A stretch of 64,000 bases of DNA from Planctomycetota bacterium (lineage in GTDB: Bacteria; Planctomycetota; UBA1135; GCA-002686595), in contig PBIX01000040.1 in assembly GCA_002720975.1 (NCBI GenBank), positions 1 through 64,000 on the forward strand, in the 5' to 3' direction. Under the pieces are notes generated by a model. That model made no database searches, was not told where the DNA came from, and saw only the letters and a program-made list of their open reading frames with translations. Positions 1 to 64,000 of this stretch are shown in pieces (within the stretch, counting starts at the first letter, position 1; each line of letters begins with the position of its first letter). The translations under genes and the position numbers were made by a program.

Positions 1-573
1 ACGGCCCAGGACCCGCACCAGACCGCGGTCCACCAGGGATCGCAGGATGGGCCCGGCCTGGACGCCACGGATGGCCTCCACCTCGGCCTTGGTCACGGGC
101 TGGCGATAGGCGATCACCGCCAGGGTCTCCAAGGCCGCCGGGCTGATGCGCTCGACGGCGTTCCCCTTGCCGAGACGACCCACGACCTCACCCAGGTCGG
201 CGCTGGTCATGAGGGTGTGCCCCCCCCGGATGGCACGCACCTCCAGGGGCAGCCCGGTCTCGGAGAGCTTCTGGGTGAGCAGCTCCAGGGCCGCCACAAC
301 CCGCGGCCGCCGGGGGCGATCGAGAAGCTGAACCAGAAGATCCACTCCAAGGGGATCGGATGAGGCAAAGAGCAGCGCTGCCAGGTGACGCACGAGCTCG
401 TCGTCGGAGAGCTTCTCCCCCGGGCCCACCCTTGAGCGCTTCTTGGGCTTGGCCTCGGCCTCGGACTCGGAGGCCTCCCCTTCGTGCTCCTCAGGCAAAT
501 CCTCTGAGGGTTCCGGGGTGTCGTCGTGTTGGTCCGTGGGCTCAAGCAAAGCAGTGTCGGGTTTGGATTCCAT
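1..573 (-). CDS. scpB: Segregation and condensation protein B (partial at left edge)
   Basis: ScpB is the winged-helix partner of ScpA and SMC in chromosome condensation. The frame from ATG at 573 stays open for 191 codons to the window edge, so the C terminus is missing. Residues 1-50 are an acidic, charged extension. The core then shows the family pattern: a first winged helix starting near LSDDELVRHLAALLFAS, and the diagnostic segment SPAALETLAVIAYRQPVTKAE followed by an IRGV-type turn and a second winged helix. It is the last visible gene of the long minus-strand operon. It lies 76 bp after the PpiC lipoprotein gene and is functionally unrelated to the secretion genes before it, so it may be reached by read-through or have its own promoter. 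Assignment is firm from the conserved core. The long N-terminal extension is the only oddity. Confidence 0.9.
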   Translation of the reverse strand, partial: MESKPDTALLEPTDQHDDTPEPSEDLPEEHEGEASESEAEAKPKKRSRVGPGEKLSDDELVRHLAALLFASSDPLGVDLLVQLLDRPRRPRVVAALELLTQKLSETGLPLEVRAIRGGHTLMTSADLGEVVGRLGKGNAVERISPAALETLAVIAYRQPVTKAEVEAIRGVQAGPILRSLVDRGLVRVLGR

Positions 574-649
574 TGGGTGCAGGATCGGCTTTCGGTACAC
601 CGTGATCAAGCACCCGCCGAGGAATGATGGTCTCGGGGTTGGGCTGCAG

Positions 650-1585
650 TCAGTCCAGCGCCACGTCTCCCATCAGACGAAGAAAGGGGGTCATGTCCAC
701 CTCGTGCTCCAGGACCACGGCGGACTTCCACTGCCAGTATTCCGGGTCCTCTATGGGCCTCAGCAAGAGGCTCGCCTCCACGGCCTGGGACAGCTCGTCG
801 GAGTGCTCCGGGGACAAGGGCGTCGGCCTCGCATCCACCTGCATCAACAGCCAGCGATCGCCTTCACGTACGGGCCCGCCCACCTCACCTACCGGGGTCT
901 CAAAGGCCACCAGCGCCAGGGGCGCTCGGCCACGCACCACCGGCGGAACGCGACCGCCCTCGGCACCTGAATCGTCCACGCTCCAGGTCCGGGCCAGATG
1001 GTCAAAGGACTCCCCGGCGGCGAGCAGGGCCTGGACCTCGCTCACCTGCCCTTGGTTCTCCAGCACGATCACGCGCACCTGGGCGTGCGGGGTGCACAGG
1101 AGCCACGCTCGCACAACCCGCTCGGCCAATAGATCCAATTCAGCCTGGTATTGGATGCGCTCCTTGTAGGGACCGGGGTTCAGGCCCAGCCTCTGCCGCA
1201 GGAACTCGTCACTGCTCAGGCCGCCGGCCCCGCTGGCCGCCACCTCCTGATCCAGGCGATCCAGAGCCTGATGCCGAGCTGCCTGCAGCTTCCCGGTGTC
1301 TACGCTTACACCCAGCCGAACGGCCTCGAGCACGATCAGGCGCTCGAGAATGAGCTCGTCGAGCAGCGCTCGTACGCCTCGGCTATCACTATGCAGCCAG
1401 GACTGGAGCAGCTGGGCGGTCGTCAGGGGTTGGCCTGCGACGCGAGCCACGACAGGAGCCCGGGCCACCTCGGTCGTGGCTCCACCGGCCTCTGCGAGTG
1501 CCACCAACGCGCCAGAGCGGGGACCGGCGCATGCGCTCAACCCCAGGCCCAGGAGGAGGGCTGTAGATCCGTGGGGAACGGACAC
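650..1585 (-). CDS. Lipoprotein with PpiC-type peptidyl-prolyl isomerase domain
   Basis: Predicted 311-residue periplasmic foldase of the SurA/PrsA type. The GTG start at 1585, 9 bp after the upstream stop, gives a lipoprotein signal peptide with lipobox LSAC at about residues 16-19. The longer in-frame reading to 1804 lies wholly inside the upstream gene and is rejected. A helical SurA-like region follows (about residues 45-165), including DELILERLIVLEAVRLGV. A parvulin-like domain then runs to about residue 285, with the pattern FDHLARTWSVDDSGAEGG and a C-terminal strand RWLLMQVDARP. It sits at the end of the type II secretion operon, so it may fold or chaperone pseudopilins or secreted substrates; that role is inferred. 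A second PpiC protein lies at 25546. Confidence 0.75.
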   Translation of the reverse strand: MSVPHGSTALLLGLGLSACAGPRSGALVALAEAGGATTEVARAPVVARVAGQPLTTAQLLQSWLHSDSRGVRALLDELILERLIVLEAVRLGVSVDTGKLQAARHQALDRLDQEVAASGAGGLSSDEFLRQRLGLNPGPYKERIQYQAELDLLAERVVRAWLLCTPHAQVRVIVLENQGQVSEVQALLAAGESFDHLARTWSVDDSGAEGGRVPPVVRGRAPLALVAFETPVGEVGGPVREGDRWLLMQVDARPTPLSPEHSDELSQAVEASLLLRPIEDPEYWQWKSAVVLEHEVDMTPFLRLMGDVALD

Positions 1586-1593
1586 GCGCGCGC

Positions 1594-3144
1594 TCAGCGG
1601 AAGTACACGCGACGGGTCACGGCGACTCCCCGACATGCGTGGCAGGGCACGATCTGCACAGAGGAGGACTGATTGCTCCCTCCCCCACCCGAATAGACCA
1701 TCTCCAGCGCCCCACGGCCCCCACAAGTGGAGCAAGACTTGAGGTAGGGGTGATCGCGCAGCTCGTAGTCCCCGGCGTACTCCACGTAGAAGGCCTTGAT
1801 CCAATTGGCACGCTTGCTGAGAGAGAAGGCGTCCCAGAAAACCTGGAACTCATCCTCTTGGGCAGCCCGGGCCTGTGCGCGACGGGCATTGCGCTGGTTC
1901 TTGAGGAAGCGCTGGATCTTGTCCTCCAGTGCCGCCCGCTCCTTGTCCTTGTCGGTCATGGCCTCGCGCTGGGCCGTGGCGTCCTCGGTACCCGCGCGGG
2001 CCTTGTCCTCCCCCAGCATCCAGGTGCCCTCGCCGTAGGTGGCGTTGCTGTAGCGCAGCATGCTGCGCGAGACCCAGTGGGCCACGATCTGATCCTCACT
2101 CGCATCGGAGTTGTACTGCTCCTGGACGTCGGTCAGCACGGCCTTGCGGATGGCCTCACCAAGCCCCTCTTCGGCGTAGGCCACGGCACCGGCGTAGTCC
2201 AGAGAACCAGCAGCCTGCCGGGTCAATCGCGAGAGCCAATAGCCCCAGCGCCTGCGCACGAAGTCGGTCACCTCCTCATCGCGCGCCAGCATGATCTGGC
2301 TCTCCTTTGCCTTGACCTCCAGTACCAGGGGGCTGTCCGGGAATGCGTTGCCGAACTCTGCCAGCTGCTCAAGCGCCTTCTCGTACTGCCCCTTCTTACG
2401 CAGCACGTCGACGCCGCGCAGGTAGTCGATCTGGGCTTGCTGCGCGGCCTTGACCTGGGCCAAAGCCACAGCCTTGACCAGCTCGGGGTGCTCTCCGGCC
2501 TCGTCGAGAGCCACCGCGGCCTGGAAGTGCTCCAGGGCATGCTGGAAATCGAGGAACTGCTCACAGGTGCGCGCCAGGTCAATCTGGCCCTGGAGGTCCG
2601 TCTCCCCCAGCTCGGCCGAGTGGCGCGCATACAGCTCCTCGCGGCTGTAGATATCCAGGGCCGGGGCCTGCCCCCCCTTGGAGATGCTCTGCACACGGCG
2701 CTTGGGTACCAGCTGCAGGTTGCCCTCCACCTGGACGACGAAGTCCGTGCCCTCCCGCGAGAGGATGACGCCCACGACCTCGTGCCCGTCCACCAGGATC
2801 AGGCGCTCCACCTCCACCATCAGCTCGTCCGTGGCCACGTCCACATAGCCCAGTTTCTCGCGCAGCTCCTGCTGTTGGCTGGGATCCAGCGCGGCCCAGG
2901 CAACGCTCGCCACCCCGCCGTGGGATAGAAGCGTGAAGCGGAAGCCGTCCGGGTCGTGATCGAGAATGTGGCCCCACCGGATCTGACCACTGCGCAGCTT
3001 CAGCATCAGCGCCGGTCGCATCTCCTCTTGAGGAGACGGCTCAGGCGTGAGACCGCCGGGGTCCTGTCCGGGAGTCTGGAGCGCGGAGGCACCGGCGCAG
3101 AGAAGCAGGGTGAGGGCGAGGGGCTTGAGGGTGTCGATCATCAC
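1594..3144 (-). CDS. Exported TPR-like protein with C-terminal CxxCxGxG zinc motif, in secretion operon
   Basis: A 516-residue protein of unknown function. It starts with a signal peptide (hydrophobic LKPLALTLLLCAGASALQ). Two small beta modules about residues 45-155 contain LKLRSGQIRWGHILD and VEVERLILVDGHEVVGVI, resembling SH3-like motifs common in planctomycete exported proteins. The middle (about 175-300) is helical and TPR-like (FQHALEHFQAAVALDEAGEH). The C terminus carries two DnaJ-like zinc half-sites, CSTCGGRG and CHACRG, separated by a Gly/Ser loop. Its ATG overlaps the GspI stop by 4 bp, so it is translated with the pseudopilins. The zinc motif suggests thiol or substrate handling, but no catalytic signature is visible. 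Confidence 0.7.
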   Translation of the reverse strand: MMIDTLKPLALTLLLCAGASALQTPGQDPGGLTPEPSPQEEMRPALMLKLRSGQIRWGHILDHDPDGFRFTLLSHGGVASVAWAALDPSQQQELREKLGYVDVATDELMVEVERLILVDGHEVVGVILSREGTDFVVQVEGNLQLVPKRRVQSISKGGQAPALDIYSREELYARHSAELGETDLQGQIDLARTCEQFLDFQHALEHFQAAVALDEAGEHPELVKAVALAQVKAAQQAQIDYLRGVDVLRKKGQYEKALEQLAEFGNAFPDSPLVLEVKAKESQIMLARDEEVTDFVRRRWGYWLSRLTRQAAGSLDYAGAVAYAEEGLGEAIRKAVLTDVQEQYNSDASEDQIVAHWVSRSMLRYSNATYGEGTWMLGEDKARAGTEDATAQREAMTDKDKERAALEDKIQRFLKNQRNARRAQARAAQEDEFQVFWDAFSLSKRANWIKAFYVEYAGDYELRDHPYLKSCSTCGGRGALEMVYSGGGGSNQSSSVQIVPCHACRGVAVTRRVYFR

Positions 3145-3665
3145 GGTCGGTCAGGGGTAGAGGACATGGCGGACTGGCCCTCCCCGCCTGGAGCCGTCTC
3201 CGGGGGCGGGGGGAATGAGCGGGCTTGGATGAAGCGCCGGCGCAGTCGCTCTCCAAAGGGTACTTCACGTAGCAACAGGGTGGTGAACTTGCGCGCGCGA
3301 CGCACTCCGGCGGCCTCCCAGAAGACCTCCACGTCCACGGCGAACTCGTCCGGGTCGTCGGGGTTGACCCGCGCCAGGGCCGAGTAGATCACGCCGGCAG
3401 CGCCGGGCACCGGGCGATCGACGATCACCCGTGGGTCCCCCACGCTGCCGTCCTCCTCCAGGGGGAAGAGGGACTCCTCCAGGTCAGCCACGACCGCCTC
3501 GATAGCCGTGGCCGCGGCCGTGCGCAGGGCGGCGGTGCGGGTCAGGGCTGCGCCGAAGGTGAACAGGCCCAGGAGTGAGGTCATGGCCATGACCAGCAAT
3601 CCCATGGCGAGGACAACCTCCAGGATGGTGAAGCCCGACTGGGTACGGGTGGTTGAAGCACTCAT
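3141..3665 (-). CDS. gspI: Type II secretion minor pseudopilin, GspI-like
   Basis: A 174-residue prepilin. The leader MSASTTRTQSG precedes the prepilin peptidase site G|FTILE, with the conserved Glu at position +5 of the mature protein, then a hydrophobic helix (VVLAMGLLVMAMTSLLGLF). The remainder is a small beta-rich head. Position in the operon between GspJ-like and the zinc protein, and the single N-terminal helix, fit GspI, one of the tip pseudopilins. The I versus H identity rests on gene order rather than on a family-specific motif. The start overlaps the GspJ stop as ATGA, indicating translational coupling. The C-terminal tail is Pro/Gly rich (PPPPETAPGGEGQ) and probably disordered. 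Confidence 0.75.
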   Translation of the reverse strand: MSASTTRTQSGFTILEVVLAMGLLVMAMTSLLGLFTFGAALTRTAALRTAAATAIEAVVADLEESLFPLEEDGSVGDPRVIVDRPVPGAAGVIYSALARVNPDDPDEFAVDVEVFWEAAGVRRARKFTTLLLREVPFGERLRRRFIQARSFPPPPETAPGGEGQSAMSSTPDRP

Positions 3666-4876
3666 CGACCACCTCCAAGCCTGTCCGAGGATGCAGGACG
3701 CCCCAGGTTCCAGTCGTCGCTGTGCATGGCCACGGGCACCTCAACGATGACGGTCTCGCCGAAGTGTACGCGCGCGCCGATCTCATGAGGCATCGCAGCG
3801 GTCCCGCGGGCAGCGCGTTTCACACTCACACGGTCGCCGCGCAGGTTCTGAACCTCCATCCACTCTCCATCGATGAGGATGTGGCGCCCCTTCTTGTAGG
3901 GCAGTCCGGCACCATCGCTCACCTCGAAGGAGGCCGTCTGTTTCTCGAGGGGTTCGAGCAGGGTCGGGCGCCTGCGGAGATCGGCAGGGCGCTCAAACTC
4001 CAGCTCAACGCGCACGCGGCGAGGGAGCAGCGGACTGCCCGACAGCGCCGGCATCCCGGCCCCGGCCATGTTCCAAGGGTGCGCCTCCCAGTCCGGAGAG
4101 AGAGGATCATCGCTGGATCGTTTCCAGGCATCCCAGGAAGCGCAGGAGTGCTCCAGCCCGCTGCCCAGGTTCCAGCCGTCCCAGATGATGCTCGTCTGGG
4201 TGGCGAACTGCAGACCCAACCAGAGAAGTCCTGCAGAGACCTCCTCCAGGGCACCCACCTTGGGACGACCCGATGAGGAGAAGAAGTCGGACTTGAAGAA
4301 TTTCCCGACGGAGCCCGGGGCCAGAAGGGCCTCACCGCGCATGAGCAGACCCTGTCCGCGAGAGAGGGCGTCGGTACCCACGGGCACCACGGCCCAGGCC
4401 ACCTCCATCAGCCCGCTCTGGATGGCCGGCGTGGGGCGCTGGTCCTCGGGAATAAGAGTCTCCACATCGACGCCCAGCTCCGCCGCTTGGGCCACAAGCG
4501 CGGGATCCACGCCGCGGGCCGACAGACGCACGACGTCCGCCATGGAGACCGACCGCACCAGACGCAGGCGCGGCCAAACACGATCCACGCGTCCGTCCTG
4601 GTCCACGTCGAAGTTGACCCAGTCCACGAGCAAGTCCCCTTGGGCGCCACTGTGCAAGGAGCGCAGGTCCTCAGCCAAGAGCTCCGCAGTCGCGGCCCCG
4701 CGCTCGACGATCAGACGCTGATCCTCTCCCCGGGTCCACATGTCGAGCGCCGTGTCGAGCAAGCGGAAGAGCGCCACCATCAGGACAGCGGCCAGACCTG
4801 CCGCCACCATCAGCTCCACCATGGTGAAGCCCCGGCGAGCAAGGGAGCCCTGAGGGTTCAGTCCGGGGCCTCTCAT
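3662..4876 (-). CDS. gspJ: Type II secretion minor pseudopilin, GspJ-like, with a C-terminal module shared with GspK
   Basis: A 404-residue prepilin, about twice the usual GspJ length. The leader ends at residue 16, and the cleavage site is G|FTMVEL with Glu at +5, followed by the helix MVAAGLAAVLMVALFRLLD. The head has the GspJ-like start in which a helix carries AATAELLAEDLRSL. Near residues 330-385 lies an added beta module (KKGRHILIDGEWMEVQN, then RGTAAMPHEIGARVHF) that recurs several times in the adjacent GspK. Start and stop overlap both neighbours by 4 bp (ATGA). It is expected in the inner-membrane-anchored pseudopilus tip with GspI and GspK. The extra module is probably surface exposed. 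Confidence 0.78.
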   Translation of the reverse strand: MRGPGLNPQGSLARRGFTMVELMVAAGLAAVLMVALFRLLDTALDMWTRGEDQRLIVERGAATAELLAEDLRSLHSGAQGDLLVDWVNFDVDQDGRVDRVWPRLRLVRSVSMADVVRLSARGVDPALVAQAAELGVDVETLIPEDQRPTPAIQSGLMEVAWAVVPVGTDALSRGQGLLMRGEALLAPGSVGKFFKSDFFSSSGRPKVGALEEVSAGLLWLGLQFATQTSIIWDGWNLGSGLEHSCASWDAWKRSSDDPLSPDWEAHPWNMAGAGMPALSGSPLLPRRVRVELEFERPADLRRRPTLLEPLEKQTASFEVSDGAGLPYKKGRHILIDGEWMEVQNLRGDRVSVKRAARGTAAMPHEIGARVHFGETVIVEVPVAMHSDDWNLGRPASSDRLGGGR

Positions 4877-7800
4877 TGCTCCACGCTCCTCAACACCAGG
4901 CCGGGTGCCTGATAGCTCACACCCAAGCGCTTGAAACGCGGGGTCTCCTTCCAGCCGTGTGAGAGGCCCGTCGTGGGGTCGAAAGCGCCCGGGTCATAGC
5001 GCACAAAAACACGCCAGTCGATGCGCTGGGACTGCACGCCTATGGGGAGGGACTCGTCTCCCTCCCGTCCCTGCAGCAGGAGCCGCAGGTCGCTCTCCTC
5101 TTCGGGGTCCGCGTCCCAGGGAACCGATGGGTCCGTGCGTTGCAATACCCCCAGGTGACACTGACCATGGGTGGCGGGCTCCGAGTCCCAGAAGGACTCC
5201 GACCACCAGGCACCGGGCTGCTCCAACTCGAAGCCGAAGTACGACATCTCGGGGGCATCGGCCTGCTCCGCCCAACGGTCCCAGTAGCGGAACGGGAAGC
5301 CAATCACGGTGGAACGCAGTGCGTGGGAGCTCGGCACGGTGCCATAGCGACCCCGGAACAGGCCCGCCCCGCCGCCGTCATCGCTACTGGATCTGGAGTC
5401 GGGATCGTCGGCGTCGTAGCCGGAGCGCGGCATCTCCAGCGAGCCGCGGCGCTGACGTGTGAAGTGGATCAACTCGTCACCGATCAGGACCGTGCCGGAA
5501 GTGCCGAAGCCGTTGGCACTCTCCAGGGGCAAGTTGGAGTCGGAGGGACCGATCCCTCCCGTCAGGGAGCTGACGGCCCAGCCTTCCATCAACGTAACCA
5601 CCTCCGAGGGTTGGTGAGGCTGGGGGTCGGTGCCCAGCAGGCCGCGACCGTCGGGGGCAATGACGAGGTCGCCGGTGTCCGCGTCCCGCTCGGTGTACGC
5701 CAGGATCTCATTCCCGATCCGCAAGAGGCCGCCATCGCTATCCAATGCCCCCAGCACCCCACGCGTGCCTCCCCAGCGACCGCCCGGAATCACGAACCCC
5801 GTGGGAGCCAGGCGCATCGTCTCACTGCTCTCGTCCATGGCCTCGGCCAGGATCATCTGCGCGCCAGCACTATGGGTTGGAGGGTTGGTGGCGGGCAAAC
5901 CCATCAGGAATCGCTGCGAGCCAAAAGCCACCTCGTCCACAACCGCCAAGGGAACCTCCCCATCTTGGGCGTCAAAGGTCGAACCAACGCTGACCGATGA
6001 GACCACGCGCGGCAGCTCGCCGGAGGGGAACTTGGTGATACGGGGCAGGAGGCGGGGGTCCGTGGTCCTCGTGCCGACAGTGGGCATGGCGATCGACTCG
6101 GGACAGGGCTTATCAAATGCCACGTAGATGCGCTGCACGTTGAACTGCGAGTGGTTGACCTCGAAGCTCTCGGGGGAGCTGGGAATGGCCACTTGCTCAC
6201 CGCTGGGATCGAAATCCCACCCGTATCCGGTGTACTCGGCGGCTGGCAGGTGCGCTCGCTCCACGACCATCGGCCACCCCAGGTGGTCCGGGTTGGCCCC
6301 GGAGACAAAGACCGCGTCCCCCGCACCGGGCCGGCCCCCGTCCACGCCCCGGTCAAGCAGGTGGAACACCGGCAGGACCTGTGTCCCCCCGGGGTGATCG
6401 TGGGAGTGGGTCCCCAGGACGCCGCGGAACTGGAAGGCCGAAGCGACGGCTCTCGACAGGTAGAACTCATCCAATTCGGACTCACCCCGCATGGGGTCCC
6501 AGTCCGACCCGGCCGTCGGGGTTGGGCCTGCGGACACCACGGGTGGACCGGTGGCAGGTGCATAGGTGCCACCACCACCACCGCCGCCGCCGCCGCCGGG
6601 TCCTTCCCCGCCATTGCCGTCAATGGTGCCACGCAAGTCATTCGCGACTCCGCCGGAGGTCAGGGTGAAGTAGAGGGCAGCCAGAGCCTGGTCTCGGTCG
6701 CGTACGAGCTGGCCATGGGCCGTGGCCAAGGTGTCGTAGCGCACCCACTCGGTGAACTCGGCCGCATCGGGGCGCGTGAGCTGGACGAACTCGGAGTTGT
6801 CCAGGGCGGGCAGATAGGTGAGGTCGTCGGCACCGGGGCAGGGAAGAGAAATGGGTACGCAGTAGCAGCCCATTCCCATTATGCCCTGCACCAGATCTCC
6901 CTCCGTGTTGGTCGTGCCCTCCCAGTCCACAACGAACACACGCACCCCACCGGCGAAGCCGGTGGGGTCCTGGTTGCCGTAGTTGGGCAGCTCACTCACC
7001 ACCACGTCCCCACGGGCCGAGACGTTGAGCACCGTACCGGTGTAGCCCGAGTAGCGAATGATCTCCAGTCCGCCCAGGGGCGCGTTGGGGGGAATGCCCG
7101 AGGTGCCCGTCTCATCAAAGGCCCACCTCTGCTGAACGAGGGCGGCGTAGCCTCCGGTCGGGTTGAAGGCAGTCATCACATCGGCTTCCGAGGCCTCACC
7201 GGTCGGGTCGTCCCCCAAGGCCAACATCAGACCGCTCATGTTGGTGGCCTCGTACCCGTCGCCGAAGTCGAAGAAGCCGCCGAGGATGGGATCGGGGCCC
7301 GTACCGGTAGAGGCGTCTACACCGACTACCCGCGCCACTCGGAAGGGGCCAATGGCCTCAGGTAATTGCGCAGCTCCTGCGGGCAGGTTGGAGGCCAGGG
7401 GTGTGGAGTAGCCGTAGAGGGAGACGCTGGCTCCGGCGGGGTGATCCGTGGTGATGGACCCCAGGTTGGCTGGCAGCTCCTCCACGCTCCAGCGCGTACG
7501 CGCCAACCGGCCTCCGCGGCCCGCATCCGGCCCCACCTCCACGTGGGTGGCTTCAAGCCCTCCGGATGAGAGCATGTACTCCACAAGTTCGTTGCCCACG
7601 CGCACCACGCCCTGGCTGGGGAAACCCTCGGTGTCTTCGAGGGCAAGGAACCCCGTACCCTGGCCGGCCCCTGCGCTCAGCTTCGACATCCCCGGACGTC
7701 GGACGCCCGAGGCGGAGCCGTTGACCATCATGCCCAGTTGATCTGGACGGGTACCGAGCACCTCCACGGAGATGTGGCTCCAGGTGTCCACCGGGAGACC

Positions 7801-9993
7801 CGGGCCCTCTCCTTCCGCCAGAGCCATGCGCGCCTCGGCCGCCTCCCGGAATCCGGGGGTGTCAACGTGATCACCAAAGCCGTCAAGAACGCGCAGCACC
7901 AGGTCCTCGCCCTCCATCAGGAGGCTGACCCGGTCCGACTCGCGGCTGGTCATGCCCACGTCCAGCAGATAGCCCTGCCCCAGTGAGGCGGGCTTGACCC
8001 ACAACTCAAAGAGGGCCGGATTCATCAAGCCACCCGCCTGCGCGTCCGCCCAGCCCACGCGCTTGTCGTTGATGGCAAACCCCAAGGTCTCGTCCGGCAG
8101 GTAGCGGCCTTCCAGGTCGCGGGTCTCCCGGTCGAAGTGCAGGGTGCGACCTCGATAGCGCCACTGTTCTTCGAGGCGGGAGGGCCACAGCTGCGCCCAG
8201 GCCTCGTCCTCGCGGGAGGCGAACACGTGCTCGCCGGGACCCGGCTCCGCGCTGTCGGAGTCATCACGGGTGAAGCCGGGCAGATACACACGGCCGTCCC
8301 GGGTGCCCATATGAGGCCACACGCGCGAGGGCGGTGTGGTGCCCCCGTCCCACTGAGAGGTGGCCTCCGGGCCCGTGGCCCACCAGGTGGCGCGGCGGGT
8401 CAGGCGCATGGACTCGTCGAAGGCATCCTGAGTGCCCCACAGAGTGAAGAGATCGCGCTGGGGCACGACCCACTCGACGCGCTCGCGCAAGGCATGGGTG
8501 CGCTCCAATCCACTCGGTGCATTGACCGAAGCACGCAGCTGCATGGAGTACACGTCCCGCGATGTGAAACACAGGGGCATGGTGGAGAAGGCCAGGGACG
8601 CATCGTTGGCGTTCAGACTGTTCACGTAGAGCGCCAGCGCGTCGACCGAAGAGATGGACGCACCTGCGGTGCCAACGAATTGGTCGGGGGCGGCCGGCGA
8701 ATCCGATGGCAGCTCTTCAATCCCCGCCGCGGGCAGGACGATGCGCCGCATCCAGTCCTCGAGCCCCTCGAAGGGGCGGCTCTGGATCGTCAGCTCCGCG
8801 AGGAGCTTGGCCTCGCTCGCAGTGATACGCGAGTTCTGCCCGCGCAGCTGCAGGTTCTCGAAGAGCGCACGCAGCACGAGCCTGGGCGCGGTGTTGACGT
8901 TCACCGGTCGGCGGGCCAGCACGCGCACCTCCGTCTCCCAAGCCAGGTAGTCCCGATCCAGAACCTCATTGAAGAGGATGCGCCCGTTGTTGCTGCGCGA
9001 CTGCACGTAGCGCAGCTCTCCCCCCTCTTTATCGCCGATCCAGATCGTCGCGCCCTCATTCAGGTAGCGTCCATCATCCACGGCCAGGGAGAGGGTCTCT
9101 CCACCCTCGATGGGAGTAATCAGACGCACGGACCTCTGCCAGGCACTGCCCGCGCAGACTCCCGCGTGGACGCTGCCCACCTCACCCAGTGCGTTGTAGG
9201 CGCCGTTTCCGACGCCCCCCACAATGGCGAAGCTGTCGGACTCTCGCAGCTGCTCGATGGTGTCGAACTCACGCAGCCGACCATCGGGTCCCGAGATGCG
9301 CCAGATCACGGGGGCGAACGAACGCTGGTCCATGGCGTGCGCCCCCACTGGGTGATCAGAGGGCGGACGTGGCCCATCGGTCATCCAATCGCCGTCATCG
9401 TTCTGGTGGGTGTTCACCCCTCGCACCCGAACCTCTATCTCGCCCTCTTCGTCGAGAACGTAGTGGATGATCTCGCCCTGGATGACGATGAACCCCTCAC
9501 GCTCACTGAACGTCGTGGCGTCGTTGAGGGCCAACCCGTCCGCGTCTCCCGCAAGCACGTCGGAGGTGCGAGTGATCATGCCCATGGCGCCGGCCAGCAA
9601 CTGGGGCGGTGCACTGTTCAGATCGATCAGCCCCGCCACGTCGCGCACGTCCAGGTCCCACATGGGGCCCGTCGCGTCGTTGGCCTTCAGGAAGTCCTCG
9701 TCAAAGATGTTGTCCACGGTCAACTCCTCCAGGGAGTCGGCCCAGGGCGAGAGGTCGGGCAAGCCCGCGTGAGAGGCTCCCAGCTGCCCGCGGGCGTGAC
9801 GCGCGGCGGAGTCCAGCAACAGCCGCGCCTCGGCCCGGTCGGCCAGATGTGCGCTGGCCCGATCCGCGTTGCGGGCGGCCAGCAGGAACGGAGCGCACAA
9901 CACGAGCAGCGAGAGGACCACGAGCAACACCGCCATCAGGGCGAAGCCCTCGCGTCCGCGGGCAGATCGGAGGATTGGTTTGAGGCCTCTCAT
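4873..9993 (-). CDS. gspK: Giant GspK-like tip pseudopilin with LamG-like domain and repeated beta modules
   Basis: A 1706-residue protein, roughly five times a normal GspK. Start chosen at ATG 9993, which overlaps the GspH stop by 4 bp and places the prepilin site G|FALMAVLL at residue 16. The in-frame extension to 10356 lies inside GspH. As in true GspK, the +5 Glu is absent. Two GspK-type helix-hairpin segments are present: LIDLNSAPPQLLAGAMG near 122 and PVNVNTAPRLVLRALFENL near 363. A LamG-like domain lies about 640-790 (FELWVKPASLGQGYLLDVGM). At least five copies of a beta module with the core hhIGxEhhxY occur near residues 170, 318, 800, 1427 and 1500. A poly-Gly linker near 1135 is encoded by a GCC/ACC-type triplet run. 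The architecture suggests a large adhesive or substrate-recognising tip on the pseudopilus. Confidence 0.8.
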   Translation of the reverse strand: MRGLKPILRSARGREGFALMAVLLVVLSLLVLCAPFLLAARNADRASAHLADRAEARLLLDSAARHARGQLGASHAGLPDLSPWADSLEELTVDNIFDEDFLKANDATGPMWDLDVRDVAGLIDLNSAPPQLLAGAMGMITRTSDVLAGDADGLALNDATTFSEREGFIVIQGEIIHYVLDEEGEIEVRVRGVNTHQNDDGDWMTDGPRPPSDHPVGAHAMDQRSFAPVIWRISGPDGRLREFDTIEQLRESDSFAIVGGVGNGAYNALGEVGSVHAGVCAGSAWQRSVRLITPIEGGETLSLAVDDGRYLNEGATIWIGDKEGGELRYVQSRSNNGRILFNEVLDRDYLAWETEVRVLARRPVNVNTAPRLVLRALFENLQLRGQNSRITASEAKLLAELTIQSRPFEGLEDWMRRIVLPAAGIEELPSDSPAAPDQFVGTAGASISSVDALALYVNSLNANDASLAFSTMPLCFTSRDVYSMQLRASVNAPSGLERTHALRERVEWVVPQRDLFTLWGTQDAFDESMRLTRRATWWATGPEATSQWDGGTTPPSRVWPHMGTRDGRVYLPGFTRDDSDSAEPGPGEHVFASREDEAWAQLWPSRLEEQWRYRGRTLHFDRETRDLEGRYLPDETLGFAINDKRVGWADAQAGGLMNPALFELWVKPASLGQGYLLDVGMTSRESDRVSLLMEGEDLVLRVLDGFGDHVDTPGFREAAEARMALAEGEGPGLPVDTWSHISVEVLGTRPDQLGMMVNGSASGVRRPGMSKLSAGAGQGTGFLALEDTEGFPSQGVVRVGNELVEYMLSSGGLEATHVEVGPDAGRGGRLARTRWSVEELPANLGSITTDHPAGASVSLYGYSTPLASNLPAGAAQLPEAIGPFRVARVVGVDASTGTGPDPILGGFFDFGDGYEATNMSGLMLALGDDPTGEASEADVMTAFNPTGGYAALVQQRWAFDETGTSGIPPNAPLGGLEIIRYSGYTGTVLNVSARGDVVVSELPNYGNQDPTGFAGGVRVFVVDWEGTTNTEGDLVQGIMGMGCYCVPISLPCPGADDLTYLPALDNSEFVQLTRPDAAEFTEWVRYDTLATAHGQLVRDRDQALAALYFTLTSGGVANDLRGTIDGNGGEGPGGGGGGGGGGTYAPATGPPVVSAGPTPTAGSDWDPMRGESELDEFYLSRAVASAFQFRGVLGTHSHDHPGGTQVLPVFHLLDRGVDGGRPGAGDAVFVSGANPDHLGWPMVVERAHLPAAEYTGYGWDFDPSGEQVAIPSSPESFEVNHSQFNVQRIYVAFDKPCPESIAMPTVGTRTTDPRLLPRITKFPSGELPRVVSSVSVGSTFDAQDGEVPLAVVDEVAFGSQRFLMGLPATNPPTHSAGAQMILAEAMDESSETMRLAPTGFVIPGGRWGGTRGVLGALDSDGGLLRIGNEILAYTERDADTGDLVIAPDGRGLLGTDPQPHQPSEVVTLMEGWAVSSLTGGIGPSDSNLPLESANGFGTSGTVLIGDELIHFTRQRRGSLEMPRSGYDADDPDSRSSSDDGGGAGLFRGRYGTVPSSHALRSTVIGFPFRYWDRWAEQADAPEMSYFGFELEQPGAWWSESFWDSEPATHGQCHLGVLQRTDPSVPWDADPEEESDLRLLLQGREGDESLPIGVQSQRIDWRVFVRYDPGAFDPTTGLSHGWKETPRFKRLGVSYQAPGLVLRSVEQ

Positions 9994-11039
9994 TCGACCG
10001 TCCCGTACACGTTGACCCGAATGATCTCCACGCCGCCCTCGCCGAAGTCGAGGCCCACCTCCACCGGCCGCAGATGAACCGTTGGATCCAAACCGCCACC
10101 GGCCATGAACTCCACGGAGGGGGGCGTCTTGGAAGTGAAATCCACCCCCAAGGGCAGCACCCCCTTCTCGCTGCCCACCACGACTGCCAAGACCAGCCTG
10201 TCTAGGATTCCCGAGGGCAGGGTGGTTCCACCGCCCACGAGCAGAGGCCCCTCCACGTTCCAGACGGGCACGTCGGAGGCGGTTGATGCCAGAGGAACGC
10301 CGTTGACCAGCAGGCGCAGGGTGCGCTTGTCGTACACACACCGCACGTGATTCCATTGATCGGGCCGCAGAGCCCCACCCCCAGCCTGCACACCGACCCT
10401 TCCCCCGCGTCGGGGTTGGCCCAGAGCGTCCACTTCGCGCCGATACAGGGTGGCCGAGAGTCCCCCGCCGGCGGTGGTCTGCAATTGGAAAGCATCACCG
10501 ATCTCGATCAGTTGGGCCCCCACCAGATGCTCGGGCTTGTAGCTGATCTCCAGACTGAACCCGTCAGTCAGGTCAAAGGCGGGATCGTCCTGCACGGGAA
10601 ACTCTGCCCGCGCACCGGCGGGTGCACCATCGAACGAGAGGCCTCGCCCCATGAACCCGTCGTCGTCCAGCAGGGAGCCACTCCCCAGGAAGACGCCGTC
10701 GATGCCATCGGAACCGCTGAGGGTCTCGTCCTCGAAGTGCCAGGTGCCCACCACGCGCATGCCCACGGTCAGGATCTCGCCGGTCTTGCGATCAAGGGTC
10801 ACGCGAGCGGGAGCCCCCAGGGCCACAGCTGTGTTGTGCGCGGTGCGCAGCAGGCTCGTCACCTGACCCAGAGCGGCGCGCCGACCGGGATCGAGGGTGG
10901 CAAAGGCACCCAGCCCCATGCCCATCATCACGGCGATCAGCCCCATCACGAGCATCAGCTCGATCAGGGTCATGCCCGCGTTGTAGCGGGCCGGACGCGG
11001 GGGACTAGTCCCGTTCAATCTCGAAGTTGGCGATGTCAT
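9990..11039 (-). CDS. gspH: Type II secretion minor pseudopilin, GspH-like, fused to a LamG-like domain
   Basis: A 349-residue prepilin. The ATG at 11039 overlaps the end of gspG by 35 bp and yields a 22-residue basic leader before the cleavage site G|MTLIEL with Glu at +5. A TTG at 11018 is the alternative start. The pilin helix MLVMGLIAVMMGMGLGAF is followed by a GspH-like strand LRTAHNTAVALGAPARVTLD. Residues about 105-290 then form a concanavalin/LamG-like domain: FDGAPAGARAEFP, FSLEISYKPEHLVG, QWNHVRCVYDKRTLRLLVNG. Such glycan-binding folds are not part of classical GspH. The gene overlaps gspK by 4 bp. The fusion hints that the pseudopilus tip contacts polysaccharide; that is inference. 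Confidence 0.75.
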   Translation of the reverse strand: MTSPTSRLNGTSPPRPARYNAGMTLIELMLVMGLIAVMMGMGLGAFATLDPGRRAALGQVTSLLRTAHNTAVALGAPARVTLDRKTGEILTVGMRVVGTWHFEDETLSGSDGIDGVFLGSGSLLDDDGFMGRGLSFDGAPAGARAEFPVQDDPAFDLTDGFSLEISYKPEHLVGAQLIEIGDAFQLQTTAGGGLSATLYRREVDALGQPRRGGRVGVQAGGGALRPDQWNHVRCVYDKRTLRLLVNGVPLASTASDVPVWNVEGPLLVGGGTTLPSGILDRLVLAVVVGSEKGVLPLGVDFTSKTPPSVEFMAGGGLDPTVHLRPVEVGLDFGEGGVEIIRVNVYGTVE

Positions 11040-11703
11040 CTGCGTTCCCGAAAATGCCGTCGGGGCCGGCGGAGATGATCTGGAAGCTGGACTTGCGATG
11101 GGGGTCTCCGGTCTTACGGGAGACTCGTCCCTTGACCGGGCCCTCGATGTCCAGACCCACCTCGTCATAGGTGAGGTAGTGGATCTCCTTCTCGTAGTCC
11201 CGACGGTGGATGTAGGCCAGGGGATTCCCCCAAAGGTCGATCAACTCGAAGGCGTCGGGGCTGCTGAAGCGCGTCAGAGTGGTCTTGGTGCTGTCTCCGT
11301 CCGTGTTGCCCAGGGCATCCTCACCTATCTCTGCGGCCTGCCACGGACGGCCTTGCCTCCACAGGCTGATGACCAGCATCTCCACGCCCATGTTGATGCG
11401 GTTGGGCTTGGGATCGAGGCTGGCCGGAAAGGTCGAGGGGGGGAAGCGTTCGAACTCGTTGTAGTACTCCTGCACCAGCCCGCCGATGGTCTGGATCAGA
11501 GCCTTCGTGTTGCCCACCTCCACACTGATCTGGGCACTGCGCACGGAGCGCACCAGGAAGGTCACCAGGATGGACAGGATCAGGAGCACCGCCAGGAGTT
11601 CGATCAGGGTGAAGCCACCCTGGGTCCCGTTCTGCTCGGCGACCGCGGAGGACGACCCGGAGTCACGGGCGAGGAGGGCTCGAAGGGACTTGGAGATTCT
11701 CAT
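11005..11703 (-). CDS. gspG: Type II secretion major pseudopilin, GspG-like
   Basis: A 232-residue pseudopilin, longer than the usual ~145. A 30-residue leader ends in GG before G|FTLIELLAVLLILSILVTF, with Glu at +5. The globular head holds GspG hallmarks: a helix with NTKALIQTIGGLVQEYYNEF, the FPPS turn, the segment ELIDLWGNPLAYIH, and a calcium-site-like C-terminal loop SAGPDGIFGNADDI. It would polymerise into the periplasmic pseudopilus that pushes substrates through the outer-membrane secretin. The secretin, ATPase and GspF genes are not in this window. It is the first pseudopilin gene of the operon, 15 bp after the TPR gene. Confidence 0.85.
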   Translation of the reverse strand: MRISKSLRALLARDSGSSSAVAEQNGTQGGFTLIELLAVLLILSILVTFLVRSVRSAQISVEVGNTKALIQTIGGLVQEYYNEFERFPPSTFPASLDPKPNRINMGVEMLVISLWRQGRPWQAAEIGEDALGNTDGDSTKTTLTRFSSPDAFELIDLWGNPLAYIHRRDYEKEIHYLTYDEVGLDIEGPVKGRVSRKTGDPHRKSSFQIISAGPDGIFGNADDIANFEIERD

Positions 11704-11718
11704 GGTCGAGCCTGGGTT

Positions 11719-14412
11719 CTAGAGCCGCCGCCGTACGACGCCTACGTGGTCCACGGACACCGAAGCTCGGCGGCCGGCACGGCCCTCCACGAAGATGCCA
11801 AAGCGTAGCGGCTGGCTGGAACGGCCTAAGGTGGGCAGTGCCAGGTTTTCGATCACGGGGACGTCATCCACCCAGAGGGTGACGGTGGTGTCCGAAGAGG
11901 TCTCCCCGCGCTTTTCAATACCCACGCGCATGGGCTCCCCCACGTTCCATTGGGCGGTGTACAGGTCCTGCGCCGCCGCGTCCAACTCGCCCTTCTTGGT
12001 CAGGGTCGCGCGCACGGCACCATCCCAGTGACGCACGAGCTCCACGGCGGCATGGGTTCGGATGTCTCCGGTACGGCCCTCGGTCTCGCGCGCCACAAAG
12101 ATGCCCACGGTCACGTCCCGCGAATCGGGGTGAACGGTGAGCTCGGCCTCCAGGGAGAGCAGACGGTCCGCGGGAAGCTCCCGGTACAGCCGGGTCCGGC
12201 TCTCCTTGGTGAGCTGTCCCTCGATCCACACGGCTCCGTCCCGCAGGCGCACCTCCGCGCCGTAGCCCTGGTCGTAGGTCCAGCCGTTGCCCACACGCCC
12301 CACGCGGTCGAAACGATCCCGCCAGAACTCCTTGCTCTCGTGGTCGCGAATGCGAGCGCTCTGGGTCTCGGCGTATTGACTGGGTGCATCGCCCTCGGCT
12401 TCGTTGCGGCGGATATCCACCAGCTCGGCGAAGCTGGCCTGGGCCTGCCCCGAGTCTCCGCTGAGGTACTGCCACCAGGCCATTCCGTTGCGCGCCGAGG
12501 CCATATCGGGGTTGAGAGTCAACGCCGCACCGAAAGCGGCCTCAGCCTTGCCCAATTCTCCCAGCACCAAGAAGTTCAGGCCGCGGCGCGCGTGCACGAC
12601 CGGGCGTGCAGGATCGATGCTGAGGGCCCGCTCAAAATAGCGCTCGGCCGAATCCGGATCGCCCCCCTCGCTGGCCAGGGCGCCCATAGCCACCAGCGCA
12701 TCGGGGAAGTCCAACTCCTGATCGAGAGCGGCGCGGAAGCTCGACATGGCTTCGTCGTCTTCATCACGCTGCGTCTGCAGACGCCCGCGCTGATAGAGGG
12801 TCCACGTGTCTTCCGGGTTGGCCGCGTGGGCCATCTCGATGTAGGTCCAAGCCTCCTCCGGATGGCCCGTGATCTCAGCCACCCAGCTCAAGCTGCGCCA
12901 GCAGAGCCACCCCCGGAAAGGATCGACAGCGGCGGCCTGGCGCAGAGAGCGCACGGCCTCTCCATCCTCCTGGGCCTGCAGTGCAGCCAGCCCACGGGCG
13001 AAGAGCAGATCAAAGCTGGCATCCGGGCCGTCGCCAGCCTCCTCCTCCAGTCCCTCGCTCTCACCCAAAAGGACCGCTGCGGCCAAGACCCCCGCGGGAC
13101 CCAGGTCCGCTTCGGGATCGGCGCTGGCCCCGCGCTCAAATGCGTCGCGTGCCGCCTGCACCTCGCCCCGAGCCATCAGCACGCGACCGAAGTCCGTGCG
13201 GATGCCCACACGCTCGGCGCGCAGATCAGGGCCCGTGGGCTCTCGCTTCTGGGCCTCGTTCAAGTGCTCATAGGCCTCGTCGTATTGACCGGCATCCAGG
13301 AGAAACCGTCCGTAGAGCCAGCGTACAAGCCAGTCCGTGCGCGAACGGCGGAGGCCCTCGTCAAAGGCCTGCTGAGCCGGACCACGCATGCGGAAGCGGG
13401 CGTACAGATCCCCCAGCCGGGCCCACGGTTCAGGCTCCGTGTGCAGGTCGCCTTCAGTCAGGCCCGCATAGACGTCCAGGGCAGCCTGGAAGTCAAAGCC
13501 CAATTCATGGCACCGGGCCAAACCCAGATGGGGACGCACATCGGTGGGCTGCAACCGGACGCACATGCCATACAGGTCCTCAGCCGCTTCCAGAGCACGC
13601 GGGGTCTCGTTGCGCAGCTCAAGACACTCCCCGGCAAAACGCATGGCCCCGTCATAATCTCCCGGGCGCAAGTCCGACCCGAAGGCGGCGCGGCCCAGCT
13701 CCACCCTATTCGTTGGCGTATCGGCAAAGCCGAACTCCTGCACGCGCTCGGCCTCATAAGCCACGGCTTGCTGACCGGAAAAGCGCTCCTTGCCGGTGCT
13801 GGGATCAATCTCAAGGAACAAGATGGCCTCGCCACTGCCCCTCAGCCCAAAGCGCTCCTTGTTCTCGATGCGGCCGAACTTCAGGTTGGCCACCACGATC
13901 CAGTCGTAGAGCTTCTTGCGCGCTTCAATGCGGGCGAGGCGCTCGTCGACGGTGAGGTCGGCGTCCGACGCTCCGCTCACCGTCGTAACCTCTTCCGAGC
14001 CTCCGCTGCTGATGGGCGCAGGCTCCATGGACGATGCATTGAACAGGCCCTGGGCCGATCGGGTCGGGATCCGGGTGCGAAGGTGCTTGCCCATGTGCTT
14101 GGCGGCGGGGCCGTACGCGCTGGGGGGGGCCAGAGCGGGCAGAGGCTCAAGCGGAGGTAAGATCAACTCCAGTAGCGGCAGGGGAGTGGTGTCCCGTGGA
14201 GGCGAGAAGAGGTCGCGCTGGAGGGTCCCGCTACGACTCGCGGTCGGCAAGGCCAGGCCACTGTCGGGCACAGCGGCCTGTGAGTAGCTCTTGGCGGCAC
14301 CAGAGGCTCCACCGCGGAGGTCCACAGCCCCATCGGAGATCAAGCCGTAGGCACTCCAGCCCAGGAGGCCTGCTACGGCAAGGAAGACGCCTGTCTCTTT
14401 TTTCATTTCCAT
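11719..14412 (-). CDS. Membrane-anchored TPR protein with C-terminal jelly-roll-like domain in the secretion operon
   Basis: An 897-residue protein with one N-terminal membrane helix (TGVFLAVAGLLGWSAYGLI, about residues 7-25). A proline-rich segment RDLFSPPRDTTPLPLLELI resembles the PilP/GspC-type linker, and a conserved patch RFGLRGSGEAILFLEIDP follows. From about residue 260 to 660 there are repeated TPR motifs, for example FPDALVAMGALASEGGDPDS and RYFERALSIDPARPVVHARR. The last 200 residues form a beta-rich LamG/3-keto-disaccharide-hydrolase-like fold (DRFDRVGRVGNGWTYDQGYG). It lies between pilO and gspG. I read it as the GspC/PilP-position assembly factor enlarged by TPR and binding domains; the C-terminal binding role is a guess. 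Confidence 0.65.
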   Translation of the reverse strand: MEMKKETGVFLAVAGLLGWSAYGLISDGAVDLRGGASGAAKSYSQAAVPDSGLALPTASRSGTLQRDLFSPPRDTTPLPLLELILPPLEPLPALAPPSAYGPAAKHMGKHLRTRIPTRSAQGLFNASSMEPAPISSGGSEEVTTVSGASDADLTVDERLARIEARKKLYDWIVVANLKFGRIENKERFGLRGSGEAILFLEIDPSTGKERFSGQQAVAYEAERVQEFGFADTPTNRVELGRAAFGSDLRPGDYDGAMRFAGECLELRNETPRALEAAEDLYGMCVRLQPTDVRPHLGLARCHELGFDFQAALDVYAGLTEGDLHTEPEPWARLGDLYARFRMRGPAQQAFDEGLRRSRTDWLVRWLYGRFLLDAGQYDEAYEHLNEAQKREPTGPDLRAERVGIRTDFGRVLMARGEVQAARDAFERGASADPEADLGPAGVLAAAVLLGESEGLEEEAGDGPDASFDLLFARGLAALQAQEDGEAVRSLRQAAAVDPFRGWLCWRSLSWVAEITGHPEEAWTYIEMAHAANPEDTWTLYQRGRLQTQRDEDDEAMSSFRAALDQELDFPDALVAMGALASEGGDPDSAERYFERALSIDPARPVVHARRGLNFLVLGELGKAEAAFGAALTLNPDMASARNGMAWWQYLSGDSGQAQASFAELVDIRRNEAEGDAPSQYAETQSARIRDHESKEFWRDRFDRVGRVGNGWTYDQGYGAEVRLRDGAVWIEGQLTKESRTRLYRELPADRLLSLEAELTVHPDSRDVTVGIFVARETEGRTGDIRTHAAVELVRHWDGAVRATLTKKGELDAAAQDLYTAQWNVGEPMRVGIEKRGETSSDTTVTLWVDDVPVIENLALPTLGRSSQPLRFGIFVEGRAGRRASVSVDHVGVVRRRL

Positions 14413-14429
14413 GGTGATGATCCCCGAGG

Positions 14430-15224
14430 CTACTGCCCGGCCTCCTCGTCACCCAGGTTGTCCTTGATGCGCACGACCTGATACTCGATCTCCGCCTTGA
14501 CCGATCCGATCTTGTTGCGCTCGTTCTTGACGTTGAACTGGCCGATGGCCAACGGACCTCCGCTCCCATCTTCCGATGCGGGCTCCTGGCTGGCCACGAT
14601 CAGGCTGGTCACCGACTCAGCACTGGACAGAAGCGTGAAGGTGACGCTCGTGCGCTCCACGGTTCCCAATCCACTGCGGGAGCCAAAGCCCGGATCGAGT
14701 CTTATGGCGATACGACTGATGCGATCGACGCCAGCGTCCGCAGCGAGACGAGCCACCCGCTCCAGGAGGTCCAAGGCCTCAAGCCGGCGCTCGATCTCCG
14801 GCAGACTGTTCGTCTCCAGCATCTCAATGCCCCATCCATCTGGGTAGTTCATGCGACGACGACTGGCCAAGAGGTCCAGGTCCTCACGCACCTCCTCCAC
14901 ACGGGTGAAGTAGATCCCGCTCGCGGATCCGGCACCTGACTCCACGACAAACCCAAGACGCGGGCGGAAGGCCGTGGCACGGGACATGACGCTGATGGCC
15001 TCGCGCAGATCATCGTTCTCCTCGGCGGCGGCATTGCGATGGGCCGTGGAATAACGCTCGGCCTTGAGGTCTCCACGGTTCTTGTTGCGCAGGCGCTTGG
15101 CCGTGCCCAGGTCCGTGCCGTAGAGGCTCTGCACCACGTACAGGCCGATCACAAAGACCAGAAACCCGCTGCCGAGGGTGACCAGGAAGCGCTTGTTCTC
15201 CTGCCAGTAGTCGTTCATGTCCAT
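14430..15224 (-). CDS. PilO/GspM-like pilus assembly protein
   Basis: A 264-residue bitopic inner-membrane protein. A short cytoplasmic start is followed by a membrane helix (FLVTLGSGFLVFVIGLYVV), then a periplasmic coiled and ferredoxin-like region as in PilO/GspM. It begins 2 bp after the PilM-PilN fusion stop and precedes the TPR gene, the standard M-N-O order of type IV pilus and type II secretion alignment complexes. No enzymatic motif is visible. The periplasmic part contains helix EIERRLEALDLLERVARLA and a strand series IGSVKAEIEYQVVRIKD at the end. Sequence similarity alone is low in this family, so gene order and topology carry most of the weight. Confidence 0.7.
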   Translation of the reverse strand: MDMNDYWQENKRFLVTLGSGFLVFVIGLYVVQSLYGTDLGTAKRLRNKNRGDLKAERYSTAHRNAAAEENDDLREAISVMSRATAFRPRLGFVVESGAGSASGIYFTRVEEVREDLDLLASRRRMNYPDGWGIEMLETNSLPEIERRLEALDLLERVARLAADAGVDRISRIAIRLDPGFGSRSGLGTVERTSVTFTLLSSAESVTSLIVASQEPASEDGSGGPLAIGQFNVKNERNKIGSVKAEIEYQVVRIKDNLGDEEAGQ

Positions 15225-15226
15225 GG

Positions 15227-16924
15227 CTAGTACTCCTCCCCTTCGGCATCACCCTCGCCGTCGTCGGCAGCGGGCGGCGGCGGACCGAATAGACATAGAT
15301 CCAGGGAGAACTGATCCCTATCGATGGACTCTTTCATGCGGCCACCGCTCTTGCCATCCCCCACGAGAGCCTCGCGCAGAGCACGCGTCATCTCCTGGAA
15401 CTGGCGGCTGGGAGAGTCGGTACCGGGCCGTATCATCCCGCGCACCATGAGCATCGGCCGCTCGGAGTTGCGCTCCACTCCCAGCTCGGGGTCGAACGTC
15501 CACTCACTGGTGAGCTCCGAGACCCAGAAGTCGCCGGGCAGGGAGTTGTCGAGCTGGCTCATCGCACGCGCGCCCTGTTCACCCAGACCCGCCACCCACT
15601 GAAGCTGTGAGGCAAGCACCCGCAGGGACTCGTTCTCCTCGATCAGCTGCTCGGCCTCGCGATGTATCCGGGTCTCCCGAGAGAGGCGGGACTGTAGCCC
15701 GGCGTTCTCGCTGTTGACCCTGTCAAGCTCATCGGCGAGGTGGACCGTCTTGAAGCCCAGGTAGCACACGGCCAGCAGCGCGGCGGCAATGAGCCAGATG
15801 GTCTCGCCCCAGAAGGCTCGCTTCTTGGCAAGGCTGGCGGGCAGGATCTCCAGACTGTAGGCCCCGGAATCGGAGCCCATGGTGGCCAGCCCCAGGGCCA
15901 CGACCGCCTCCAGCTTGAACTCTTCAAGCAGATCCGCACTGGCTGCATCCAGCTTGTCGGTCTCCACCATGCGGAAGGCGTCGAAGAGCTCCACGGTCAC
16001 GCCCATGCCCCCCGAAATGTACTGAGGCAGGCCGTCCAGGGCTGCGCCGCCCCCGCAGAGCATGACGCGATCCACCTTCAGGCCGCTGATCTTGACCTGG
16101 CTCTTGCAGAACAGGATGGCCGACTGAAGCAGGGAGAGGATCTGACCTGCGGCGCCCATGATGGCGCGGCTGGCCTTCTCGTGATTGGGGGTCGGGTGCG
16201 CGGCTCCGGAGCGCAAGCTTGCATACTTCAGCTTGAGCTTCTCGGCTTGTGCGGGGCCCACGTTGAAGCGCTGGGCCAGGGCCTGGTCGAAGAGCCGGCT
16301 GCCTCCGGAGAGATTGCGCGCGAACAGGAGGTCCGGCCCCCGGGCAATGACCACGTCGATGTTGTCGTGCCCGATGTTGGCCAAGAGAACGGTCTCATCC
16401 TCCACCACACCGAAGTGGGTCCAGGCGTTGTACAGGGCGATGGCGCTGGGGCTGAAGCTGTCCAGGTTCCCACCCGTCAGGTCCAGGCCCTCAAGGTGAT
16501 CGTCCAAGAGACCCTCGCGGGCCATGGCCAGCAGGACCACGTCCTCCCCCTCCACCTCGGGGAGCTCGGGCAGGAGGTTGAAGTCACTCGCCACCTCGGT
16601 GCCGGACTGATCACCAATCTCGGACACCTCAAACCGCATCAGGTTGCGTAGCTGCCAGTCGGGCACCCGCGGCACGCGGGTGTAGCGCACGTTGACATCG
16701 CGCCCGGTCAGCCCCACCCGTGCCGCCACGGGTTTGAAGCCCTGGGCCAGCTCCTCCCAACCGCTCAACAACCAGCTGGTATCCCCTTCAGTCGCACTGG
16801 AGCCCAGGGAGGGATTGCCACGGGCATTGAAGTCCGTGACATGGAAGGTGTTCCCCTTGTACTGACCGCACAGGGCAATGGCCGAACTGGCACCTACGTC
16901 GATACCTGTGGAGGTGCGCGCCAT
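15227..16924 (-). CDS. PilM-PilN fusion (GspL-like) secretion platform protein
   Basis: A 565-residue protein. Residues 1-345 form the actin-like PilM/GspL cytoplasmic domain: STGIDVGASSAIALCG at the start, LLANIGHDNIDVVIARG in the middle, and VDRVMLCGGGAALDGLPQYI, the phosphate-2-like glycine loop. A membrane helix follows near 368-388 (WLIAAALLAVCYLGF), then a coiled coil (residues 395-430) and a PilN-type periplasmic ferredoxin-like domain. A single chain therefore does the job of separate PilM and PilN, as in GspL. Its start overlaps the last base of the FHA gene and its stop lies 2 bp from pilO. The C-terminal tail is Pro/acid rich (GPPPPAADDGEGDAEGEEY). Confidence 0.8.
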   Translation of the reverse strand: MARTSTGIDVGASSAIALCGQYKGNTFHVTDFNARGNPSLGSSATEGDTSWLLSGWEELAQGFKPVAARVGLTGRDVNVRYTRVPRVPDWQLRNLMRFEVSEIGDQSGTEVASDFNLLPELPEVEGEDVVLLAMAREGLLDDHLEGLDLTGGNLDSFSPSAIALYNAWTHFGVVEDETVLLANIGHDNIDVVIARGPDLLFARNLSGGSRLFDQALAQRFNVGPAQAEKLKLKYASLRSGAAHPTPNHEKASRAIMGAAGQILSLLQSAILFCKSQVKISGLKVDRVMLCGGGAALDGLPQYISGGMGVTVELFDAFRMVETDKLDAASADLLEEFKLEAVVALGLATMGSDSGAYSLEILPASLAKKRAFWGETIWLIAAALLAVCYLGFKTVHLADELDRVNSENAGLQSRLSRETRIHREAEQLIEENESLRVLASQLQWVAGLGEQGARAMSQLDNSLPGDFWVSELTSEWTFDPELGVERNSERPMLMVRGMIRPGTDSPSRQFQEMTRALREALVGDGKSGGRMKESIDRDQFSLDLCLFGPPPPAADDGEGDAEGEEY

Positions 16925-19017
16925 TACTGATTCTCTCCGCTGCCGGGGGACACGTGATACTCCTCTTGGAGATAGGTTCGCATGCGCGCTGCCAACCCTT
17001 TGGCATCGCGACTCTCAAGAGTCTGGAGGATGGACTGCAAGCGCCGCACCTCCTGCCGGTCCAGATCGGTTTCCAGGGCTGCCAGATCCTCATCCACTCG
17101 AGACACCGTGGACCGTGCACCGGCCTCGACCTCCGAGCCGGTGTAGCGGGTGGCGATTTCACTGGCATGGTCGCGGCACTCCCGGTACAGGCCGGCCAGG
17201 CGGAAGAAACTCGCACGTTCGATCTGGCCCTCCAAAGAGCTCACCGCTTCAAAGCCCGTGCGCAGGAGGGTGGCACGCTGAGATTCGGCCCGCCTCACGA
17301 GATGATCCTCAAAGGGGTACCGGTCGAGAAGTTGCTGCCAGAGGTTGAGGCACTCGCCCAGGCGGCCCGCTCGCTCAGCCCCTTCCGCATCCGCAGCCAG
17401 GTTGATGGCAGCCGTGCGCTCCTCTTGGAAGCGCACCTGGATCAGGGGCATGGCGCCGCCGGACAACTCGACAATCATCTGAAATGCTCCCCCTTTGCTG
17501 AGACCGCGCACGTTGCAGGGCTTGCCCAGGGCAACGCGCAGTAGGTTGACGCCCTTGCCGATCACGAGGTCCGTCACGCCCTCCGCCGCAAAGTCCTCCT
17601 GCTGCAGGGCGTAGCCCCCCACACCCATGGTCGCCAGACCCCCTTCCAGTGCACTTGGTTCGGCAGTCCAGACGAGGACCGCCCCCTCGCCACCACTCGG
17701 ATCGAGCCGCACCCCGTTGGCCTCTTCCGTGAGTTGCAGATCGAGTGCAGCCTGAGCCGTGGTACCCGCAGGGCGAAGGTGCATCCCCGAGAGCAGGGTG
17801 GCATCCACCTTGAACAGACTCAGAGAGCGCCCCGCCTCGAAGAAACGGTACTCGTCAAATACGGCTCGGGGCTCACCGCCGGCACTCGCCACAAGGCTGG
17901 CATCATCGACGGAGACGCGCCCTGCATTGTCCGCATCCTCTCCCTCGCCGCTCCCGCCAACCGCGGCAGCCAGCAAGAGGCGTGCCCGGTCGTAGCCCTG
18001 GGGCACGGTCAGGGAGAAGGTCCGTTCGGAGAAGGCTGTGCTCTCGGAGATCGCATCGCCAAAGCTCGCACAGGGGGTGGGGTCTTGGGTCTGGGCGCCA
18101 CGGGCCAGTTCGATGCCCATGCGGAGGTGCGCTGCTCCGGAAACGCGCACGCGGGCAGTAGCCATGAGCTGCTGGCTGTGGCGCACGTCCACCCACGGGG
18201 AAGCATGCACGGCACTCTCCCCCGCAGCCAGGGAAACGGACAAGCCGAGCTCACCGGAATAGGCGGCGCGGGGGGAACGACCGAAGGCCGCTTCGCCCTC
18301 GTCCAGGGCTTCCCAATCACTGGGACCCTCAAAGGAGAAGCCGTCCTCCAAGAGGTTGCCGGCGAGGGGCGTCACAGGGCGACCGCCGGAGCTCTCCTCG
18401 CCGCCGCGATTCATGGCCCACCAGCCGGCAGCAGAGCCGGCGGCGAGAACAACCAGGACCAGAGCACCCACGGGTGACTTCTTCTTCGCCCGCGCCAGGT
18501 TCTCTGCGCTGATCGTGTGCTCTTCGCTTTCGGTCGGCGCGAGGGTGGGCGCAGGCACGGGTGTCGGTGTGGGAAGCGGCTCAACCCGAACCTGGGGAGC
18601 CTGCGCGGGAACGCTTCCTGGAACAGGGCGGGCGGGTTCCTCGAGGGTCAGTTCTTCAGAGTCGCCCGAGTCCCCCTCGAGCACAATGTCGTCCATCCCT
18701 CCGGAGCCATGGTCCTCCGCATCGACACGCGCGAGGGTGCAGTGGATTGTTCCGAAGGTCACCCGCTGTCCGATGTCGAGACGGGCCTCCAAGATCTTGG
18801 CGCTGCCGATGCGCGTCCCGTTGGTACTCCCCAGATCGCGCACGCTGACCCCTTGATCGTCCACACTCAAACGCGCATGGGCCCCTGACACGGAAGCGTC
18901 GGTCAGCTGCAGGGATGAACCCGACTTGCGACCTACGGTGAACCCGTCCCCTTCAATGGGGAAGGACTGACCCTCTAGGGCGCCGTTTTCGACGCGCAGG
19001 GAGTACCGGTGGGGCAT
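16924..19017 (-). CDS. FHA-domain membrane protein at the head of the secretion operon
   Basis: A 697-residue protein. Start taken at ATG 19017, directly before the FHA strand YSLRVENGALEG. ATGs at 19071 and 19131 are in frame and would add 18 or 38 Pro-rich residues, and no start has a clear Shine-Dalgarno. The FHA domain (residues about 5-98) has FTVGRKSGSSLQLTD, SGAHARL and the phosphothreonine-binding turn LGSTNGTRIG. An acidic and Pro-rich linker follows, then one membrane helix (about 182-200) and a large periplasmic part with two jelly-roll-like segments and a C-terminal coiled coil. FHA proteins dock onto phosphorylated partners; a Ser/Thr kinase lies at 22372. This is the first gene of the long operon, so it may couple secretion to phosphorylation. 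Confidence 0.72.
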   Translation of the reverse strand: MPHRYSLRVENGALEGQSFPIEGDGFTVGRKSGSSLQLTDASVSGAHARLSVDDQGVSVRDLGSTNGTRIGSAKILEARLDIGQRVTFGTIHCTLARVDAEDHGSGGMDDIVLEGDSGDSEELTLEEPARPVPGSVPAQAPQVRVEPLPTPTPVPAPTLAPTESEEHTISAENLARAKKKSPVGALVLVVLAAGSAAGWWAMNRGGEESSGGRPVTPLAGNLLEDGFSFEGPSDWEALDEGEAAFGRSPRAAYSGELGLSVSLAAGESAVHASPWVDVRHSQQLMATARVRVSGAAHLRMGIELARGAQTQDPTPCASFGDAISESTAFSERTFSLTVPQGYDRARLLLAAAVGGSGEGEDADNAGRVSVDDASLVASAGGEPRAVFDEYRFFEAGRSLSLFKVDATLLSGMHLRPAGTTAQAALDLQLTEEANGVRLDPSGGEGAVLVWTAEPSALEGGLATMGVGGYALQQEDFAAEGVTDLVIGKGVNLLRVALGKPCNVRGLSKGGAFQMIVELSGGAMPLIQVRFQEERTAAINLAADAEGAERAGRLGECLNLWQQLLDRYPFEDHLVRRAESQRATLLRTGFEAVSSLEGQIERASFFRLAGLYRECRDHASEIATRYTGSEVEAGARSTVSRVDEDLAALETDLDRQEVRRLQSILQTLESRDAKGLAARMRTYLQEEYHVSPGSGENQ

Positions 19018-19145
19018 GGGCGGCGGAGGGGAACGAATCGACTCCCACCGCCAGGCACCCCTGGGGGGCATGCTGACCGTGGAGGGCTGGGGAGATTGTG
19101 GAGTGGGGTCGGGCGTGGGGCCTATCCCCATCGGAGCGCCCAGTA

Positions 19146-19200
19146 ACCCTCCCCGTGCCCATGGAAAGGGCAATGGGAACGCATCGGGCGCGGGGAGGGT
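19146..19200. repeat. Inverted repeat between radC and the secretion operon
   Basis: Perfect 10-bp arms ACCCTCCCCG (19146-19155) and CGGGGAGGGT (19191-19200), with a second small dyad TGCCC/GGGCA nested at 19156-19172. The structure lies in the 251-bp gap upstream of the FHA gene and downstream of radC on the minus strand. No T-run follows on either strand, so it is not a standard terminator. It could be an attenuator, a rho-dependent stop aid or a protein site. Confidence 0.5.
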
Positions 19201-19268
19201 AGCGCAGAGTCGGGGCCCCGCAAAGGGACCTTTGGCCCTGGTTCTCCCTGCCCTGGCCCCCGGGCGGT

Positions 19269-19880
19269 TCAGAATCCCATGGATTCTCGCAATGAGACCC
19301 AACTCCCATGCCCCAAGACCACGTGATCCAGCAGGGGCACCCCCACCAGGCGGCCCACCTCCAGGAGTCGCCGGGTCACCTCTTTGTCCTCTGAGCTGGG
19401 CTCTGGGTCCCCTGAAGGGTGGTTGTGCGCCACGATCAGCGCCGCAGCACCACGCCTCAGGGCAGGAGCAAAGACTTCCCGGGGATGGACCAGGGAGGAG
19501 GTCAGGGTACCCAGGCTGACAATCTGCTGACCCTTCAGACGGTGCCTGGGATCCAAAAAAAGAGCGTGGAAGCTCTCCTGTTGCTCCCCGCGCAGTTCGG
19601 GCGCCAAGAGGCGGTAGACCGCCTCCGGCCGGGCGAGGTGGGGGCAAGGGTCCGGCCGATCCCGCTCGACCCAGCGACCCAGGGCAAAGGCCGCTTCCAG
19701 GCGTCCGGCCTGGCAAGGGGTCAAGGCATGCCCCTGGGTGAGTTCCTCCGGTGAAAGGCGAGAGAGACCGTGCAGACCATATGTGGTGAGCAACTCCCCA
19801 GCCGAATCCTCCCCCACGGCTCTACCTCCCAAGAGTCTGGTGAGGAGGGTCTTGGGCTCCGGGTCACGGGAAACAATCAC
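19269..19880 (-). CDS. radC: RadC-family JAB/MPN-domain protein
   Basis: A 203-residue RadC (UPF0758) protein, close to the usual ~225. The start is GTG 19880 (GTG ATT GTT); the longer frame to 20156 runs antisense through the small membrane peptide gene. The N-terminal helix-hairpin region covers residues 10-75 (LLTRLLGGRAVGEDSAGELL). The JAB metal site is intact: HNHPSGDPEPSSED near residues 150-163, with the upstream FHALFLDPRHRL strand. Despite the name, the family's role in DNA repair is unproven; the metal centre suggests a hydrolase. It is transcribed toward the secretion operon but separated by 251 bp. A 7-bp inverted repeat GATTCCC/GGGAATC at 19928-19977 lies in its upstream region and may be regulatory. 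Confidence 0.85.
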   Translation of the reverse strand: MIVSRDPEPKTLLTRLLGGRAVGEDSAGELLTTYGLHGLSRLSPEELTQGHALTPCQAGRLEAAFALGRWVERDRPDPCPHLARPEAVYRLLAPELRGEQQESFHALFLDPRHRLKGQQIVSLGTLTSSLVHPREVFAPALRRGAAALIVAHNHPSGDPEPSSEDKEVTRRLLEVGRLVGVPLLDHVVLGHGSWVSLRESMGF

Positions 19881-20047
19881 ACCCGGATAGACGCTTCTCC
19901 AGCCGTAATGGTGTCCGAGGGGACGCCGATTCCCAGAAACGGGAAGTCCTGGATTTACCTTTCGGATTCCGGGAATCAAATTTGGATATGCGGCCGAACT
20001 GGATTGGTGCGGGTCATTCGGCCTGCGAACGAAGCGAAGGAGGAAAC

Positions 20048-20185
20048 GTGAGCGTTCTTGCGACAACCCTAGGCGCGGCCCTCTTGGGGGTTTGGTTGGT
20101 GGAGTCCCTGATCTTCGCCTACTACTGGCGCGACTTGAAGCGAAGTGAGAATGCACGGCCCCTCAAGCCTGTCCCCATGGGATAG
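20048..20185 (+). CDS. Small 45-residue single-pass membrane peptide
   Basis: Unrecognised. GTG start at 20048 preceded by the best Shine-Dalgarno noted in the window, AGGAGG at 20038-20043. The product begins SVLATTLGAALLGVWLVESLIF, a single hydrophobic helix of about 20 residues, followed by AYYWRDLKRSENARP, a positively charged, presumably cytoplasmic tail. A strong intrinsic terminator follows 51 bp after the stop, so it is a complete monocistronic unit of about 250 bp. The frame is open upstream to 19982, but that part is not peptide-like and has no ribosome site. Composition is like that of small regulatory membrane peptides, but no family can be named. Confidence 0.55.
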   Translation: MSVLATTLGAALLGVWLVESLIFAYYWRDLKRSENARPLKPVPMG

Positions 20186-20236
20186 GCCTAAGGGTCGAAG
20201 GGGGGGCCTCCCCCACATTGGACGGGAGAGGCTGAC

Positions 20237-20284
20237 GAGCAGCCGCGCTTAGAGCACAGGCTCAAGGCGGCTGCTCTCTTTTGT
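20237..20284 (+). terminator. Intrinsic terminator after the small membrane peptide gene
   Basis: Perfect 10-bp stem GAGCAGCCGC (20237-20246) with GCGGCTGCTC (20267-20276), followed by the T-rich tail TCTTTTGT. The 20-nt loop contains a second perfect 4-bp hairpin (GAGC/GCTC, 20252-20263). It terminates the plus-strand peptide gene and sits just past the stop of the convergent peptidase gene. Confidence 0.85.
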
Positions 20285-20320
20285 CCCGACCCCCAGCCGG
20301 GCTCGGCCCGCCGAACCCCC

Positions 20321-21505
20321 TCAGCGGGGTGGAAACACATCTGCCAGCACAGAATCCAATTCCAGGCCCACGCGCGCCTTGAAGACTGCCCGCGGAGTAT
20401 CCCCCTTCGGACCGCACTCGATCATCTCCCGCAGCAAGGGGGCTCCGAAGTGGCTCTCCATGTGGGCCACGAACAGAAGCGACTGCGCGTAGGCGCGCTC
20501 GATGGCCTTGGGATCATCCCACTTGGCGAGCGAGCCCTTGAGTTGATCGAGAGGAAAGGGCCGTGCCGTGCCCATCGCCATCCTCGCGCGCTCCAGATCG
20601 CCAGCCGCTGGCCCCCGACGGCCTCGCTCCAGCCATTGGGCCAGGCCCTCGTTGAGCCAACCGGGGACCGCCCCCCCACCAGCCCCGTCTACGAATGCGT
20701 GCAGCAGCTCGTGGCGCAAGACGCTCACCACTCGCACCAGTTCCCGTGAGAGGTCCGTCAAGGGAACGCGAATCGTGCCGTCATACACGCCCCCGGCCCA
20801 AGCCCCCACCTGCGTCACCGCACTGAACCCCTCCTGTGTGTAGATCACCACACGAATGGGTTGACCGTGATCGGCGGGTCGCGTGCCGAACCACTCACCG
20901 TATTCCAGATAGGCATCTTCCAGGGCCATCACCAGGGTCTGCACGTCTGTGCGTACCTCCGTGCGATTCAAGTCGAAGGCCACCTCGAAGTGCAGAGTGT
21001 GCCGCGTGAAGAAACCCTCTTCGGCTTCCTCGCTGCGCCGGTATCGCTCAAGGAGGCCGGGCAGGTCGAGGCGCTCGGGATGCAGGTCCACGGCCTGCTG
21101 CAGAAGATCAATCGAGCGCGTGCGGTCCCAAGCATCTCCGTCGTGCAGAAACATCGCCCAACGCGCGTAGGTCTCCGCCAGGTTGTGGGCGTAGACCGCT
21201 TCATCCGGACGCGCCGTCAGACAAGCGGCGAAGTGCTCGGCAGCTTCTTCGAAAGCCTCCTTGTCCAGGGCGTCAATGCCCGCCTTGTTGCGCGCCGACC
21301 AAGGGGATGGTGCAAGCGATGGAGGGGTCTCCTGCGCCACAGATGTGGACTCAGGCGTGCTGGTTGGCGCCACCTGTTCGAGGCCATCTGGAACCTGGGT
21401 TCGGGCGGGACCTGATGGGGCACGAAAGCTCTCCAGGAATCGCCCCCCTATCAGGAGAACGGCCAACGCCAGCAGAGCCGCCGCGAGGGTGTAGCGGAAC
21501 CTCAT
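20321..21505 (-). CDS. Gluzincin (peptidase MA-like) metallopeptidase with TPR region, membrane anchored
   Basis: A 394-residue protein. It starts with an uncleaved signal anchor (FRYTLAAALLALAVLLIGGRFL). A Pro/Ser-rich linker and a TPR-like helical part follow (about residues 70-160, FEEAAEHFAACLTARPDEAV). The catalytic domain has the zinc motif HELLHAF (HExxH) and the downstream glutamate in GWLNEGLAQWLE, the gluzincin arrangement seen in peptidase MA family proteins. The chain faces the periplasm. Its ATG overlaps the stop of the YkgJ-type gene by 4 bp, and the kinase gene comes before that, so the three form an operon. The natural substrate is unknown. Confidence 0.8.
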   Translation of the reverse strand: MRFRYTLAAALLALAVLLIGGRFLESFRAPSGPARTQVPDGLEQVAPTSTPESTSVAQETPPSLAPSPWSARNKAGIDALDKEAFEEAAEHFAACLTARPDEAVYAHNLAETYARWAMFLHDGDAWDRTRSIDLLQQAVDLHPERLDLPGLLERYRRSEEAEEGFFTRHTLHFEVAFDLNRTEVRTDVQTLVMALEDAYLEYGEWFGTRPADHGQPIRVVIYTQEGFSAVTQVGAWAGGVYDGTIRVPLTDLSRELVRVVSVLRHELLHAFVDGAGGGAVPGWLNEGLAQWLERGRRGPAAGDLERARMAMGTARPFPLDQLKGSLAKWDDPKAIERAYAQSLLFVAHMESHFGAPLLREMIECGPKGDTPRAVFKARVGLELDSVLADVFPPR

Positions 21506-22365
21506 GCCCCGCCCTCCCCACCGCGCCCTATCCCCCGGGCACCAGCCATCGCTGGAAAGAGCCCATAGCTGGCCGGGTAGCCCAAGCTGGACTCCAACTC
21601 CCGCACCCGGCCCAGATAGGACTCGTGCAGTGCTTCCAGGTCCTCCTGTTTGGAGTCGTCACAGTAGTAGGTACGACACCCCAACGGACGCCCTTGGCGA
21701 GCCTGACAGCGACCGCCCACATGGTAGGGGCAGCGGCCAGGGGCCTCCGGCGCGGGGGCCCGGGGGTGACGATCCGCGGTGAAGTCGGTCTCCAGTCCCG
21801 TGGCGTAGAGGTCGTGGTCCGCTTCTTCGAAGCGACAGCACAGGCCGCTCATCTCGCACCGGGGTGAGAGCGCGTTCAACTCGACCTCCAGCTCCGCGTA
21901 GAGGGCTTCAAGTCCGGCGAAGGCACGCTGGCGCAGCTCTTCAGGCACGACCACGGCAATTCCGGGACACACGGTACGCGCACTCTCGAAACCGCTCGGG
22001 TCGCTGAGCACGCTGGGCCAGTAGGGGAACGTGCGACAGTGGACGGGTCGCTGCTCGTAGACGGTGCACTCGCGTGTGCCCTCAAGCAGGTCGCAGCGGC
22101 CCTGGTCGTCCCGCAGGGATGTGCGCAGGTGCCCACTCTTGGGGTCGGGGACCTGGCGCACGTGGCGAGCGGCAAATGCCGCGGGCTCCATGCCCAGAAC
22201 AGAAGCCAGAGCCTCGACCTCCCCGTCTTCAAGCCACACGTGCCCCTCGCCAAAGGTGCAGCAGCGGCCGGACCGCTGGCAGCCGAAGCGAAACGGTACG
22301 ACACCCTCCAGGCCCGGATCTGGAGCGACACGCTCACTCTTTGGATCCACTTGCGGGTGACTCAT
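21502..22365 (-). CDS. YkgJ-type cysteine-cluster protein (two cysteine clusters)
   Basis: A 287-residue cytoplasmic protein with metal-cluster cysteines arranged as in the YkgJ/CxxCxxCC family. The N-terminal half has FGCQRSGRCCTFGEGHVWL, then RCDLLEGTRECTVYEQRPVH and CRTFPYWP. The second half repeats the pattern: RCEMSGLCCRFEEADHDLYA, RCPYHVGGRCQARQGRPLGC and CRTYYCDD. This looks like an internal duplication of a zinc- or Fe-S-binding unit, whereas most family members have a single unit. The gene lies 6 bp after the kinase and overlaps the peptidase gene. No activity is established for the family. Confidence 0.75.
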   Translation of the reverse strand: MSHPQVDPKSERVAPDPGLEGVVPFRFGCQRSGRCCTFGEGHVWLEDGEVEALASVLGMEPAAFAARHVRQVPDPKSGHLRTSLRDDQGRCDLLEGTRECTVYEQRPVHCRTFPYWPSVLSDPSGFESARTVCPGIAVVVPEELRQRAFAGLEALYAELEVELNALSPRCEMSGLCCRFEEADHDLYATGLETDFTADRHPRAPAPEAPGRCPYHVGGRCQARQGRPLGCRTYYCDDSKQEDLEALHESYLGRVRELESSLGYPASYGLFPAMAGARGIGRGGEGGA

Positions 22366-22371
22366 CTCAGC

Positions 22372-23448
22372 CTAGCGCCCCGGGGGCCGACGCCGGCGGA
22401 TTCCGCTACGGGTCTTGCTCTTGCTCGGCTCGGGCGCCGTGAAATCGAGATCCTGAAAGCCCTTGAGCTGGCCGCGCACCTCGCTGAGGAACTCGTCCCA
22501 GGATTGAAAGCGCACGTCGGCATCCTTGGCCATCATCTTCTCGATGATGAAGTGCAGGTGTGGAGAGAAGGCCTTGCTCTTCAATTCTGGGCTCTTGAGG
22601 TTGTCCATCACGGCCATGCGCAGGGTGTCCTCGTCGCCGTCGCCCTCAAAGGGCAGGCGGCCCACGACCAACTGGAAGAGCGTCACTCCCAAGCTATAGA
22701 TGTCGCTACGGATGTCGGCGCCAGCACCTCCCTCAGCCTGGTTGGGATCCAGGTAGGCCACCGTGCCTACGGCAGAGTCCTCAGGATTGCGATCGTCGGA
22801 GCGGGTGCAGAAGCCCAAGTCGATGAGCTTCACCTCGCCCCCCGCCGCGAGCATGATGTTCCCCGGCTTGACGTCCCGATGCACCAGGTCCTTGGAGGCC
22901 ATGTACTCCAGGACCTCCGCCACCGAGAGGATGATCTTGAGCGCGGGCGGCTCCGAGAAGGCCGTGCCCTCATCGAGGATCTCGAGCAGGGTCTTGCCCT
23001 CGACGAGCTCCTGTCGGCAGAGGTAGGTCTCGCCGCTGCGATTGACCCCGTAGCCCCGGACCAGACCGGGGTGGTCCAACTTCTCCAACAGCCGTGCCTC
23101 TCGAATGAAGGAGTCCAGCTGGGTCTTGTCCTCGGTGCAGCGCCGATTCAGGACCTTCATGGCGATCACCCGCCCCCCCTTGCGCTCCTGGACCCGAAAC
23201 ACGTCTGCCGTTCCGCCCGATCCGAGGAGGCCCAGGACCTCTATCCCCGGGACCTCCGGCTGTTCCCCGGCACGTGTGCGCCGCAGCATCAGGACGCGCT
23301 CGGCCGCCCAACCCAGCCGGGCTTCCAGCAGGTCGTCTAGCGGCTCACCCTGCTTCAGGGGCGCGAGCAGAGGTTCGGCCGTCTCGCGGGAGAGATACCC
23401 CCGATGGACGAGGAGGGCCAGGAAGCGGGCATCGTTTGGGGGGCTCAT
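22372..23448 (-). CDS. Hanks-type Ser/Thr protein kinase (soluble)
   Basis: A 358-residue kinase. Residues 1-65 form a helical N-terminal region. The kinase domain starts at the glycine loop LLGSGGTADVF, followed by the VIAMKVL lysine, the catalytic loop HRDVKPGN (about residue 190) and IDLGFCT, in which DLG replaces the usual DFG. The activation loop ends in GTVAYLDPNQAEGG in place of the APE signature, and DIRSDIYSLGVTLFQLV follows. No membrane helix is seen, and the C-terminal tail is basic (KSKTRSGIRRRRPPGR). It leads an operon with the cysteine-cluster and peptidase genes and is divergent from the phosphoesterase (71-bp gap). Possible clients include the FHA protein at 16924; that link is inferred only from proximity. 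Confidence 0.9.
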   Translation of the reverse strand: MSPPNDARFLALLVHRGYLSRETAEPLLAPLKQGEPLDDLLEARLGWAAERVLMLRRTRAGEQPEVPGIEVLGLLGSGGTADVFRVQERKGGRVIAMKVLNRRCTEDKTQLDSFIREARLLEKLDHPGLVRGYGVNRSGETYLCRQELVEGKTLLEILDEGTAFSEPPALKIILSVAEVLEYMASKDLVHRDVKPGNIMLAAGGEVKLIDLGFCTRSDDRNPEDSAVGTVAYLDPNQAEGGAGADIRSDIYSLGVTLFQLVVGRLPFEGDGDEDTLRMAVMDNLKSPELKSKAFSPHLHFIIEKMMAKDADVRFQSWDEFLSEVRGQLKGFQDLDFTAPEPSKSKTRSGIRRRRPPGR

Positions 23449-23519
23449 ACGCGGCGGTGGTCGTTCAAGGTCAAGGAAGCAAGAGTGTAGCGCTCCCCTT
23501 GCATGCTACCGTAGCCAGC

Positions 23520-25484
23520 ATGCACACATACCGCTCCAGGAGATTTGCACTACTCGCAGGCCTGTGGATTCTTGGCTCGGTCCAGGTCAGCGCTCAAGAT
23601 CCCGACCGAATCCAGACGGACCGACCCGGTAGAGAGCTACTGGACGTGCCCGCCGAGGACGAGGCCTTCACGTTCGCTGTATTTGGGGATCGCACAGGCG
23701 GCCCCGCAGAGGGCGTCAAGATCCTGGCCCAGGCCGTGGAGGACGTGAACCTGGTGCAGCCCGACCTGGTGATGACCGTGGGCGACCTGATCAACGGCTA
23801 CAACACCCGACCCGAGTGGATGGTGCAGATGACTGAGTTCACGGGCATCATGGACCGGTTGCTGTGCCCCTGGTATCCGGTAGCGGGCAACCATGACGTG
23901 TACTGGCGCGGGCCGGGGCGCCCCGAGCGGGAACACGAAGCGGACTACGAGACGCACTTCGGTCCCCTCTGGTACGCGCTGCGCCACAAGGACTGCTGGT
24001 TCCTGAGCCTGTACACCGATGAGCCCAACCCCGAAACGGGGGAGCGCAACTTCAGCAAGGCCGAGTGCCAGCGCATGAGCCCCGAGCAGATGGCCTTCCT
24101 TGACCAGGCTTTGAAGCGTGCCTCGGGCGCACGGCACGTGTTTGTCTTCCTGCATCATCCACGCTGGCTGGGAGGCAACTACGGGGATGATTGGGAGAAG
24201 GTCCATCAACGGCTCGCGGCAGCGGGCAATGTGACCGCCGTCTTCGCCGGACACATCCATCGCATGGTGCACAGCGGCGTGCGCGATGGAATCGAGTACA
24301 TGACCCTGGCCACGGTGGGTGGCGGCCAGTCAGGCATTTCCCCCGAAGCGGGCTACCTGCACCACTGGAACCTGGTCACGGTCCGCGAAGGCCACATCGC
24401 GGTCTCCACCTTCCCGGTTGGCGCGGCCATGGACCCACGTCAGATCACTGAAGAGGTCAGTAATCAGGTGCGCGCCCTGAGCAGCGGCCTGCAACTCAAG
24501 GTGATCTCCACGCCCGAGATGGATGCCAAGGGAGCGGTGGATGGAGAGATCATCGTGGAGGTCACCAACCCCCAAGCCACGCCGATCGAGGTGCAGATCG
24601 GACTGGAGAGTGCCGACTCGCGCTGGCTCTTCATGCGCAACCACCATCACGAGCGCCTGGAGGCGGGGCAGAAGACACAGTTCCGGGCCCTCGCCCTGCA
24701 CCAGAGAGCGGAAATCGATGAGAGCCTGCGTTTCCCCGTGGCCCAACTGCAGGCCGACTACCTGGGAGAGAACGTGCGCATTTCCCTTCCTGCGCGCTCC
24801 ACCGAGATCGCCCCGCGCCTCAAGGCCACGCCCGATGACCTGCCCCCCCTGCCGCCGGGCTTCGACTACTCGATGGACTTCAACGGAACCACGGACGCGC
24901 TCGTCCTGGCAAGCGACAGCCTCGACCTGCCCGACGGTCCCTTCACCCTGGAGACCTGGCTGAACGCCAAGCGCTTTGGGGAGCGCACGGGGCTCATCTG
25001 CAAGACCGAGAGCTCCGAGTTCGGGATGTTCGTCAACGGGGGGAAACCCAGCTTCATCGTGCACCTGAATGGGGCCTATGTGACCGCTGGCGTGGAGGCA
25101 GCGCTCCTTGAAGTCGATCGTTGGCACCACATCGCGGGCGTCTTCGATGGCCAAGAGGTTCGACTGTACGTGGACGGTCAACCGGTGGCGGCCGCGCCAG
25201 GAAAGGGCAAGCGCACGCGCAACGCCTTGCCTCTGATCATCGGTGCCGACGTGAACTCCAAGGGGAAGAGCACCTCACCCTTTCACGGCAGTCTCGACGC
25301 CGTCCATCTCTCAAGCGGGGCGCGCTACGCGGGCGCCTTCGAACCTGTAGCCCGCCCCGACGCGGATGACACCTCTCGATTGCTCCTGCAATTCGACGGC
25401 TTCCTGGGGCCCTGGTCCCTGGACTCGTCCGGTCAGGGCGGCCACCCTCGCATCCAGGGGCAGCCGGACCTGACCAGGCGCTAG
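23520..25484 (+). CDS. Secreted calcineurin-like phosphoesterase with C-terminal LamG-like domain
   Basis: A 654-residue exported protein; start at ATG 23520 gives a signal peptide ending near VSAQ. An upstream in-frame reading to 23274 is antisense to the kinase and rejected. Metallophosphoesterase motifs appear in order: GDRTGG, VGDLINGY, AGNHDVYW, FLHHPRW and AGHIHRM. A beta-rich linker occupies about residues 310-440. A LamG/concanavalin-like domain then covers 440-640 (DFNGTTDALVLASDSLDLPD, EVDRWHHIAGVFDGQEVRLY). The family hydrolyses phosphoesters with two metal ions. The LamG part probably binds polysaccharide, so the enzyme may act on extracellular phosphorylated glycans or nucleotides. 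Confidence 0.88.
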   Translation: MHTYRSRRFALLAGLWILGSVQVSAQDPDRIQTDRPGRELLDVPAEDEAFTFAVFGDRTGGPAEGVKILAQAVEDVNLVQPDLVMTVGDLINGYNTRPEWMVQMTEFTGIMDRLLCPWYPVAGNHDVYWRGPGRPEREHEADYETHFGPLWYALRHKDCWFLSLYTDEPNPETGERNFSKAECQRMSPEQMAFLDQALKRASGARHVFVFLHHPRWLGGNYGDDWEKVHQRLAAAGNVTAVFAGHIHRMVHSGVRDGIEYMTLATVGGGQSGISPEAGYLHHWNLVTVREGHIAVSTFPVGAAMDPRQITEEVSNQVRALSSGLQLKVISTPEMDAKGAVDGEIIVEVTNPQATPIEVQIGLESADSRWLFMRNHHHERLEAGQKTQFRALALHQRAEIDESLRFPVAQLQADYLGENVRISLPARSTEIAPRLKATPDDLPPLPPGFDYSMDFNGTTDALVLASDSLDLPDGPFTLETWLNAKRFGERTGLICKTESSEFGMFVNGGKPSFIVHLNGAYVTAGVEAALLEVDRWHHIAGVFDGQEVRLYVDGQPVAAAPGKGKRTRNALPLIIGADVNSKGKSTSPFHGSLDAVHLSSGARYAGAFEPVARPDADDTSRLLLQFDGFLGPWSLDSSGQGGHPRIQGQPDLTRR

Positions 25485-25545
25485 CCGCCATAGAATCCGC
25501 TGCGCAGCAAGGCGCATTGCGCTGGTCGAAAGTAGGCTGCTGGAC

Positions 25546-27018
25546 ATGATCCGCCCTGCACCCTCGGCCTCGCTCTCGACGGCTCTCAGCTCAGCTGCCC
25601 TCCGGAGCCTGACCTGTGTCCTCATCTCGACCCTGGGCATGGGTCAGGTGGAGGAGCCGCCCACGCCCCAAGATCCCGATAAGGCGGCGCCCCGCCTCGG
25701 CGAAGACCTGGCTGCCCGAGCGGATGACACGAGCCTCTCCTTTGAGGAGTTGGATGAGCTGCTCTTGTGGCGCTATGGGGTGTCGCCCGACGGCCAGGCC
25801 GCACTGAAACAACTCCTTGACCTGCAGGTGCTCGAAGCCCTGGCCACCGAAGCCAAGATCGAGGTCTCCTCGACAGACCTCACGCGTCGCTGGTCAGAGT
25901 TGGAAGCGGACATCAAGGCCGCGGGTGAGGCCAAAGACCTCCCCGCTTATCTGGCCCAGAGCGGAATCACCCGTGAGACGTTCTTGGAGTATCTGCGCCT
26001 GGCCCTGGTACACGAGGCCCTGACCCGCGCGGCCCTCGGTCTGGCGCCGGACGAGCCGATCACGGGGGAACAGCAGAGCACCTGGCTGGAGTCCACCCTG
26101 GCCGCACGCGGGGTGGAGCACCTGCCGCATCCCTGGGAGGAGGGCATCGTCGCCCGCAGCGCTGAGGTGGAGATCACCCGAAGCGACTTCGCCCTGCACC
26201 TGCGCAAGATGCTGCCCCCCGACGACCTCACGGCGGCCTGCCATCAATTGATCCTGCAGCGAAGGCTCCTGGCTCGCATGCCCGACCTCTCCGCAGAGGC
26301 CATGGGGCGTCTGGTAGAAGAAGAGATCGAGCGTCGACGGGCCTCAACCCAAGCCGACCCGCGCTACCAGGGGGTGAGCTACGAGCGACTCCTCGAGGCC
26401 CAGGGCCTCTCCCTTGATGCGGTGCGGAGAGATCCCGCCCTCTCCATTGCCATACTCTCGCGCTACTGGATTGACCGCGCTCACGATGACGCGTCCCTGC
26501 GCACGGTCTATGCCGCAGACCGCGCCCTGTTCGATGGGGCCTATGGGGAGGGTGTGGAGAGCCTCGCCCTGGTGCTCAAGGCTGCCAAGCTCCCCAACGA
26601 TCTCGTGCCGCGCACCTTCGAAGCCGCCGAGGCGGAGCTGGTGGAACTGAGGGCCAGGATCGGCTCCATTGAGGACTTCCAGCGTCTGACCGCCGAGCAC
26701 TCCGAGGACCCGGTCAGCCGCGAGCGCGGAGGCGGCCTGGGCATCGTCACCCGGGACTCGAAAGGGGTCCCCGAGAGCGTGCGCAAAGCTATCTTCGCCG
26801 CCCTCGATGCGGCCCGCTCCGCGGGGGTGGATGACGTCTCAGGGACCATCCTGGGTCCCCTGCGCTTTGGCGGCGGAGTCCTCCTGCTGGCCCTGGGCCA
26901 GCGCCGGCCTGCGCCCACCTGGGAAGAGATGGCCACCAAGGTTCAAGGTGAACTCAGGCGGCGATTCCTTGTAGAGTTGCTGCCGCCGGACTCGGTAGTG
27001 ACCTGGCTCAACCAATGA
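25546..27018 (+). CDS. Exported SurA-like PpiC peptidyl-prolyl isomerase
   Basis: A 490-residue protein with an N-terminal hydrophobic export signal (LRSLTCVLISTLGMGQ). Long helical segments (about 60-320) form SurA-like chaperone modules, with two related helices in QLLDLQVLEALATEAKIEVS and CHQLILQRRLLARMPD. A parvulin-like domain lies about residues 350-465: SLALVLKAAKLPNDL, FQRLTAEHSEDPVSRERGGG, LGPLRFGGGVLLLALGQRRP. It lies 61 bp after the phosphoesterase and 27 bp before the first vertex-protein gene, so it could be cotranscribed with the microcompartment-type genes, although it acts outside the cytoplasm. It is paralogous in type to the lipoprotein at 650. Confidence 0.8.
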   Translation: MIRPAPSASLSTALSSAALRSLTCVLISTLGMGQVEEPPTPQDPDKAAPRLGEDLAARADDTSLSFEELDELLLWRYGVSPDGQAALKQLLDLQVLEALATEAKIEVSSTDLTRRWSELEADIKAAGEAKDLPAYLAQSGITRETFLEYLRLALVHEALTRAALGLAPDEPITGEQQSTWLESTLAARGVEHLPHPWEEGIVARSAEVEITRSDFALHLRKMLPPDDLTAACHQLILQRRLLARMPDLSAEAMGRLVEEEIERRRASTQADPRYQGVSYERLLEAQGLSLDAVRRDPALSIAILSRYWIDRAHDDASLRTVYAADRALFDGAYGEGVESLALVLKAAKLPNDLVPRTFEAAEAELVELRARIGSIEDFQRLTAEHSEDPVSRERGGGLGIVTRDSKGVPESVRKAIFAALDAARSAGVDDVSGTILGPLRFGGGVLLLALGQRRPAPTWEEMATKVQGELRRRFLVELLPPDSVVTWLNQ

Positions 27019-27045
27019 CCCCCTGCGGGTAGCACGCACATCCCC

Positions 27046-27345
27046 ATGATGATCTCCAAAGTGGTCGGCAGCGTTGTTGCGACCCAAAAAGACGAGAAGC
27101 TCGCAGACCTCAAGCTCTTGGTGCTGGAGGTCCACGACCAGAACGGGAAGGGCGCCGGCTCCTACGTGGTGGCCGTGGATTCCGTGGGCGCCGGCCTGGG
27201 AGACATGGTGCTCTATGCCACGGGCTCCAGTGCACGCCAGACGACCCTCACCGACGGTCGCCCCTGCGACGCGGTGACCATGGCCATCGTCGACTCCTGG
27301 GATCTTGGTGGCGACAACGTCTACGAGAAGTGGAAGGACGCCTGA
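27046..27345 (+). CDS. EutN/CcmL-type microcompartment vertex protein 1
   Basis: A 99-residue pentamer-forming BMC-P protein. Family features: the N-terminal strand MMISKVVGSVVATQKDEKL, then LKLLVLEVHD, the signature AVDSVGAGLGDMVLYATGSSA, and a C-terminal strand VTMAIVDSWDL. These proteins cap the vertices of polyhedral protein shells. It is the first of three tandem paralogues (1-bp gap, then a 4-bp overlap) ahead of a class II aldolase, matching the trio of vertex genes in planctomycete microcompartment operons. No hexameric BMC-H shell gene is present in the window. Confidence 0.9.
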   Translation: MMISKVVGSVVATQKDEKLADLKLLVLEVHDQNGKGAGSYVVAVDSVGAGLGDMVLYATGSSARQTTLTDGRPCDAVTMAIVDSWDLGGDNVYEKWKDA

Positions 27346-27346
27346 G

Positions 27347-27643
27347 ATGTTTCTCGCGCGCGTGACGGGACGGCTGGTGGCAACGATCTCCTACGAAGGA
27401 CTCGAGGGAGTCCCACTGCAGTGGATCCAGCCCCTGGATGAGGACGGTGAGGCCCATGGCCCACAGCTCGTGGCCTGCGCCGCGATCGGAAGCGGCCCCG
27501 GCGATCTGGTGCACTTCGTGGACGGCCGCGAGGCGGCTCTGGCCCTGGAGGAGACCTACGTGCCCGTGGACGCAACGATCATCGGCTACGTGGAGCAGGT
27601 CCAGCGCGCCGACACCACCGACCTAGCGCAGGCACAATCATGA
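27347..27643 (+). CDS. EutN/CcmL-type microcompartment vertex protein 2
   Basis: A 98-residue vertex-type protein. ATG at 27347, one base after the stop of the first copy. The core is recognisable (MFLARVTGRLVATISYEGLE, VACAAIGSGPGDLVHFVDG, ATIIGYVEQV), but it is the most divergent of the three. The usual AVDxVGAGxGD signature reads AAIGSGPGD, and the strand after VPLQWIQPL is more polar. Three different vertex proteins per operon is the known planctomycete pattern and may allow mixed pentamers. Confidence 0.85.
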   Translation: MFLARVTGRLVATISYEGLEGVPLQWIQPLDEDGEAHGPQLVACAAIGSGPGDLVHFVDGREAALALEETYVPVDATIIGYVEQVQRADTTDLAQAQS

Positions 27644-27939
27644 TCCTCGCCGACGTGATCGGCACGGTGGTGTCGCCTGTCCAGATTCCCGTCCTGGATG
27701 GACGCAAGCTCCTGCTCCTGAAGCCCGTGTCACCAAGCGGCGAGTCCGCCGGCCAGGCGCGCATCGGCATCGACACGATTGGCGCCGGCGTCGGCGACCG
27801 CGTACTCGTCATCCAGGAGGGCAACTCCTCCCGCCAGGTACTCGATGAACCCCAGGGCGCCGTCAAGACGGTGATCGTCGGCTTTGTCGACGAAGTCGAG
27901 ATGGCGGGCGAGATCGTCTTCGACCACGCCAACTCCTAG
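27640..27939 (+). CDS. EutN/CcmL-type microcompartment vertex protein 3
   Basis: A 99-residue BMC-P protein whose ATG overlaps the previous stop (ATGA). Hallmarks: MILADVIGTVVSPVQIPVLD, LLLLKPVSPSGE, the signature GIDTIGAGVGDRVLVIQEGN, SSRQVL and VIVGFVDEVEM. It is closer in sequence to copy 1 than to copy 2. The aldolase gene follows after 15 bp, so all four are likely one transcript. Confidence 0.92.
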   Translation: MILADVIGTVVSPVQIPVLDGRKLLLLKPVSPSGESAGQARIGIDTIGAGVGDRVLVIQEGNSSRQVLDEPQGAVKTVIVGFVDEVEMAGEIVFDHANS

Positions 27940-27954
27940 GCTACAATCGGCACC

Positions 27955-28671
27955 ATGAGTGAAGCGGCAACCTCACTACCCCAGGACGGGGGCGACGAGC
28001 AGACGCGCCTGCGCAAGGCCATCTGCCGCATCTCGGCACTGGCCTACGAGCGCGGCTTCACCTCCGGCTCCGAGGGCAACATCAGCGCCAAGCTCACCGA
28101 TGGCACCCTCCTGATCACCCCGACCGCCTTGATGAAGGGGTTTCTTCAGCCCCACCACATCGCACACGTAGATATGCAGGGCCGAGTGGTCGACGGCGGC
28201 CCGAGCCCTTCAAGCGAAGTGGGCATCCACTTCGTGGCCTACGAAGAACGCTCCGACGTACGCGCCGTCTGCCACGCGCATCCGCCGCACGCCGTCGCCA
28301 TGACCGTGGCCGGCATCGACATGCAGATGCCCATCATCCCTGAGGCCGTGGTCTCCATCGGCGGCATCCCCACGGCCCCCTTCGGCATCCCCGGCACTCC
28401 AGATCTCGGTGAGACCATTCGAGAAATCGTGCGCTGCTCGGACACCATGGTCATGAAGAACCACGGCTCAGTGACCCTGGGCACGAACCTGATCGACGCC
28501 TACAAAAAGCTCGACATGCTCGAGCACACGGCGCACATCCTGTGGCTGGCCCACACGGCCCGCGGTGGGCTTGAGCCCTTGCCACCCGAAGACGTCAAGC
28601 GACTCCTGGACACGCGCCGGGAGCTGGGGTTCACCAACCTCAACACGCTCGAGAATCGCTGCGGGCTGTAG
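27955..28671 (+). CDS. Class II aldolase (L-fuculose-phosphate aldolase type)
   Basis: A 238-residue zinc aldolase of the FucA/RhaD/AraD fold. The phosphate-binding segment is GFTSGSEGNISAKL, and a second loop is LLITPTALMKG. Zinc ligands are the CHAHPPHA histidine pair and the later KNHGSVTLG histidine. The catalytic glutamate lies in SSEVGIHF. FucA-type enzymes split fuculose-1-phosphate or rhamnulose-1-phosphate into dihydroxyacetone phosphate and lactaldehyde. In planctomycete microcompartments the lactaldehyde is processed inside the shell, which explains the neighbouring vertex genes. Aldehyde dehydrogenase, PduL-type transacylase and BMC-H genes are absent here and would have to lie elsewhere. 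Confidence 0.9.
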   Translation: MSEAATSLPQDGGDEQTRLRKAICRISALAYERGFTSGSEGNISAKLTDGTLLITPTALMKGFLQPHHIAHVDMQGRVVDGGPSPSSEVGIHFVAYEERSDVRAVCHAHPPHAVAMTVAGIDMQMPIIPEAVVSIGGIPTAPFGIPGTPDLGETIREIVRCSDTMVMKNHGSVTLGTNLIDAYKKLDMLEHTAHILWLAHTARGGLEPLPPEDVKRLLDTRRELGFTNLNTLENRCGL

Positions 28672-28874
28672 GAGGGGCCAAGGGCCTTGGCTGAGCCCAA
28701 GCCCCGGTCAGCGAAGACCGCCGCCGTGAATCAATCCGGGTTCCGACGTGGAAAATGATTCCTGATGGGCCCACAGGAGGGCCTCCCCTGCAACCGTCTG
28801 TCCAATGTTCCCGTAGCCGGGTAACACTTGAGAGGGTATTTGCCTGCTCGTGCCCCATATAAGAGTTGTCATCC

Positions 28875-31442
28875 ATGATCCAGTTCGCTGCACTTCTAGC
28901 ACTCTGCTCCCTCTCCCCCGCCCAAGAGCCGGCCCACGTCCAGGTCATTCAGGCTGGCAAGCGCCACCGCATCCTGCTCGACGGCCAGGCCCTGCACTCC
29001 AGCGCGCGCACCCTCGCGAATGCGCGTCACGTGGACCTGCGCCCCATGTTCTCGGGTACCTCCCAAGGCCATGAACATGGAGTCCTCCTGTGGGACGAGG
29101 TCAGCCCCAAGGGCCGCGAGAAACCCCACTACCGGGTCCAGCTTGCGGATGGTCGCTGGGCAAGGACACGGGTGGCCGATGAACGGTTGCACACGCTCTG
29201 GGCACGCTTCGACCCCCTGACGCAATCACCCCAAGAGCGTCCCTCGCCCCTGGGTGTTTCCGGCGCGCTGGCCATCGTTCAGTACGAGACCCAACCCCTG
29301 GACTCCTACCGGCACAGGGTCGAAGCCGCCGGCGGTAAGGTCCTACGCTTCCTGCCGGGTCACGGACACATCGTGCACCTGCCGCGCGCGTCCTGGGAAG
29401 AACTGCAGGCCATGCCCTTCGTGCGCTGGGTGGGTGCCTATGACCCGCGCATGCGAGTGGAGCCCGCGCTCCTCGAGCGCATGCAATCCGGCCAGGCCCT
29501 CGGGACCGGCCGCTATCTGATCCAGCTCACCGAGCGCGGCAGCGCATCGCGCAAGACCACCGCGGCGCGCCTCGTTGAGGCGGGTGCCCAGATGCATGCG
29601 AGCGCTGAGCAGGGCCTCATGCTGAACGCGACCCTGGATGAGGAGCTGTTGCGCGAGGTCCTGGCCTGGGATTCGGTGCTGTACGTGGATCGCTGGCAGC
29701 CGGCTCGCACCTACATGGAGAAAGTGCGCGTGGATGGAGGGGCGGATTATCTTGAGTCGCTCACGGGGTTCACGGGCCAAGGGGTGGCGGGCGAGGTATT
29801 AGACTCGGGTCTCCTGACCTCCCACCAGGACTTCCAATCCAACTCACCCTTGCTGCACAACGGCAACAACGCGGACACCTGGCACGGAACATCCGTGGCG
29901 GGCATTGTCTTCGGCGATGGCCAGGGCAGCGCCACGGCGCGCGGCATGCTGCCCGACGGCGACCACGTGTTCGCGAGCCTCTACAACCTCAACAACCGCT
30001 ACACACACACGGCCCAGTTGCTTCAGCCTCCCTACGAGTGTGTCTTCCAGACCAACTCATGGGGTTGGGGCTACAGCAGCAGCTACACCAATCAGACCAC
30101 GACCCTGGATGACGTGGCCTTCAAGAACGACCTGGTCATCTGCCAGGCCCAGGGCAACAGTGGCAACAACCAGTCCGAACAGCTCTCCTGGGCCAAGAAC
30201 GTGCTGTCTGTGGGAGGGATCTATCACGTCAACACACAGACCCTGAGCGACGACTTCCATAATGGCGTGGGCGGAAGCCACGGCCCGGCGCCGGATGGGC
30301 GCATCAAGCCGGACCTGTGCTACTGGTACGACTCGATTCGGACGACCGACCACAACGGCGGCTACACCAACAACTTCGGCGGGACGAGCGCCGCCACACC
30401 AGAGACCGCCGGCCACGTGGGCCTGCTGCACCAGATGTGGCATCAGGACCTGTTTGGCACGGGCCCGGGAGGCACGACGGTCTTCGACAGCGCCCCCAAG
30501 GCCACGACGGCCAAGGCCATGATGATCAACACGGCCAACCAATACTCCTTCACCCAGGGCAGCGACCTGCGGCGAGTGCGACAGGGTTGGGGCCGGCCCA
30601 GCGTGCAGCGGCTGCACGACCTGCGCGATGAGTTCTTCATCGTGGACGAGACCGACGTGCTCCAGAACCTGGACACCATCGTCTACCAGGTCAGCGTGGC
30701 CGCGGGAACTCCCGAGCTGCGCGCCACCCTGGTCTACCTGGACCCGGCCGGAACCACCTCGGCCAGCCAGCACCGGATCAACGACGTCTCCATGCGCCTG
30801 ATCTCACCCAGTGGCGTGAAGTACTGGGGTAACCAGGGCATGAAGACGGGGATGTTCACCTCCACGGGCGGTAGCTCCAACAAGCTGGACACCGTCGAAA
30901 ATGTCTGGCTCGCCAACCCGGAGGCGGGCAACTGGACGGTCAAGATTTTCGCGGACGAGGTCAACCAGGATGCCCACCTGGAGACCGCAGCCGTGGACGT
31001 GGACTTTGCCCTGGTGGTGTCTGGAGTCACGACGAGCTCCTGCGCCGACCCCATCAACTACTGCAGCACGAGCTCCAACTCAGCGGGCGTGGGCGCGGTG
31101 ATGGGCTTCACGGGCAGCGCCTCCCTGGCCGCCAACGACCTGACCCTGACCACCTCCGGTCTGCCGGCCAGCACCTTTGGGGTCTACCTCTACGGGCCGA
31201 CCCAGGACAACCAGCCCGCAGGCAACGGCACCCTGTGTGTGGCCCAGCCCTTCGGCATCCTGGGCGTGGTCCTGGCGGGTACCGGTGGTACGAGCAGCCT
31301 GCTCCTGGATATGACCAGCCTGCCCGGAGGCCCGGTCAACACCGGCGACACCCTGCACTTCCAGCTCTGGTATCGCGACCGTCCGGGTGGAGGCTCGGGT
31401 AACAACCTCTCGGACGGACTGCAGGCCACCTTCTGCGACTAG
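28875..31442 (+). CDS. Secreted S8 subtilisin-like protease with lineage-type C-terminal domain
   Basis: An 855-residue exported protease. Start at ATG 28875; a TTG 9 bp upstream is an alternative. The signal peptide is MIQFAALLALCSLSPAQ. A long propeptide-like region (20-275) contains two inhibitor-like segments with ALAIVQYETQPLDSYRHRVE and TGRYLIQLTERG. The catalytic triad is Asp310 (EVLDSG), His337 (WHGTSVAG) and Ser505 (FGGTSAATPETAG). A P-domain-like jelly roll follows (about 570-710). The last 140 residues begin with paired cysteines (SCADPINYCSTSS) and end LWYRDRPGGGSGNNLSDGLQ, a tail I associate with many secreted proteins of this planctomycete group. It probably degrades external protein. 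It is convergent with the stress-protein gene, with one base between stops. Confidence 0.88.
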   Translation: MIQFAALLALCSLSPAQEPAHVQVIQAGKRHRILLDGQALHSSARTLANARHVDLRPMFSGTSQGHEHGVLLWDEVSPKGREKPHYRVQLADGRWARTRVADERLHTLWARFDPLTQSPQERPSPLGVSGALAIVQYETQPLDSYRHRVEAAGGKVLRFLPGHGHIVHLPRASWEELQAMPFVRWVGAYDPRMRVEPALLERMQSGQALGTGRYLIQLTERGSASRKTTAARLVEAGAQMHASAEQGLMLNATLDEELLREVLAWDSVLYVDRWQPARTYMEKVRVDGGADYLESLTGFTGQGVAGEVLDSGLLTSHQDFQSNSPLLHNGNNADTWHGTSVAGIVFGDGQGSATARGMLPDGDHVFASLYNLNNRYTHTAQLLQPPYECVFQTNSWGWGYSSSYTNQTTTLDDVAFKNDLVICQAQGNSGNNQSEQLSWAKNVLSVGGIYHVNTQTLSDDFHNGVGGSHGPAPDGRIKPDLCYWYDSIRTTDHNGGYTNNFGGTSAATPETAGHVGLLHQMWHQDLFGTGPGGTTVFDSAPKATTAKAMMINTANQYSFTQGSDLRRVRQGWGRPSVQRLHDLRDEFFIVDETDVLQNLDTIVYQVSVAAGTPELRATLVYLDPAGTTSASQHRINDVSMRLISPSGVKYWGNQGMKTGMFTSTGGSSNKLDTVENVWLANPEAGNWTVKIFADEVNQDAHLETAAVDVDFALVVSGVTTSSCADPINYCSTSSNSAGVGAVMGFTGSASLAANDLTLTTSGLPASTFGVYLYGPTQDNQPAGNGTLCVAQPFGILGVVLAGTGGTSSLLLDMTSLPGGPVNTGDTLHFQLWYRDRPGGGSGNNLSDGLQATFCD

Positions 31443-31443
31443 C

Positions 31444-32340
31444 CTACGGGGTCACGGGACACACGAACCCCTGCGGCTTCAGCATGAGGAGTGAGCAGTT
31501 GGTGCGGCCCAGCAGGCGCTCGGCCGTACCACCCACCAACAGCCCCGGCTCGCCCTCCGTGGTGAGGCTCCCCATGACCAGCAGGTCGGGGTGCAGGTGC
31601 TCGCCCGCCTCACGGATCGCCAGGTACGGCTCACGCCGACTCAGGTGAACTGCCGACTCCCCGTCGAAAGGCCCCCTGGAAATCCGCTCGTCCACGATGG
31701 CCCCGGCCCGCGCCTTCTGCTTGTCCAAGAGGGCTTCGCGCTCTTCCCCTTCAGACTCCCCATAGCCTTCCGGGTTGGAGAGCGCGTGCACCACGTGCAA
31801 GCGCGCACCCTGGTGCTCGGCCACCCAGGCCGCCAGGTCCAACGCCTGCCCCCCCACCTCGGAGAGGTCGGTCGCGGCAAGAACCAGCTTGTGGTTCTGA
31901 TCGTGCTCGGGCCGCACGGCCCAGACGGGAACCGGACACTTGCGCAAGACCTTGACCGCCACGGCGCCCAGCCGGCGCCCCTCCGCGGTGGGCGAATCGC
32001 GCTTGCCCAGCACGACCATCTGCCCGCGGCCCTGAACGGCCAGCAGGACCAGGGCGCGCCACGGACGGAGGTCGGTCACCTCGGAGGTCACCTTCAGCCC
32101 ATGGGCGCTGCAGCGCTCCACCGCCTCCACCAATCCCGGTGCATCCCCTGCCCCGAGAGCGGAAGCCGAGGCGGCATCGGACTCTGCTTGACCATGGGTC
32201 GAGTGCACGAGATGCAGCTCCGCACCCGCCGTCTGGGCCACCCAGATGGCTTGATCCAAGGCGCGATCGCTACCCAGGGTGAGCGCCCCCTCAGGGAAGG
32301 CGACCTGCAGACCAACCAGGATCGTTTGCACTTCTCGCAT
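31444..32340 (-). CDS. Universal stress protein with two UspA domains
   Basis: A 298-residue tandem UspA protein. Domain 1 (about 1-145) starts TILVGLQVAFPEG and ends with MVVLGKRDSPTAEGRRLGAV and KCPVPVWAVRP. Domain 2 (about 148-298) starts LVLAATDLSEVGGQALDLAA and ends with LLVMGSLTTEG, GTAERLLGRTNCSLLMLKP. The ATP-binding G-2x-G-9x-G(S/T) pattern is only approximately kept. Tandem UspA proteins act as stress-induced nucleotide-binding regulators. It starts 12 bp after the pgi stop and is probably cotranscribed with it. Confidence 0.85.
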   Translation of the reverse strand: MREVQTILVGLQVAFPEGALTLGSDRALDQAIWVAQTAGAELHLVHSTHGQAESDAASASALGAGDAPGLVEAVERCSAHGLKVTSEVTDLRPWRALVLLAVQGRGQMVVLGKRDSPTAEGRRLGAVAVKVLRKCPVPVWAVRPEHDQNHKLVLAATDLSEVGGQALDLAAWVAEHQGARLHVVHALSNPEGYGESEGEEREALLDKQKARAGAIVDERISRGPFDGESAVHLSRREPYLAIREAGEHLHPDLLVMGSLTTEGEPGLLVGGTAERLLGRTNCSLLMLKPQGFVCPVTP

Positions 32341-32352
32341 GGGGCAAGGGTC

Positions 32353-33744
32353 CTAGATGCGTTTGGCCGTCGTGCCGCTGGACGCTTCGATCTCCTGGCG
32401 CCGCTCTTCAAAGCCCGAGCGCCCCATCAGGGCATAGGCTGCGATCTTGCCAGCCTCCACGCCGGGCTGGTCAAACGCATCCACGCCGTAGTGCTCGCCC
32501 ATGACCGCCACGGCGAGCTCCATCATGTACAGGTACTGCCCCACGGTGGCCGCATTCACCTTGGGGAAGATCACGTCCACGGATGGGCGGCCCGCTTCGG
32601 TGAGGGCGATACGCGTGCCCTCGCGTTCGGCCTCAAAGAGATCGTTGAGGGTCCGTCCCCCCAGGTAGGCCAGCGCATCCCGATCGGAGTAGGCCTTGGG
32701 GATGGTGATGGTGTGGTCGGAGTTCTCCACGGACAGGAAGGTGAACCACTTGTCCGCCGGGCCTTCGGCGTAGAGCTGCACCTGGGAGTGTTGATCCGTC
32801 ACGCCCACCGCGCGCACGGGAGTCGGGCCGACGAACACCTCCTGCCCATCCCTTGAGAGCCGCTTACCGATGGACTCCGCGAGGAGCTGTGCGTACCAAT
32901 CCGCCAGGTCGCGCAGGCGCTGGCTGTAGGCAAAGGTCACGGCGATGTTCTTGTCGCCTTCCGACTGCATCAGCCACTGGATGGCCGCGTAGACCAATGC
33001 CGGGTTCTCCTCGAAGGGCGCCTGCTTGCAGCGCGCATCCATGTCGGCAGCACCTGCTGCCAACCCGCGGATGTCGATACCCACCAGCGCCGCGGACAGC
33101 AGCCCCACGGGAGAGAGCACGCTGAAACGGCCACCGACGCCCTCGGGGACGACGAAAGACGCATAGCCTTCTTCCTCCACGATGGGGCGCAGCACACCAT
33201 GGCTCCCATCAGTGGTCACGACAACGTGCCGCTTGTGCTCCTCTTGGCCCAGGGCTTCGATCAGTACCTTCTGGAATATCAGGAACTGACTCATGGTCTC
33301 CGCGGTGGAGCCGGACTTGGAGATCACGTTGAACAGGCACGTGTGAGGGTCCACATGGGCCAGGAATTCGCCGATCCAGTCGGGGTCCACGTTGTCCAGG
33401 ACGTGCAGTCGCGGAAGGTCCGCGGGGGGCTGTGAATCGTGGTAGGGGCTATTCAGAGCCGTGTGCAGGGCACGTGGCCCCAGTGCGGAGCCTCCGATCC
33501 CGAGCACGACCACATTCTCGAACTGCCCGCGCACAGAGGCTGCGTAGGCCACGATCTCGTCGAGCATCTCGTCCTGGTGCGGCAGATCGAGCCAGCGCAG
33601 GTCCGTGGTGCGGCGCGCCTGCACGGCGGCCAGTGCCGCCATGGATGGCGCGGCCAACGCCATCAGGCTCTGCTCATCCAGTCCGTGGGGCGCACCGATC
33701 GAATCGGCCAGGATGTGGGTGTAGTCCAGTTGGATGCGGTCCAT
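32353..33744 (-). CDS. pgi: Glucose-6-phosphate isomerase
   Basis: A 463-residue PGI interconverting glucose-6-phosphate and fructose-6-phosphate; length fits the shorter bacterial type. The phosphate-binding signature is NVISKSGSTAETMSQFLIF. The first sugar-isomerase loop is VVLGIGGSALGPRALHTAL. The catalytic glutamate region is VFVGPTPVRAVGVTDQHSQV. The catalytic lysine lies in the C-terminal helix around FDQPGVEAGKIAAYALMG. The ATG at 33744 is used, and the next gene upstream on the same strand ends 51 bp away. A single-copy housekeeping enzyme; no anomalies seen. Confidence 0.95.
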   Translation of the reverse strand: MDRIQLDYTHILADSIGAPHGLDEQSLMALAAPSMAALAAVQARRTTDLRWLDLPHQDEMLDEIVAYAASVRGQFENVVVLGIGGSALGPRALHTALNSPYHDSQPPADLPRLHVLDNVDPDWIGEFLAHVDPHTCLFNVISKSGSTAETMSQFLIFQKVLIEALGQEEHKRHVVVTTDGSHGVLRPIVEEEGYASFVVPEGVGGRFSVLSPVGLLSAALVGIDIRGLAAGAADMDARCKQAPFEENPALVYAAIQWLMQSEGDKNIAVTFAYSQRLRDLADWYAQLLAESIGKRLSRDGQEVFVGPTPVRAVGVTDQHSQVQLYAEGPADKWFTFLSVENSDHTITIPKAYSDRDALAYLGGRTLNDLFEAEREGTRIALTEAGRPSVDVIFPKVNAATVGQYLYMMELAVAVMGEHYGVDAFDQPGVEAGKIAAYALMGRSGFEERRQEIEASSGTTAKRI

Positions 33745-33795
33745 TGTCGCGCGGATCCGAGGACCCGATGGAGAGGTGTGGGCAGGTCGCGTTCC

Positions 33796-34473
33796 CTAGT
33801 CGCGGGAACGCATGAGGAGATAGAACAGTGTCGCGATCGAGGTCAAGGCTGAAGCCACGTAGGTCATGGCCGCTGCGTTGAGCACCTTGGCAACGCCCTG
33901 CTCCTCTTCCGCGTTGGTCACGATCCCGGTCTCAGCCAGAACGAGCTTGGCCCGGCGCGAGGCGTCGAACTCCACGGGCAGGGTGACCAATTGAAAGACC
34001 ACGGTGACACCGAAGATGGCGATACCCAGGGTGACCAGAGGCTTGAAGCTGAGGAGCATCCCAGCGAAGAAGATCCAGATCCAACCCCTCGACCCGAACT
34101 GGGTGACGGGGACCATGAACGATCGCAACTGCAGGGGAGCATAGGCCCGCGCATCCTGGATCGCATGCCCGGCCTCGTGTGCAGCCACGGCGACGGCGGA
34201 GATCGAGCGCCCTCCGTAGACGTCCGGTGAGAGTCGCAGGACCTTCCCTCTGGGGTCGTAGTGATCCGAAAGGAAACCGCTGGACTGTTCGATGCGAACG
34301 GCTATCCCTGCCGAGCGGGCCACGGCCGCCGCGGCTTCCGCACCGGTCATCCCTGAGCGAACACCCACACGGGAGAAACGCTGAAACGTGGACTTCACCC
34401 GGGCGCTGGCACCCATGGCAATGAGCATGAAAGGGCCGACGATGAGGAGATACTGGAGATCGAAGAGGTACAT
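33796..34473 (-). CDS. YugP-type membrane zinc metallopeptidase
   Basis: A 225-residue membrane protein of the neutral zinc metallopeptidase family (YugP, PF04298). Start at ATG 34473, since upstream codons to 34587 are not hydrophobic and lack support. It has an N-terminal helix (YLLIVGPFMLIAMGASARV), the SGMTGAEAA segment, LSDHYDPRGKVLRLSPDVY, and the catalytic AAHEAGHAIQ (HExxH). Two further helices follow (WIFFAGMLLSFKPLVTLGIA and the adjoining stretch), then the third conserved block LPVEFDASRRAKLVL and a C-terminal helix. The protease is predicted to act at the cytoplasmic membrane. It is divergent from the MerR gene, with 223 bp between. Confidence 0.9.
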   Translation of the reverse strand: MYLFDLQYLLIVGPFMLIAMGASARVKSTFQRFSRVGVRSGMTGAEAAAAVARSAGIAVRIEQSSGFLSDHYDPRGKVLRLSPDVYGGRSISAVAVAAHEAGHAIQDARAYAPLQLRSFMVPVTQFGSRGWIWIFFAGMLLSFKPLVTLGIAIFGVTVVFQLVTLPVEFDASRRAKLVLAETGIVTNAEEEQGVAKVLNAAAMTYVASALTSIATLFYLLMRSRD

Positions 34474-34612
34474 GGTCAGAGGGGAGAGGGTCGGTGCGCC
34501 ACGATACGCCGTTGGACTGCCAGATCCACCCGTGGGAGCCCTCCGCATCCGCGGACCCCCCAAGAAAGAGGTGGCCGATGGGTCCATGGCCGCCTCGTCC
34601 CGATTGAGCCTA

Positions 34613-34647
34613 TGCCCCCCATCGGTCTTCCGCTACCGTAAGGGGCA
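34613..34647. promoter_or_regulatory. Imperfect dyad in the divergent peptidase/merR promoter region
   Basis: Outer arms TGCCCC (34613-34618) and GGGGCA (34642-34647) enclose inner arms CGGT (34623-34626) and ACCG (34635-34638), with a one-base asymmetry. The position, 50 bp before the MerR-type gene, suits an autoregulatory operator. No -35/-10 pair with the long MerR spacer could be confirmed. Confidence 0.3.
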
Positions 34648-34696
34648 GAGTGTGGCACGGGCCTTCCCTCCCGACTCCTCCATACCCCTCCCCCAC

Positions 34697-35179
34697 ATGA
34701 CCGTACAGCCCGATCCCCCCGATCTACTCAAGATCGGCAAGTTCGCCAAGCTCGCAAAGACCAACCTGCGCACGCTCCGGTACTACGAGGAGTTGGGGCT
34801 GGTCACACCCTCTCGCCGCAGTAAGGGTGGCTTCCGGTACTACCGCCCCACGGACCTCGCCCGCGTCGAGATGATCCAATTCCTGCAGGAACTGGGTCTC
34901 CCACTCGAGGAGATCGGGGATTCCCTACGGGGGATTCCCAAGTCCAACCTCCGCAAGGAGTGGATGACGCGACTGCGCAGCATTCTGGAGCAACAGGAGA
35001 GTCAGATCCGAAAGCGCATCGATGCCCTGCAATCTCAAGTCAAGCTGGTTGAAGGGTCCGTGACACACCTCGACTTGTGCGAGACTTGTGAGCACCATCC
35101 TCAGGCGACCAACAACTACTGTGAGCCCTGTCAGAGTTCGGGCAACCCTCTGCCCAAATTGCTGAGCGCACTTTTCTAG
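34697..35179 (+). CDS. MerR-family regulator with C-terminal cysteine pairs
   Basis: A 160-residue regulator. Start at ATG 34697, giving a short lead before LLKIGKFAKLAKTNLRTLRY, the MerR helix-turn-helix. YEELGLVTPSRRSKGGFRYY and the second helix set (LQELGLPLEEIGDSL) follow, then the dimer coiled coil (about 85-125). The C terminus has CETC and, ten residues later, CEPC (CxxC-x10-CxxC). That is unlike the SoxR cluster but able to hold zinc or an Fe-S centre. It lies 54 bp before the cysteine desulfurase gene on the same strand, so it may control sulfur or Fe-S supply. The ligand is unknown. Confidence 0.85.
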   Translation: MTVQPDPPDLLKIGKFAKLAKTNLRTLRYYEELGLVTPSRRSKGGFRYYRPTDLARVEMIQFLQELGLPLEEIGDSLRGIPKSNLRKEWMTRLRSILEQQESQIRKRIDALQSQVKLVEGSVTHLDLCETCEHHPQATNNYCEPCQSSGNPLPKLLSALF

Positions 35180-35233
35180 GGTCTCGCGGGTACGGCCCCT
35201 ACCCAGCCCACAGCCGTGCATCGGCCCAGCCCC

Positions 35234-36382
35234 ATGCAGCGCATCTACCTGGACAACAACTCCACGACCCGGCCGGCACCTGAAGTGGTCGAGGCCATGG
35301 CACCGTGGATGCATGAGCGGCATGCGAATCCCTCCAGCCCCCACCCGGCCGGTGAGGCGAGCGCCGACGCCATCCGGGTAGCCCGTGGCCAGGTGACCTC
35401 GCTCCTGGGTTGCCTACCCTCGGAAGTCTGCTTCACCTCCGGCGCCAGCGAGAGCATCGCCACGGCCTTCGCATCAGCCCTGGCCACCGCACCCGAAGGA
35501 CGGCGCAAGCTGATCGTCTCCAGCGTCGAGCACAGTGCGGTGAAGTACAGCGCCCAGCGGGCAGAGGACGAAGGGTGGAATCGGGTCGTCATCGGCGTGG
35601 ATGAAGAGGGGCGGCTGGACCGCGAGCAGCTGCTCTGTGAAATCGACTCCTCCTGCGCCTTTGTCTCCTTGATCCTCGCCAACAACGAGACCGGAGTACT
35701 CAGCGATCTTCAGGGGGTGGGTGAGGCCTGCCGCGCAGCCGGCGCGAGCTTGCACGTGGATGCGGTGCAGGTCCCGGGGAAGATGGTGTTGGACGTTGGC
35801 AGCCTGGGCTGCGACTTCCTCTCCCTCTCAGCCCACAAGCTCCATGGCCCCGCGGGGGTGGGAGTACTCTTCGTGCGCTCGGGCCAGACCTTCCGGCCAT
35901 TGATCGTCGGAGGCCCACAGGAAGACGAGCGCCGCGCCGGGACCGAGAATGTGGCGGCCATCGTGGGCCTGGGAGTCGCCGCCCAGCTGGCCCAGATCCG
36001 CAGCCTCGATACGGAAAGCCTGGCAGCAATGGAGAACCTGCGGGACACCCTGGAACAACGCCTGCTGGCTTCCCTGCCCGACTCCAGAGCCAATGGCGCC
36101 GGGAGCCCCAGGGTTCCCAACACCTCGAACGTCTACCTGGGCGGGCTCGAGGCGGCCTATGTCCTGGCCGTAGTGGGTCAGGAGGGGGTGGACGCTTCGG
36201 CGGGGTCGGCCTGCAATGCCACGAGCACCGCACCCTCGCCTGTGTTGATGGCCATGGGACGCGACGAGGCGCAAGCGTCCGGAAGCCTGAGGTTCTCGCT
36301 CTCGGCCCACACCACAGCCCAGGAGATCGACCGGGCAGGCGATGTGGTCATCGCCGCCGTTCAAGCTCTCAGGTCGCTTTGA
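35234..36382 (+). CDS. nifS: Cysteine desulfurase (NifS/IscS family)
   Basis: A 382-residue PLP enzyme converting cysteine to alanine and a protein persulfide for Fe-S clusters, and potentially supplying selenium when selenocysteine is used. Start at ATG 35234 (MQRIYLDNNSTTRPAPEV); GTG 35216 is an alternative. Motifs: TSGASESIATAFA, EHSAVKYSA, the PLP lysine in SLSAHKLHGPAGVG, RAGTENVAAIVG, and the active-site cysteine in SAGSACNATSTAPSPVL. The last suggests a short loop as in NifS-like group I enzymes. The stop codon lies inside a hairpin. The MerR-type gene directly upstream is the likely regulator. Confidence 0.93.
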   Translation: MQRIYLDNNSTTRPAPEVVEAMAPWMHERHANPSSPHPAGEASADAIRVARGQVTSLLGCLPSEVCFTSGASESIATAFASALATAPEGRRKLIVSSVEHSAVKYSAQRAEDEGWNRVVIGVDEEGRLDREQLLCEIDSSCAFVSLILANNETGVLSDLQGVGEACRAAGASLHVDAVQVPGKMVLDVGSLGCDFLSLSAHKLHGPAGVGVLFVRSGQTFRPLIVGGPQEDERRAGTENVAAIVGLGVAAQLAQIRSLDTESLAAMENLRDTLEQRLLASLPDSRANGAGSPRVPNTSNVYLGGLEAAYVLAVVGQEGVDASAGSACNATSTAPSPVLMAMGRDEAQASGSLRFSLSAHTTAQEIDRAGDVVIAAVQALRSL

Positions 36383-36388
36383 GAGCTT
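36363..36388. terminator. Hairpin overlapping the nifS stop codon
   Basis: Perfect 9-bp arms AAGCTCTCA (36363-36371) and TGAGAGCTT (36380-36388) with an 8-nt loop. The TGA stop forms the start of the right arm. There is no downstream T-run, so it is a weak terminator candidate or an mRNA 3' stabiliser between the convergent nifS and sodN genes. Confidence 0.45.
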
Positions 36389-36470
36389 CAATGGCGTTCG
36401 GCTCAGTACGAGGCCCTGCGACACGCATGGAGTAAGAAGGCGTCCGCCGCCATCCCTCGCTCAGCAGAGA

Positions 36471-37034
36471 CTACTTGCCCTCGGAGTGCTCGTGCTCATT
36501 GAGGTGCTTGAGGTCCTCGGCGGTGAAGTAGCCGGCGCTGAACTCGTTGGCCGCCTTGCGCAGTGCATCCACGTGAGATTTGTCAGTGGTCTGCTTGCAC
36601 TTCATCGCAGCGACGGTGATCTGGTGCATGCTCTTCAGTTGAGCGTAGTACTTGTTGATCCCATCATCCAAGCCTGACTTCCTGATGAAGTCCTTGGGTG
36701 CCTTGATGCGCTGGGCGAGCCAGTACGCGGCAACCGTGTCTTGAATGCTCTGAGCATGCTGCTCCTTGGTCATGACCCAGCGGACCATCTGGTTCTTGCT
36801 CGGGCTCTCTTCAGCATCCATGGCCTGCAGAGTCGTCATCGCCTTCTCGATGGTGGCGCAGTCCTCCATCAGCATGTCGATGCGCATCTTGTCGCCATAG
36901 ATTCCGCACGGAACCTGGCAGTGAAGGGGAGGCCCCGTGAAGACTGCGGAAGCCGTCGCGCCCCCCACGGAGGGTGAGCTGTTGACGAGGGTGACGGATG
37001 CGATCAGGGCACTGAGGGCCAGGATGGTCTTCAT
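36471..37034 (-). CDS. sodN: Nickel superoxide dismutase
   Basis: A 187-residue precursor. The nickel hook is clear: HCQVPCGIYGD at residues 38-48, matching the family HCxxPCGxY motif in which His1, Cys2 and Cys6 of the mature protein bind nickel. The four-helix bundle follows (RIDMLMEDCATIEKAMTTLQ onward; C-terminal KLxxxxH-like tail). His must become the N terminus, so cleavage after Leu37 is required. The 37-residue leader is a typical export signal (TILALSALIASVTLVNSS, with ATASA as a signal peptidase site), unlike the short cytoplasmic leaders trimmed by SodX. No sodX-like peptidase gene is adjacent. The enzyme removes superoxide and is likely periplasmic here. Confidence 0.92.
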   Translation of the reverse strand: MKTILALSALIASVTLVNSSPSVGGATASAVFTGPPLHCQVPCGIYGDKMRIDMLMEDCATIEKAMTTLQAMDAEESPSKNQMVRWVMTKEQHAQSIQDTVAAYWLAQRIKAPKDFIRKSGLDDGINKYYAQLKSMHQITVAAMKCKQTTDKSHVDALRKAANEFSAGYFTAEDLKHLNEHEHSEGK

Positions 37035-37355
37035 GACGTTGGGATCTTCTCGGAGGGGTTCTAGGGAGATGTTCGTAGGGGCGTGGATCATAGCAGGCCG
37101 TTCCCGGCGGCCCGGTTGGGTGCAGATCTGGGCGGTCATGACAGGGCTCTGAGATTCACCAGCCCCGGAGGCGAAAATGCAGCTTCCTTGGGAACCGCAT
37201 CCAGCCGCCCTGGGGGCGATGCGCCCATCTTGAGGTCCTCCCGAGCGGCCCTGAGCATACCGAGAGGCGGTATTAGACCTACACCTCCCCCCGGCCGTAA
37301 TCCGATAACATCCCCGTCCCCCACCCCACCTGCCCCGTCTTTGCCCGATTCGCCC
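37035..37355. other. 321-bp divergent intergenic region between sodN and an unknown gene
   Basis: No convincing gene. It must hold the promoters for sodN (minus) and the gene at 37356 (plus). An AT-richer patch near 37271-37310 (GGTATTAGA, then CCGATAACAT) is a possible plus-strand promoter core. No hairpin terminator or repeat stands out. Confidence 0.4.
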
Positions 37356-37910
37356 ATGGCTGAACCCCTGCGAACCCTCACCACCAAGGTCCGAGGACTC
37401 TGGAACCCCGTGCATACCATCTCCGAGTCCGACGGCAGCGCCGTCGGACTTCTGAAGGTGCGGCGCAACCGCTGGGGCCTCGTGGTGGGAGCCCAGTACC
37501 AGCCCGAGAAGGGCGAAGTGCTGGAATTCCGTCGGGACCCTGGGATCCTGAGGGCCCAGTTCTCCCTCTGGACCGAGGATGGGGAGTGGCTGGGATCGTC
37601 CCTGCGCTGGCACGTGGGGCGGCGTCAGATCGATCTTTGGACTGGGAGCAAACCCTACCGGGTCGTACCCCGTACGGGTCTGGGTCGGGGCTGGCGAGTG
37701 ATCGCGAGCCGAACCGGAGAGGTTGCCACCATCCGCCTTGGCCTTCTGGGCCGTGCAGCGCGCATTGAGATGCGGCGCAAGATGGACCCCGAGCTGCTCC
37801 TGTTCTGCTACTTCCTCGGCTCCCTCACCTCCATGGAGTCCTTCTTCCCATCCTGGCTCGACCGAGCCGTCCCCAGCCCGGCTCGGGCCTCTGCGCCTGG
37901 CCCGACCTAG
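37356..37910 (+). CDS. Conserved-looking cytoplasmic protein, unknown (possible LURP-one/scramblase-like beta barrel)
   Basis: A 184-residue protein with no signal peptide. Start at ATG 37356. It is rich in alternating hydrophobic strands with conserved-looking turns: WNPVHTISESDGSAVGLLKV, VLEFRRDPGILRAQFSLWTE, WHVGRRQIDLWTGSKPYRVV. This order (short sensor-like loop, repeated Trp-bearing strands, then a hydrophobic helix ELLLFCYFLGSLTSMESFF) resembles LURP-one/scramblase-type beta barrels, but I cannot confirm the family. Codon composition is native. It is followed by a 163-bp gap before the next surface protein. Confidence 0.5.
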   Translation: MAEPLRTLTTKVRGLWNPVHTISESDGSAVGLLKVRRNRWGLVVGAQYQPEKGEVLEFRRDPGILRAQFSLWTEDGEWLGSSLRWHVGRRQIDLWTGSKPYRVVPRTGLGRGWRVIASRTGEVATIRLGLLGRAARIEMRRKMDPELLLFCYFLGSLTSMESFFPSWLDRAVPSPARASAPGPT

Positions 37911-38073
37911 GGCACCCCAAGGGGGTCTGAGACGCCTCCCAGCGCCCCAGCACATTTCTCGAACACATTCTCTGAACACAAGGAAGAGCCTCCACAGAGG
38001 CTCGTCGTAACCCAGCGAGAGCACCGCCCGGTTGCCTTGCCTCGCGCCCCTCACCAGCCACCAACCAGCCATC

Positions 38074-40032
38074 ATGCGCCCGCTCCCCGTACTACTCCTC
38101 GTCGTTGCCGCCCTCGGTGTTTTCTATCTGGCTTTCTTGGGAGGAGAGATCGCCCAGTCCCCCGATCCCACTCCCCCAATGCCCCAAGGCCCGGAGGCAT
38201 CCACACCTCAGGTCAAAGCACCGACGGAACTGCAAAAGCCCAGCGATGCTGGGGACCTGGCCGAAGTGCCCGCCGCCGTCGATCGCCAGAACGTAGAGAC
38301 CCCCCACGCCATTCTGGCCAACTCCGTCAGCGGGCGGGTCGTAGCAGGCGGCAAGGGAGTCAAGGGAGCCACGGTCACCCTGACCAAGTACGGCCGCATG
38401 GCGAGCCTCTTCGGTCCCGTCTCCGGCGACCAACGGGACGGGGACCGGACCAAGGAAACCGACGAAAACGGCGAGTTCGTCTTTCGGAACGTGGAGACCT
38501 ACACCGAACTCTCCCTGATCGCCAAGCACCCCGACCTGGGGCGCAAGGAAGAGGGCAACATCCAAATCGCGGAGGGCGAGGCGCGTGAAGGTCTCGTCAT
38601 CACATTGGGCGATGGTGTCCGACTCTACGGACGCGTCACAGACAGTTCGGGCAATCCCATCTCCGGGGCGTCCTTGCTGTTGGGCATGGCCAGCCTGGGC
38701 TCGATCTCGGACGACGGTAGCCCCGACGTTCTCTCGTCCACCTCTTCAGCGGACGGTTCCTATGAGTTTGGAAGCGTAGGCAACGGCAACTACTCCATGA
38801 CCGTGCAAGCAGAGGGTTTTGGACGTGTGACCATTCAACAGATGAACATCACCGGCCAGGCAGCCGTTCAGCGCGATGTGACTTTGGACGTGGCCTACAT
38901 GATCGGAGGCTCTGTCCTCTCTGAAGAGGGACGTCCGCTGGCCAAGGCAACGGTGCAGGCCTTCTCCATGACCAACAGGGCGGAGACGACACGATCTACT
39001 GTGGAGACCAACGCCGCTGGTGAGTTCCTCTTTGATGACGTGAGCAAGGGCGTCTACACGCTGATGTTCATCGCTGAGGGCTATAAGAACGAGCGTGAAC
39101 CACGGGTGGAGACCGGAGAGATGGGACTGAACAAGACCATGACTCCCCTGCCCCAGATCCGGGGTCGGGTGGTGGACGGCCTGGGAGAGCCGGTTCCCAA
39201 TTTCACAGTGCTGCTGCGCAACCCCGTGCAAGGCACCGAGACCACGATGGCCATGCCGGACACGGCCAAGAATGTGAAGGACTCCAAGGACGGCTCCTTC
39301 GCCCTCTCCTGCCCCAACCATGGGACCTTCGTGGTGGAAGCCAAGGACGACAAGCATGCCCCCTCCTTCTCCGAGCCCTTTGAGATCGTCTACGGACAGG
39401 AGCTCACGGGCGTCGTCGTTCAATTGAGCGAGGGTGGGATTCTACGCGGCCGGGTCGTTGACGCCACGGGTCAGGGCATCCGCGGTGCCCGGATCAAGAC
39501 CCACGACACCGAGTACTCCGACGATCCCTTCTGGCGTAGCCTGCCGGCATTCCCCTCTGAAGCCACGGAGAAGGAAGTGCGCACGAACGCCAGTGGTGAC
39601 TTTGAGATCACCGGCCTGTCAGCCGCCACGTACCAGGTTGATGTGCGCCATGCGAAGTTCGCCCAGACGATCAAGACAGGTGTCGTTGTCGTGGACGGGG
39701 ACATGGTGGAGCTGCCGGAGATTCAGCTGGCCGCGGGCGCGACCATCAGCGGCACCGTGCATGGACCCAGCGGAGCCGGACTCTCTGGTGCCATGGTGCA
39801 ATTGCAGCTGGAAGGCGGAGCCGAAGATGTCCAGGTCAACTTGACCACGCGTACCGATGCACAGGGACGCTACACCTTCAACCACGTGCCTTCGGGTTCC
39901 TATCACATCCACGCCCAGCGTCGCGGTGCTGACAACCCCTTCCAGGGCAGCTTGGACCTGCAGAAGACGAAGAAGCGCATCTCCGTTAGCGAGGGCGACT
40001 CCTACGTGCAGGAGTTCAACATCAGCAACTAG
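38074..40032 (+). CDS. Membrane-anchored protein with repeated carboxypeptidase-regulatory-like domains
   Basis: A 652-residue protein with an N-terminal membrane anchor (VLLLVVAALGVFYLAFLGG). The rest is a chain of about six Ig-like CarboxypepD_reg/CnaB-type repeats. Each opens with a strand such as VSGRVVAGGKGVKGATVTL, LYGRVTDSSGNPISGASLLL, IGGSVLSEEGRPLAKATVQA, IRGRVVDGLGEPVPNFTVLL, LRGRVVDATGQGIRGARIKT or ISGTVHGPSGAGLSGAMVQL, and continues to a TDAQGxYxFxxVPxGxY-type ending. Such domains stiffen or present cell-envelope proteins. No catalytic domain is attached. The gene at 47818 is of the same kind but shorter. Confidence 0.82.
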   Translation: MRPLPVLLLVVAALGVFYLAFLGGEIAQSPDPTPPMPQGPEASTPQVKAPTELQKPSDAGDLAEVPAAVDRQNVETPHAILANSVSGRVVAGGKGVKGATVTLTKYGRMASLFGPVSGDQRDGDRTKETDENGEFVFRNVETYTELSLIAKHPDLGRKEEGNIQIAEGEAREGLVITLGDGVRLYGRVTDSSGNPISGASLLLGMASLGSISDDGSPDVLSSTSSADGSYEFGSVGNGNYSMTVQAEGFGRVTIQQMNITGQAAVQRDVTLDVAYMIGGSVLSEEGRPLAKATVQAFSMTNRAETTRSTVETNAAGEFLFDDVSKGVYTLMFIAEGYKNEREPRVETGEMGLNKTMTPLPQIRGRVVDGLGEPVPNFTVLLRNPVQGTETTMAMPDTAKNVKDSKDGSFALSCPNHGTFVVEAKDDKHAPSFSEPFEIVYGQELTGVVVQLSEGGILRGRVVDATGQGIRGARIKTHDTEYSDDPFWRSLPAFPSEATEKEVRTNASGDFEITGLSAATYQVDVRHAKFAQTIKTGVVVVDGDMVELPEIQLAAGATISGTVHGPSGAGLSGAMVQLQLEGGAEDVQVNLTTRTDAQGRYTFNHVPSGSYHIHAQRRGADNPFQGSLDLQKTKKRISVSEGDSYVQEFNISN

Positions 40033-40088
40033 CTGGAGAGGACTGCTTGGGCTTGCCCTCCGGGCGCGGCCCTCGCATTCTGTCCCCC

Positions 40089-40907
40089 ATGGCCACGTCG
40101 CCCCCCCTGGATCTCTCCGAGAGTCCGGGTGCATGCCCAACGGCCGCGGACTGGGAGGAGCTATTGATCGAGTCCTTGCGCCGCCCTGTGCAGGTGAGCT
40201 TCGGGACTTCGCGCACGGTGCCTGTTCGCGCCGAGGAGAGGGGCCAGCCCCCCGTGTTCTGCGTGCGCCTACACAAGGCCTTCTCTGAAGCTCCGCTGGA
40301 GGTCTGCGACTCCCTCGCGCGCTGGTTGCTTGTGGGCCGCCGTGCCCGCAGGGCCTGCACGCTGCTCGACAATTGGATCGATCAGCGCATGAAGCGTGAG
40401 CCCACACCCTCTCGCTCCGCCCCCACCCTGCACCCCAACGGCTCGACATACGACCTCGGCACGCTGTCTCAAGATGTCCTGAACCAGTACTTCAAGGGCC
40501 ACTTCGGTCAGGAGCGGCCCCTACCGGGCCTGACCTGGGGCCGCCGCGCCCGCAGCCGCAGCCGGCACTCCCTGCGCCTGGGGAGCTACGACCCTGTCAC
40601 CCACGTGATTCGCATTCACCCCGTCCTTGACCAACCGGAGGTCCCGCGCTGGTTCGTGTGCTTCGTCCTGGCGCATGAACTGCTCCACGCCAAGTGGCCC
40701 CCCATGCGCGGAAGCGGTCAGCGCTGGATTCACCACGGTGCACAATTCCGAGCAGAGGAAGCCGCCCACCCGGACTTCAAGCGCGCGCAGGACTGGGAGA
40801 CACTGCAACTGCCGGGCCTGATCCGGAGCGCTCGACGGGGCACAAAGTTCCGGGCCAAGAGAAGCCGTGGGCTCCGCAACCTGCTGGGCCGCCAGGGCAG
40901 CCGATGA
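40089..40907 (+). CDS. SprT-like zinc metalloprotease-domain protein
   Basis: A 272-residue protein with no signal peptide. Start at ATG 40089. The C-terminal half has a SprT-type zinc site: VCFVLAHELLHAKWPP (HExxH), with a following conserved block RWIHHGAQFRAEEAAHPDF that supplies the third histidine. The N-terminal half contains helices resembling a DNA- or protein-binding adaptor (SLARWLLVGRRARRACTLLD), and the linker is very basic (WGRRARSRSRHSLRL). SprT/Spartan-like proteases in other organisms cleave DNA-protein crosslinks; the same role here is inferred. It converges with the BY-kinase-like gene. Confidence 0.75.
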   Translation: MATSPPLDLSESPGACPTAADWEELLIESLRRPVQVSFGTSRTVPVRAEERGQPPVFCVRLHKAFSEAPLEVCDSLARWLLVGRRARRACTLLDNWIDQRMKREPTPSRSAPTLHPNGSTYDLGTLSQDVLNQYFKGHFGQERPLPGLTWGRRARSRSRHSLRLGSYDPVTHVIRIHPVLDQPEVPRWFVCFVLAHELLHAKWPPMRGSGQRWIHHGAQFRAEEAAHPDFKRAQDWETLQLPGLIRSARRGTKFRAKRSRGLRNLLGRQGSR

Positions 40908-40919
40908 GATGCGGACCTT

Positions 40920-41654
40920 CTAGGCGCCGTACTCTTTTGCGGTGTCTTCCTGGTCGGCGCCGGTGAGGCACATCCCCAGTACGTTTCCGCCCAGTGCTTC
41001 GAGCCCGTTGTGTGCCTCTTCAACGTAGTGCCGAGGCGTCTTGCCCAAGCGCACGACGAGCAGGATCCCATCCGCGATGGCACCCAGCAAGCTGGCATCC
41101 GAGTAGGTCATCGTGGCCGGTGTGTCGATCAACACATAGGAGTAGCGCTGACGAAGCTGGTTGAGCAGGGAGCGCATGCGGTCGGAGCCCAGGAGCTCCG
41201 ATGGATTGGAAGGCAAGCAGCCCGCCCCCATCACGGAGACCCCACCCATGGACGTCTGGCGGATCGCCTGATCAAGGGTGAGCACTCCGGACAGCACTTC
41301 GGTCAGACCCTGGCGACGTGGCAGACCAAGGACGGACTCCAGTGCGGGGTTGTGCAGGTCCGCATCCACGATAAGGACCTCATTCCCCGGCAGCTCTGCC
41401 ATGGCCGCGGCAAGGTTGATCGTCGCGACGGTCTTTCCCTCCCCGCGTAAGGCGCTGGCCATCACCAGAGTGTGGGACGCGCCGTCGGTGTTGAGGGCGT
41501 GGATCGAGTTGCGCAGAGAGCGGAACTGCTCGGAGATCTGCTCACGCGGCTCATGCGAGAGAACGATCTCCTCACGAGAGATGGGGTGGTTGACCGCCTC
41601 GCCGGGCTCAGCCGGCTTGAGTGCGGTGTCCTTCTTGGAAAAGGGATGGGCCAT
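40920..41654 (-). CDS. CpsD/CapB-type BY-kinase-like ATPase
   Basis: A 244-residue protein of the bacterial tyrosine kinase ATPase family. Start at ATG 41654; an in-frame extension to 42377 runs antisense through the next gene. Family features: EQFRSLRNSIHAL, the Walker A ALRGEGKTVATINLA, Walker A' region VLIVDADLHNPALESVLGLP, the GLTEVLSG block, SVMGAGCLPSNPSELLGS and Walker B YVLIDTPATMTYSDA. The C-terminal tyrosine cluster used for autophosphorylation is reduced to a single tyrosine (EYGA), and no Wzz-type membrane partner gene lies next to it. It may control exopolysaccharide export made elsewhere. Confidence 0.85.
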   Translation of the reverse strand: MAHPFSKKDTALKPAEPGEAVNHPISREEIVLSHEPREQISEQFRSLRNSIHALNTDGASHTLVMASALRGEGKTVATINLAAAMAELPGNEVLIVDADLHNPALESVLGLPRRQGLTEVLSGVLTLDQAIRQTSMGGVSVMGAGCLPSNPSELLGSDRMRSLLNQLRQRYSYVLIDTPATMTYSDASLLGAIADGILLVVRLGKTPRHYVEEAHNGLEALGGNVLGMCLTGADQEDTAKEYGA

Positions 41655-41784
41655 GGGGTCAGGTGTGCGGGTTGGCGGGCAGGAAGTCCCGTTGCTTCCA
41701 ATCATCGGCCCCCGGAGGGGAAGACCCCAGATCAATCGGCCTAAATCCCTGAGGTCTGACCGACATCTGAGAATCCGAGGGCTC

Positions 41785-43869
41785 TCAGGGGGCCTGAATC
41801 TCCAGGTGGCGGTCTCGACCCCACAGAAGACGCAGGGCTGGTGCGGCCCCTGAGGGCCAATCGGGGATGTATAGAACTCCCGACAGGTCAAACCCCGAGC
41901 GGGAGACCGAGCGGTGGATCTCGTGGCGCAGGTTCTCCGCCTCCGGCCCCCATCCCGCCCACACCAGGACACGGCCCGCCACGATGGTAGCCGACCCGAT
42001 GTCCTCTGGACTGGCAACCTCGGTCGCCTTGAGCAGGGCGGCCCGGGCACGCCCCCCCCGAGGCGGGGCGTCCGCCACGAGGGAGGCCAGGTCCTCGAGT
42101 TGGGCGCGGCTCGGCTTCTCTCCGCCCTGGGAGAAGGCCTCCCAACGATCCCAGGCCGCTGCCCGTTCACCGGGAGTAGCCAGGCCCGACTGCAACAGAA
42201 ACCGCAGCCGATCGGGAGCGAGCTCCTGGCCAAGGCCGGGCACGGAGGTCGGGACGGACCCGCGCACCAGGGCTTCGAGTCCTCCGGCCAACCCGCTCCC
42301 ATACCAGACGCGACAGCGTCGGGCCAGCTCAGCTGCCCCCCACTCCTCCAGTAGACCCGCGAAGATCTGCACCCCACGCTCTTGGTCCGATAGACCCACG
42401 CACCAGTGCAGGAAAGCCAGGCGGCGTGCGGACGTACCCTGGAAGGCCTGCTCGTACGCTGCGGGTTCTGCGCGCACTGCGATCAGGTCCCGCACGAACA
42501 GGTCCAAAGCACCTTGCTGCTCCGCCCACCCAAGGCTGCGGGACATGCTGATTGAAGGCGGAAGCTCAGAAACCGTGGAGCCCAGCGCACCGAGGGTACG
42601 CAGGACCTGCCACTGCATCGGAGCCGAGGTCGATGCCTCAAGCCACTTCCGGCATTGGGCACGCACGGCCTGACTCCCGGGCCGCTGCCCTTCCCAGATC
42701 ACGAGCCGCACCCAGCGAGAAGCCGGGTCCATGGCCTGGGACCCCTCCAGCAGTGCAGAGGTGAGGAGCTCTTCTTGGCTCGCGGCCAGAGGCAGCTCCG
42801 CAAGGGTGCGCGCCAGATCTTCCAGGTACCGCCTCGTTGCCGGCTGCTTGGGGTTCAGATCCCGACTCCCCTCGCGGACGAGCCGGGAGAGTCGCTCGCC
42901 ATCCAGCAGACTGGGAACGAATTGTCGTCCGCGCGCAGCCGCCAGGAGTCCTTCCAAGGCGGAACGGTCTCCAGTGAGCCAGCGCTCCTCCAGCCAGCCC
43001 AAGGCCGCGGGCCACCCGAGGGTTCCCAGGGCCCGAGCCGAGGCCACGTTCCAAGCCTCGTCGTGGGGCCGAAGAACTCCGCGGCACCACTCCATCACGT
43101 GCTCCGCTGCCGTGGCAGATGGCCGGCGCCTCTTGTGCACAAGCAGAAATGGCTGGGTCTCCGCGACACTGACCTTCTCTGTTCCGCGCCAGCCGAAGAC
43201 GCTCCCACTCACTCCGTAGGTGTCCATCGTCCCACGCAAACCCTGGACCCAGGTGCCCTTGATCGGACCAGGATCAGGGATGCGTCGCGGCCGACCATCC
43301 TGGGCTGGGGGCTGCAGGTTTCCAGCCACGCCAGGATCCAGGCTCGGAGAGAGGATCAGGGGCATGGGCCCCTGGCCCCAGCGTCCCAGACGGTCGATGG
43401 CCGAGTGCAGCCCCCCGCGCCCCGGTTCCAGGAGGTAGCCCGTCGGACTCGCGTCCAGCGCCGGAGGCCAGGTGCCCTCCTTGAGCGCCTCGTCCATGGC
43501 CGAGACGCTCCAAACCGTCAGGAGTTCCGCCAGGGCGCTCTGCCCAAGCCCTGCGATCTCCTTGCGCGGGTCGGTCAGGAGCAGAACGCACAAGCCCATG
43601 TGTCGCCCGTCGGCGGAGAGGGCGCGCACCAGGCGACCTTGCACCTCACTCCCCCCTGCCAGGGCCGCCCGCGCGAGTTCGGGCAGGTGTGCGGGAGTGA
43701 GGTTTGTGGCAAGCCAGCGCTCCGCCCGCCAACGCTCCGCCGCCTGCTCGGAGGTCAGACCTGCCAGTTGGCTCTCAACATCATCGATCCCAAGGGCCTC
43801 CGCTGTCGGGATCAGGAGCCAGGCAAGCACCAACCACGCTCCCAGGGGGTGAACCGGGATTCGGCGCAT
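41785..43869 (-). CDS. Exported protein with HEAT-like helical repeats, unknown function
   Basis: A 694-residue protein. Start at ATG 43869 gives a signal peptide (HPLGAWLVLAWLLIPTAEAL); GTG 43896 is an alternative. The chain is mostly alpha-helical with HEAT-like pairs (for example LASLVADAPPRGGRARAALL). Near residues 130-180 are GQGPMPLILSPSLDPGVAG and a Gly/Trp-rich stretch GSVFGWRGTEKVS. No enzyme motif was recognised. It is divergent from the biotin carboxylase gene (158 bp). GC content and codon use match the neighbours. Confidence 0.55.
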   Translation of the reverse strand: MRRIPVHPLGAWLVLAWLLIPTAEALGIDDVESQLAGLTSEQAAERWRAERWLATNLTPAHLPELARAALAGGSEVQGRLVRALSADGRHMGLCVLLLTDPRKEIAGLGQSALAELLTVWSVSAMDEALKEGTWPPALDASPTGYLLEPGRGGLHSAIDRLGRWGQGPMPLILSPSLDPGVAGNLQPPAQDGRPRRIPDPGPIKGTWVQGLRGTMDTYGVSGSVFGWRGTEKVSVAETQPFLLVHKRRRPSATAAEHVMEWCRGVLRPHDEAWNVASARALGTLGWPAALGWLEERWLTGDRSALEGLLAAARGRQFVPSLLDGERLSRLVREGSRDLNPKQPATRRYLEDLARTLAELPLAASQEELLTSALLEGSQAMDPASRWVRLVIWEGQRPGSQAVRAQCRKWLEASTSAPMQWQVLRTLGALGSTVSELPPSISMSRSLGWAEQQGALDLFVRDLIAVRAEPAAYEQAFQGTSARRLAFLHWCVGLSDQERGVQIFAGLLEEWGAAELARRCRVWYGSGLAGGLEALVRGSVPTSVPGLGQELAPDRLRFLLQSGLATPGERAAAWDRWEAFSQGGEKPSRAQLEDLASLVADAPPRGGRARAALLKATEVASPEDIGSATIVAGRVLVWAGWGPEAENLRHEIHRSVSRSGFDLSGVLYIPDWPSGAAPALRLLWGRDRHLEIQAP

Positions 43870-44027
43870 GACGATGGAAAAGTGAGAGCCGAGCACGGGG
43901 CTATCCTACGCTGCAAGGGGGCTCCACCCCCCCAGAGTTCCGAACCGCCCTTCAGGCCCCGCTCGATCTGCGTCGCTTGCAGCACCACCCGGGGAAACGC
44001 TGTGTGCGAGACGGTAGGCTGGGGGCC

Positions 44028-45413
<1,386 letters not shown>

Positions 45414-45419
45414 AAAACC

Positions 45420-47147
45420 ATGGCCCACGTCCCCCTACAAGAGATCGGAAGCGAGCGCGACAAGGCCCTCGACAAGCGTGCCTTTGCGGCCAACGAACAG
45501 ACATTGAAGGGTCGCGAGGACGACCTTGCCGGGCTGCGCGCCAAGGTGGCTGAAGGCTGGGGCAGCAAGTACCGCGAACGCGTTCACGCCAAGGGCAAGC
45601 TCACGGCACGTGAGCGCATCGACCTGCTGCGCGATCCGGACTCGCGCCTCTTCGAGGTGGGCACCTTTGTGAACCACGAGCGTGCCTTCGGCAAATTGCA
45701 CGCTCCGGGGGCTGGGGTGATCACCGCTTTCTGCGAGGTGCACGGACGCTGGACAATGGTCATAGCGAACGACAACACGGTGGCCTCGGGATCCTGGTGG
45801 CCACTCACGCCGGAAAAGATCCAACGGGCCCAGGAAATGGCGAGACGCCTGAGCCTCCCGGTGGTCTACCTGGTGGACTGCTCGGGCTTGTTCCTGCCCG
45901 AACAATCACGCTCCTTCCCGGGCCGCACGGGTGCGGGTCACATCTTCATGAAGAACTCGGAGCTGGCCGCCGCCGGGGTACCCCAGATTGCGGGGGTGTT
46001 CGGAGACTGCATCGCCGGGGGAGGGTACATGCCCATCATCTCTGACCGGGTCTACATGACCGAGCAGGCCTACATGGTCATTGCCGGCGCGGCTCTCATC
46101 AAAGGCGCCAAGAGCCAGCACCTCTCGAGCCTGGACATCGGTGGGCCCGAGGTGCACGTGCACCAATCGGGTTGTGCGGATGTGCGCGTACCCGATGACC
46201 CCGCGGCCATCGAGGCTATCCGCAACGAGCTGGAGGCCCTGCCCAGCAGCGCCTCGGGTTTCTACCGCCACGGGGCCGATGCCGCCGAGCCACACTTCCC
46301 CGCCAGTGACCTGACGGGGCTCTTTCCCAGTGACCACCGCATGACCTACGACGCGGCCGAGGTCCTCGCGCGCCTGGTGGATCGCAGCCTGTTCTGGGAG
46401 ATCCTGCCGGATCGGGGCCGGGAGCTGATGGTGGGCGTGGGCCGCGTGCAGGGCCTGTACATGGGCTTCGCCATCAATCGCCAGGGTCTGATCGACGACC
46501 CCGAGCATCGCGGCGCCAAGAAACCTGGCGGCATCCTCTACAAGGAGGGCATCGCCAAGCTGGCCGCCTTCAGTCGCGCCTGCAACGACGACGGGATCCC
46601 CCTGGTGTGGCTACAAGACGTCTCCGGATTCGATATCGGGGTCGAGGCCGAGCGTCTGGGCCTCTTGGGCTACGGCTCGAGCCTGATCTACACCAACAGC
46701 ACCAACCAGATCCCCATGTTCACGGTGCTCCTCAGGAAAGCCTCGGGTGCAGGCTACTACGCCATGGCCGGCCTGCCCTATGAACCGGTGCTGCAGGTCT
46801 CCACCCCCATCACTCGCCAGTCCGTGATGGAGGGGCGTACGCTTGCCATAGCCGCCTTCAACACCAAGCTCGACGATGACTTTGAGATCGCCGTCGAGGA
46901 CCCCGAGGAGCGCGCGCAGATCGAGGAGGGAATGCGCGCCACGGAGGAACGCATTGAGGGGGACATGGATCCGTACAAGTCCGCGGCACAGATGGACACC
47001 GACGAGATCGTGGGCGTCAGTGAACTGCGATCGTGGATGGAACTGTTCGCCGAGACCAGCTATGCCGCCTGTGGCGTGCGCCGAACCAAGAACCCGCGTA
47101 TCTGGTCGCTGCACGACCTGGCCGCCCTGACGGAAGCGCGCGCATGA
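45420..47147 (+). CDS. Acyl-CoA carboxylase carboxyltransferase subunit (GcdA/PccB-like)
   Basis: A 575-residue carboxyltransferase combining both crotonase-fold halves. First half: [35 protein letters not shown] and [14 protein letters not shown]. Oxyanion and acyl-CoA site blocks are [20 protein letters not shown] and [20 protein letters not shown]. The second half has [16 protein letters not shown] and [20 protein letters not shown]. The overall length and order are closest to glutaconyl-CoA decarboxylase alpha-type and methylcrotonyl-CoA carboxylase beta-type proteins. With an ATP-dependent biotin carboxylase alongside, an acyl-CoA carboxylase is more likely than a sodium-pumping decarboxylase. 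The actual acyl substrate cannot be read from sequence. Confidence 0.88.
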
Positions 47148-47743
47148 GCACCGGCGAAGACCTGAACGTGATCCCCCTGCAGAAGGGAGATTCCCTGTGC
47201 CTGGCATCGCCCGATGTGGGCTTGTTCACCAGGGCCTTGGAGCAGGGAGACTGGGTCGACGAGGGCCAACTCATCGGCTTGCTGTCGCGCCTGGGCCGCA
47301 TGACGCCGCTCCGGGCACCCACGGGGTTCGCGGGACCCGGCCGCACGCGTGCACAGATCGCATCGCCCCCACCCGAACGGGTCCTCACGCCGGTGGGTTA
47401 TGGAACGACGCTCTACGAACTGGTCCTCGTTCCCGATGAGGGGCAAGGCGAGGAGGCCTCATTAGCCCCAGACCCCGCGCCCGCGACCCTCACGGTCTCC
47501 GCTCCCCAGAGCGGCCGCTTCTACCATCGCCCCGGCCCCGACAGCCCACCTTTCCTCAACCCTGACGACGAGCTGCAGGAGGGCACAACCCTGGGGCTGA
47601 TCGAGGTCATGAAGACCTTCGCACACGTGTCCTACCACCCGGGAAAGGGGCTCCCGGATCGGGCCCGCATGCTGGCCTGGGTCGCGGAAGACGGGGCTGA
47701 GGTGCACGAGGGGGATCCGCTGCTTGAGTTTGAGCCCCTCTAG
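47144..47743 (+). CDS. accB: Biotin carboxyl carrier-type protein
   Basis: A 199-residue carrier with ATG overlapping the carboxyltransferase stop (ATGA). It contains two lipoyl/biotinyl-like halves. The N-terminal part (about 1-100) has [18 protein letters not shown] and [20 protein letters not shown] but no lysine at the expected hairpin. After a Pro/Ala linker (about 108-120) the biotinyl domain carries [13 protein letters not shown], whose Lys is the biotin attachment site (EVMK in place of the usual EAMK), then [17 protein letters not shown] duplicated, partly degenerate domain in a carrier is unusual; typical AccB is about 155 residues. Confidence 0.85.
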
Positions 47744-47817
47744 GGCCGAAACCTGTCCTCAGACCTCAATCCTACACGTCCGCACTCACCTCCCGCAGAA
47801 CCCGCCGTACCCCCAGC

Positions 47818-49176
47818 ATGCAAACCTCCTCCCGATTGCCCCTGGCCCTATTGGTCATCGGTCTGCTGCTGGGCATATGCGGACTGGTCTGGAAGTTGAC
47901 GTCCGCTGCGGAGCCCCCCATTGAGGGCCCGAATGTGGCCGTCACCCGGGTGGAGGTCCCGCCCGAACCCGACCTGGTCGAGACGCAGCTGATGCCATCC
48001 TCCAGCGAGGCCGTGGCGAAGGCCACGAATCTGGTCGTTCTCGTCCTGTCAGAAGATGGCCGCCACCTGCCCGAAGCTGAGGTCTCACTGACGAATTCGG
48101 ACGGCGAACTGTTCAGCAGCATGGGGGGCGCAGACCTCCGCAACTGCCTCAGCGGTGATTGGACTCTGGTCATACGCCGGAAGGGGGTGATCAACTATCG
48201 CAAGGAGATTCACGTAGCCAAGAGCACGACCGAGCGGGTCGTTGTACACATGGCTCGAGTGATCCGCATCACCGGCACGGCGAGCAACATTTTTGGAGAG
48301 CCACCAGGCACCTTTCCAATCTGGTTCTTGGCGGAAGGGGAGACTCACCCGACCCAGAAACAGGGGAACAGGAGGCTCATTGGCTCCGTTATCAACTCCG
48401 ATGGTGGATTCCAGGTGGACGTTCCCAAGTCAGGCTCCTATCACGTCTCCGTTGGCCCCATCGATGAAGTGGTCATGGCCACCGAGGAGGCCGTGAAATT
48501 GCGCCCGGGCGGATTCTCTGAGCTGACCATCGTCATTGGCGGCGGCACCGACCTGGACGTGATCCTTGACCCGGTGCCCCTGCGGGTTTCCCAGGGCGGG
48601 ATTCAACTGAATGCGGCCTTGATGGTACGCAGCAGTGACCTGAACGAGGATCGCCAGAAGCGCAAGCGACCCGGGTTCGTGAAGAGGTCGCCGGTCGCGC
48701 CGGGCGAGAAGTACGCGCGCGACCGTGGGAGGCGGGCAAAGGCTGGACAGAATCCCGGAGCAGAAGGGAAGACCGAGTCAATCAAGCCCGAGAATCTCCT
48801 CGGACCGGACAAGGCCCGGCCAGACGGCGTGGGCCGCAACCGGAGGGACGAACCGGGGCCCGATTCCACCAAGAGCGAGGCGCCCCAATGGCAGGAATTC
48901 CGGAGGGCTACCATCAGCCCCGAGGGTCGATGCAATTTTGGCATCCTGCCAACGGGCCTGGACATGCGCCTGGCCATCACCCGCCCGCGGGACCGGTATG
49001 AATCCACCGAGACCTTTCGATTGCAACCAAACACCCGAACAGCCCTGATCGTGCAGATTCCGGGCGTGCGCGCGGAACACATCGTCAAGGCCCAACCGAT
49101 CGCCGAGTTGCCCATGCTCGTGGACGTCCTCCCCCCGACAGAGGACGACCTGAAACCCGGGTTCACCTGGAAGTAG
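47818..49176 (+). CDS. Membrane-anchored envelope protein with carboxypeptidase-regulatory-like domains
   Basis: A 452-residue protein. N-terminal anchor LPLALLVIGLLLGICGLVW, then a linker and two Ig-like segments (TNLVVLVLSEDGRHLPEAEV and IRITGTASNIFGEPPG). A highly charged disordered region occupies about residues 275-350 (Arg/Lys/Asp/Pro rich, beginning EDRQKRKRPGFVKR). The end has another beta domain. No enzyme motif. It resembles the larger protein at 38074 in plan. The gene is followed by nth after 4 bp, so the two may be cotranscribed although their roles differ. Confidence 0.6.
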   Translation: MQTSSRLPLALLVIGLLLGICGLVWKLTSAAEPPIEGPNVAVTRVEVPPEPDLVETQLMPSSSEAVAKATNLVVLVLSEDGRHLPEAEVSLTNSDGELFSSMGGADLRNCLSGDWTLVIRRKGVINYRKEIHVAKSTTERVVVHMARVIRITGTASNIFGEPPGTFPIWFLAEGETHPTQKQGNRRLIGSVINSDGGFQVDVPKSGSYHVSVGPIDEVVMATEEAVKLRPGGFSELTIVIGGGTDLDVILDPVPLRVSQGGIQLNAALMVRSSDLNEDRQKRKRPGFVKRSPVAPGEKYARDRGRRAKAGQNPGAEGKTESIKPENLLGPDKARPDGVGRNRRDEPGPDSTKSEAPQWQEFRRATISPEGRCNFGILPTGLDMRLAITRPRDRYESTETFRLQPNTRTALIVQIPGVRAEHIVKAQPIAELPMLVDVLPPTEDDLKPGFTWK

Positions 49177-49180
49177 TCAC

Positions 49181-49837
49181 ATGCGACGCGCACAGAAGGC
49201 CACGCGCATCCAGGCGATCCTCGACGAGTTGATCCCTGACACACCCATCCCCTTGCTCCACAAGGATCCGTTCACGCTCTTGGTTGCCGTGTTGCTCTCG
49301 GCTCAGACGACCGATGCGCGAGTGAACGAGGTGACTCCTGCGCTATTCCGTGCTGGTGGAACGCCTGCGCGCATGGCGCAACTCGGGGAGGACGAAATCC
49401 TCGGATACATCCGGCGCATCGGCCTCGCGCCCACGAAGGCACGCAACGTAAAAAGCCTAGCACAGCAGCTGCTGGACGAGCACGGAGGTCATGTGCCCAA
49501 GAGCTTCAGGGAACTGGAGGCCCTGCCTGGCGTCGGTCACAAGACAGCCTCGGTGGTCATGGCTCAGTCCTTCGGCGTTCCGGCTTTCCCCGTCGATACG
49601 CACATTCACCGTCTGGCCGGACGCTGGGGGTTGAGCGGCGGCACCACCGTGGAGCGCACCGAAGCGGACCTCAAGAAGATCTTCCCCGAGGCTGCCTGGA
49701 ACAAGCTGCACCTGCAGATCATCTATTTCGGACGCCAGTACTGCCCTGCGCGGGGGCACGATCTGCGTAGCTGCCCCATCTGCTCCTGGGCTGCCACCCA
49801 GCGCCGCATCATGGCAGAATCCGGACCTGTCCACTGA
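49181..49837 (+). CDS. nth: Endonuclease III (DNA glycosylase/AP lyase)
   Basis: A 218-residue base-excision repair enzyme removing oxidised pyrimidines. The helix-hairpin-helix is LPGVGHKTASVV, with catalytic Lys121 in the hairpin and catalytic Asp139 in PVDTHIHRL. LLSAQTTDARVNEVTPAL is the family N-terminal motif. The iron-sulfur loop has Cys188, Cys198 and Cys201 (C-x9-C-x2-C) with no fourth cysteine after it, in place of the C-x6-C-x2-C-x5-C loop of E. coli Nth. That variant (CPARGHDL followed by CPIC) occurs in other phyla, and whether it holds a 4Fe-4S cluster is unclear. It precedes the frataxin gene by 22 bp. Confidence 0.93.
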   Translation: MRRAQKATRIQAILDELIPDTPIPLLHKDPFTLLVAVLLSAQTTDARVNEVTPALFRAGGTPARMAQLGEDEILGYIRRIGLAPTKARNVKSLAQQLLDEHGGHVPKSFRELEALPGVGHKTASVVMAQSFGVPAFPVDTHIHRLAGRWGLSGGTTVERTEADLKKIFPEAAWNKLHLQIIYFGRQYCPARGHDLRSCPICSWAATQRRIMAESGPVH

Positions 49838-49859
49838 ACAACCAGCCCCCATTCAATCC

Positions 49860-50189
49860 ATGTCCACCGCTCCCGGCCCTGCAGATTTCGCCCTGACGGC
49901 CGATGCATGCCTAGAACGTGTCTCTTCCTGGCTGGAGGACTTCGATCCCGATGAGGTGGACTACACGGCTTCAGACGGCGTGTTGAAGATCGAGTTCCCC
50001 GACGGGGTCACGTTCGTCTTGAACCGCCAATCCGCGGCGCAACAGGTGTGGTTCGCTGCGGGTGCCCGCGCCTGGCACTACCAGCAGGAACCTGATGGAT
50101 CCTGGCGCTCCACGAAGGACGGAGAGGATCTCATGCAGTGCATCGCCGAGGCCGTTGGAGCGAAGCTCGGACGACAGGTCGAGTTGTAG
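49860..50189 (+). CDS. cyaY: Frataxin / CyaY-like iron-binding protein
   Basis: A 109-residue protein with the frataxin fold signature. An acidic N-terminal helix (LERVSSWLEDFDPDEVDYTA) is the iron-binding ridge. It is followed by DGVLKIEFPDGVTFVLNRQS, then AAQQVWFAAGARAWHYQQ (the conserved NRQ..xQxWxA block) and a final helix EDLMQCIAEAVGAKLG. CyaY delivers or gates iron for Fe-S assembly on IscS/IscU. It is best known from gamma- and beta-proteobacteria and mitochondria, so its presence in this lineage is notable. It lies 22 bp after nth, an Fe-S enzyme gene, and converges with the AsmA-like gene. Confidence 0.88.
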   Translation: MSTAPGPADFALTADACLERVSSWLEDFDPDEVDYTASDGVLKIEFPDGVTFVLNRQSAAQQVWFAAGARAWHYQQEPDGSWRSTKDGEDLMQCIAEAVGAKLGRQVEL

Positions 50190-50218
50190 GCCCAGGCCCG
50201 AACTGAGGGCTAGGGCGC

Positions 50219-52039
50219 CTACTCATCGTCGAAGGCACCGCGGAGCAGATCGAGCTGCTTGCGCAAGCTCTCGAACATCTCGCTGGAGAAGCTCAACTGC
50301 GGATTCGACCATTGGCCGCGAACCACGGCAGACATGGCCATGTCGCCCACCACTTCTGACCCCTCAAGAGGAAGGAATGACGCCGGGAGCTGCACGTCCA
50401 AGGAGACCTCCTGGGTGTCGATGGTCATCTCCCCGCGAATGACGCACTCCTCATCGTCCAACAAGAGCAAGATCTCCTCGTAGGCCACACGCCCCAATCG
50501 AACGGAGAGCTTGAAGGGATCCAAGTCGTCTTCGTAGACGTCACGCCCCACGTTGGTTCGCAGAATGCCCTCGCTGAGCAGAGGGTGCAGACGATAGCTG
50601 ACCTCACCCAGATCGATAGTGATCTCAGCTCTCGCGGACAGTTTCGATCCTTCCACGGGCAGGGTGAATTCGCCTAGGGTCAACCGAATCGGCTCACTGC
50701 CCTCCGTCTTCTCGACGATCTCCAACCAGGGCAGGAGAATCGAGAGCACGTCTGTACATAGTGGATCGTCCAAACCCAGATCCAGGCTGCTTGTGACGCC
50801 TCCAACGGACTGGACAACGTCGCCTTCCAACATGATCTGTACCCCAAGTCCCTGAAGCGGTGAGAGGAGCGAGATGTGCGCTCGTTCGAGACGCCGATCC
50901 TCATCGGTGGCCACGACGTCCCCCTGAAGTCGCACGGCGACCTGCGGCCCCAGGCCTTCCTCCAGAGACCAGGGTAGCGCCAGCACATGGTCGACGATCG
51001 CAGTGGGCAGTTCCAGTTCGGCGACGACCCGATCCTGGTTCCACGCCTGCGCTTCGATGCGTACTTGCCCCTCTACAGCGCCGTTCTCGCCTTCCACACT
51101 CCCTTGCCAGATCCTCGCTCCTTCCCACGTGCCGCCCAGCGTGACATCAACGTCCCCTCTCTCCCCCAGAGCATCACGCAGTCCAGCCCTGCTCGGGAAC
51201 GCATCAAGGAGGGAGAAGGGCAGAGCTTGGGCCTGAAAGCGGAAGTGCAAGCCCGGCTCTTCAAGGGTTTGGACTCCCTGAGCAACGAGCACGCCGGGAG
51301 CCAGATGCACGGAGATCTCCTGATCCGGACCGAGTGCAGCCTCGGGACTCCCGAAGGCGCAGCGCATGATGTACTGATCGCTCACGTCCGGATCGTGTAC
51401 GTAGCGAAACTCCGCAGACTGCACCTCGGCCAACTTCTCCCCTTCCCGATTCAGGGTGACGTTCTCAACTCGCAAGCTGAGTGTGACTGCTGAGGGCGAT
51501 TGGGCCAGGCCCGAAAAATCGAAGTCGATGTGCTCTCCGTTCTGCAACTCCAGGGCCTTGGTCAGATTTGAAACCCCATCCGGGTCAAAATCTATGTCAC
51601 CTCTCGTCACCCTGAACTCGCAGCACAATTCCTCGTCACCGAATCCGAGCATGGATAGCAGGGACGGCATGGTGCCCTCGCCAGCCAGGACCTCATCCCC
51701 CTGTGCGTCCAAGATCCGCATCTGACTCACGTCCTGAGGACGGGTCCATGCAAAGCCGATCCCCTCAAGATCAAAGGAGCCCGCGCCGGATCCAGCCAGT
51801 GCCGCATTGACGAATTTCTCGGCCACGCGCGTTCCGAACCCGCTGAGTAGGGCCGGGGCCAGGATGATCGCCCCCAGGACGGCTCCGAACCCAAACCCCA
51901 GACACCCCAGGCCGCCCGTGAACAGGCAGCCAAAGCACGAGCGGGACTCCGCCTCATTCCCGGACACTTCCACTCCTACCCCCTCCGGGGTGGAAGGGGG
52001 AGGCTGGGAAACGGGCTGGGTGGGTTGCGGCGCGACCAT
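50219..52039 (-). CDS. AsmA/DUF748-like membrane-anchored envelope protein
   Basis: A 606-residue protein. A Pro-rich cytoplasmic start and a Cys/Gly-rich stretch (CFGCLFTGGLGCLGFGFGAV) lead into a membrane helix (VLGAIILAPALLSGFG). A long series of beta strands follows, with amphipathic repeats such as FDFSGLAQSPSAVTLSLRVE and LQGLGVQIMLEGDVVQS. The last 100 residues contain AYEEILLLLDDEECVIRGEM and VRGQWSNPQLSFSSEMFES, similar to the C-terminal part of AsmA-like proteins. Such proteins are thought to carry lipids across the periplasm. The family assignment is by overall pattern only. Confidence 0.6.
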   Translation of the reverse strand: MVAPQPTQPVSQPPPSTPEGVGVEVSGNEAESRSCFGCLFTGGLGCLGFGFGAVLGAIILAPALLSGFGTRVAEKFVNAALAGSGAGSFDLEGIGFAWTRPQDVSQMRILDAQGDEVLAGEGTMPSLLSMLGFGDEELCCEFRVTRGDIDFDPDGVSNLTKALELQNGEHIDFDFSGLAQSPSAVTLSLRVENVTLNREGEKLAEVQSAEFRYVHDPDVSDQYIMRCAFGSPEAALGPDQEISVHLAPGVLVAQGVQTLEEPGLHFRFQAQALPFSLLDAFPSRAGLRDALGERGDVDVTLGGTWEGARIWQGSVEGENGAVEGQVRIEAQAWNQDRVVAELELPTAIVDHVLALPWSLEEGLGPQVAVRLQGDVVATDEDRRLERAHISLLSPLQGLGVQIMLEGDVVQSVGGVTSSLDLGLDDPLCTDVLSILLPWLEIVEKTEGSEPIRLTLGEFTLPVEGSKLSARAEITIDLGEVSYRLHPLLSEGILRTNVGRDVYEDDLDPFKLSVRLGRVAYEEILLLLDDEECVIRGEMTIDTQEVSLDVQLPASFLPLEGSEVVGDMAMSAVVRGQWSNPQLSFSSEMFESLRKQLDLLRGAFDDE

Positions 52040-52124
52040 GCGGACGGGTCCTGGTATGGATCTCTAGCCTAGTCCTTTGTCGGCAGAGGGTCGAACCCCG
52101 TCCCCTGAGTCGGTCCTCATGGGA

Positions 52125-52679
52125 TCAGTTCCAACGCACATCCGGTGGAAGGTGGGAGAGCTGCTCCCCTTCGGCGTCCAGTCCACCCAGGATTGCGCGC
52201 CAAATGCTCTCGGCACTGCCAGCCTTGAAGACGCTGTCCGCATCGGGCGGGGCCTGACGCCACGAGCCCGTCTGCAGCTCATTCACCAACTGCCCACCAC
52301 CCCATCCCGAGCTGCCAAGAAGAACTCGCAGGTCCGCCCCCACGCCCTCTTCCTCGACCACCCCCAGCATGGCCTCGATCGAGCCGCCCAGGTACAGATC
52401 CTGTCCCAGGCGGGTGCCGCCGGAGATGAGCTGGGGCAGTCGGTGCACGAACTGCAGCGTCTGCGTCTCCACCGGGCCACCACAGTAGACGGGAAAGGTG
52501 CTGCTCGTCCGGTCCGACATCAGCCCTCCCAGGTCCGCCCCGAGCTGACGGTTCACGACCAGGCCGTAGGCTCCCATGGGAGTGTGGTCCACCAGCAGGA
52601 CCACCGTATGCATGAAGTTCGGATCCAACATGCTGGGCATGGAGATCAACAGGGAGCCGGGTTCAATCAACGAGGCCAT
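52125..52679 (-). CDS. YqgE/AlgH family protein
   Basis: A 184-residue protein of the UPF0301 family. Start at ATG 52679. Motifs: EPGSLLISMPSMLDPNFMHT, VVLLVDHTPMGAYGLVVNRQ, VYCGGPVETQTLQFVHR, and LRVLLGSSGWGGGQLVNELQ followed by TGSWRQAPPDADSVF. The family is widespread and of unclear function; AlgH influences alginate and virulence traits in Pseudomonas. It follows rlmD on the same strand after 39 bp. Confidence 0.9.
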   Translation of the reverse strand: MASLIEPGSLLISMPSMLDPNFMHTVVLLVDHTPMGAYGLVVNRQLGADLGGLMSDRTSSTFPVYCGGPVETQTLQFVHRLPQLISGGTRLGQDLYLGGSIEAMLGVVEEEGVGADLRVLLGSSGWGGGQLVNELQTGSWRQAPPDADSVFKAGSAESIWRAILGGLDAEGEQLSHLPPDVRWN

Positions 52680-52718
52680 GTGAAGAGGGTAGCTGCTTGG
52701 GCTCGGAAGGGTCCCCAC

Positions 52719-54143
52719 TCAACGCGGAACGAGCGTGAACACGCACTCCAGGTGCGGAGTATGGGGGAACAGATCGACGGGCTGTACACGGGCAAGACGA
52801 TAGCCACCTCGCGCCAGGTGCTCGAGATCGCGCACTGCGGTGACGGGATTGCAGGACACGTAGATCATGCGAGCCGGAGCAGCCGCGAGCAGGATGGGAA
52901 TCACCTTCGGGTGCAGCCCGGCACGGGGCGGATCGACGATGCAGAGATCCCCCTGCACCCCCCGGGTGCACTGCTCCAGGTTCTCCAACACGTCACCTTC
53001 AATAAACGACGCATTGTGGATCCCGCCAGCTTCGGCATTGGCCCGTGCGTCGCGGATAGCAGAGGGAGAGGACTCGAGCCCCACAACCTCGCTGGCTTTC
53101 GACGCAAGACTCAGGCCGATGGTGCCGGCGCCACAATACAGGTCGAACACGCGCCCGCCCGAGGATGGGACCTCACTGTGGATGCACTCAAGCAACCGTT
53201 CTGCCTGTGTCGTGTTGGTCTGAAAGAACGAGGTGGGCGAGAGGGTGAAGGTCAGACCTGCCAGGGTCTCGTGGATCACGCCCGGGCCGTGCAGGATCCG
53301 CTCCTCCTCCCCGATGGCCACGGCGGCGGCGCGGCTGTGGATCCCCTGAACCAGGGTGGTGATCTGGGGGCAGCGCCGCACGAGGTCCGCAGCCCAGGGG
53401 TCCACGCGCTCGGCGTCTTCCACGGAGGTCACCAGGTAGACGAGGATCTCGCCCGTGTTCACGCCCTTGCGCAGGACCAGATGCCGCAGGAGTCCCACGT
53501 GGCGTCTGGTGTCCCAGGCCTCCAGGTCATGCTCCCGTGCCAGCTCCCGCGCAGCGCTGAGGATGTCGTCCGCTCCCTCAAAGTGGATGGCGCAGGATTG
53601 GATGTCGAGAACCTTGGAGTACACGCCGGGCACGTGCAGGCCGAGGGCAAAATCGGAGCGGGCCCCTTCGGGTTCACCGACTTCGATCCAGCGCCGATTG
53701 CCGAAGGTGAAGTCCATCTTGTTTCGATAGCCGAAGGGCTCCTCCATGCCGAGCACGGGCTCCACCTCCACCTCGCCCAAGAGGTCCGCCTCCGCCAAGC
53801 GCTCCAACAGGTGCCCCCGCAGGGATTCCAACTGCCCCGTGTAGTCATAGGTCTGGAAGGAGCAGCCGCCGCAGGTGCCCACGTGCGGACAACGGGCCTC
53901 GCGCTGCAACGGGCCGGGCTCGAGGACCTCTTCGAGCTGCCCGCCGATTGCCCCCCTGTGCCGGCGCCGGATCTGCGCACGCACCAAGGAACCGGGCACG
54001 GCCCCGCGCACGGCCACCGGGTGCCCCTCCACTTCGCCGCGTCCACGGCCCAGGTCGTCGATGGCCTCCACGCGCATCTCCACCTGACTGCCTCGCACCG
54101 GCCGCGGGCCGCGCTCGTCGATTTGTGTTGAGTTCTCGCCCAT
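52719..54143 (-). CDS. rlmD: 23S rRNA (uracil-5)-methyltransferase, RumA/RlmD-type
   Basis: A 474-residue SAM-dependent methyltransferase. Start at ATG 54143; the frame open to 54392 overlaps the divergent gene. A TRAM domain occupies residues 20-80. The Fe-S cluster cysteines are in CPHVGTCGGCSFQ plus the later DIQSCAIH. SAM motif: VFDLYCGAGTIGLSLASKA; VDPPRAGLHPKVI; the catalytic cysteine in YVSCNPVTAVRDLEHLARGG, with the FPHTPHLECVFTL ending. It makes m5U in rRNA; RlmD, RlmCD and TrmA homologues cannot be separated with certainty. The start codon is just 29 bp from the divergent membrane transferase start. Confidence 0.92.
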   Translation of the reverse strand: MGENSTQIDERGPRPVRGSQVEMRVEAIDDLGRGRGEVEGHPVAVRGAVPGSLVRAQIRRRHRGAIGGQLEEVLEPGPLQREARCPHVGTCGGCSFQTYDYTGQLESLRGHLLERLAEADLLGEVEVEPVLGMEEPFGYRNKMDFTFGNRRWIEVGEPEGARSDFALGLHVPGVYSKVLDIQSCAIHFEGADDILSAARELAREHDLEAWDTRRHVGLLRHLVLRKGVNTGEILVYLVTSVEDAERVDPWAADLVRRCPQITTLVQGIHSRAAAVAIGEEERILHGPGVIHETLAGLTFTLSPTSFFQTNTTQAERLLECIHSEVPSSGGRVFDLYCGAGTIGLSLASKASEVVGLESSPSAIRDARANAEAGGIHNASFIEGDVLENLEQCTRGVQGDLCIVDPPRAGLHPKVIPILLAAAPARMIYVSCNPVTAVRDLEHLARGGYRLARVQPVDLFPHTPHLECVFTLVPR

Positions 54144-54170
54144 CAGGGGCGGTACCCTACCGTACCCCTG
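54144..54170. promoter_or_regulatory. Dyad filling the gap between divergent rlmD and glycosyltransferase starts
   Basis: Arms CAGGGG (54144-54149) and CCCCTG (54165-54170) flank inner arms GGTA (54151-54154) and TACC (54158-54161). The 29-bp space between the two ATGs is almost entirely this dyad. The promoters must therefore lie inside the opposite genes, or the mRNAs are nearly leaderless. Possible operator. Confidence 0.4.
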
Positions 54171-54172
54171 CC

Positions 54173-55819
54173 ATGCCCGCGTCCCCTCCCGCAGCAAGTC
54201 AGCCCATCGCGCCCCCCGGCGACGGCTCCCCGGCTCTCCCCTCCTGGGCCGGACTCGTACTGGCACTGGGCGTTCTGGGAGCCCTGGTCGCACGCACGAA
54301 CTTCCTGATCGACGACGCCTACATCTCCTTCCGCTACGCGCGCAACTGGGCCGAGCTGGGCCTGCCCACCTACAACCCGGGCACGACGCCACCGGTGGAA
54401 GGCTACAGCAATGCCCTTTGGGTCCTGCTGCTGCGCGCCTGCGCAGGCCTGTCCCTCAACCTGGAGACCAGCGCCCGCATCCTCTCGTGCCTCTTCGCTG
54501 CAGGCACCTTGGCCCTGGTGCACGTACACCTCGGACGCCTGACCCTCTCACCCTGGTCGAGATTCCTGGCCACGATCAGCTTGGCCGCCTTCCCTCCTTT
54601 CGCCGTCTGGACCACCGGCGGTCTGGAGACGGCGAGCTTCGGGTTCTTCGTCTTCGCCGCCTACCTCACCCTCACCCGGGCCTTTGCGAACGGCGGCAAC
54701 GGAGCCTGGCTCGCGGGAGTCATGGGCCTCGCCGTATGCCTCTCCAGGGTAGAAGGGCCACTGTGGGCCTTGGGTGTCGCCTTGGCAGCTTGGGTCGCAG
54801 GGAAGACCAAGGGCGAGTCGGCGCGACCGGTCTGGCCCTACCTGGCACTCACCGTCGCGGGCTATGGGCTGTTCCTGTTGTGGCGTCATGCCATATTTGG
54901 CGAGTGGATGGCCAACACCGTCCATGCGAAGGGGGGGCTCTCCCTTGCCGGTATCGGCCGCGGGCTCAAGACCAGCGCCACCTTCCTGATCCTGTTCCCT
55001 TCGACCCTCGTGGCCCTGGCAGCCTTCCCGCGCCTGCGCCGAACGGAGCACGGGGCGTGGGCCGCGGGCGCCCTGACCCTGCTGGGAGGATTCTTGGGCT
55101 ACAACACTCTGGTTGGCGGAGACTGGATGCCCTTCTTCCGCTTCCTCGCGCCCGCCTCGCCGTTCATCGCGGTGCTGCTGGGCTTTTTCCTGAACACCCT
55201 CGGACAGAAGGCCGTCCCGATCGGACTGCTCCTGATCGGCGTCTCCCTGCCGCCCCTCTTCGGTCAGAGCCTCGCCCCGACCAGCCTGCTGAAGCCCCTC
55301 TACTTCCGAACGTTCAAGGTCGGGTACGAGAGCGAGTGGGAGCGCTGGGAGACCGGAGTGGGCAACCTGGCCATGTTCAAGATGCTCGGACGCGGACTGC
55401 GCCAGGTGGCGGCCCCATCCGACACGCTGACCTTCGGAGCCATCGGCGCCGTGGGTTATGAATCGCGTCTGCACATCCACGATCGCAACGGTCTGGTGGA
55501 TCGCGAGGTGGCCATGCGCGGTGGAACCAGCGAGTCCAAGACCGCGGGCCACGACAAGCAGGTGCCGCGCGCGTGGTTCCTCGACCGCCACCCCACCCTC
55601 TTCCATGCGGTCATCATCGAGGGCCCGGTGGGACCTGAAGGCTCGGAGACCTACCAGCGCGCCGTGGCCATGGCCAGCGGCATGATCGAGCAGCGTGTGT
55701 TCGGGGACCCGGCCGAGGCACCCCTGCGGGAGAGAACCTTCGTCGCAGTGCACCGCCTGGAAGCCGAACCCGGGATTCCCAAGGGAAGTCTGCTGGTGCT
55801 CCTGCGTGCGCGGGACTAA
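54173..55819 (+). CDS. Polytopic membrane glycosyltransferase (arabinofuranosyltransferase-like, GT-C fold)
   Basis: A 548-residue protein with about ten membrane helices. Start at ATG 54173. GT-C features: first helix WAGLVLALGVLGALVARTNF, immediately followed by LIDDAYISFRYARNWAELGL, an acidic DD motif in the first periplasmic loop typical of lipid-phosphate-sugar transferases. NPGTTPPVEGYSNALWVLLL and RLLG-less helices follow, then GGDWMPFFRFLAPASPFIAV, and a soluble C-terminal domain of about 170 residues (DTLTFGAIGAVGYESRLHIH). This matches proteins often labelled terminal beta-arabinofuranosyltransferase in planctomycetes; the true sugar is unknown. It would act on an envelope glycan from the outer face of the membrane. 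It converges with trmL, with a 4-bp overlap. Confidence 0.75.
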   Translation: MPASPPAASQPIAPPGDGSPALPSWAGLVLALGVLGALVARTNFLIDDAYISFRYARNWAELGLPTYNPGTTPPVEGYSNALWVLLLRACAGLSLNLETSARILSCLFAAGTLALVHVHLGRLTLSPWSRFLATISLAAFPPFAVWTTGGLETASFGFFVFAAYLTLTRAFANGGNGAWLAGVMGLAVCLSRVEGPLWALGVALAAWVAGKTKGESARPVWPYLALTVAGYGLFLLWRHAIFGEWMANTVHAKGGLSLAGIGRGLKTSATFLILFPSTLVALAAFPRLRRTEHGAWAAGALTLLGGFLGYNTLVGGDWMPFFRFLAPASPFIAVLLGFFLNTLGQKAVPIGLLLIGVSLPPLFGQSLAPTSLLKPLYFRTFKVGYESEWERWETGVGNLAMFKMLGRGLRQVAAPSDTLTFGAIGAVGYESRLHIHDRNGLVDREVAMRGGTSESKTAGHDKQVPRAWFLDRHPTLFHAVIIEGPVGPEGSETYQRAVAMASGMIEQRVFGDPAEAPLRERTFVAVHRLEAEPGIPKGSLLVLLRARD

Positions 55820-56367
55820 TCCGCGCGCAAGATGTCCGCGGGCCACACGTCCCGTTCGCGCTCGGGGTGCGGAACGTAGGTGCCATCGTTGTCGGGCATC
55901 GGTGCTCCCGCCCGGTGCATGGCCGTGTACACACCTAGGGCCACCGTGTTGGCCAGGTTGAGGCTGCGTACACCCGGGCGGATGGGCACGTAGACGCGCT
56001 GCGACCCGAGCCGCTCCAGCAGTTCGGCGGGCAGGCCCTTGGTTTCGCTGCCGAAGAACAGCACGTCATCGGACTCGAAGGACGCCTCGAACAGAGAGCT
56101 CCCCCCGCGTGCGGAGAACAGGCGCGCGCGCTCGGCCAGGGGGCGTGTCCCCTCGGCTTCGAGGGCCGACCAGCAGGCGTCCAGATCGGCGTGCACGCGC
56201 AGGTCCACCATGGGCCAGTAGTCCAACCCCGCGCGCTTGAGATAGCGGTCCTCCAGGGAGAAGCCGAGGGGCTCCACCAGGTGCAGGGGCAGGCCCAGGG
56301 CCGCGCTCAGTCGCCCCGCACAGCCGGAGTTGTGGGGAATCTCGGGGTGCACGAGGACGATGTCCAT
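55816..56367 (-). CDS. trmL: tRNA (cytidine34/uridine34-2'-O)-methyltransferase
   Basis: A 183-residue SPOUT-family methyltransferase that modifies the wobble base of tRNA-Leu. Family motifs: MDIVLVHPEIPHNSGCAGRL at the N terminus, LHLVEPLGFSLEDRYLKRAG, DVLFFGSETKGLPAELLERL, and VYVPIRPGVRSLNLANTVAL with the conserved knot glycine and Asn. Length is slightly above E. coli TrmL (157), with a C-terminal extension YVPHPERERDVWPADILR. It is divergent from dinB (73 bp), so the repeat element before dinB lies in its upstream region too. Confidence 0.92.
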   Translation of the reverse strand: MDIVLVHPEIPHNSGCAGRLSAALGLPLHLVEPLGFSLEDRYLKRAGLDYWPMVDLRVHADLDACWSALEAEGTRPLAERARLFSARGGSSLFEASFESDDVLFFGSETKGLPAELLERLGSQRVYVPIRPGVRSLNLANTVALGVYTAMHRAGAPMPDNDGTYVPHPERERDVWPADILRAD

Positions 56368-56415
56368 GGGCGCCGATCCTACCCGGTGTACCTGGGGTGC
56401 ACGGCCCCATGTCTG

Positions 56416-56434
56416 TTCGTGTTTTGTTAGGGTT
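56416..56434 (+). promoter_or_regulatory. Candidate DNA-damage operator upstream of dinB
   Basis: The sequence TTCGTGTTTTGTTAGGGTT ends 6 bp before the dinB ATG. It matches the element before dnaE2 (61055-61073) at 17 of 19 positions, 14 of them contiguous (GTTTTGTTAGGGTT). It is an imperfect direct repeat, TTCGTGTT then TTAGGGTT, 11 bp apart. With one more base upstream it also reads GTTC-N7-GTTA, similar in spacing to the alphaproteobacterial LexA site GTTC-N7-GTTC. Confidence 0.6.
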
Positions 56435-56440
56435 TACGCC

Positions 56441-57778
56441 ATGATTGCCCACCGGGACGAACGCCTGCCCCCACGCACCCGGCGCATTCTGCACCTGGAC
56501 GTGGACGCCTTCCTGGCTTCGGTGGAACAGGCCCTGCACCCCGAGCTGCGCGGCCGGCCGGTGGTGGTGGGCGGCTCCCCCACCAGCCGCAACCTGGTCA
56601 TGTCCTGCTCCTACGCCGCCCGTCGGCGCGGGGTGCGCCCCGGCATGTTCGCCTCCCAGGCGGCACGCCAGTGTCCCGAGGCCGTGTTCGTGCCCGGCGA
56701 CTCCAAAGCCGCCAATCAAAAGCGCGAGGATATCGTGCGTCTGCTGCTGGAGATCTCGCCGCGCATCCAGGTGACCTCCATCGACGACTTCCTCGTGGAC
56801 CTGACGGGCAGCACGCGCCTGCTCGGCTGCGCGTTCACCGTGGCCGAGCGCATGCGCGCCCGGATCTGGACCGAAACCCACATGCCCGTGACCGTCGGTG
56901 TGGGAACGGGCCCCATCCTGGCGCGGCTGGCGGGCAAGCTCGGTAAGCCGGGCGGGGTGGCAGAGATCCTGCCGAGCCACGAACGCGCCTTCCTCGCGCG
57001 CCTGCCCGTGCGCCACCTGCCCGGGGTGGGACACAAGGTCGGGCACGCCCTGGAGCGTTTTTCGATTCGCACCGTGGGCGAGCTGGCGTTGGTCTCACGC
57101 GAGGTGCTCTTCGCCAGCTTCGGCCCCATCGGTTTGACCTTGCACGATCGCGCCCACGGCCGGGACGACGATCCCGTGCAGACCTCCCACCACCTGGACG
57201 CCGCGGGTGAATTGGTAGCGCGCCCTCCCCGCTCCATCCGGCGCGACAGCACCTTCGAACCCGAAGAGGGACGCCGCGAACGGGTGGAGGCCATGCTCCT
57301 GTATCTGGTCGAACGGGCCAGCGCACGCCTCCGGGAACACCGCCTGAAAGCCGGCTCCATGGAGGTCCGGCTGAGCTACGTGGATACCCGCCCACCCCAC
57401 GCACGCGCGCGGGCGACGTCAACGGGCACCGGGGCCCCCCACTCCGGGCTGCACAAACGCAAGCGTCTGCCCCGGTCCGAATCGGGCAGCGAGGCCCTGG
57501 GCCAGCACGCCCTGGCCCTGCTGGCGGCCCTCCCCAGACGGCGCGCCCTGGTCAAGCGCGTGGGCGTCAGCCTCCTGACCCTCAGTCCCGAGAGGGAGAT
57601 CCAGGGCGAGCTGTTCGGCTCCGACGACAGGGACAACCGCCTGGAGGGCGCCCTCGATCACCTGCGGGCGCGCCACGGATTCGGGGGCATCCTACGGGGC
57701 TCCAGCCTCCTGCTGGGCGACACCTTCCCCACGGGCCCCGACGGACTGCGCCTGCGCACCCCGTCCCTCAATCAGTGA
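56441..57778 (+). CDS. dinB: Y-family DNA polymerase (Pol IV/DinB type) with altered catalytic motif
   Basis: A 445-residue translesion polymerase. Start at ATG 56441; the frame open to 56330 overlaps the trmL start. Palm motif 1 ILHLDVDAFLASVEQALHP has the metal ligand Asp20. Fingers include SCSYAARRRGVRPGM. Motif 2 reads TSIDDFLVDLTG (Asp115-Asp116), where Pol IV normally has SxDEAYLD, so the second catalytic acid is Asp in place of Glu. The helix-hairpin-helix is LPGVGHKVGHAL. The little-finger region follows, with a beta-clamp peptide QGELF at 388-392. Asp20 and Asp115 remain, so unlike ImuB it should be catalytic. It shares an upstream element with the DnaE2-type gene at 61096, suggesting a mutagenesis pair. 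Confidence 0.88.
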   Translation: MIAHRDERLPPRTRRILHLDVDAFLASVEQALHPELRGRPVVVGGSPTSRNLVMSCSYAARRRGVRPGMFASQAARQCPEAVFVPGDSKAANQKREDIVRLLLEISPRIQVTSIDDFLVDLTGSTRLLGCAFTVAERMRARIWTETHMPVTVGVGTGPILARLAGKLGKPGGVAEILPSHERAFLARLPVRHLPGVGHKVGHALERFSIRTVGELALVSREVLFASFGPIGLTLHDRAHGRDDDPVQTSHHLDAAGELVARPPRSIRRDSTFEPEEGRRERVEAMLLYLVERASARLREHRLKAGSMEVRLSYVDTRPPHARARATSTGTGAPHSGLHKRKRLPRSESGSEALGQHALALLAALPRRRALVKRVGVSLLTLSPEREIQGELFGSDDRDNRLEGALDHLRARHGFGGILRGSSLLLGDTFPTGPDGLRLRTPSLNQ

Positions 57779-57811
57779 AGGAGCGGGTGGCTCGGCGCAA
57801 GAAATAATGAA

Positions 57812-57838
57812 GGCGCGGCGTGTCGAACACGCCGCGCC
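57812..57838 (-). terminator. Terminator hairpin after the selenoprotein operon
   Basis: Perfect 11-bp stem GGCGCGGCGTG (57812-57822) with CACGCCGCGCC (57828-57838) and a 5-nt loop. Read on the minus strand it is followed by TTCATTATTTC, a T-rich tail, so it mainly terminates the two HMA genes. It lies 33 bp past the dinB stop and may also stop plus-strand transcripts. Confidence 0.75.
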
Positions 57839-57880
57839 CCATCAGAGAACCCGAAGGGATCCCAAGAAGACGATGAAACC

Positions 57881-58222
57881 TTAGTCGGCCAATGCCGCGG
57901 TGAAGTTGGTCTCGTCCATGACCTTGGCGAGAGCATCCAGGTCGGGCTTCGCATCACCCAGTGCCACGCTGGCTGACTTCGACGTGTAGTCCACCTCGAT
58001 ACAGTCTTCGGAAACGCCAAGGCCTTTAGCAAGTGCAGACCGCACTTTGGGGGGGCACATGGTGCCTCATGACATGCCGTCGATCTTGAAGGCCACGGTC
58101 TTGGCCTTCGGGGTCTCATCAGGAGTTTCCTGGGGCGTTTGCGGGTCGTTGTCGACCGGAATCTCGGAGGTGCAGGCCATAAGGGCCAGCCCCGCCAGGG
58201 CGGGTAGAATGAGTTGCTTCAT
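57881..58222 (-). CDS. Selenocysteine-containing HMA-domain lipoprotein 2 (TGA recoded at codon 52)
   Basis: A 113-residue lipoprotein if the TGA at 58067-58069 is read as selenocysteine. ATG 58222 gives a signal peptide with lipobox LMAC (Cys17), then an acidic Pro/Thr linker (about 20-40). The HMA domain is TVAFKIDGMS-Sec52-GTMCPPKVRSALAKGLGV, continuing through EVDYTSKSASVALG to a last helix ending TNFTAALAD and TAA at 57881. The HMA fold needs the part after TGA for its second half. Sec sits at the first metal-ligand position, with UxxxC spacing to Cys56. A hairpin at 58031-58047 is the SECIS. A seven-G run (58049-58055) directly follows it on the plus strand, but the frame is preserved across it. 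Cotranscribed with the paralogue at 58294 (71-bp gap). Likely binds a soft metal such as copper or mercury at the outer face of the membrane. Confidence 0.85.
58031..58047 (-). promoter_or_regulatory. Bacterial SECIS hairpin in HMA lipoprotein 2
   Basis: Minus-strand sequence AAGTGCGGTCTGCACTT: 6-bp stem AAGUGC/GCACUU, loop GGUCU. It begins 20 nt after the recoded TGA, with the loop starting at nt 26. That is within the 16-37 nt window described for bacterial SECIS elements, with G at the first loop positions as required. The loop equals that of the E. coli fdhF SECIS as I recall it. A second hairpin GGCAC-CAT-GTGCC lies directly after the TGA (58054-58066) and is not shared with the paralogue. 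Confidence 0.82.
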
Positions 58223-58293
58223 GGTTTGTTGTCTTGGGAGTGATGGAACCCGGGTCGGCTGAGCCGGCAGTGGGCGGGGTTCCGATGCGGCCA

Positions 58294-58602
58294 CTACTTG
58301 ATCTTGCCCTCAAAGCCTACGCCGTCGAGAGCTTCCAGTAAGGACTTGTTCGTACATCCGGTGTCAACCTTGACGGTGGCCGTGGCGGAGAGATAGTCCA
58401 CGTCCACGGACTGGACGCCCTCCACGTTCTTGAGTGCAGACCGCACTCGCGGGGGACACCCCACGGCTCACGTCATGCCGGTGATGGCCAGCGAGACCGT
58501 AGCCGGCCCCTCAACCTGATAGGCGGCGTCCTTGTTGGGGCCATGGCATGCCACCAGCGAGGTGCCGCAGAAGAGAACCAAAGCTACAAGGAGTTGTCTC
58601 AT
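58294..58602 (-). CDS. Selenocysteine-containing HMA-domain lipoprotein 1 (TGA recoded at codon 45)
   Basis: A 102-residue lipoprotein when the TGA at 58468-58470 is read as selenocysteine. Start ATG 58602 gives a signal peptide with lipobox LVAC (Cys19) and a short linker GPNKDAAYQVEG. The HMA domain runs TVSLAITGMT-Sec45-AVGCPPRVRSALKNVEGV, then SVDVDYLSATATVKV and a final helix-strand LLEALDGVGFEGKIK, ending at TAG 58294. Residues around Sec match the paralogue as GM[ST]-Sec-xxxCPP[KR]VRSAL. CxxxC forms such as GMTCAVGC are known in HMA proteins, so Sec replaces the first cysteine. It is the promoter-proximal gene of the pair and divergent from the monooxygenase gene. A normal stop here would leave a peptide lacking most of the domain. 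Confidence 0.87.
58432..58448 (-). promoter_or_regulatory. Bacterial SECIS hairpin in HMA lipoprotein 1
   Basis: Minus-strand sequence GAGTGCGGTCTGCACTC: 6-bp stem GAGUGC/GCACUC, loop GGUCU, at exactly the same distance (nt 20-36) after TGA as in the paralogue. The outer pair is G-C here and A-U in the other copy, a compensatory change. The codons used (CGG, TCT, GCA) include TCT for Ser, which appears uncommon in this GC-rich genome, consistent with RNA-level constraint. Confidence 0.85.
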
Positions 58603-58767
58603 GGCAAGGAAGGTACCGGGTGCTGAAAGGGGTGCAAGGCCTGTGGCCCCGGCGAGCATGGTAGCCACTCTACCCGTCCTGCTCTGCCCGGAACCCCATG
58701 CAATCGGTCAGGTTTTTGTCATCACCCCCCCGGAACGGGCCGGGGAGGCCGTTATCCTGCGCCCATC

Positions 58768-61023
58768 ATGAAGATCGCCTCCATCGGTGGTGGCCCCGGT
58801 GGCCTGTACGCCTGCCTGCTCCTGAAAAAGCGCTTCCCAGCAGCCGAGGTCACGGTCTACGAACGCAACGGGCCGGACGACACCTTCGGCTGGGGCGTGG
58901 TGTTCTCCAACGAGACGCTCTCGGGGTTCCAGGCCGCGGATCCCGAGACCTTCACGGCCATCGAGGCCAGCTTTGCCTATTGGGACGACATCGACACCCA
59001 CTATGGAGGCGAGGTGCTTCGCTCTACGGGGCATGGATTCTGCGGTCTGTCCCGCAAGCGACTCCTGAATATCTTCCAGGATCGTTGCCGCGAACTGGGA
59101 GTGGCCCTGAACTTCGAAACGGAAGTGCACGACGACGAGGAGCTCGCCGACGCGGATCTGGTCATTGCCGCCGACGGGATCAACAGTTTCGTGCGGGAGA
59201 AGTATGTCGACCACTTCACCCCCAGCCTCGACTGGCGACGCTGCAAGTTCACCTGGCTGGGTACGAACAAACCCCTCAAGGCCTTCACCTTCATCTTCCT
59301 GGAGAGCGAGTTCGGTCTCTTCCAGGTGCACGCCTATCCCTTCGAGGTCGGCGAAGAGGCTCTCTCCACCTGGATTGTCGAGTGCCACGAGGACGTCTGG
59401 AAACGCGCCGGACTGGAAGACGTGAGCGAAGAGCAGACCGTGGAGTTCATCCGCAAGCTGTTTGCCGAGCATCTCGATGGCTATGAGGTCTACACGAACC
59501 GATCCATCTGGCGCACCTTCCCGACGGTGCGCTGCCAGAAGTGGGTGCGGGGCAACCTTGCCCTCCTGGGAGATGCGGTCCATACGGCACACTTCTCCAT
59601 CGGCTCGGGAACCAAGCTGGCCATGGAGGACGCTATCGCTCTCGACGAGGCCCTGGGTCAGGTCTTGAGCGCGGACGGTACGGGGGACGTGCCCGCCGCC
59701 CTGGAGGGCTACGAAGAGGCGCGGGAGGTGGATTGCATCAAGCTCCAGAAAGCGGCCCAGACCAGTCTTGAGTGGTTCGAGAATTCAGCGCGCTACATGG
59801 ACCAGCATCCGCTTCAGCTGACCTTCAACCTGATGACGCGCTCCAAGCGCATCACCTACGGCAACCTGGCCGAGCGCGACCCTGAATTGGTCGAGCGGGT
59901 GCGGGCTTGGTGGTGCGCCGAGCAGGGCGCTCCCGGGGCCAAGGCCCCCATCTTCGCCCCGTTCACCCTGCGCGACCTGACCCTGCCCAACCGCATGGTG
60001 GTCTCCCCCATGTGCCAGTACTCGGCCGAGGAGGGCACTCCCGGCGACTGGCACCTGATGCACCTCGGGGCACGGGCTGTGGGAGGTGCCGGGCTCTTGA
60101 TCACCGAGGCCACGGCCGTCTGTGCCGAGGGTCGCATCACCCACGGCTGCACCGGCCTCTACGGTCCGGAGCACGTACAAGCCTGGCGACGCATCACGGA
60201 TTTTGTGCATGCGCACAGCGCCACCCCCATCGGGATCCAGCTGAGCCACGCTGGACGCAAGGCCTCCTGCTCTCTTCCATGGGAAGGGGACAGGCCCCTT
60301 GACGGAGAGAGCGCATGGCCCACGGTCGGCCCATCCGCCGATGCCTTCGATGCCGACTGGCCCGTCCCACGCGCGATGGATCGCGCCGACATGGACGCGG
60401 TAACGAAGCAGTTCGTCCAAGCCACAGAGCGCGCCCTGGAGGCGGGGTTTGATCTCGTGGAGCTGCACATGGCCCACGGCTACCTGCTCTCCAGCTTCCT
60501 CTCCCCCGCCTCCAACCTGCGCACGGACGAGTACGGCGGCGACCTCGAGGGTCGCATGCGCTTTCCCCTGGAAGTCTGCCGGGCGGTGCGCGCGGTGTGG
60601 CCCGCTCACATGCCCCTGGCCGTGCGCATCTCCGCCACGGACTGGCTTGGTGAAGATGGGCAGACGGCCGAGGATTCGGTGCACCTGTCCCAGCAGTTGA
60701 GTGAAGCCGGTTGCGACCTCATCGACGTGTCTTCGGCGGGCAACACGCCGCGCTCTGAGCCCGGCTACGGTCGTATGTACCAGGTGCCCTTTGCCGAGCG
60801 CATCCGGCACGAGGTTGACGTGGCCGTCATGGCCGTCGGCGCGATCCAGGGCTGGGACCACGCCAACACGGTTCTGGCCGCCGGCCGCGCGGACCTGTGC
60901 GCCCTGGCCCGGCCACACCTCGTCCATCCCCACCTGAGCCTGGAGGCAGCGGTGGAGTTCGGCCAGGACGATCAGTTCTGGCCCCCGCAGTATCTGGCCG
61001 CCAAGCCGAGCCCCGCGGAGTAG
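58768..61023 (+). CDS. Bifunctional FAD monooxygenase / old-yellow-enzyme reductase (aryl-CoA hydroxylase type)
   Basis: A 751-residue fusion. The N-terminal half (1-390) is a class A flavin monooxygenase: FAD motif SIGGGPGGLYACLLLKK, a DG motif in LVIAADGINSFVREKY, and the second FAD motif LALLGDAVHTAHFSIGSGTK. The C-terminal half (about 395-745) is an old-yellow-enzyme barrel: FAPFTLRDLTLPNRMVVSPM, GIQLSHAGRKAS, ELHMAHGYLLSSFLSPASN and NLRTDEYGGDLEGRMRFPLE. This arrangement is that of salicylyl-CoA 5-hydroxylase/oxidoreductase and 2-aminobenzoyl-CoA monooxygenase/reductase. No CoA ligase or ring-cleavage gene is adjacent, so its pathway partners lie elsewhere. Start at ATG 58768, 165 bp from the divergent HMA gene. 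Confidence 0.9.
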   Translation: MKIASIGGGPGGLYACLLLKKRFPAAEVTVYERNGPDDTFGWGVVFSNETLSGFQAADPETFTAIEASFAYWDDIDTHYGGEVLRSTGHGFCGLSRKRLLNIFQDRCRELGVALNFETEVHDDEELADADLVIAADGINSFVREKYVDHFTPSLDWRRCKFTWLGTNKPLKAFTFIFLESEFGLFQVHAYPFEVGEEALSTWIVECHEDVWKRAGLEDVSEEQTVEFIRKLFAEHLDGYEVYTNRSIWRTFPTVRCQKWVRGNLALLGDAVHTAHFSIGSGTKLAMEDAIALDEALGQVLSADGTGDVPAALEGYEEAREVDCIKLQKAAQTSLEWFENSARYMDQHPLQLTFNLMTRSKRITYGNLAERDPELVERVRAWWCAEQGAPGAKAPIFAPFTLRDLTLPNRMVVSPMCQYSAEEGTPGDWHLMHLGARAVGGAGLLITEATAVCAEGRITHGCTGLYGPEHVQAWRRITDFVHAHSATPIGIQLSHAGRKASCSLPWEGDRPLDGESAWPTVGPSADAFDADWPVPRAMDRADMDAVTKQFVQATERALEAGFDLVELHMAHGYLLSSFLSPASNLRTDEYGGDLEGRMRFPLEVCRAVRAVWPAHMPLAVRISATDWLGEDGQTAEDSVHLSQQLSEAGCDLIDVSSAGNTPRSEPGYGRMYQVPFAERIRHEVDVAVMAVGAIQGWDHANTVLAAGRADLCALARPHLVHPHLSLEAAVEFGQDDQFWPPQYLAAKPSPAE

Positions 61024-61054
61024 TCCCGGCACGAAAGTCGGGCTGGTGAATGCA

Positions 61055-61073
61055 TTAGGGTTTTGTTAGGGTT
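61055..61073 (+). promoter_or_regulatory. Candidate DNA-damage operator upstream of dnaE2
   Basis: TTAGGGTTTTGTTAGGGTT is a perfect 8-bp direct repeat TTAGGGTT with 11-bp period (61055-61062 and 61066-61073), placed 22 bp before the polymerase ATG. It matches the dinB element at 17/19. An AT-rich sequence of this kind stands out in this GC-rich region. It overlaps the likely promoter, so a repressor bound here would block transcription. Confidence 0.62.
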
Positions 61074-61095
61074 CGCCCTTTCGCGACTCCTTTGC

Positions 61096-64000
61096 ATGTA
61101 CGTCCCTCTCCGCGTCCACGGCCACCACTCACTGCTCACGGGCACGGACTCCCCCGCACAGCTCCTGTCGCGGGCCAGGGAGTTGAAGCTCGGGGCCCTC
61201 GCCCTGACCGACGTGGACGGCGTGACGGGCCTGGTGGACTTCCTACGGGCCGCACAGGTGGCTCCCGAGCCCCCCACCACCTGCCGACCCATCCTGGGGG
61301 CTGAGCTCTCCGACGATGGGGGTCGGCCGGGCCGCCTGGTGATCCTGGTCCAGAGCGAGCAGGGCTACACCAACCTGAACCGTCTGGTGAGCGCCCGCCA
61401 CCACAGTCTGATCGAGCCCGGGACCGATCCCGAAGAGCCGGGCGACGAGAGCTCCGGGTTTGATCTGATCGGGTCGGCCATCGCCATGCAGCAGGGTTTG
61501 ATCTTCCTGGCTGACCACCCGCGCCTGCTGCTGGGTCTCTTCGGTCACATCCCGGCCGAGCAGTTGTTTGCGGCCATCTCTCCCGCCTCCCTGCGTTTGG
61601 ATGGAAGCTCACGCCGCCCGCCCCTTGTGGCGCGCCCCGAAGCCCATGCCCCGCGCGACGTCAGCGGCGAGCTCGGTCGCGATTCCCAGTGTTCTCTTCC
61701 GGGTTCGGATGCGGGAAAAGGCCCCCGCGAATCCACTCCATCCGAGCCGCCCGCCAAGTGCCCCGCGCCAGCCCAGCCCCTGCCCGCGTCCAGCCTCGTG
61801 GACGCCGCCCGGGCCGTGGGTGTGGCCACCCTGGCCGTTCCAGACGTCTACTACGGTCTACCCGGTGGCGTGCGCACCCATCGCATCCGGGTCGCCGTCA
61901 AGCACAACGCCCTGGTCGATGACCTCGACCCCGCCTGGCTCGCTCCCGAGCCCGCGCACCTCCCCACCCACGCCGAGATGTGCGCCTTGTACGCGGACCT
62001 GCCCGAGGTTCCCGGACCCTGGGACCCCCCTGGGGAAGCAGGCCCCGCAACTGCGCCCTCTACAATCCCCGGGGCCGTGGCGCGCACCCTCTGGGTAGCC
62101 GAACGCTGTCGCTTCACCCCGGCCCTGGACCGGGTGGACTTTCCCTCGGTGAAGCTGGGCGCCGAGGAGACGCCCTACTCCAAGCTCTGCGAGTGGAGCC
62201 TGGAGGGGGCCCGAAAGCGCTACCGCCCCCTGCGGCCCGAGATCCTACGCCGCCTGGACGTCGAACTCTCAACCATCGACCAGCTGGGCTACGCGCCCTA
62301 CTTCCTCCTGGTGCAACGCATCGCCGAATACGCTCGCGATCAACACATCCCGTGCGTGGGGCGCGGGTCGGCCGCCAGCAGCTTGGTGGCCTACTGCCTG
62401 GGGCTGACCGAGGCGGATCCCTTTCGCTACGGCCTGCCCTTTGAGCGCTTCCTGAATCCCCAGAGGCGGGACCGGCCGGATGTCGACCTGGACTTTTGTT
62501 GGCGCCGGCGGGACGAGGTGCTTGAGCACGTGTATGACCTCTTCGGGGCCGAGCGCACGGCCATGATCTGCACCCTCAATCGCTTCGGGCCACGCTCCGC
62601 CCTGCGCGAAGCCGCCCTGGCCCACGGCATCCCCCCCGCCCAGATCCGACCCTGGGCGCAACGACTGCCCTACGCTTTTGCCCGCGGAACAAAGGAGGCG
62701 GGTCCCAGCGATGCGGAGAGTGAAAAAAAAGAAACGCCCACCCGTCACCACGAGTCGAGCGCTGCGTCTGGTGGGTGCCCACCCATTGAGGGTGGGGGCG
62801 GGGGTGGCTGCCCCCCGGGCCTGACCAACAACCCCCTCGCCCGGGCCCTCCACGACCTCCCCGCCCCGAACCCCGGCGAAGCCTTCCCCTTCCAGGATGA
62901 ACGTTTCCGGCGCGCCCTTGAAGATGCCGCCGAATTGCTCGACTCCCCCCGCCACTTTGGGCTGCACCCCGGAGGCGTTGTGGTCGCTCCCGGACCCCTG
63001 GCCCACTGGACGGCCTGTCGGCGGGCCGCCAAACCGCATCCGACCCGTGGACACGTGATCGTGACCCAGCTGGACAAGGATGCCGTCGAGGCCGTGGGGC
63101 TCGTCAAGATGGATCTGCTCGGCAACCGTGCCTTGACCACTCTGGCCGACTGTCTGGAGATCCTGGAACAACAGGGCATCCGAGTAGACTTCGAGACACT
63201 GGCCGAGGACGACGCGCTGACCGCTGAGCTCTTACGTGCTGGCCGCACCGTAGGGTGTTTTCAGATCGAATCCCCGGGAATGCGCAATCTCCTGCAACAG
63301 ATGCAGGCCCACTGCATGGATGACGTCATCCGCGCCGTGGCTCTGATTCGTCCCGGACCAGCGGGGTCGGGCATGAAGGATTGTTACGTGCGACGCGCCC
63401 GGGGGCTCGAACCCGCCACACCGTTGCATCCCAGTCTGGCCGAGGTCCTGCAGGACACCCACGGCGTCATGCTCTACCAGGAGGACGTGATGCAGGCCGC
63501 CGCGCACATGGCCGGAATGGAGCTGGCCCAGGCCGATCAACTCCGCCGCGCCCTGCAAAAACACCGCAGCGCGGACATCGCCAGCCTGCGGGCGCATTTC
63601 CTGCAGGGCTGTGCCGAGCAGGGAGCCCACTCCGCCGACGCCATCCGTGTGTGGGAGCAGATCGCGGGCTTTGCCTCCTTCGCCTTCTGCAAATCCCACG
63701 CGGTGACCTACGGTCGCATGGCCTACCGCACGGCATGGCTCAAAGCCCACTACCCGGCGGCCTTCCTGATCGCCTTCCTGGCCAGCGAAACCGGCTACTA
63801 CCCCCGACGGGTCTACGTGGAAGAGGCGCGGCGGCTGGGGGTGCCCATCCTCGGCCCGGACGTCAATCGCAGTGCGTCCACCTTCAGCGCCGAGCGCCTC
63901 GCGGGCCGCGATACCGCCCCGGGCCCCCTGGCCCTGCGCGTAGGCCTCGCTCAGGTGCACGGGCTCTCCAGCCATACGCTCGACAATCTATTGGAGAGTC
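61096..64000 (+). CDS. dnaE2: Error-prone DNA polymerase III alpha-type subunit, DnaE2-like (partial at right edge)
   Basis: The frame from ATG 61096 is open for 968 codons to the window end; it runs off the edge, so the C terminus is missing. The PHP domain starts YVPLRVHGHHSLLTGTDSPA and continues LALTDVDGVTGLVDFL. The polymerase core has VGRGSAASSLVAYCLGLTEA (about residue 420) and the catalytic aspartates in RPDVDLDF (about 461). HFGLHPGGVVVAPGPL, DLLGNRALTTLADCLEIL, GVMLYQEDVMQAAAHMAGM and ASFAFCKSHAVTYGRMAYRT are typical of C-family polymerases. Insertions rich in Ser/Pro/Gly lie near residues 170-225 and 545-575 (the latter with two CPP motifs flanking a Gly run). The gene shares its upstream element with dinB. 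DnaE2 rather than DnaE1 is inferred from motif style and that pairing. Confidence 0.85.
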   Translation, partial: MYVPLRVHGHHSLLTGTDSPAQLLSRARELKLGALALTDVDGVTGLVDFLRAAQVAPEPPTTCRPILGAELSDDGGRPGRLVILVQSEQGYTNLNRLVSARHHSLIEPGTDPEEPGDESSGFDLIGSAIAMQQGLIFLADHPRLLLGLFGHIPAEQLFAAISPASLRLDGSSRRPPLVARPEAHAPRDVSGELGRDSQCSLPGSDAGKGPRESTPSEPPAKCPAPAQPLPASSLVDAARAVGVATLAVPDVYYGLPGGVRTHRIRVAVKHNALVDDLDPAWLAPEPAHLPTHAEMCALYADLPEVPGPWDPPGEAGPATAPSTIPGAVARTLWVAERCRFTPALDRVDFPSVKLGAEETPYSKLCEWSLEGARKRYRPLRPEILRRLDVELSTIDQLGYAPYFLLVQRIAEYARDQHIPCVGRGSAASSLVAYCLGLTEADPFRYGLPFERFLNPQRRDRPDVDLDFCWRRRDEVLEHVYDLFGAERTAMICTLNRFGPRSALREAALAHGIPPAQIRPWAQRLPYAFARGTKEAGPSDAESEKKETPTRHHESSAASGGCPPIEGGGGGGCPPGLTNNPLARALHDLPAPNPGEAFPFQDERFRRALEDAAELLDSPRHFGLHPGGVVVAPGPLAHWTACRRAAKPHPTRGHVIVTQLDKDAVEAVGLVKMDLLGNRALTTLADCLEILEQQGIRVDFETLAEDDALTAELLRAGRTVGCFQIESPGMRNLLQQMQAHCMDDVIRAVALIRPGPAGSGMKDCYVRRARGLEPATPLHPSLAEVLQDTHGVMLYQEDVMQAAAHMAGMELAQADQLRRALQKHRSADIASLRAHFLQGCAEQGAHSADAIRVWEQIAGFASFAFCKSHAVTYGRMAYRTAWLKAHYPAAFLIAFLASETGYYPRRVYVEEARRLGVPILGPDVNRSASTFSAERLAGRDTAPGPLALRVGLAQVHGLSSHTLDNLLES

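What the first reader, a model, noticed from the sequence alone, without database searches (positions are those of the whole stretch)
3770..9993. A repeated beta module spreads across GspJ and the giant GspK
Seen: GspK has at least five segments with the core hhIGxEhhxY and, in several, a later RG..GT...H..G..V pattern (for example VVRVGNELVEYM, LLRIGNEILAYT, TVLIGDELIHFT, FIVIQGEIIHYV). The neighbouring GspJ ends with the same module (HILIDGEWMEVQN, RGTAAMPHEIGARV). The module resembles ones seen in phage-tail and surface proteins. Known: GspI-J-K form the pseudopilus tip. Inferred: repeated modules line a very large tip (GspK 1706 residues versus about 330 in E. coli), possibly to bind substrate proteins or glycans.
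Basis: partly seen in the sequence, partly recalled or inferred. Interest (0 to 1): 0.6.

Follow-up and report, generated by a model that had tools for sequence, protein, structure and literature searches.

The report
Phage-tail barrels on giant secretion tip
Planctomycete bacteria appear to build the tip of their type II secretion piston from an oversized protein studded with the same small barrel-shaped module that phages use to brace the tips of their tails, a combination we did not find described.

Summary
The repeat is real. GspK (9993-4873, 1706 aa) and GspJ (4876-3662, 404 aa) share a ~70-90 residue module. Four strong copies lie in GspK and one in GspJ (profile E 2e-12 to 6e-21). A fifth GspK copy (residues 283-360) is clear by predicted structure, and two more look split and degenerate. 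The module is a six-stranded beta-barrel. It matches tail-hub/tip proteins of phages by profile-profile comparison (98.3%, E 2.6e-14) and by predicted fold (copy 2: Z 12.6, 1.6 A over 73 residues, to a phage tail tube). In phage JBD30 the matching domain braces the baseplate. GspK also holds a GspK-type core and a laminin-G domain; GspH holds a second one. The giant GspK is found in 59 of 61 related genomes, and the module in 204 of 294 Planctomycetota genomes sampled, mostly in giant GspK-like and GspJ-like frames; in the window's own genome, nowhere else. Binding of substrates or glycans by the barrels is not supported: bracing is likelier, with the laminin-G domains as better ligand candidates. 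Modular pilins are known; barrel-studded GspK/GspJ as a phylum-wide design is a new variant.

The parts
4873..9993 (-). Giant GspK-like minor pseudopilin, 1706 aa
   Evidence: Open frame; NF037980 T2SS_GspK matches 18 of 18 orthologs, best 1.2e-11, window copy 1e-5 but below the curated cut-off; T2SSK Pfam 16 of 18
8554..9993 (-). GspK core: pilin-type N-terminal helix and the two helix-hairpin parts (DLNSAP ~123, PVNVNTAP ~364)
   Evidence: Alignment of 42 orthologs; T2SSK at residues 364-382; helices in model
9328..9576 (-). Barrel module 1 (GspK 140-222), inserted in the GspK core
   Evidence: hmmsearch iE 2e-12; hhalign 99.7% (against a family that includes it); model pLDDT ~86
8914..9147 (-). 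Barrel module 2 (GspK 283-360), divergent
   Evidence: VIA-align Z 12.6, 1.6 A, 73 aligned to phage tail tube 9n71_A 103-178; hhalign only 43%
7693..8049 (-). Laminin-G domain (GspK ~649-767)
   Evidence: Z 9.8 to agrin G2 3pve_B over residues 659-767; Laminin_G_3 in 7 of 18 orthologs, best 2.1e-6, window copy not matched
7408..7692 (-). Barrel module 3 (GspK 768-862)
   Evidence: iE 6.5e-19; invariant G800 and E802 in 18 orthologs
6925..7077 (-). Possible degenerate module 4 (GspK ~973-1023)
   Evidence: hhalign 83.3% over about 21 residues; three strands in model
6364..6792 (-). Possible module 5 split by a disordered glycine-rich insertion (GspK ~1068-1210)
   Evidence: hhalign 90.4% for the RG..GT...H half, 67.3% for the E half; strands 1068-1073 and 1081-1086
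5578..5865 (-). Barrel module 6 (GspK 1377-1472)
   Evidence: iE 4.7e-17; invariant E1429, R1450, G1454, H1460 in 18 orthologs
5284..5580 (-). Barrel module 7 (GspK 1472-1570), in tandem with module 6
   Evidence: iE 2.7e-20; Z 9.5, 9.0 and 8.5 to 9in6_M, 8jov_1 and 9n71_A
4909..5247 (-). C-terminal beta-sandwich of GspK (1583-1695), fold uncertain
   Evidence: Z 6.8 to a GOLD domain, below the level that means much
3662..4876 (-). GspJ-like minor pseudopilin, 404 aa
   Evidence: N_methyl 5.1e-5; gspJ TIGR01711 in 6 of 20 orthologs, best 5.8e-4; TIGR02599 in 10 of 20
3755..3976 (-). Barrel module at the C-terminal end of GspJ (301-374)
   Evidence: iE 6.3e-21; GspJ profile finds phage Chi minor tail protein 8vjh_A at 1e-4 through positions 314-354
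10227..10583 (-). Laminin-G domain of GspH (196-314)
   Evidence: PF13385 1.7e-8
9990..11168 (-). GspH-like minor pseudopilin
   Evidence: TIGR01708 gspH 2e-5
11005..11703 (-). GspG-like major pseudopilin
   Evidence: TIGR01710 gspG 1.9e-7
3141..3665 (-). GspI-like minor pseudopilin
   Evidence: NF047828 XpsI 2e-8, TIGR02598 1.8e-6
15227..16924 (-). PilM-like assembly protein of the same strand and cluster
   Evidence: PilM_2 2.9e-14

Best explanation
GspK and GspJ are minor pseudopilins of a Planctomycetota type II secretion-type filament that carry copies of a six-stranded beta-barrel module shared with phage tail-hub proteins. Shown here by computation: the copies are homologous, they share the phage barrel fold where it could be tested, they sit in a GspK-type and a GspJ-type pilin inside a conserved pseudopilin cluster, and the arrangement is widespread in the phylum. 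Inferred: GspK, GspI, GspJ and GspH cap the filament as in other T2SS; the barrels are rigid brace or spacer domains that hold a very large tip together (two of them split the GspK helical core, one caps GspJ), as the matching barrel does in a phage baseplate hub; and the laminin-G domains of GspK and GspH, not the barrels, touch cargo or surface glycans.
For: Repeat: 27 module-module pairs at 90% or more of 992 window pairs; of 23 control windows of GspK 21 gave 1.2% or less, the other two overlap copies 5 and 6. Phage link: A5 against seven phage tail modules 98.3%, E 2.6e-14; those phage modules find solved 8vjh_A at 1.7e-22 and 8rk3_o at 2.5e-12; PHROGs hits for 10 of 23 module sequences to one virion family (best 1.4e-8) and 10 of 23 to a tail family. 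Fold: copy 2 Z 12.6 and copy 7 Z 8.5 to the same phage domain 9n71_A from residue 103. Host protein: 18 of 18 orthologs match T2SS_GspK, 16 of 18 T2SSK. Spread: 59 of 61 genomes of relatives, the window's own included, 204 of 294 phylum genomes. Role: JBD30 domain VI, a small six-stranded barrel, is said to stabilise the baseplate (PMC11445458, passages). E. coli pseudopilins show no module (best iE 1.5).
Against: The window's GspK is far below the NCBIfam equivalog cut-off (25.3 of 130 bits) and its Pfam score is below cut-off in the protein scan (18.7 of 24.2). GspJ's own family match is weak (0.018). No complex was modelled, so the tip place is by analogy. The bracing role is carried over from one phage. 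Copies 1, 3 and 6 were not matched structurally on their own, because copy 2, laminin-G and copy 7 filled the lists. The phage modules compared had been picked by their weak similarity to GspJ's module.
Confidence: 0.6

Rival explanations
1. The barrels themselves bind secreted substrates or glycans at the tip, so that copy number gives avidity.
For: Related barrels sit in tailspikes and tail tips that face the host; T2SS tip complexes are said to recognise substrates (PMC6211770, passage); modular pilins commonly carry binding domains (PMC8179133, passages).
Against: Conserved residues are the same few in every copy (glutamate, RG, histidine), as a fold signature would be; the matching JBD30 domain is called stabilising; the same proteins carry laminin-G domains that suit binding better.
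Confidence: 0.2
2. The proteins belong to an extended adhesive or motility pilus rather than a secretion piston; the giant GspK-like protein is a surface-displayed tip adhesin.
For: PilM-like gene in the cluster; laminin-G in GspK and GspH; modular pilins known as adhesins.
Against: Family matches are to GspG, GspH, XpsI and GspK; secretins exist in the genome (5 matches) but on other contigs than the window's, so the machine type is not settled.
Confidence: 0.2
3. Convergent motif: small beta-barrels with a common turn pattern, not homologous with phage domains.
For: The fold is common: V/F1-ATPase N-terminal barrels score Z ~7.5 against copy 2; single-sequence similarity to phages is weak (best E 3e-3; none for module 3).
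Against: Profile-profile E 2.6e-14 over 69 of 79 columns, and phage matches stand above the ATPase barrels (12.6 against 7.6).
Confidence: 0.1

Closest known systems
GspK/XcpX and GspJ/XcpW of type II secretion (E. coli, Pseudomonas)
   Same: Pilin N-terminus, helix-hairpin GspK core, gene set G-H-I-J-K
   Different: GspK 327 and GspJ 195 aa in E. coli, without barrel modules; here 1706 and 404 aa; gene order here G-H-K-J-I
Siphophage baseplate hub / tail-tip proteins (JBD30 gp53 domain VI, phage Chi minor tail protein, lambda gpJ); Pfam Rcc01698_C (GTA)
   Same: Six-stranded barrel module with a D.E...RG...H signature; Rcc01698_C matches 4 of 21 orthologs, best 1e-6
   Different: In the phage proteins read here one copy, or two, per hub protein; here up to seven in a pilin
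Modular type IV pilins (S. sanguinis PilB/PilC; PMC8179133)
   Same: Functional domains grafted on a pilin, laminin-G/ConA type among them
   Different: The barrel array is not in the passages read; the most extreme case named there has 860 residues
Verru_Chthon cassette proteins A-D (TIGR02600, 02598, 02599, 02596)
   Same: GspJ orthologs match protein C in 10 of 20 (best 3.9e-8), GspI matches protein B at 1.8e-6; protein A is a 1296-position model
   Different: GspK's own match to A is only its N-terminus at E 0.088; barrels in protein A not tested

Membership tests
GspK (T2SS minor pseudopilin) | Prepilin-like N-terminus | tested here: met
   Glycine plus hydrophobic helix conserved in the 42 aligned orthologs; by inspection, no Pfam N_methyl hit for GspK
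GspK (T2SS minor pseudopilin) | T2SSK helical domain | tested here: met
   16 of 18 orthologs by Pfam, 18 of 18 by NCBIfam; the window's copy is under the curated cut-off in the protein scans and over it in the genome search (25.1 of 24.2 bits)
GspK (T2SS minor pseudopilin) | Forms the I-J-K tip complex | not testable with these tools
   No complex prediction available
GspJ | Match to a GspJ family model | tested here: inconclusive
   TIGR01711 in 6 of 20 orthologs, best 5.8e-4; window copy 0.018
Phage tail-hub six-stranded barrel | Sequence profile similarity | tested here: met
   98.3%, E 2.6e-14
Phage tail-hub six-stranded barrel | Same fold | tested here: met
   Copies 2 and 7, Z 12.6 and 8.5-9.5; copies 1, 3 and 6 show similar strand order only
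Rcc01698_C (PF23666) | Match to the Pfam model | tested here: inconclusive
   Window GspK and GspJ: no match at E <= 1; 4 of 21 C-terminal orthologs, best 1e-6; own genome none at 1e-3
Modular pilin | Pilin N-terminus fused to a domain not specific to pili | tested here: met
   GspJ: N_methyl 5.1e-5 plus barrel; GspH: N_methyl 3.8e-5 plus laminin-G 1.7e-8
Type II secretion system | Secretin present in the genome | tested here: met
   5 matches, best 1.1e-40, none on the window's contig; which secretin serves it is unknown

The most novel reading that the evidence does not exclude
Early in Planctomycetota a phage tail-hub barrel was captured into the minor pseudopilins and multiplied, so that the pseudopilus tip is now built like a phage baseplate hub: a large, braced, multi-barrel cap that reaches through or past the secretin. 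In another lineage the same barrels moved into a PilO-like inner-membrane component instead.
Probability: 0.2. Interest if true: 0.75.

Novelty: new variant of a known kind. Interest (0 to 1): 0.55.

Why it matters
The tip of the type II pseudopilus is thought to select and push cargo, yet how it adapts to different cargo is open. Much of a phylum appears to have enlarged the tip protein about fivefold with barrel domains otherwise used to brace phage tail tips. That gives clean domain boundaries for expression and deletion tests, names a domain that Pfam does not recognise in these GspK-like proteins, and links pilus and phage-tail construction at the level of one small fold.

Tried and rejected
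Chance or low-complexity repeat: rejected by shuffles and by control windows. A second GspK in the genome (C43:69235): the frame reads, by eye, as a Tex/S1-type RNA-binding protein with helix-hairpins, not a pilin. Direct PDB search with GspK: only antibody linkers matching the glycine-rich stretch and one weak enzyme row; with the GspK 1-880 alignment: no hit at E 1. tblastn of module 3 in phages: none. Foldseek on GspK 765-1706: no confident whole-model match, best E 0.05; its JBD30 hub row in VIA-align has rmsd 33.5 A and was not used. Pfam Rcc01698_C as the domain's name: too few matches. A control in another phylum with the module profile could not be run; E. coli pseudopilins alone served as negative control, so absence of barrels from GspK of other phyla is not shown. 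Literature: searches listed no paper on barrel modules in planctomycete GspK/GspJ; the held library lacks most subscription papers, and only the passages named were read.
Full report
What was checked. GspK is 9993-4873 on the minus strand (1706 aa), GspJ 4876-3662 (404 aa). The strict core motif occurs four times in GspK and once in GspJ; shuffled proteins gave a mean of 0.012 and a maximum of 1 in 5000 trials, and no other frame of 100 aa or more in the window holds it.

The repeat without the motif. GspK orthologs were taken from related genomes (59 of 61 have a match, the window's own included; 42 long ones aligned). Windows of 100 residues from GspK, GspJ and GspH alignments were compared all against all (992 pairs). 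Of 29 pairs at 90% or more, 27 join module to module (GspK 140-221, 770-860, 1377-1470, 1470-1569, GspJ 303-372) and two are the common pilin N-terminus. These E-values are per comparison. Against the profile of all five strong modules (which includes them), copies 1, 3, 6 and 7 score 99.4-99.7%; copy 2 43%, copy 4 83%, copy 5 77% (its halves 67% and 90%); 21 of 23 control windows score 1.2% or less, and the other two (52%, 19%) overlap copies 5 and 6. Among 18 orthologs across the order, module residues G800, E802, E1429, R1450, G1454, H1460, E1507, R1547, G1548 and G1551 are invariant.

What the module is. Module sequences match phage families: of 23 sequences, 10 hit a virion structural family (best 1.4e-8), 10 a tail protein family (5.9e-6), 6 a baseplate wedge family (6.8e-8). 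Modules were read from eight phage tail or virion loci with a profile; seven of them, aligned as A6 (one near-duplicate left out), match the GspK/GspJ profile at 98.3%, E 2.6e-14. The phage profile finds the solved Chi minor tail protein (8vjh_A, 1.7e-22) and the JBD30 protein 8rk3_o residues 495-557 (2.5e-12). The GspJ profile itself finds 8vjh_A at 1e-4. These phages had been found by a weak tblastn match to GspJ's module, so they are not an independent draw.

Structure. Two models were made with 18 and 21 sequences: GspK 1-880 (mean pLDDT 65.7) and GspK 765-1706 (70.7). Copy 2 matches phage tail tube 9n71_A at Z 12.6 (1.6 A, 73 residues), tailspike 4ru4 11.7, JBD30 8rk3_D and Chi 8vjh_B 10.7, lambda gpJ 7.7, and V-ATPase barrels about 7.6. 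Copy 7 matches 9in6_M 9.5, 8jov_1 9.0 and the same 9n71_A domain 8.5. Foldseek alone gave no PDB hit at 1e-3; in the viral library 14 reached it, among them a baseplate wedge initiator, though several of those spread over long stretches with large rmsd. The JBD30 paper calls the hub's domain VI a small six-stranded beta-barrel that stabilises the baseplate (PMC11445458, passages). That residues 495-557 are this domain VI is my inference from its order in the chain.

The host proteins. GspK orthologs match T2SS_GspK in 18 of 18 (best 1.2e-11) and T2SSK in 16 of 18. The window's copy is weaker. Barrels 1 and 2 lie between the two helix-hairpin parts (residues ~123 and ~364), so they split the GspK core (inference). 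A laminin-G domain follows (Z 9.8 to agrin; Pfam in 7 of 18 orthologs). GspH carries another (1.7e-8). GspJ is a pilin (5.1e-5) with a barrel near its C-terminal end.

Neighbourhood. The cluster TPR protein, GspG, GspH, GspK, GspJ, GspI and a further protein recurs across the order, with single genes unmatched in some loci. E. coli GspG/H/I/J/K are 145/169/125/195/327 aa against 232/392/174/404/1706 here, and show no module.

Spread. In the window's own genome the module occurs only in GspK and GspJ (one further row at E 0.34). In 294 Planctomycetota genomes it occurs in 204 (108 of 177 that are at least 90% complete and at most 5% contaminated). In twenty regions that I chose from the best rows, 16 hold a frame of 950 aa or more with three or more modules, and 15 hold a separate shorter frame with exactly one. 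Exceptions there: a giant non-pilin frame (L132), an Ig-domain protein (L136) and an unclear case (L129). In six complete or nearly complete genomes of one family (G082, G105, G123, G220, G268, G309) the module, one or two copies, sits in a 633-661 aa frame; for the one scanned (L140) Pfam gives PilO at E 0.033 and an Ig domain. Named relatives are Planctomycetota, among them Pla86, Pla163 and Poly30.

Mechanism. Tip complexes of minor pseudopilins are said to recognise substrates and cap the pseudopilus (PMC6211770, passages). I think the planctomycete cap is an enlarged one in which barrels act as braces and spacers and laminin-G domains as contact sites. The tip place, the bracing and the contact role are inferences.

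Known or new. Pilins with grafted domains are well known (PMC8179133, passages), with more than 1,200 listed there and GspK itself named as modular. The phage barrel is known. I found no paper joining the two in the searches named.

Noticed in passing
L138, L140-L142, L145, L147 (genomes G220, G105, G268, G123, G309, G082): In one Planctomycetota family the barrel module (one or two copies) sits in a 633-661 aa frame; for L140 Pfam gives weak PilO (0.033) and a He_PIG Ig domain (3.2e-10), suggesting barrels in an inner-membrane assembly component.
   Followed up: partly
L132 (G177:C88): Two modules in a giant frame (8478 aa) that has no pilin-like start in the part read.
   Followed up: no
L127 and L134 (G291, G163): Two neighbouring giant frames, each with four or five modules, next to one GspJ-like frame: perhaps a duplicated giant GspK.
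   Followed up: no
window 3141-4876: GspJ orthologs match Verru_Chthon cassette protein C (10 of 20, best 3.9e-8) and GspI matches protein B (1.8e-6): the Verru_Chthon A-D cassettes look like the same minor-pseudopilin set.
   Followed up: partly
window 11719-14412: TPR protein next to GspG whose last ~200 residues look, by eye, like a laminin-G/ConA-type domain; Pfam reports only TPR and unrelated weak rows.
   Followed up: no
G000:C43:68191-71193: A T2SSK family match there is, by eye, a Tex/S1-type protein with helix-hairpins: a false GspK.
   Followed up: yes
window 16924-23448: Upstream of the PilM-like gene on the same strand lie an FHA-domain protein (930 aa) and a protein kinase (358 aa), possibly regulators of the cluster.
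   Followed up: no

Follow-up and report, generated by a model that had tools for sequence, protein, structure and literature searches.

Do two in-frame TGA codons end a pair of adjacent genes in a marine planctomycete, or are they read as selenocysteine (Sec), and if so, what would the selenium be for? The genes lie on the minus strand of contig PBIX01000040.1 (assembly GCA_002720975.1, Planctomycetota bacterium), of which the first 64,000 nucleotides were analysed and are here called the window. A first-pass annotation, made from the DNA letters, had described two tandem minus-strand lipoprotein genes in which TGA, at codons 45 and 52, stands where an HMA domain has its first metal-ligand cysteine. 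The coordinates were borne out, and a lipobox (LVAC, LMAC) is present in each gene. The locus comprises the following features.

58294..58602, minus strand: gene A, predicted 102-residue HMA selenolipoprotein; ATG at 58602, Sec at codon 45, TAG stop at 58296-58294
58546..58548, minus strand: lipobox cysteine C19 (LVAC) of gene A, from sequence inspection
58468..58470, minus strand: in-frame TGA of gene A, predicted Sec codon 45, from the sequence and class-wide motif counts
57881..58222, minus strand: gene B, predicted 113-residue HMA selenolipoprotein; ATG at 58222, Sec at codon 52, TAA stop at 57883-57881
58172..58174, minus strand: lipobox cysteine C17 (LMAC) of gene B, from sequence inspection
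58067..58069, minus strand: in-frame TGA of gene B, predicted Sec codon 52, from the sequence and class-wide motif counts
56330..57778, plus strand: DinB/Y-family polymerase, a flanking gene outside the system, with its own stop TGA at 57776-57778
58768..61023, plus strand: FAD-binding monooxygenase/old-yellow-enzyme fusion, a flanking gene outside the system

Read through the TGA, the gene A protein is MRQLLVALVLFCGTSLVACHGPNKDAAYQVEGPATVSLAITGMT-U-AVGCPPRVRSALKNVEGVQSVDVDYLSATATVKV... and that of its paralogue gene B (37% identity) is MKQLILPALAGLALMACTSEIP...FKIDGMS-U-GTMCPPKVRSALAKGLGV.... Both begin with a predicted signal peptide that ends in a lipobox cysteine, as in bacterial lipoproteins; of 43 family members scored with a simple pattern, 37 have a lipobox-like signal. 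Standard gene calling splits each gene into two short ORFs.

Conservation of the TGA codon

The sequence context of the two codons was turned into a DNA pattern, GM[ST]-stop-xxx-CPPxV, and run over 154 genomes of the class, with TAA/TAG, the other TG codons and a reversed pattern as controls. The TGA motif occurred 34 times in 29 genomes, while the TAA/TAG version and the reversed pattern each occurred 0 times in the same 154 genomes. The context that had been noted as common to both genes, GM[ST]-TGA-xxxCPP, is therefore conserved beyond chance. The TGC/TGG/TGT version gave a single occurrence, a TGT (locus L099, genome G097); G097 belongs to the same genus as six TGA carriers (G096, G098-G100, G102 and G103), and the genes are closely similar. 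A second set of Cys homologues, GMACGVMCPPKI, has the codon TGC and was read in two genomes (L151, L157) that belong to a different family of Planctomycetota; a stop-free match was also obtained in G265, a third genome of their genus. Homologues with Cys at the TGA position, which the first-pass annotation had proposed to look for, thus exist.

When 61 genomes, the host's and those of 60 relatives, were searched at the protein level, the TGA proved to be conserved for each of the two genes in both congeners, and it recurred in many further genera. When a named collection of ∼85,000 species was scanned, the TGA pattern matched 47 times, mostly in Planctomycetota, against ∼15 matches expected by chance over the whole collection by our rough estimate from pattern information; on inspection, L061, L087 and L093 are probable chance matches among the 47. 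L056, in which the contig piece truncates the gene, was excluded. Family members outside Planctomycetota include one Myxococcota and one Armatimonadetes contig. To judge from these searches, the subfamily with UxxxC spacing is almost exclusively Sec-containing within the class and largely planctomycetal. In all six comparisons of the host species with its two congeners, the stretch past the TGA had a dN/dS of 0.12-0.36, so the downstream sequence is most likely translated and selected as protein.

Selenocysteine machinery and a SECIS-type hairpin

The host genome encodes a tRNA-Sec (73 bits), SelA (489 bits) and, adjoining SelA, SelD (351 bits). Of the decoding genes that the first-pass annotation had proposed to look for, SelB was not found above cut-off in the host draft genome, which is 90% complete. 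An initial SelB candidate (C91:20815-21705) was rejected, its sequence looking like elongation factor Tu. SelB is present in both congeners (G001, G002) and in 57 of the 61 genomes searched, and its absence from the host draft is likely to be an assembly gap. tRNA-Sec, found in 59 of the 61 genomes, is too widespread for a correlation test. The first-pass annotation had named two findings that would speak against it, a genome with no selenocysteine machinery at all and homologues lacking conservation after the TGA; neither arose, since the machinery is not wholly absent and the sequence after the TGA is conserved among homologues.

Downstream of each TGA lies a SECIS-type hairpin.

58432..58448, minus strand: SECIS-type hairpin of gene A, GAGTGC-GGTCT-GCACTC, apical loop 25 nt after the TGA
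58031..58047, minus strand: SECIS-type hairpin of gene B, AAGTGC-GGTCT-GCACTT, apical loop 25 nt after the TGA

The two share the core GUGC-GGUCU-GCAC, with 6 bp and a 5-nt loop that starts with GG. The published bacterial SECIS model has a loop of 3-9 nt with a G in the first two positions, a stem of 4-16 bp, a distance of 16-37 nt after the UGA and a minimum free energy (MFE) of at most -7.5 (PMC13188914). Both hairpins agree with this model except in the energy of the bare gene B hairpin: the MFE is -8.0 to -9.5 for gene A, and for gene B -6.0 to -7.1 kcal/mol for the bare hairpin, slightly above the limit, and -13.7 for a 48-nt stretch. The nine bases of loop and 3' stem, GGTCTGCAC, are identical in the E. 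coli fdhF element, where their presence was confirmed. The likeness to fdhF thus lies in the apical loop and 3' stem GGUCUGCAC, whereas the fdhF loop is 7 nt nearer the UGA.

Codon usage within the hairpin is skewed: GCA makes up 29 of 36 Ala codons, compared to a downstream background of 10%, and TCT 19 of 22 Ser codons, compared to 5%. After thinning to 29 representatives with <60% identity, the counts were 18/25 and 8/10. Explicit counts of hairpin pairs gave 77.8% of cells paired, compared to 71.4% when shuffled and 27-56% with the partners slid. Stability exceeded that of synonymous codon resampling only modestly (mean z -0.38 to -0.74), in what is a weak test. RNAalifold returned no consensus pairs for a 40-sequence alignment, so that the case for the hairpin is made by individual folds, the pair counts and the skewed codons.

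The conserved TGA, the lack of TAA/TAG, the Cys homologues, the hairpin, the presence of tRNA-Sec, SelA and SelD, and purifying selection downstream strongly support the earlier suggestion that Sec occupies the first ligand position. Genes A and B almost certainly encode selenoproteins.

HMA domain and probable metal site

The first-pass annotation had seen a full HMA domain completed past each TGA, and reading through does yield one from each gene. Gene A matches Pfam HMA (PF00403) above the cut-off of 24.8 bits (38.8 bits, 1.2e-9); gene B falls below (19.4 bits, 0.0014) but is 37% identical to gene A. One detail departs from the first-pass description. The TGA does stand at the first metal-ligand position, but alignment gives a spacing of U-x-x-x-C in both genes, with a loop one residue longer than in CxxC. 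With this departure from GMxCxxC, genes A and B read, by alignment, as a variant of the HMA domain.

Modelled with AlphaFold, Cys standing in for Sec, the gene A domain (pLDDT 87.9) shows the HMA succession of six elements, strand-helix-strand-strand-helix-strand; the Sec position falls in a loop, and the Cys lies where helix 1 starts. Its closest structure in the PDB is MerP 1osd (TM 0.88/0.92, rmsd 0.9 A). The gene A domain is thus predicted to have a ferredoxin-like fold with the ligands in the first loop and at the helix start. The sequence profile also matches MerP, CopZ, CopA and ATP7B domains, and we infer metal binding because of the MerP-type fold together with these matches.

Sec-HMA relatives and genomic neighbourhood

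Relatives of the pair vary in the number and spacing of their apparent Sec residues. Double-Sec UxxxU sites with two in-frame TGA codons, in which both ligands are apparently Sec, were found in six loci (L034, L037, L049, L124, L125 and L140), and UxxU sites (GATUVGU, GATUMAU) also occur. In L034 and L037 a UxxU domain (GATUVGUPNKV, GATUMGUPDAV) follows the UxxxU domain in the same frame. L036 holds two HMA domains in one frame (1537 and 1774, plus strand), each with a TGA at the ligand position. Three tandem HMA lipoproteins are encoded in L130 (G031:C1:4239900-4242000; motifs at 595, 939 and 1499 on the minus strand), with UxxxC, UxxC and CxxC sites, that is, two Sec members and one Cys member. 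A second subfamily has the motif GL[HT]UG[LMV]WC with TGA (L145, L146, L039), and a Cys relative, GMDCHVWC, is found in L147; by their motifs these would constitute a further Sec/Cys exchange with UxxxC spacing.

In the window the gene pair has no metal-transport gene beside it; its neighbours are DinB and the flavoenzyme fusion, and several genera share this arrangement. The FAD-monooxygenase/old-yellow-enzyme fusion stands beside selenoprotein genes in several genera, and a functional link is not apparent. Elsewhere, Sec-HMA genes share contig pieces with CusA/CzcA efflux pumps (L071, L088) or other RND pumps (L079, L091), and in L062 a Sec-HMA gene occurs with a MerR-family regulator and a MerT/CopZ-type gene; such metal-gene contexts are a minority of Sec-HMA loci and do not identify the metal. 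In addition to the MerR-family regulator, the MerT/CopZ-type ORF and the Sec-HMA gene, the L062 cluster (1-3300, minus strand), from a groundwater planctomycete, has a glutaredoxin-like frame containing a TGA (SATUGSCKAV); it is possibly a multi-selenoprotein metal operon.

Comparison with known families

Sec forms of HMA/MerP-like proteins had been named as already described, correctly so: they include NF041115, NF045683 (MerT_CopZ_Se) and a MerP of the Global Ocean Sampling survey, represented there by 2 sequences (PMC2398784). One of them is NF041115 (UxxU_metal_bind), a metal-binding (seleno)protein of the 'putative mercuric reductase' family (ref. 60 in PMC13188914). Like the products of genes A and B it is small, of HMA type, and carries Sec at the metal site; it was matched by all 32 of 32 aligned members (best E 2.3e-14) and is the best NCBIfam match of gene A (52-53 bits). 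However, gene A reaches 53 bits where the cut-off is 95, and genes A and B differ in their UxxxC-PP motif, single Sec and lipoprotein signal.

MerP (TIGR02052) resembles them as an extracytoplasmic single HMA domain, and 1osd is the solved structure nearest to the gene A model, but the MerP site is CxxC, gene A with 44 bits stays below the cut-off of 92.55, and DinB and the flavoenzyme fusion, not mer genes, adjoin the pair. NF045683, a MerT/CopZ fusion-like heavy metal transport selenoprotein, likewise combines an HMA domain with selenium, and the L062 Sec-HMA gene directly follows a MerT/CopZ-type ORF; in contrast to genes A and B it is a fusion with a MerT membrane part, and its cut-off is 375 bits, of which gene A reaches 40. 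The CopZ/Atx1 copper chaperones, like the N-terminal domains of CopA, are cytoplasmic, have CxxC and are not known to contain Sec. They share the fold and the GMxC loop, while alignment shows their loop (CxxC) to be shorter than that of genes A and B.

Both genes fall below the cut-off of every NCBIfam model matched, and no paper describing UxxxC HMA lipoproteins was found in the open-licence literature. Genes A and B are best called members of a UxxxC-PP, mostly lipoprotein, largely planctomycetal subfamily of the already known Sec-HMA kind.

Proposed role and alternatives

Sequence and model support Sec decoding, the fold, the signal peptide and conservation in genes A and B. We propose, with a probability of roughly 0.7, that the products are exported lipoproteins, each with one HMA (MerP/Atx1-like) domain, that would hold a soft metal by Sec and Cys. 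SelB and tRNA-Sec would decode the UGA as selenocysteine, directed by the hairpin with its loop 25 nt downstream, and the mature protein would be anchored outside the cytoplasm. A soft metal ion (Cu+, Ag+, Hg2+ or Cd2+) would then be held between the Sec selenolate and the Cys thiolate of the G-M-[ST]-U-x-x-x-C-P-P loop, and may be either buffered or handed to an efflux or transport protein. Weighing against this proposal are the want of a metal-transport gene beside the pair in the window, the SelB not found in the draft, the missing RNAalifold consensus together with the modest hairpin stability, and the score of gene B under the Pfam cut-off.

The strongest competitor, which we consider unlikely though worth serious attention, accepts the selenoproteins and makes them redox-active: through a UxxxC selenenylsulfide they would act outside the cytoplasm as reductants of peroxides, disulfides or oxidised metals. 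This compartment is oxidising, and a selenol there could form an Se-S bond instead of binding metal; in most members, moreover, no metal gene adjoins. Selenoproteins are often homologous to redox proteins (PMC13188914). The fold is nevertheless that of MerP/CopZ and not thioredoxin-like, the proteins retain the GMx-ligand loop seen in metal-binding HMA domains, and some relatives lie near CusA or MerT/MerR-type genes. That the proteins handle not metals but extracytoplasmic selenium itself (selenite or selenide) is improbable: selenium in the protein is all that speaks for it, and neither SelD nor selenium transport genes were noticed in the neighbourhoods.

The remaining alternatives deny the selenocysteine. 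If the TGA codons were ordinary stops, the genes would yield truncated lipopeptides, be pseudogenes, or be reinitiated at a downstream GTG or ATG. Downstream ORFs with such starts are present and SelB is missing from the host draft assembly, yet the stop is TGA in every one of the 34 motif occurrences, and selection after it, Cys in relatives and the hairpin codon skew run against this very improbable reading. Pseudogenes and truncated peptides were rejected on the count of 0 TAA/TAG in 154 genomes and dN/dS <0.4, and reinitiation was rejected along with the ordinary stop. Genome-wide reading of TGA as an ordinary amino acid such as Trp would explain why the frames stay open, but the neighbouring DinB gene ends in TGA, which is thus a normal stop here, several members with a Sec TGA also appear TGA-terminated (L069, L075, L096), and the genome carries tRNA-Sec, SelA and SelD, so that we give this reading next to no credence.

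Preferring, then, Sec-HMA lipoproteins that would bind a soft metal, we tentatively extend the proposal to planctomycetes at large, as a conjecture that may well prove wrong: surface or periplasmic selenolipoproteins in which selenium would serve as a dedicated metal ligand and not as a catalyst, in one-Sec (UxxxC), two-Sec (UxxxU, UxxU) and two-domain two-Sec forms and in tandem arrays, might together trap soft metals in the ocean, or relay them, by means of selenolates outside the cytoplasm. For annotation, the finding would correct two genes that are at present broken into short ORFs and left uncovered by NCBIfam models above cut-off. The TGA/TGT pair within one genus (G102, G097) offers a clean comparison of Sec with Cys. 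Many known selenoproteins are redox proteins; a subfamily in many marine planctomycetes with almost invariably Sec at a metal-ligand position would, if true, be a natural test of what selenium contributes to metal binding.
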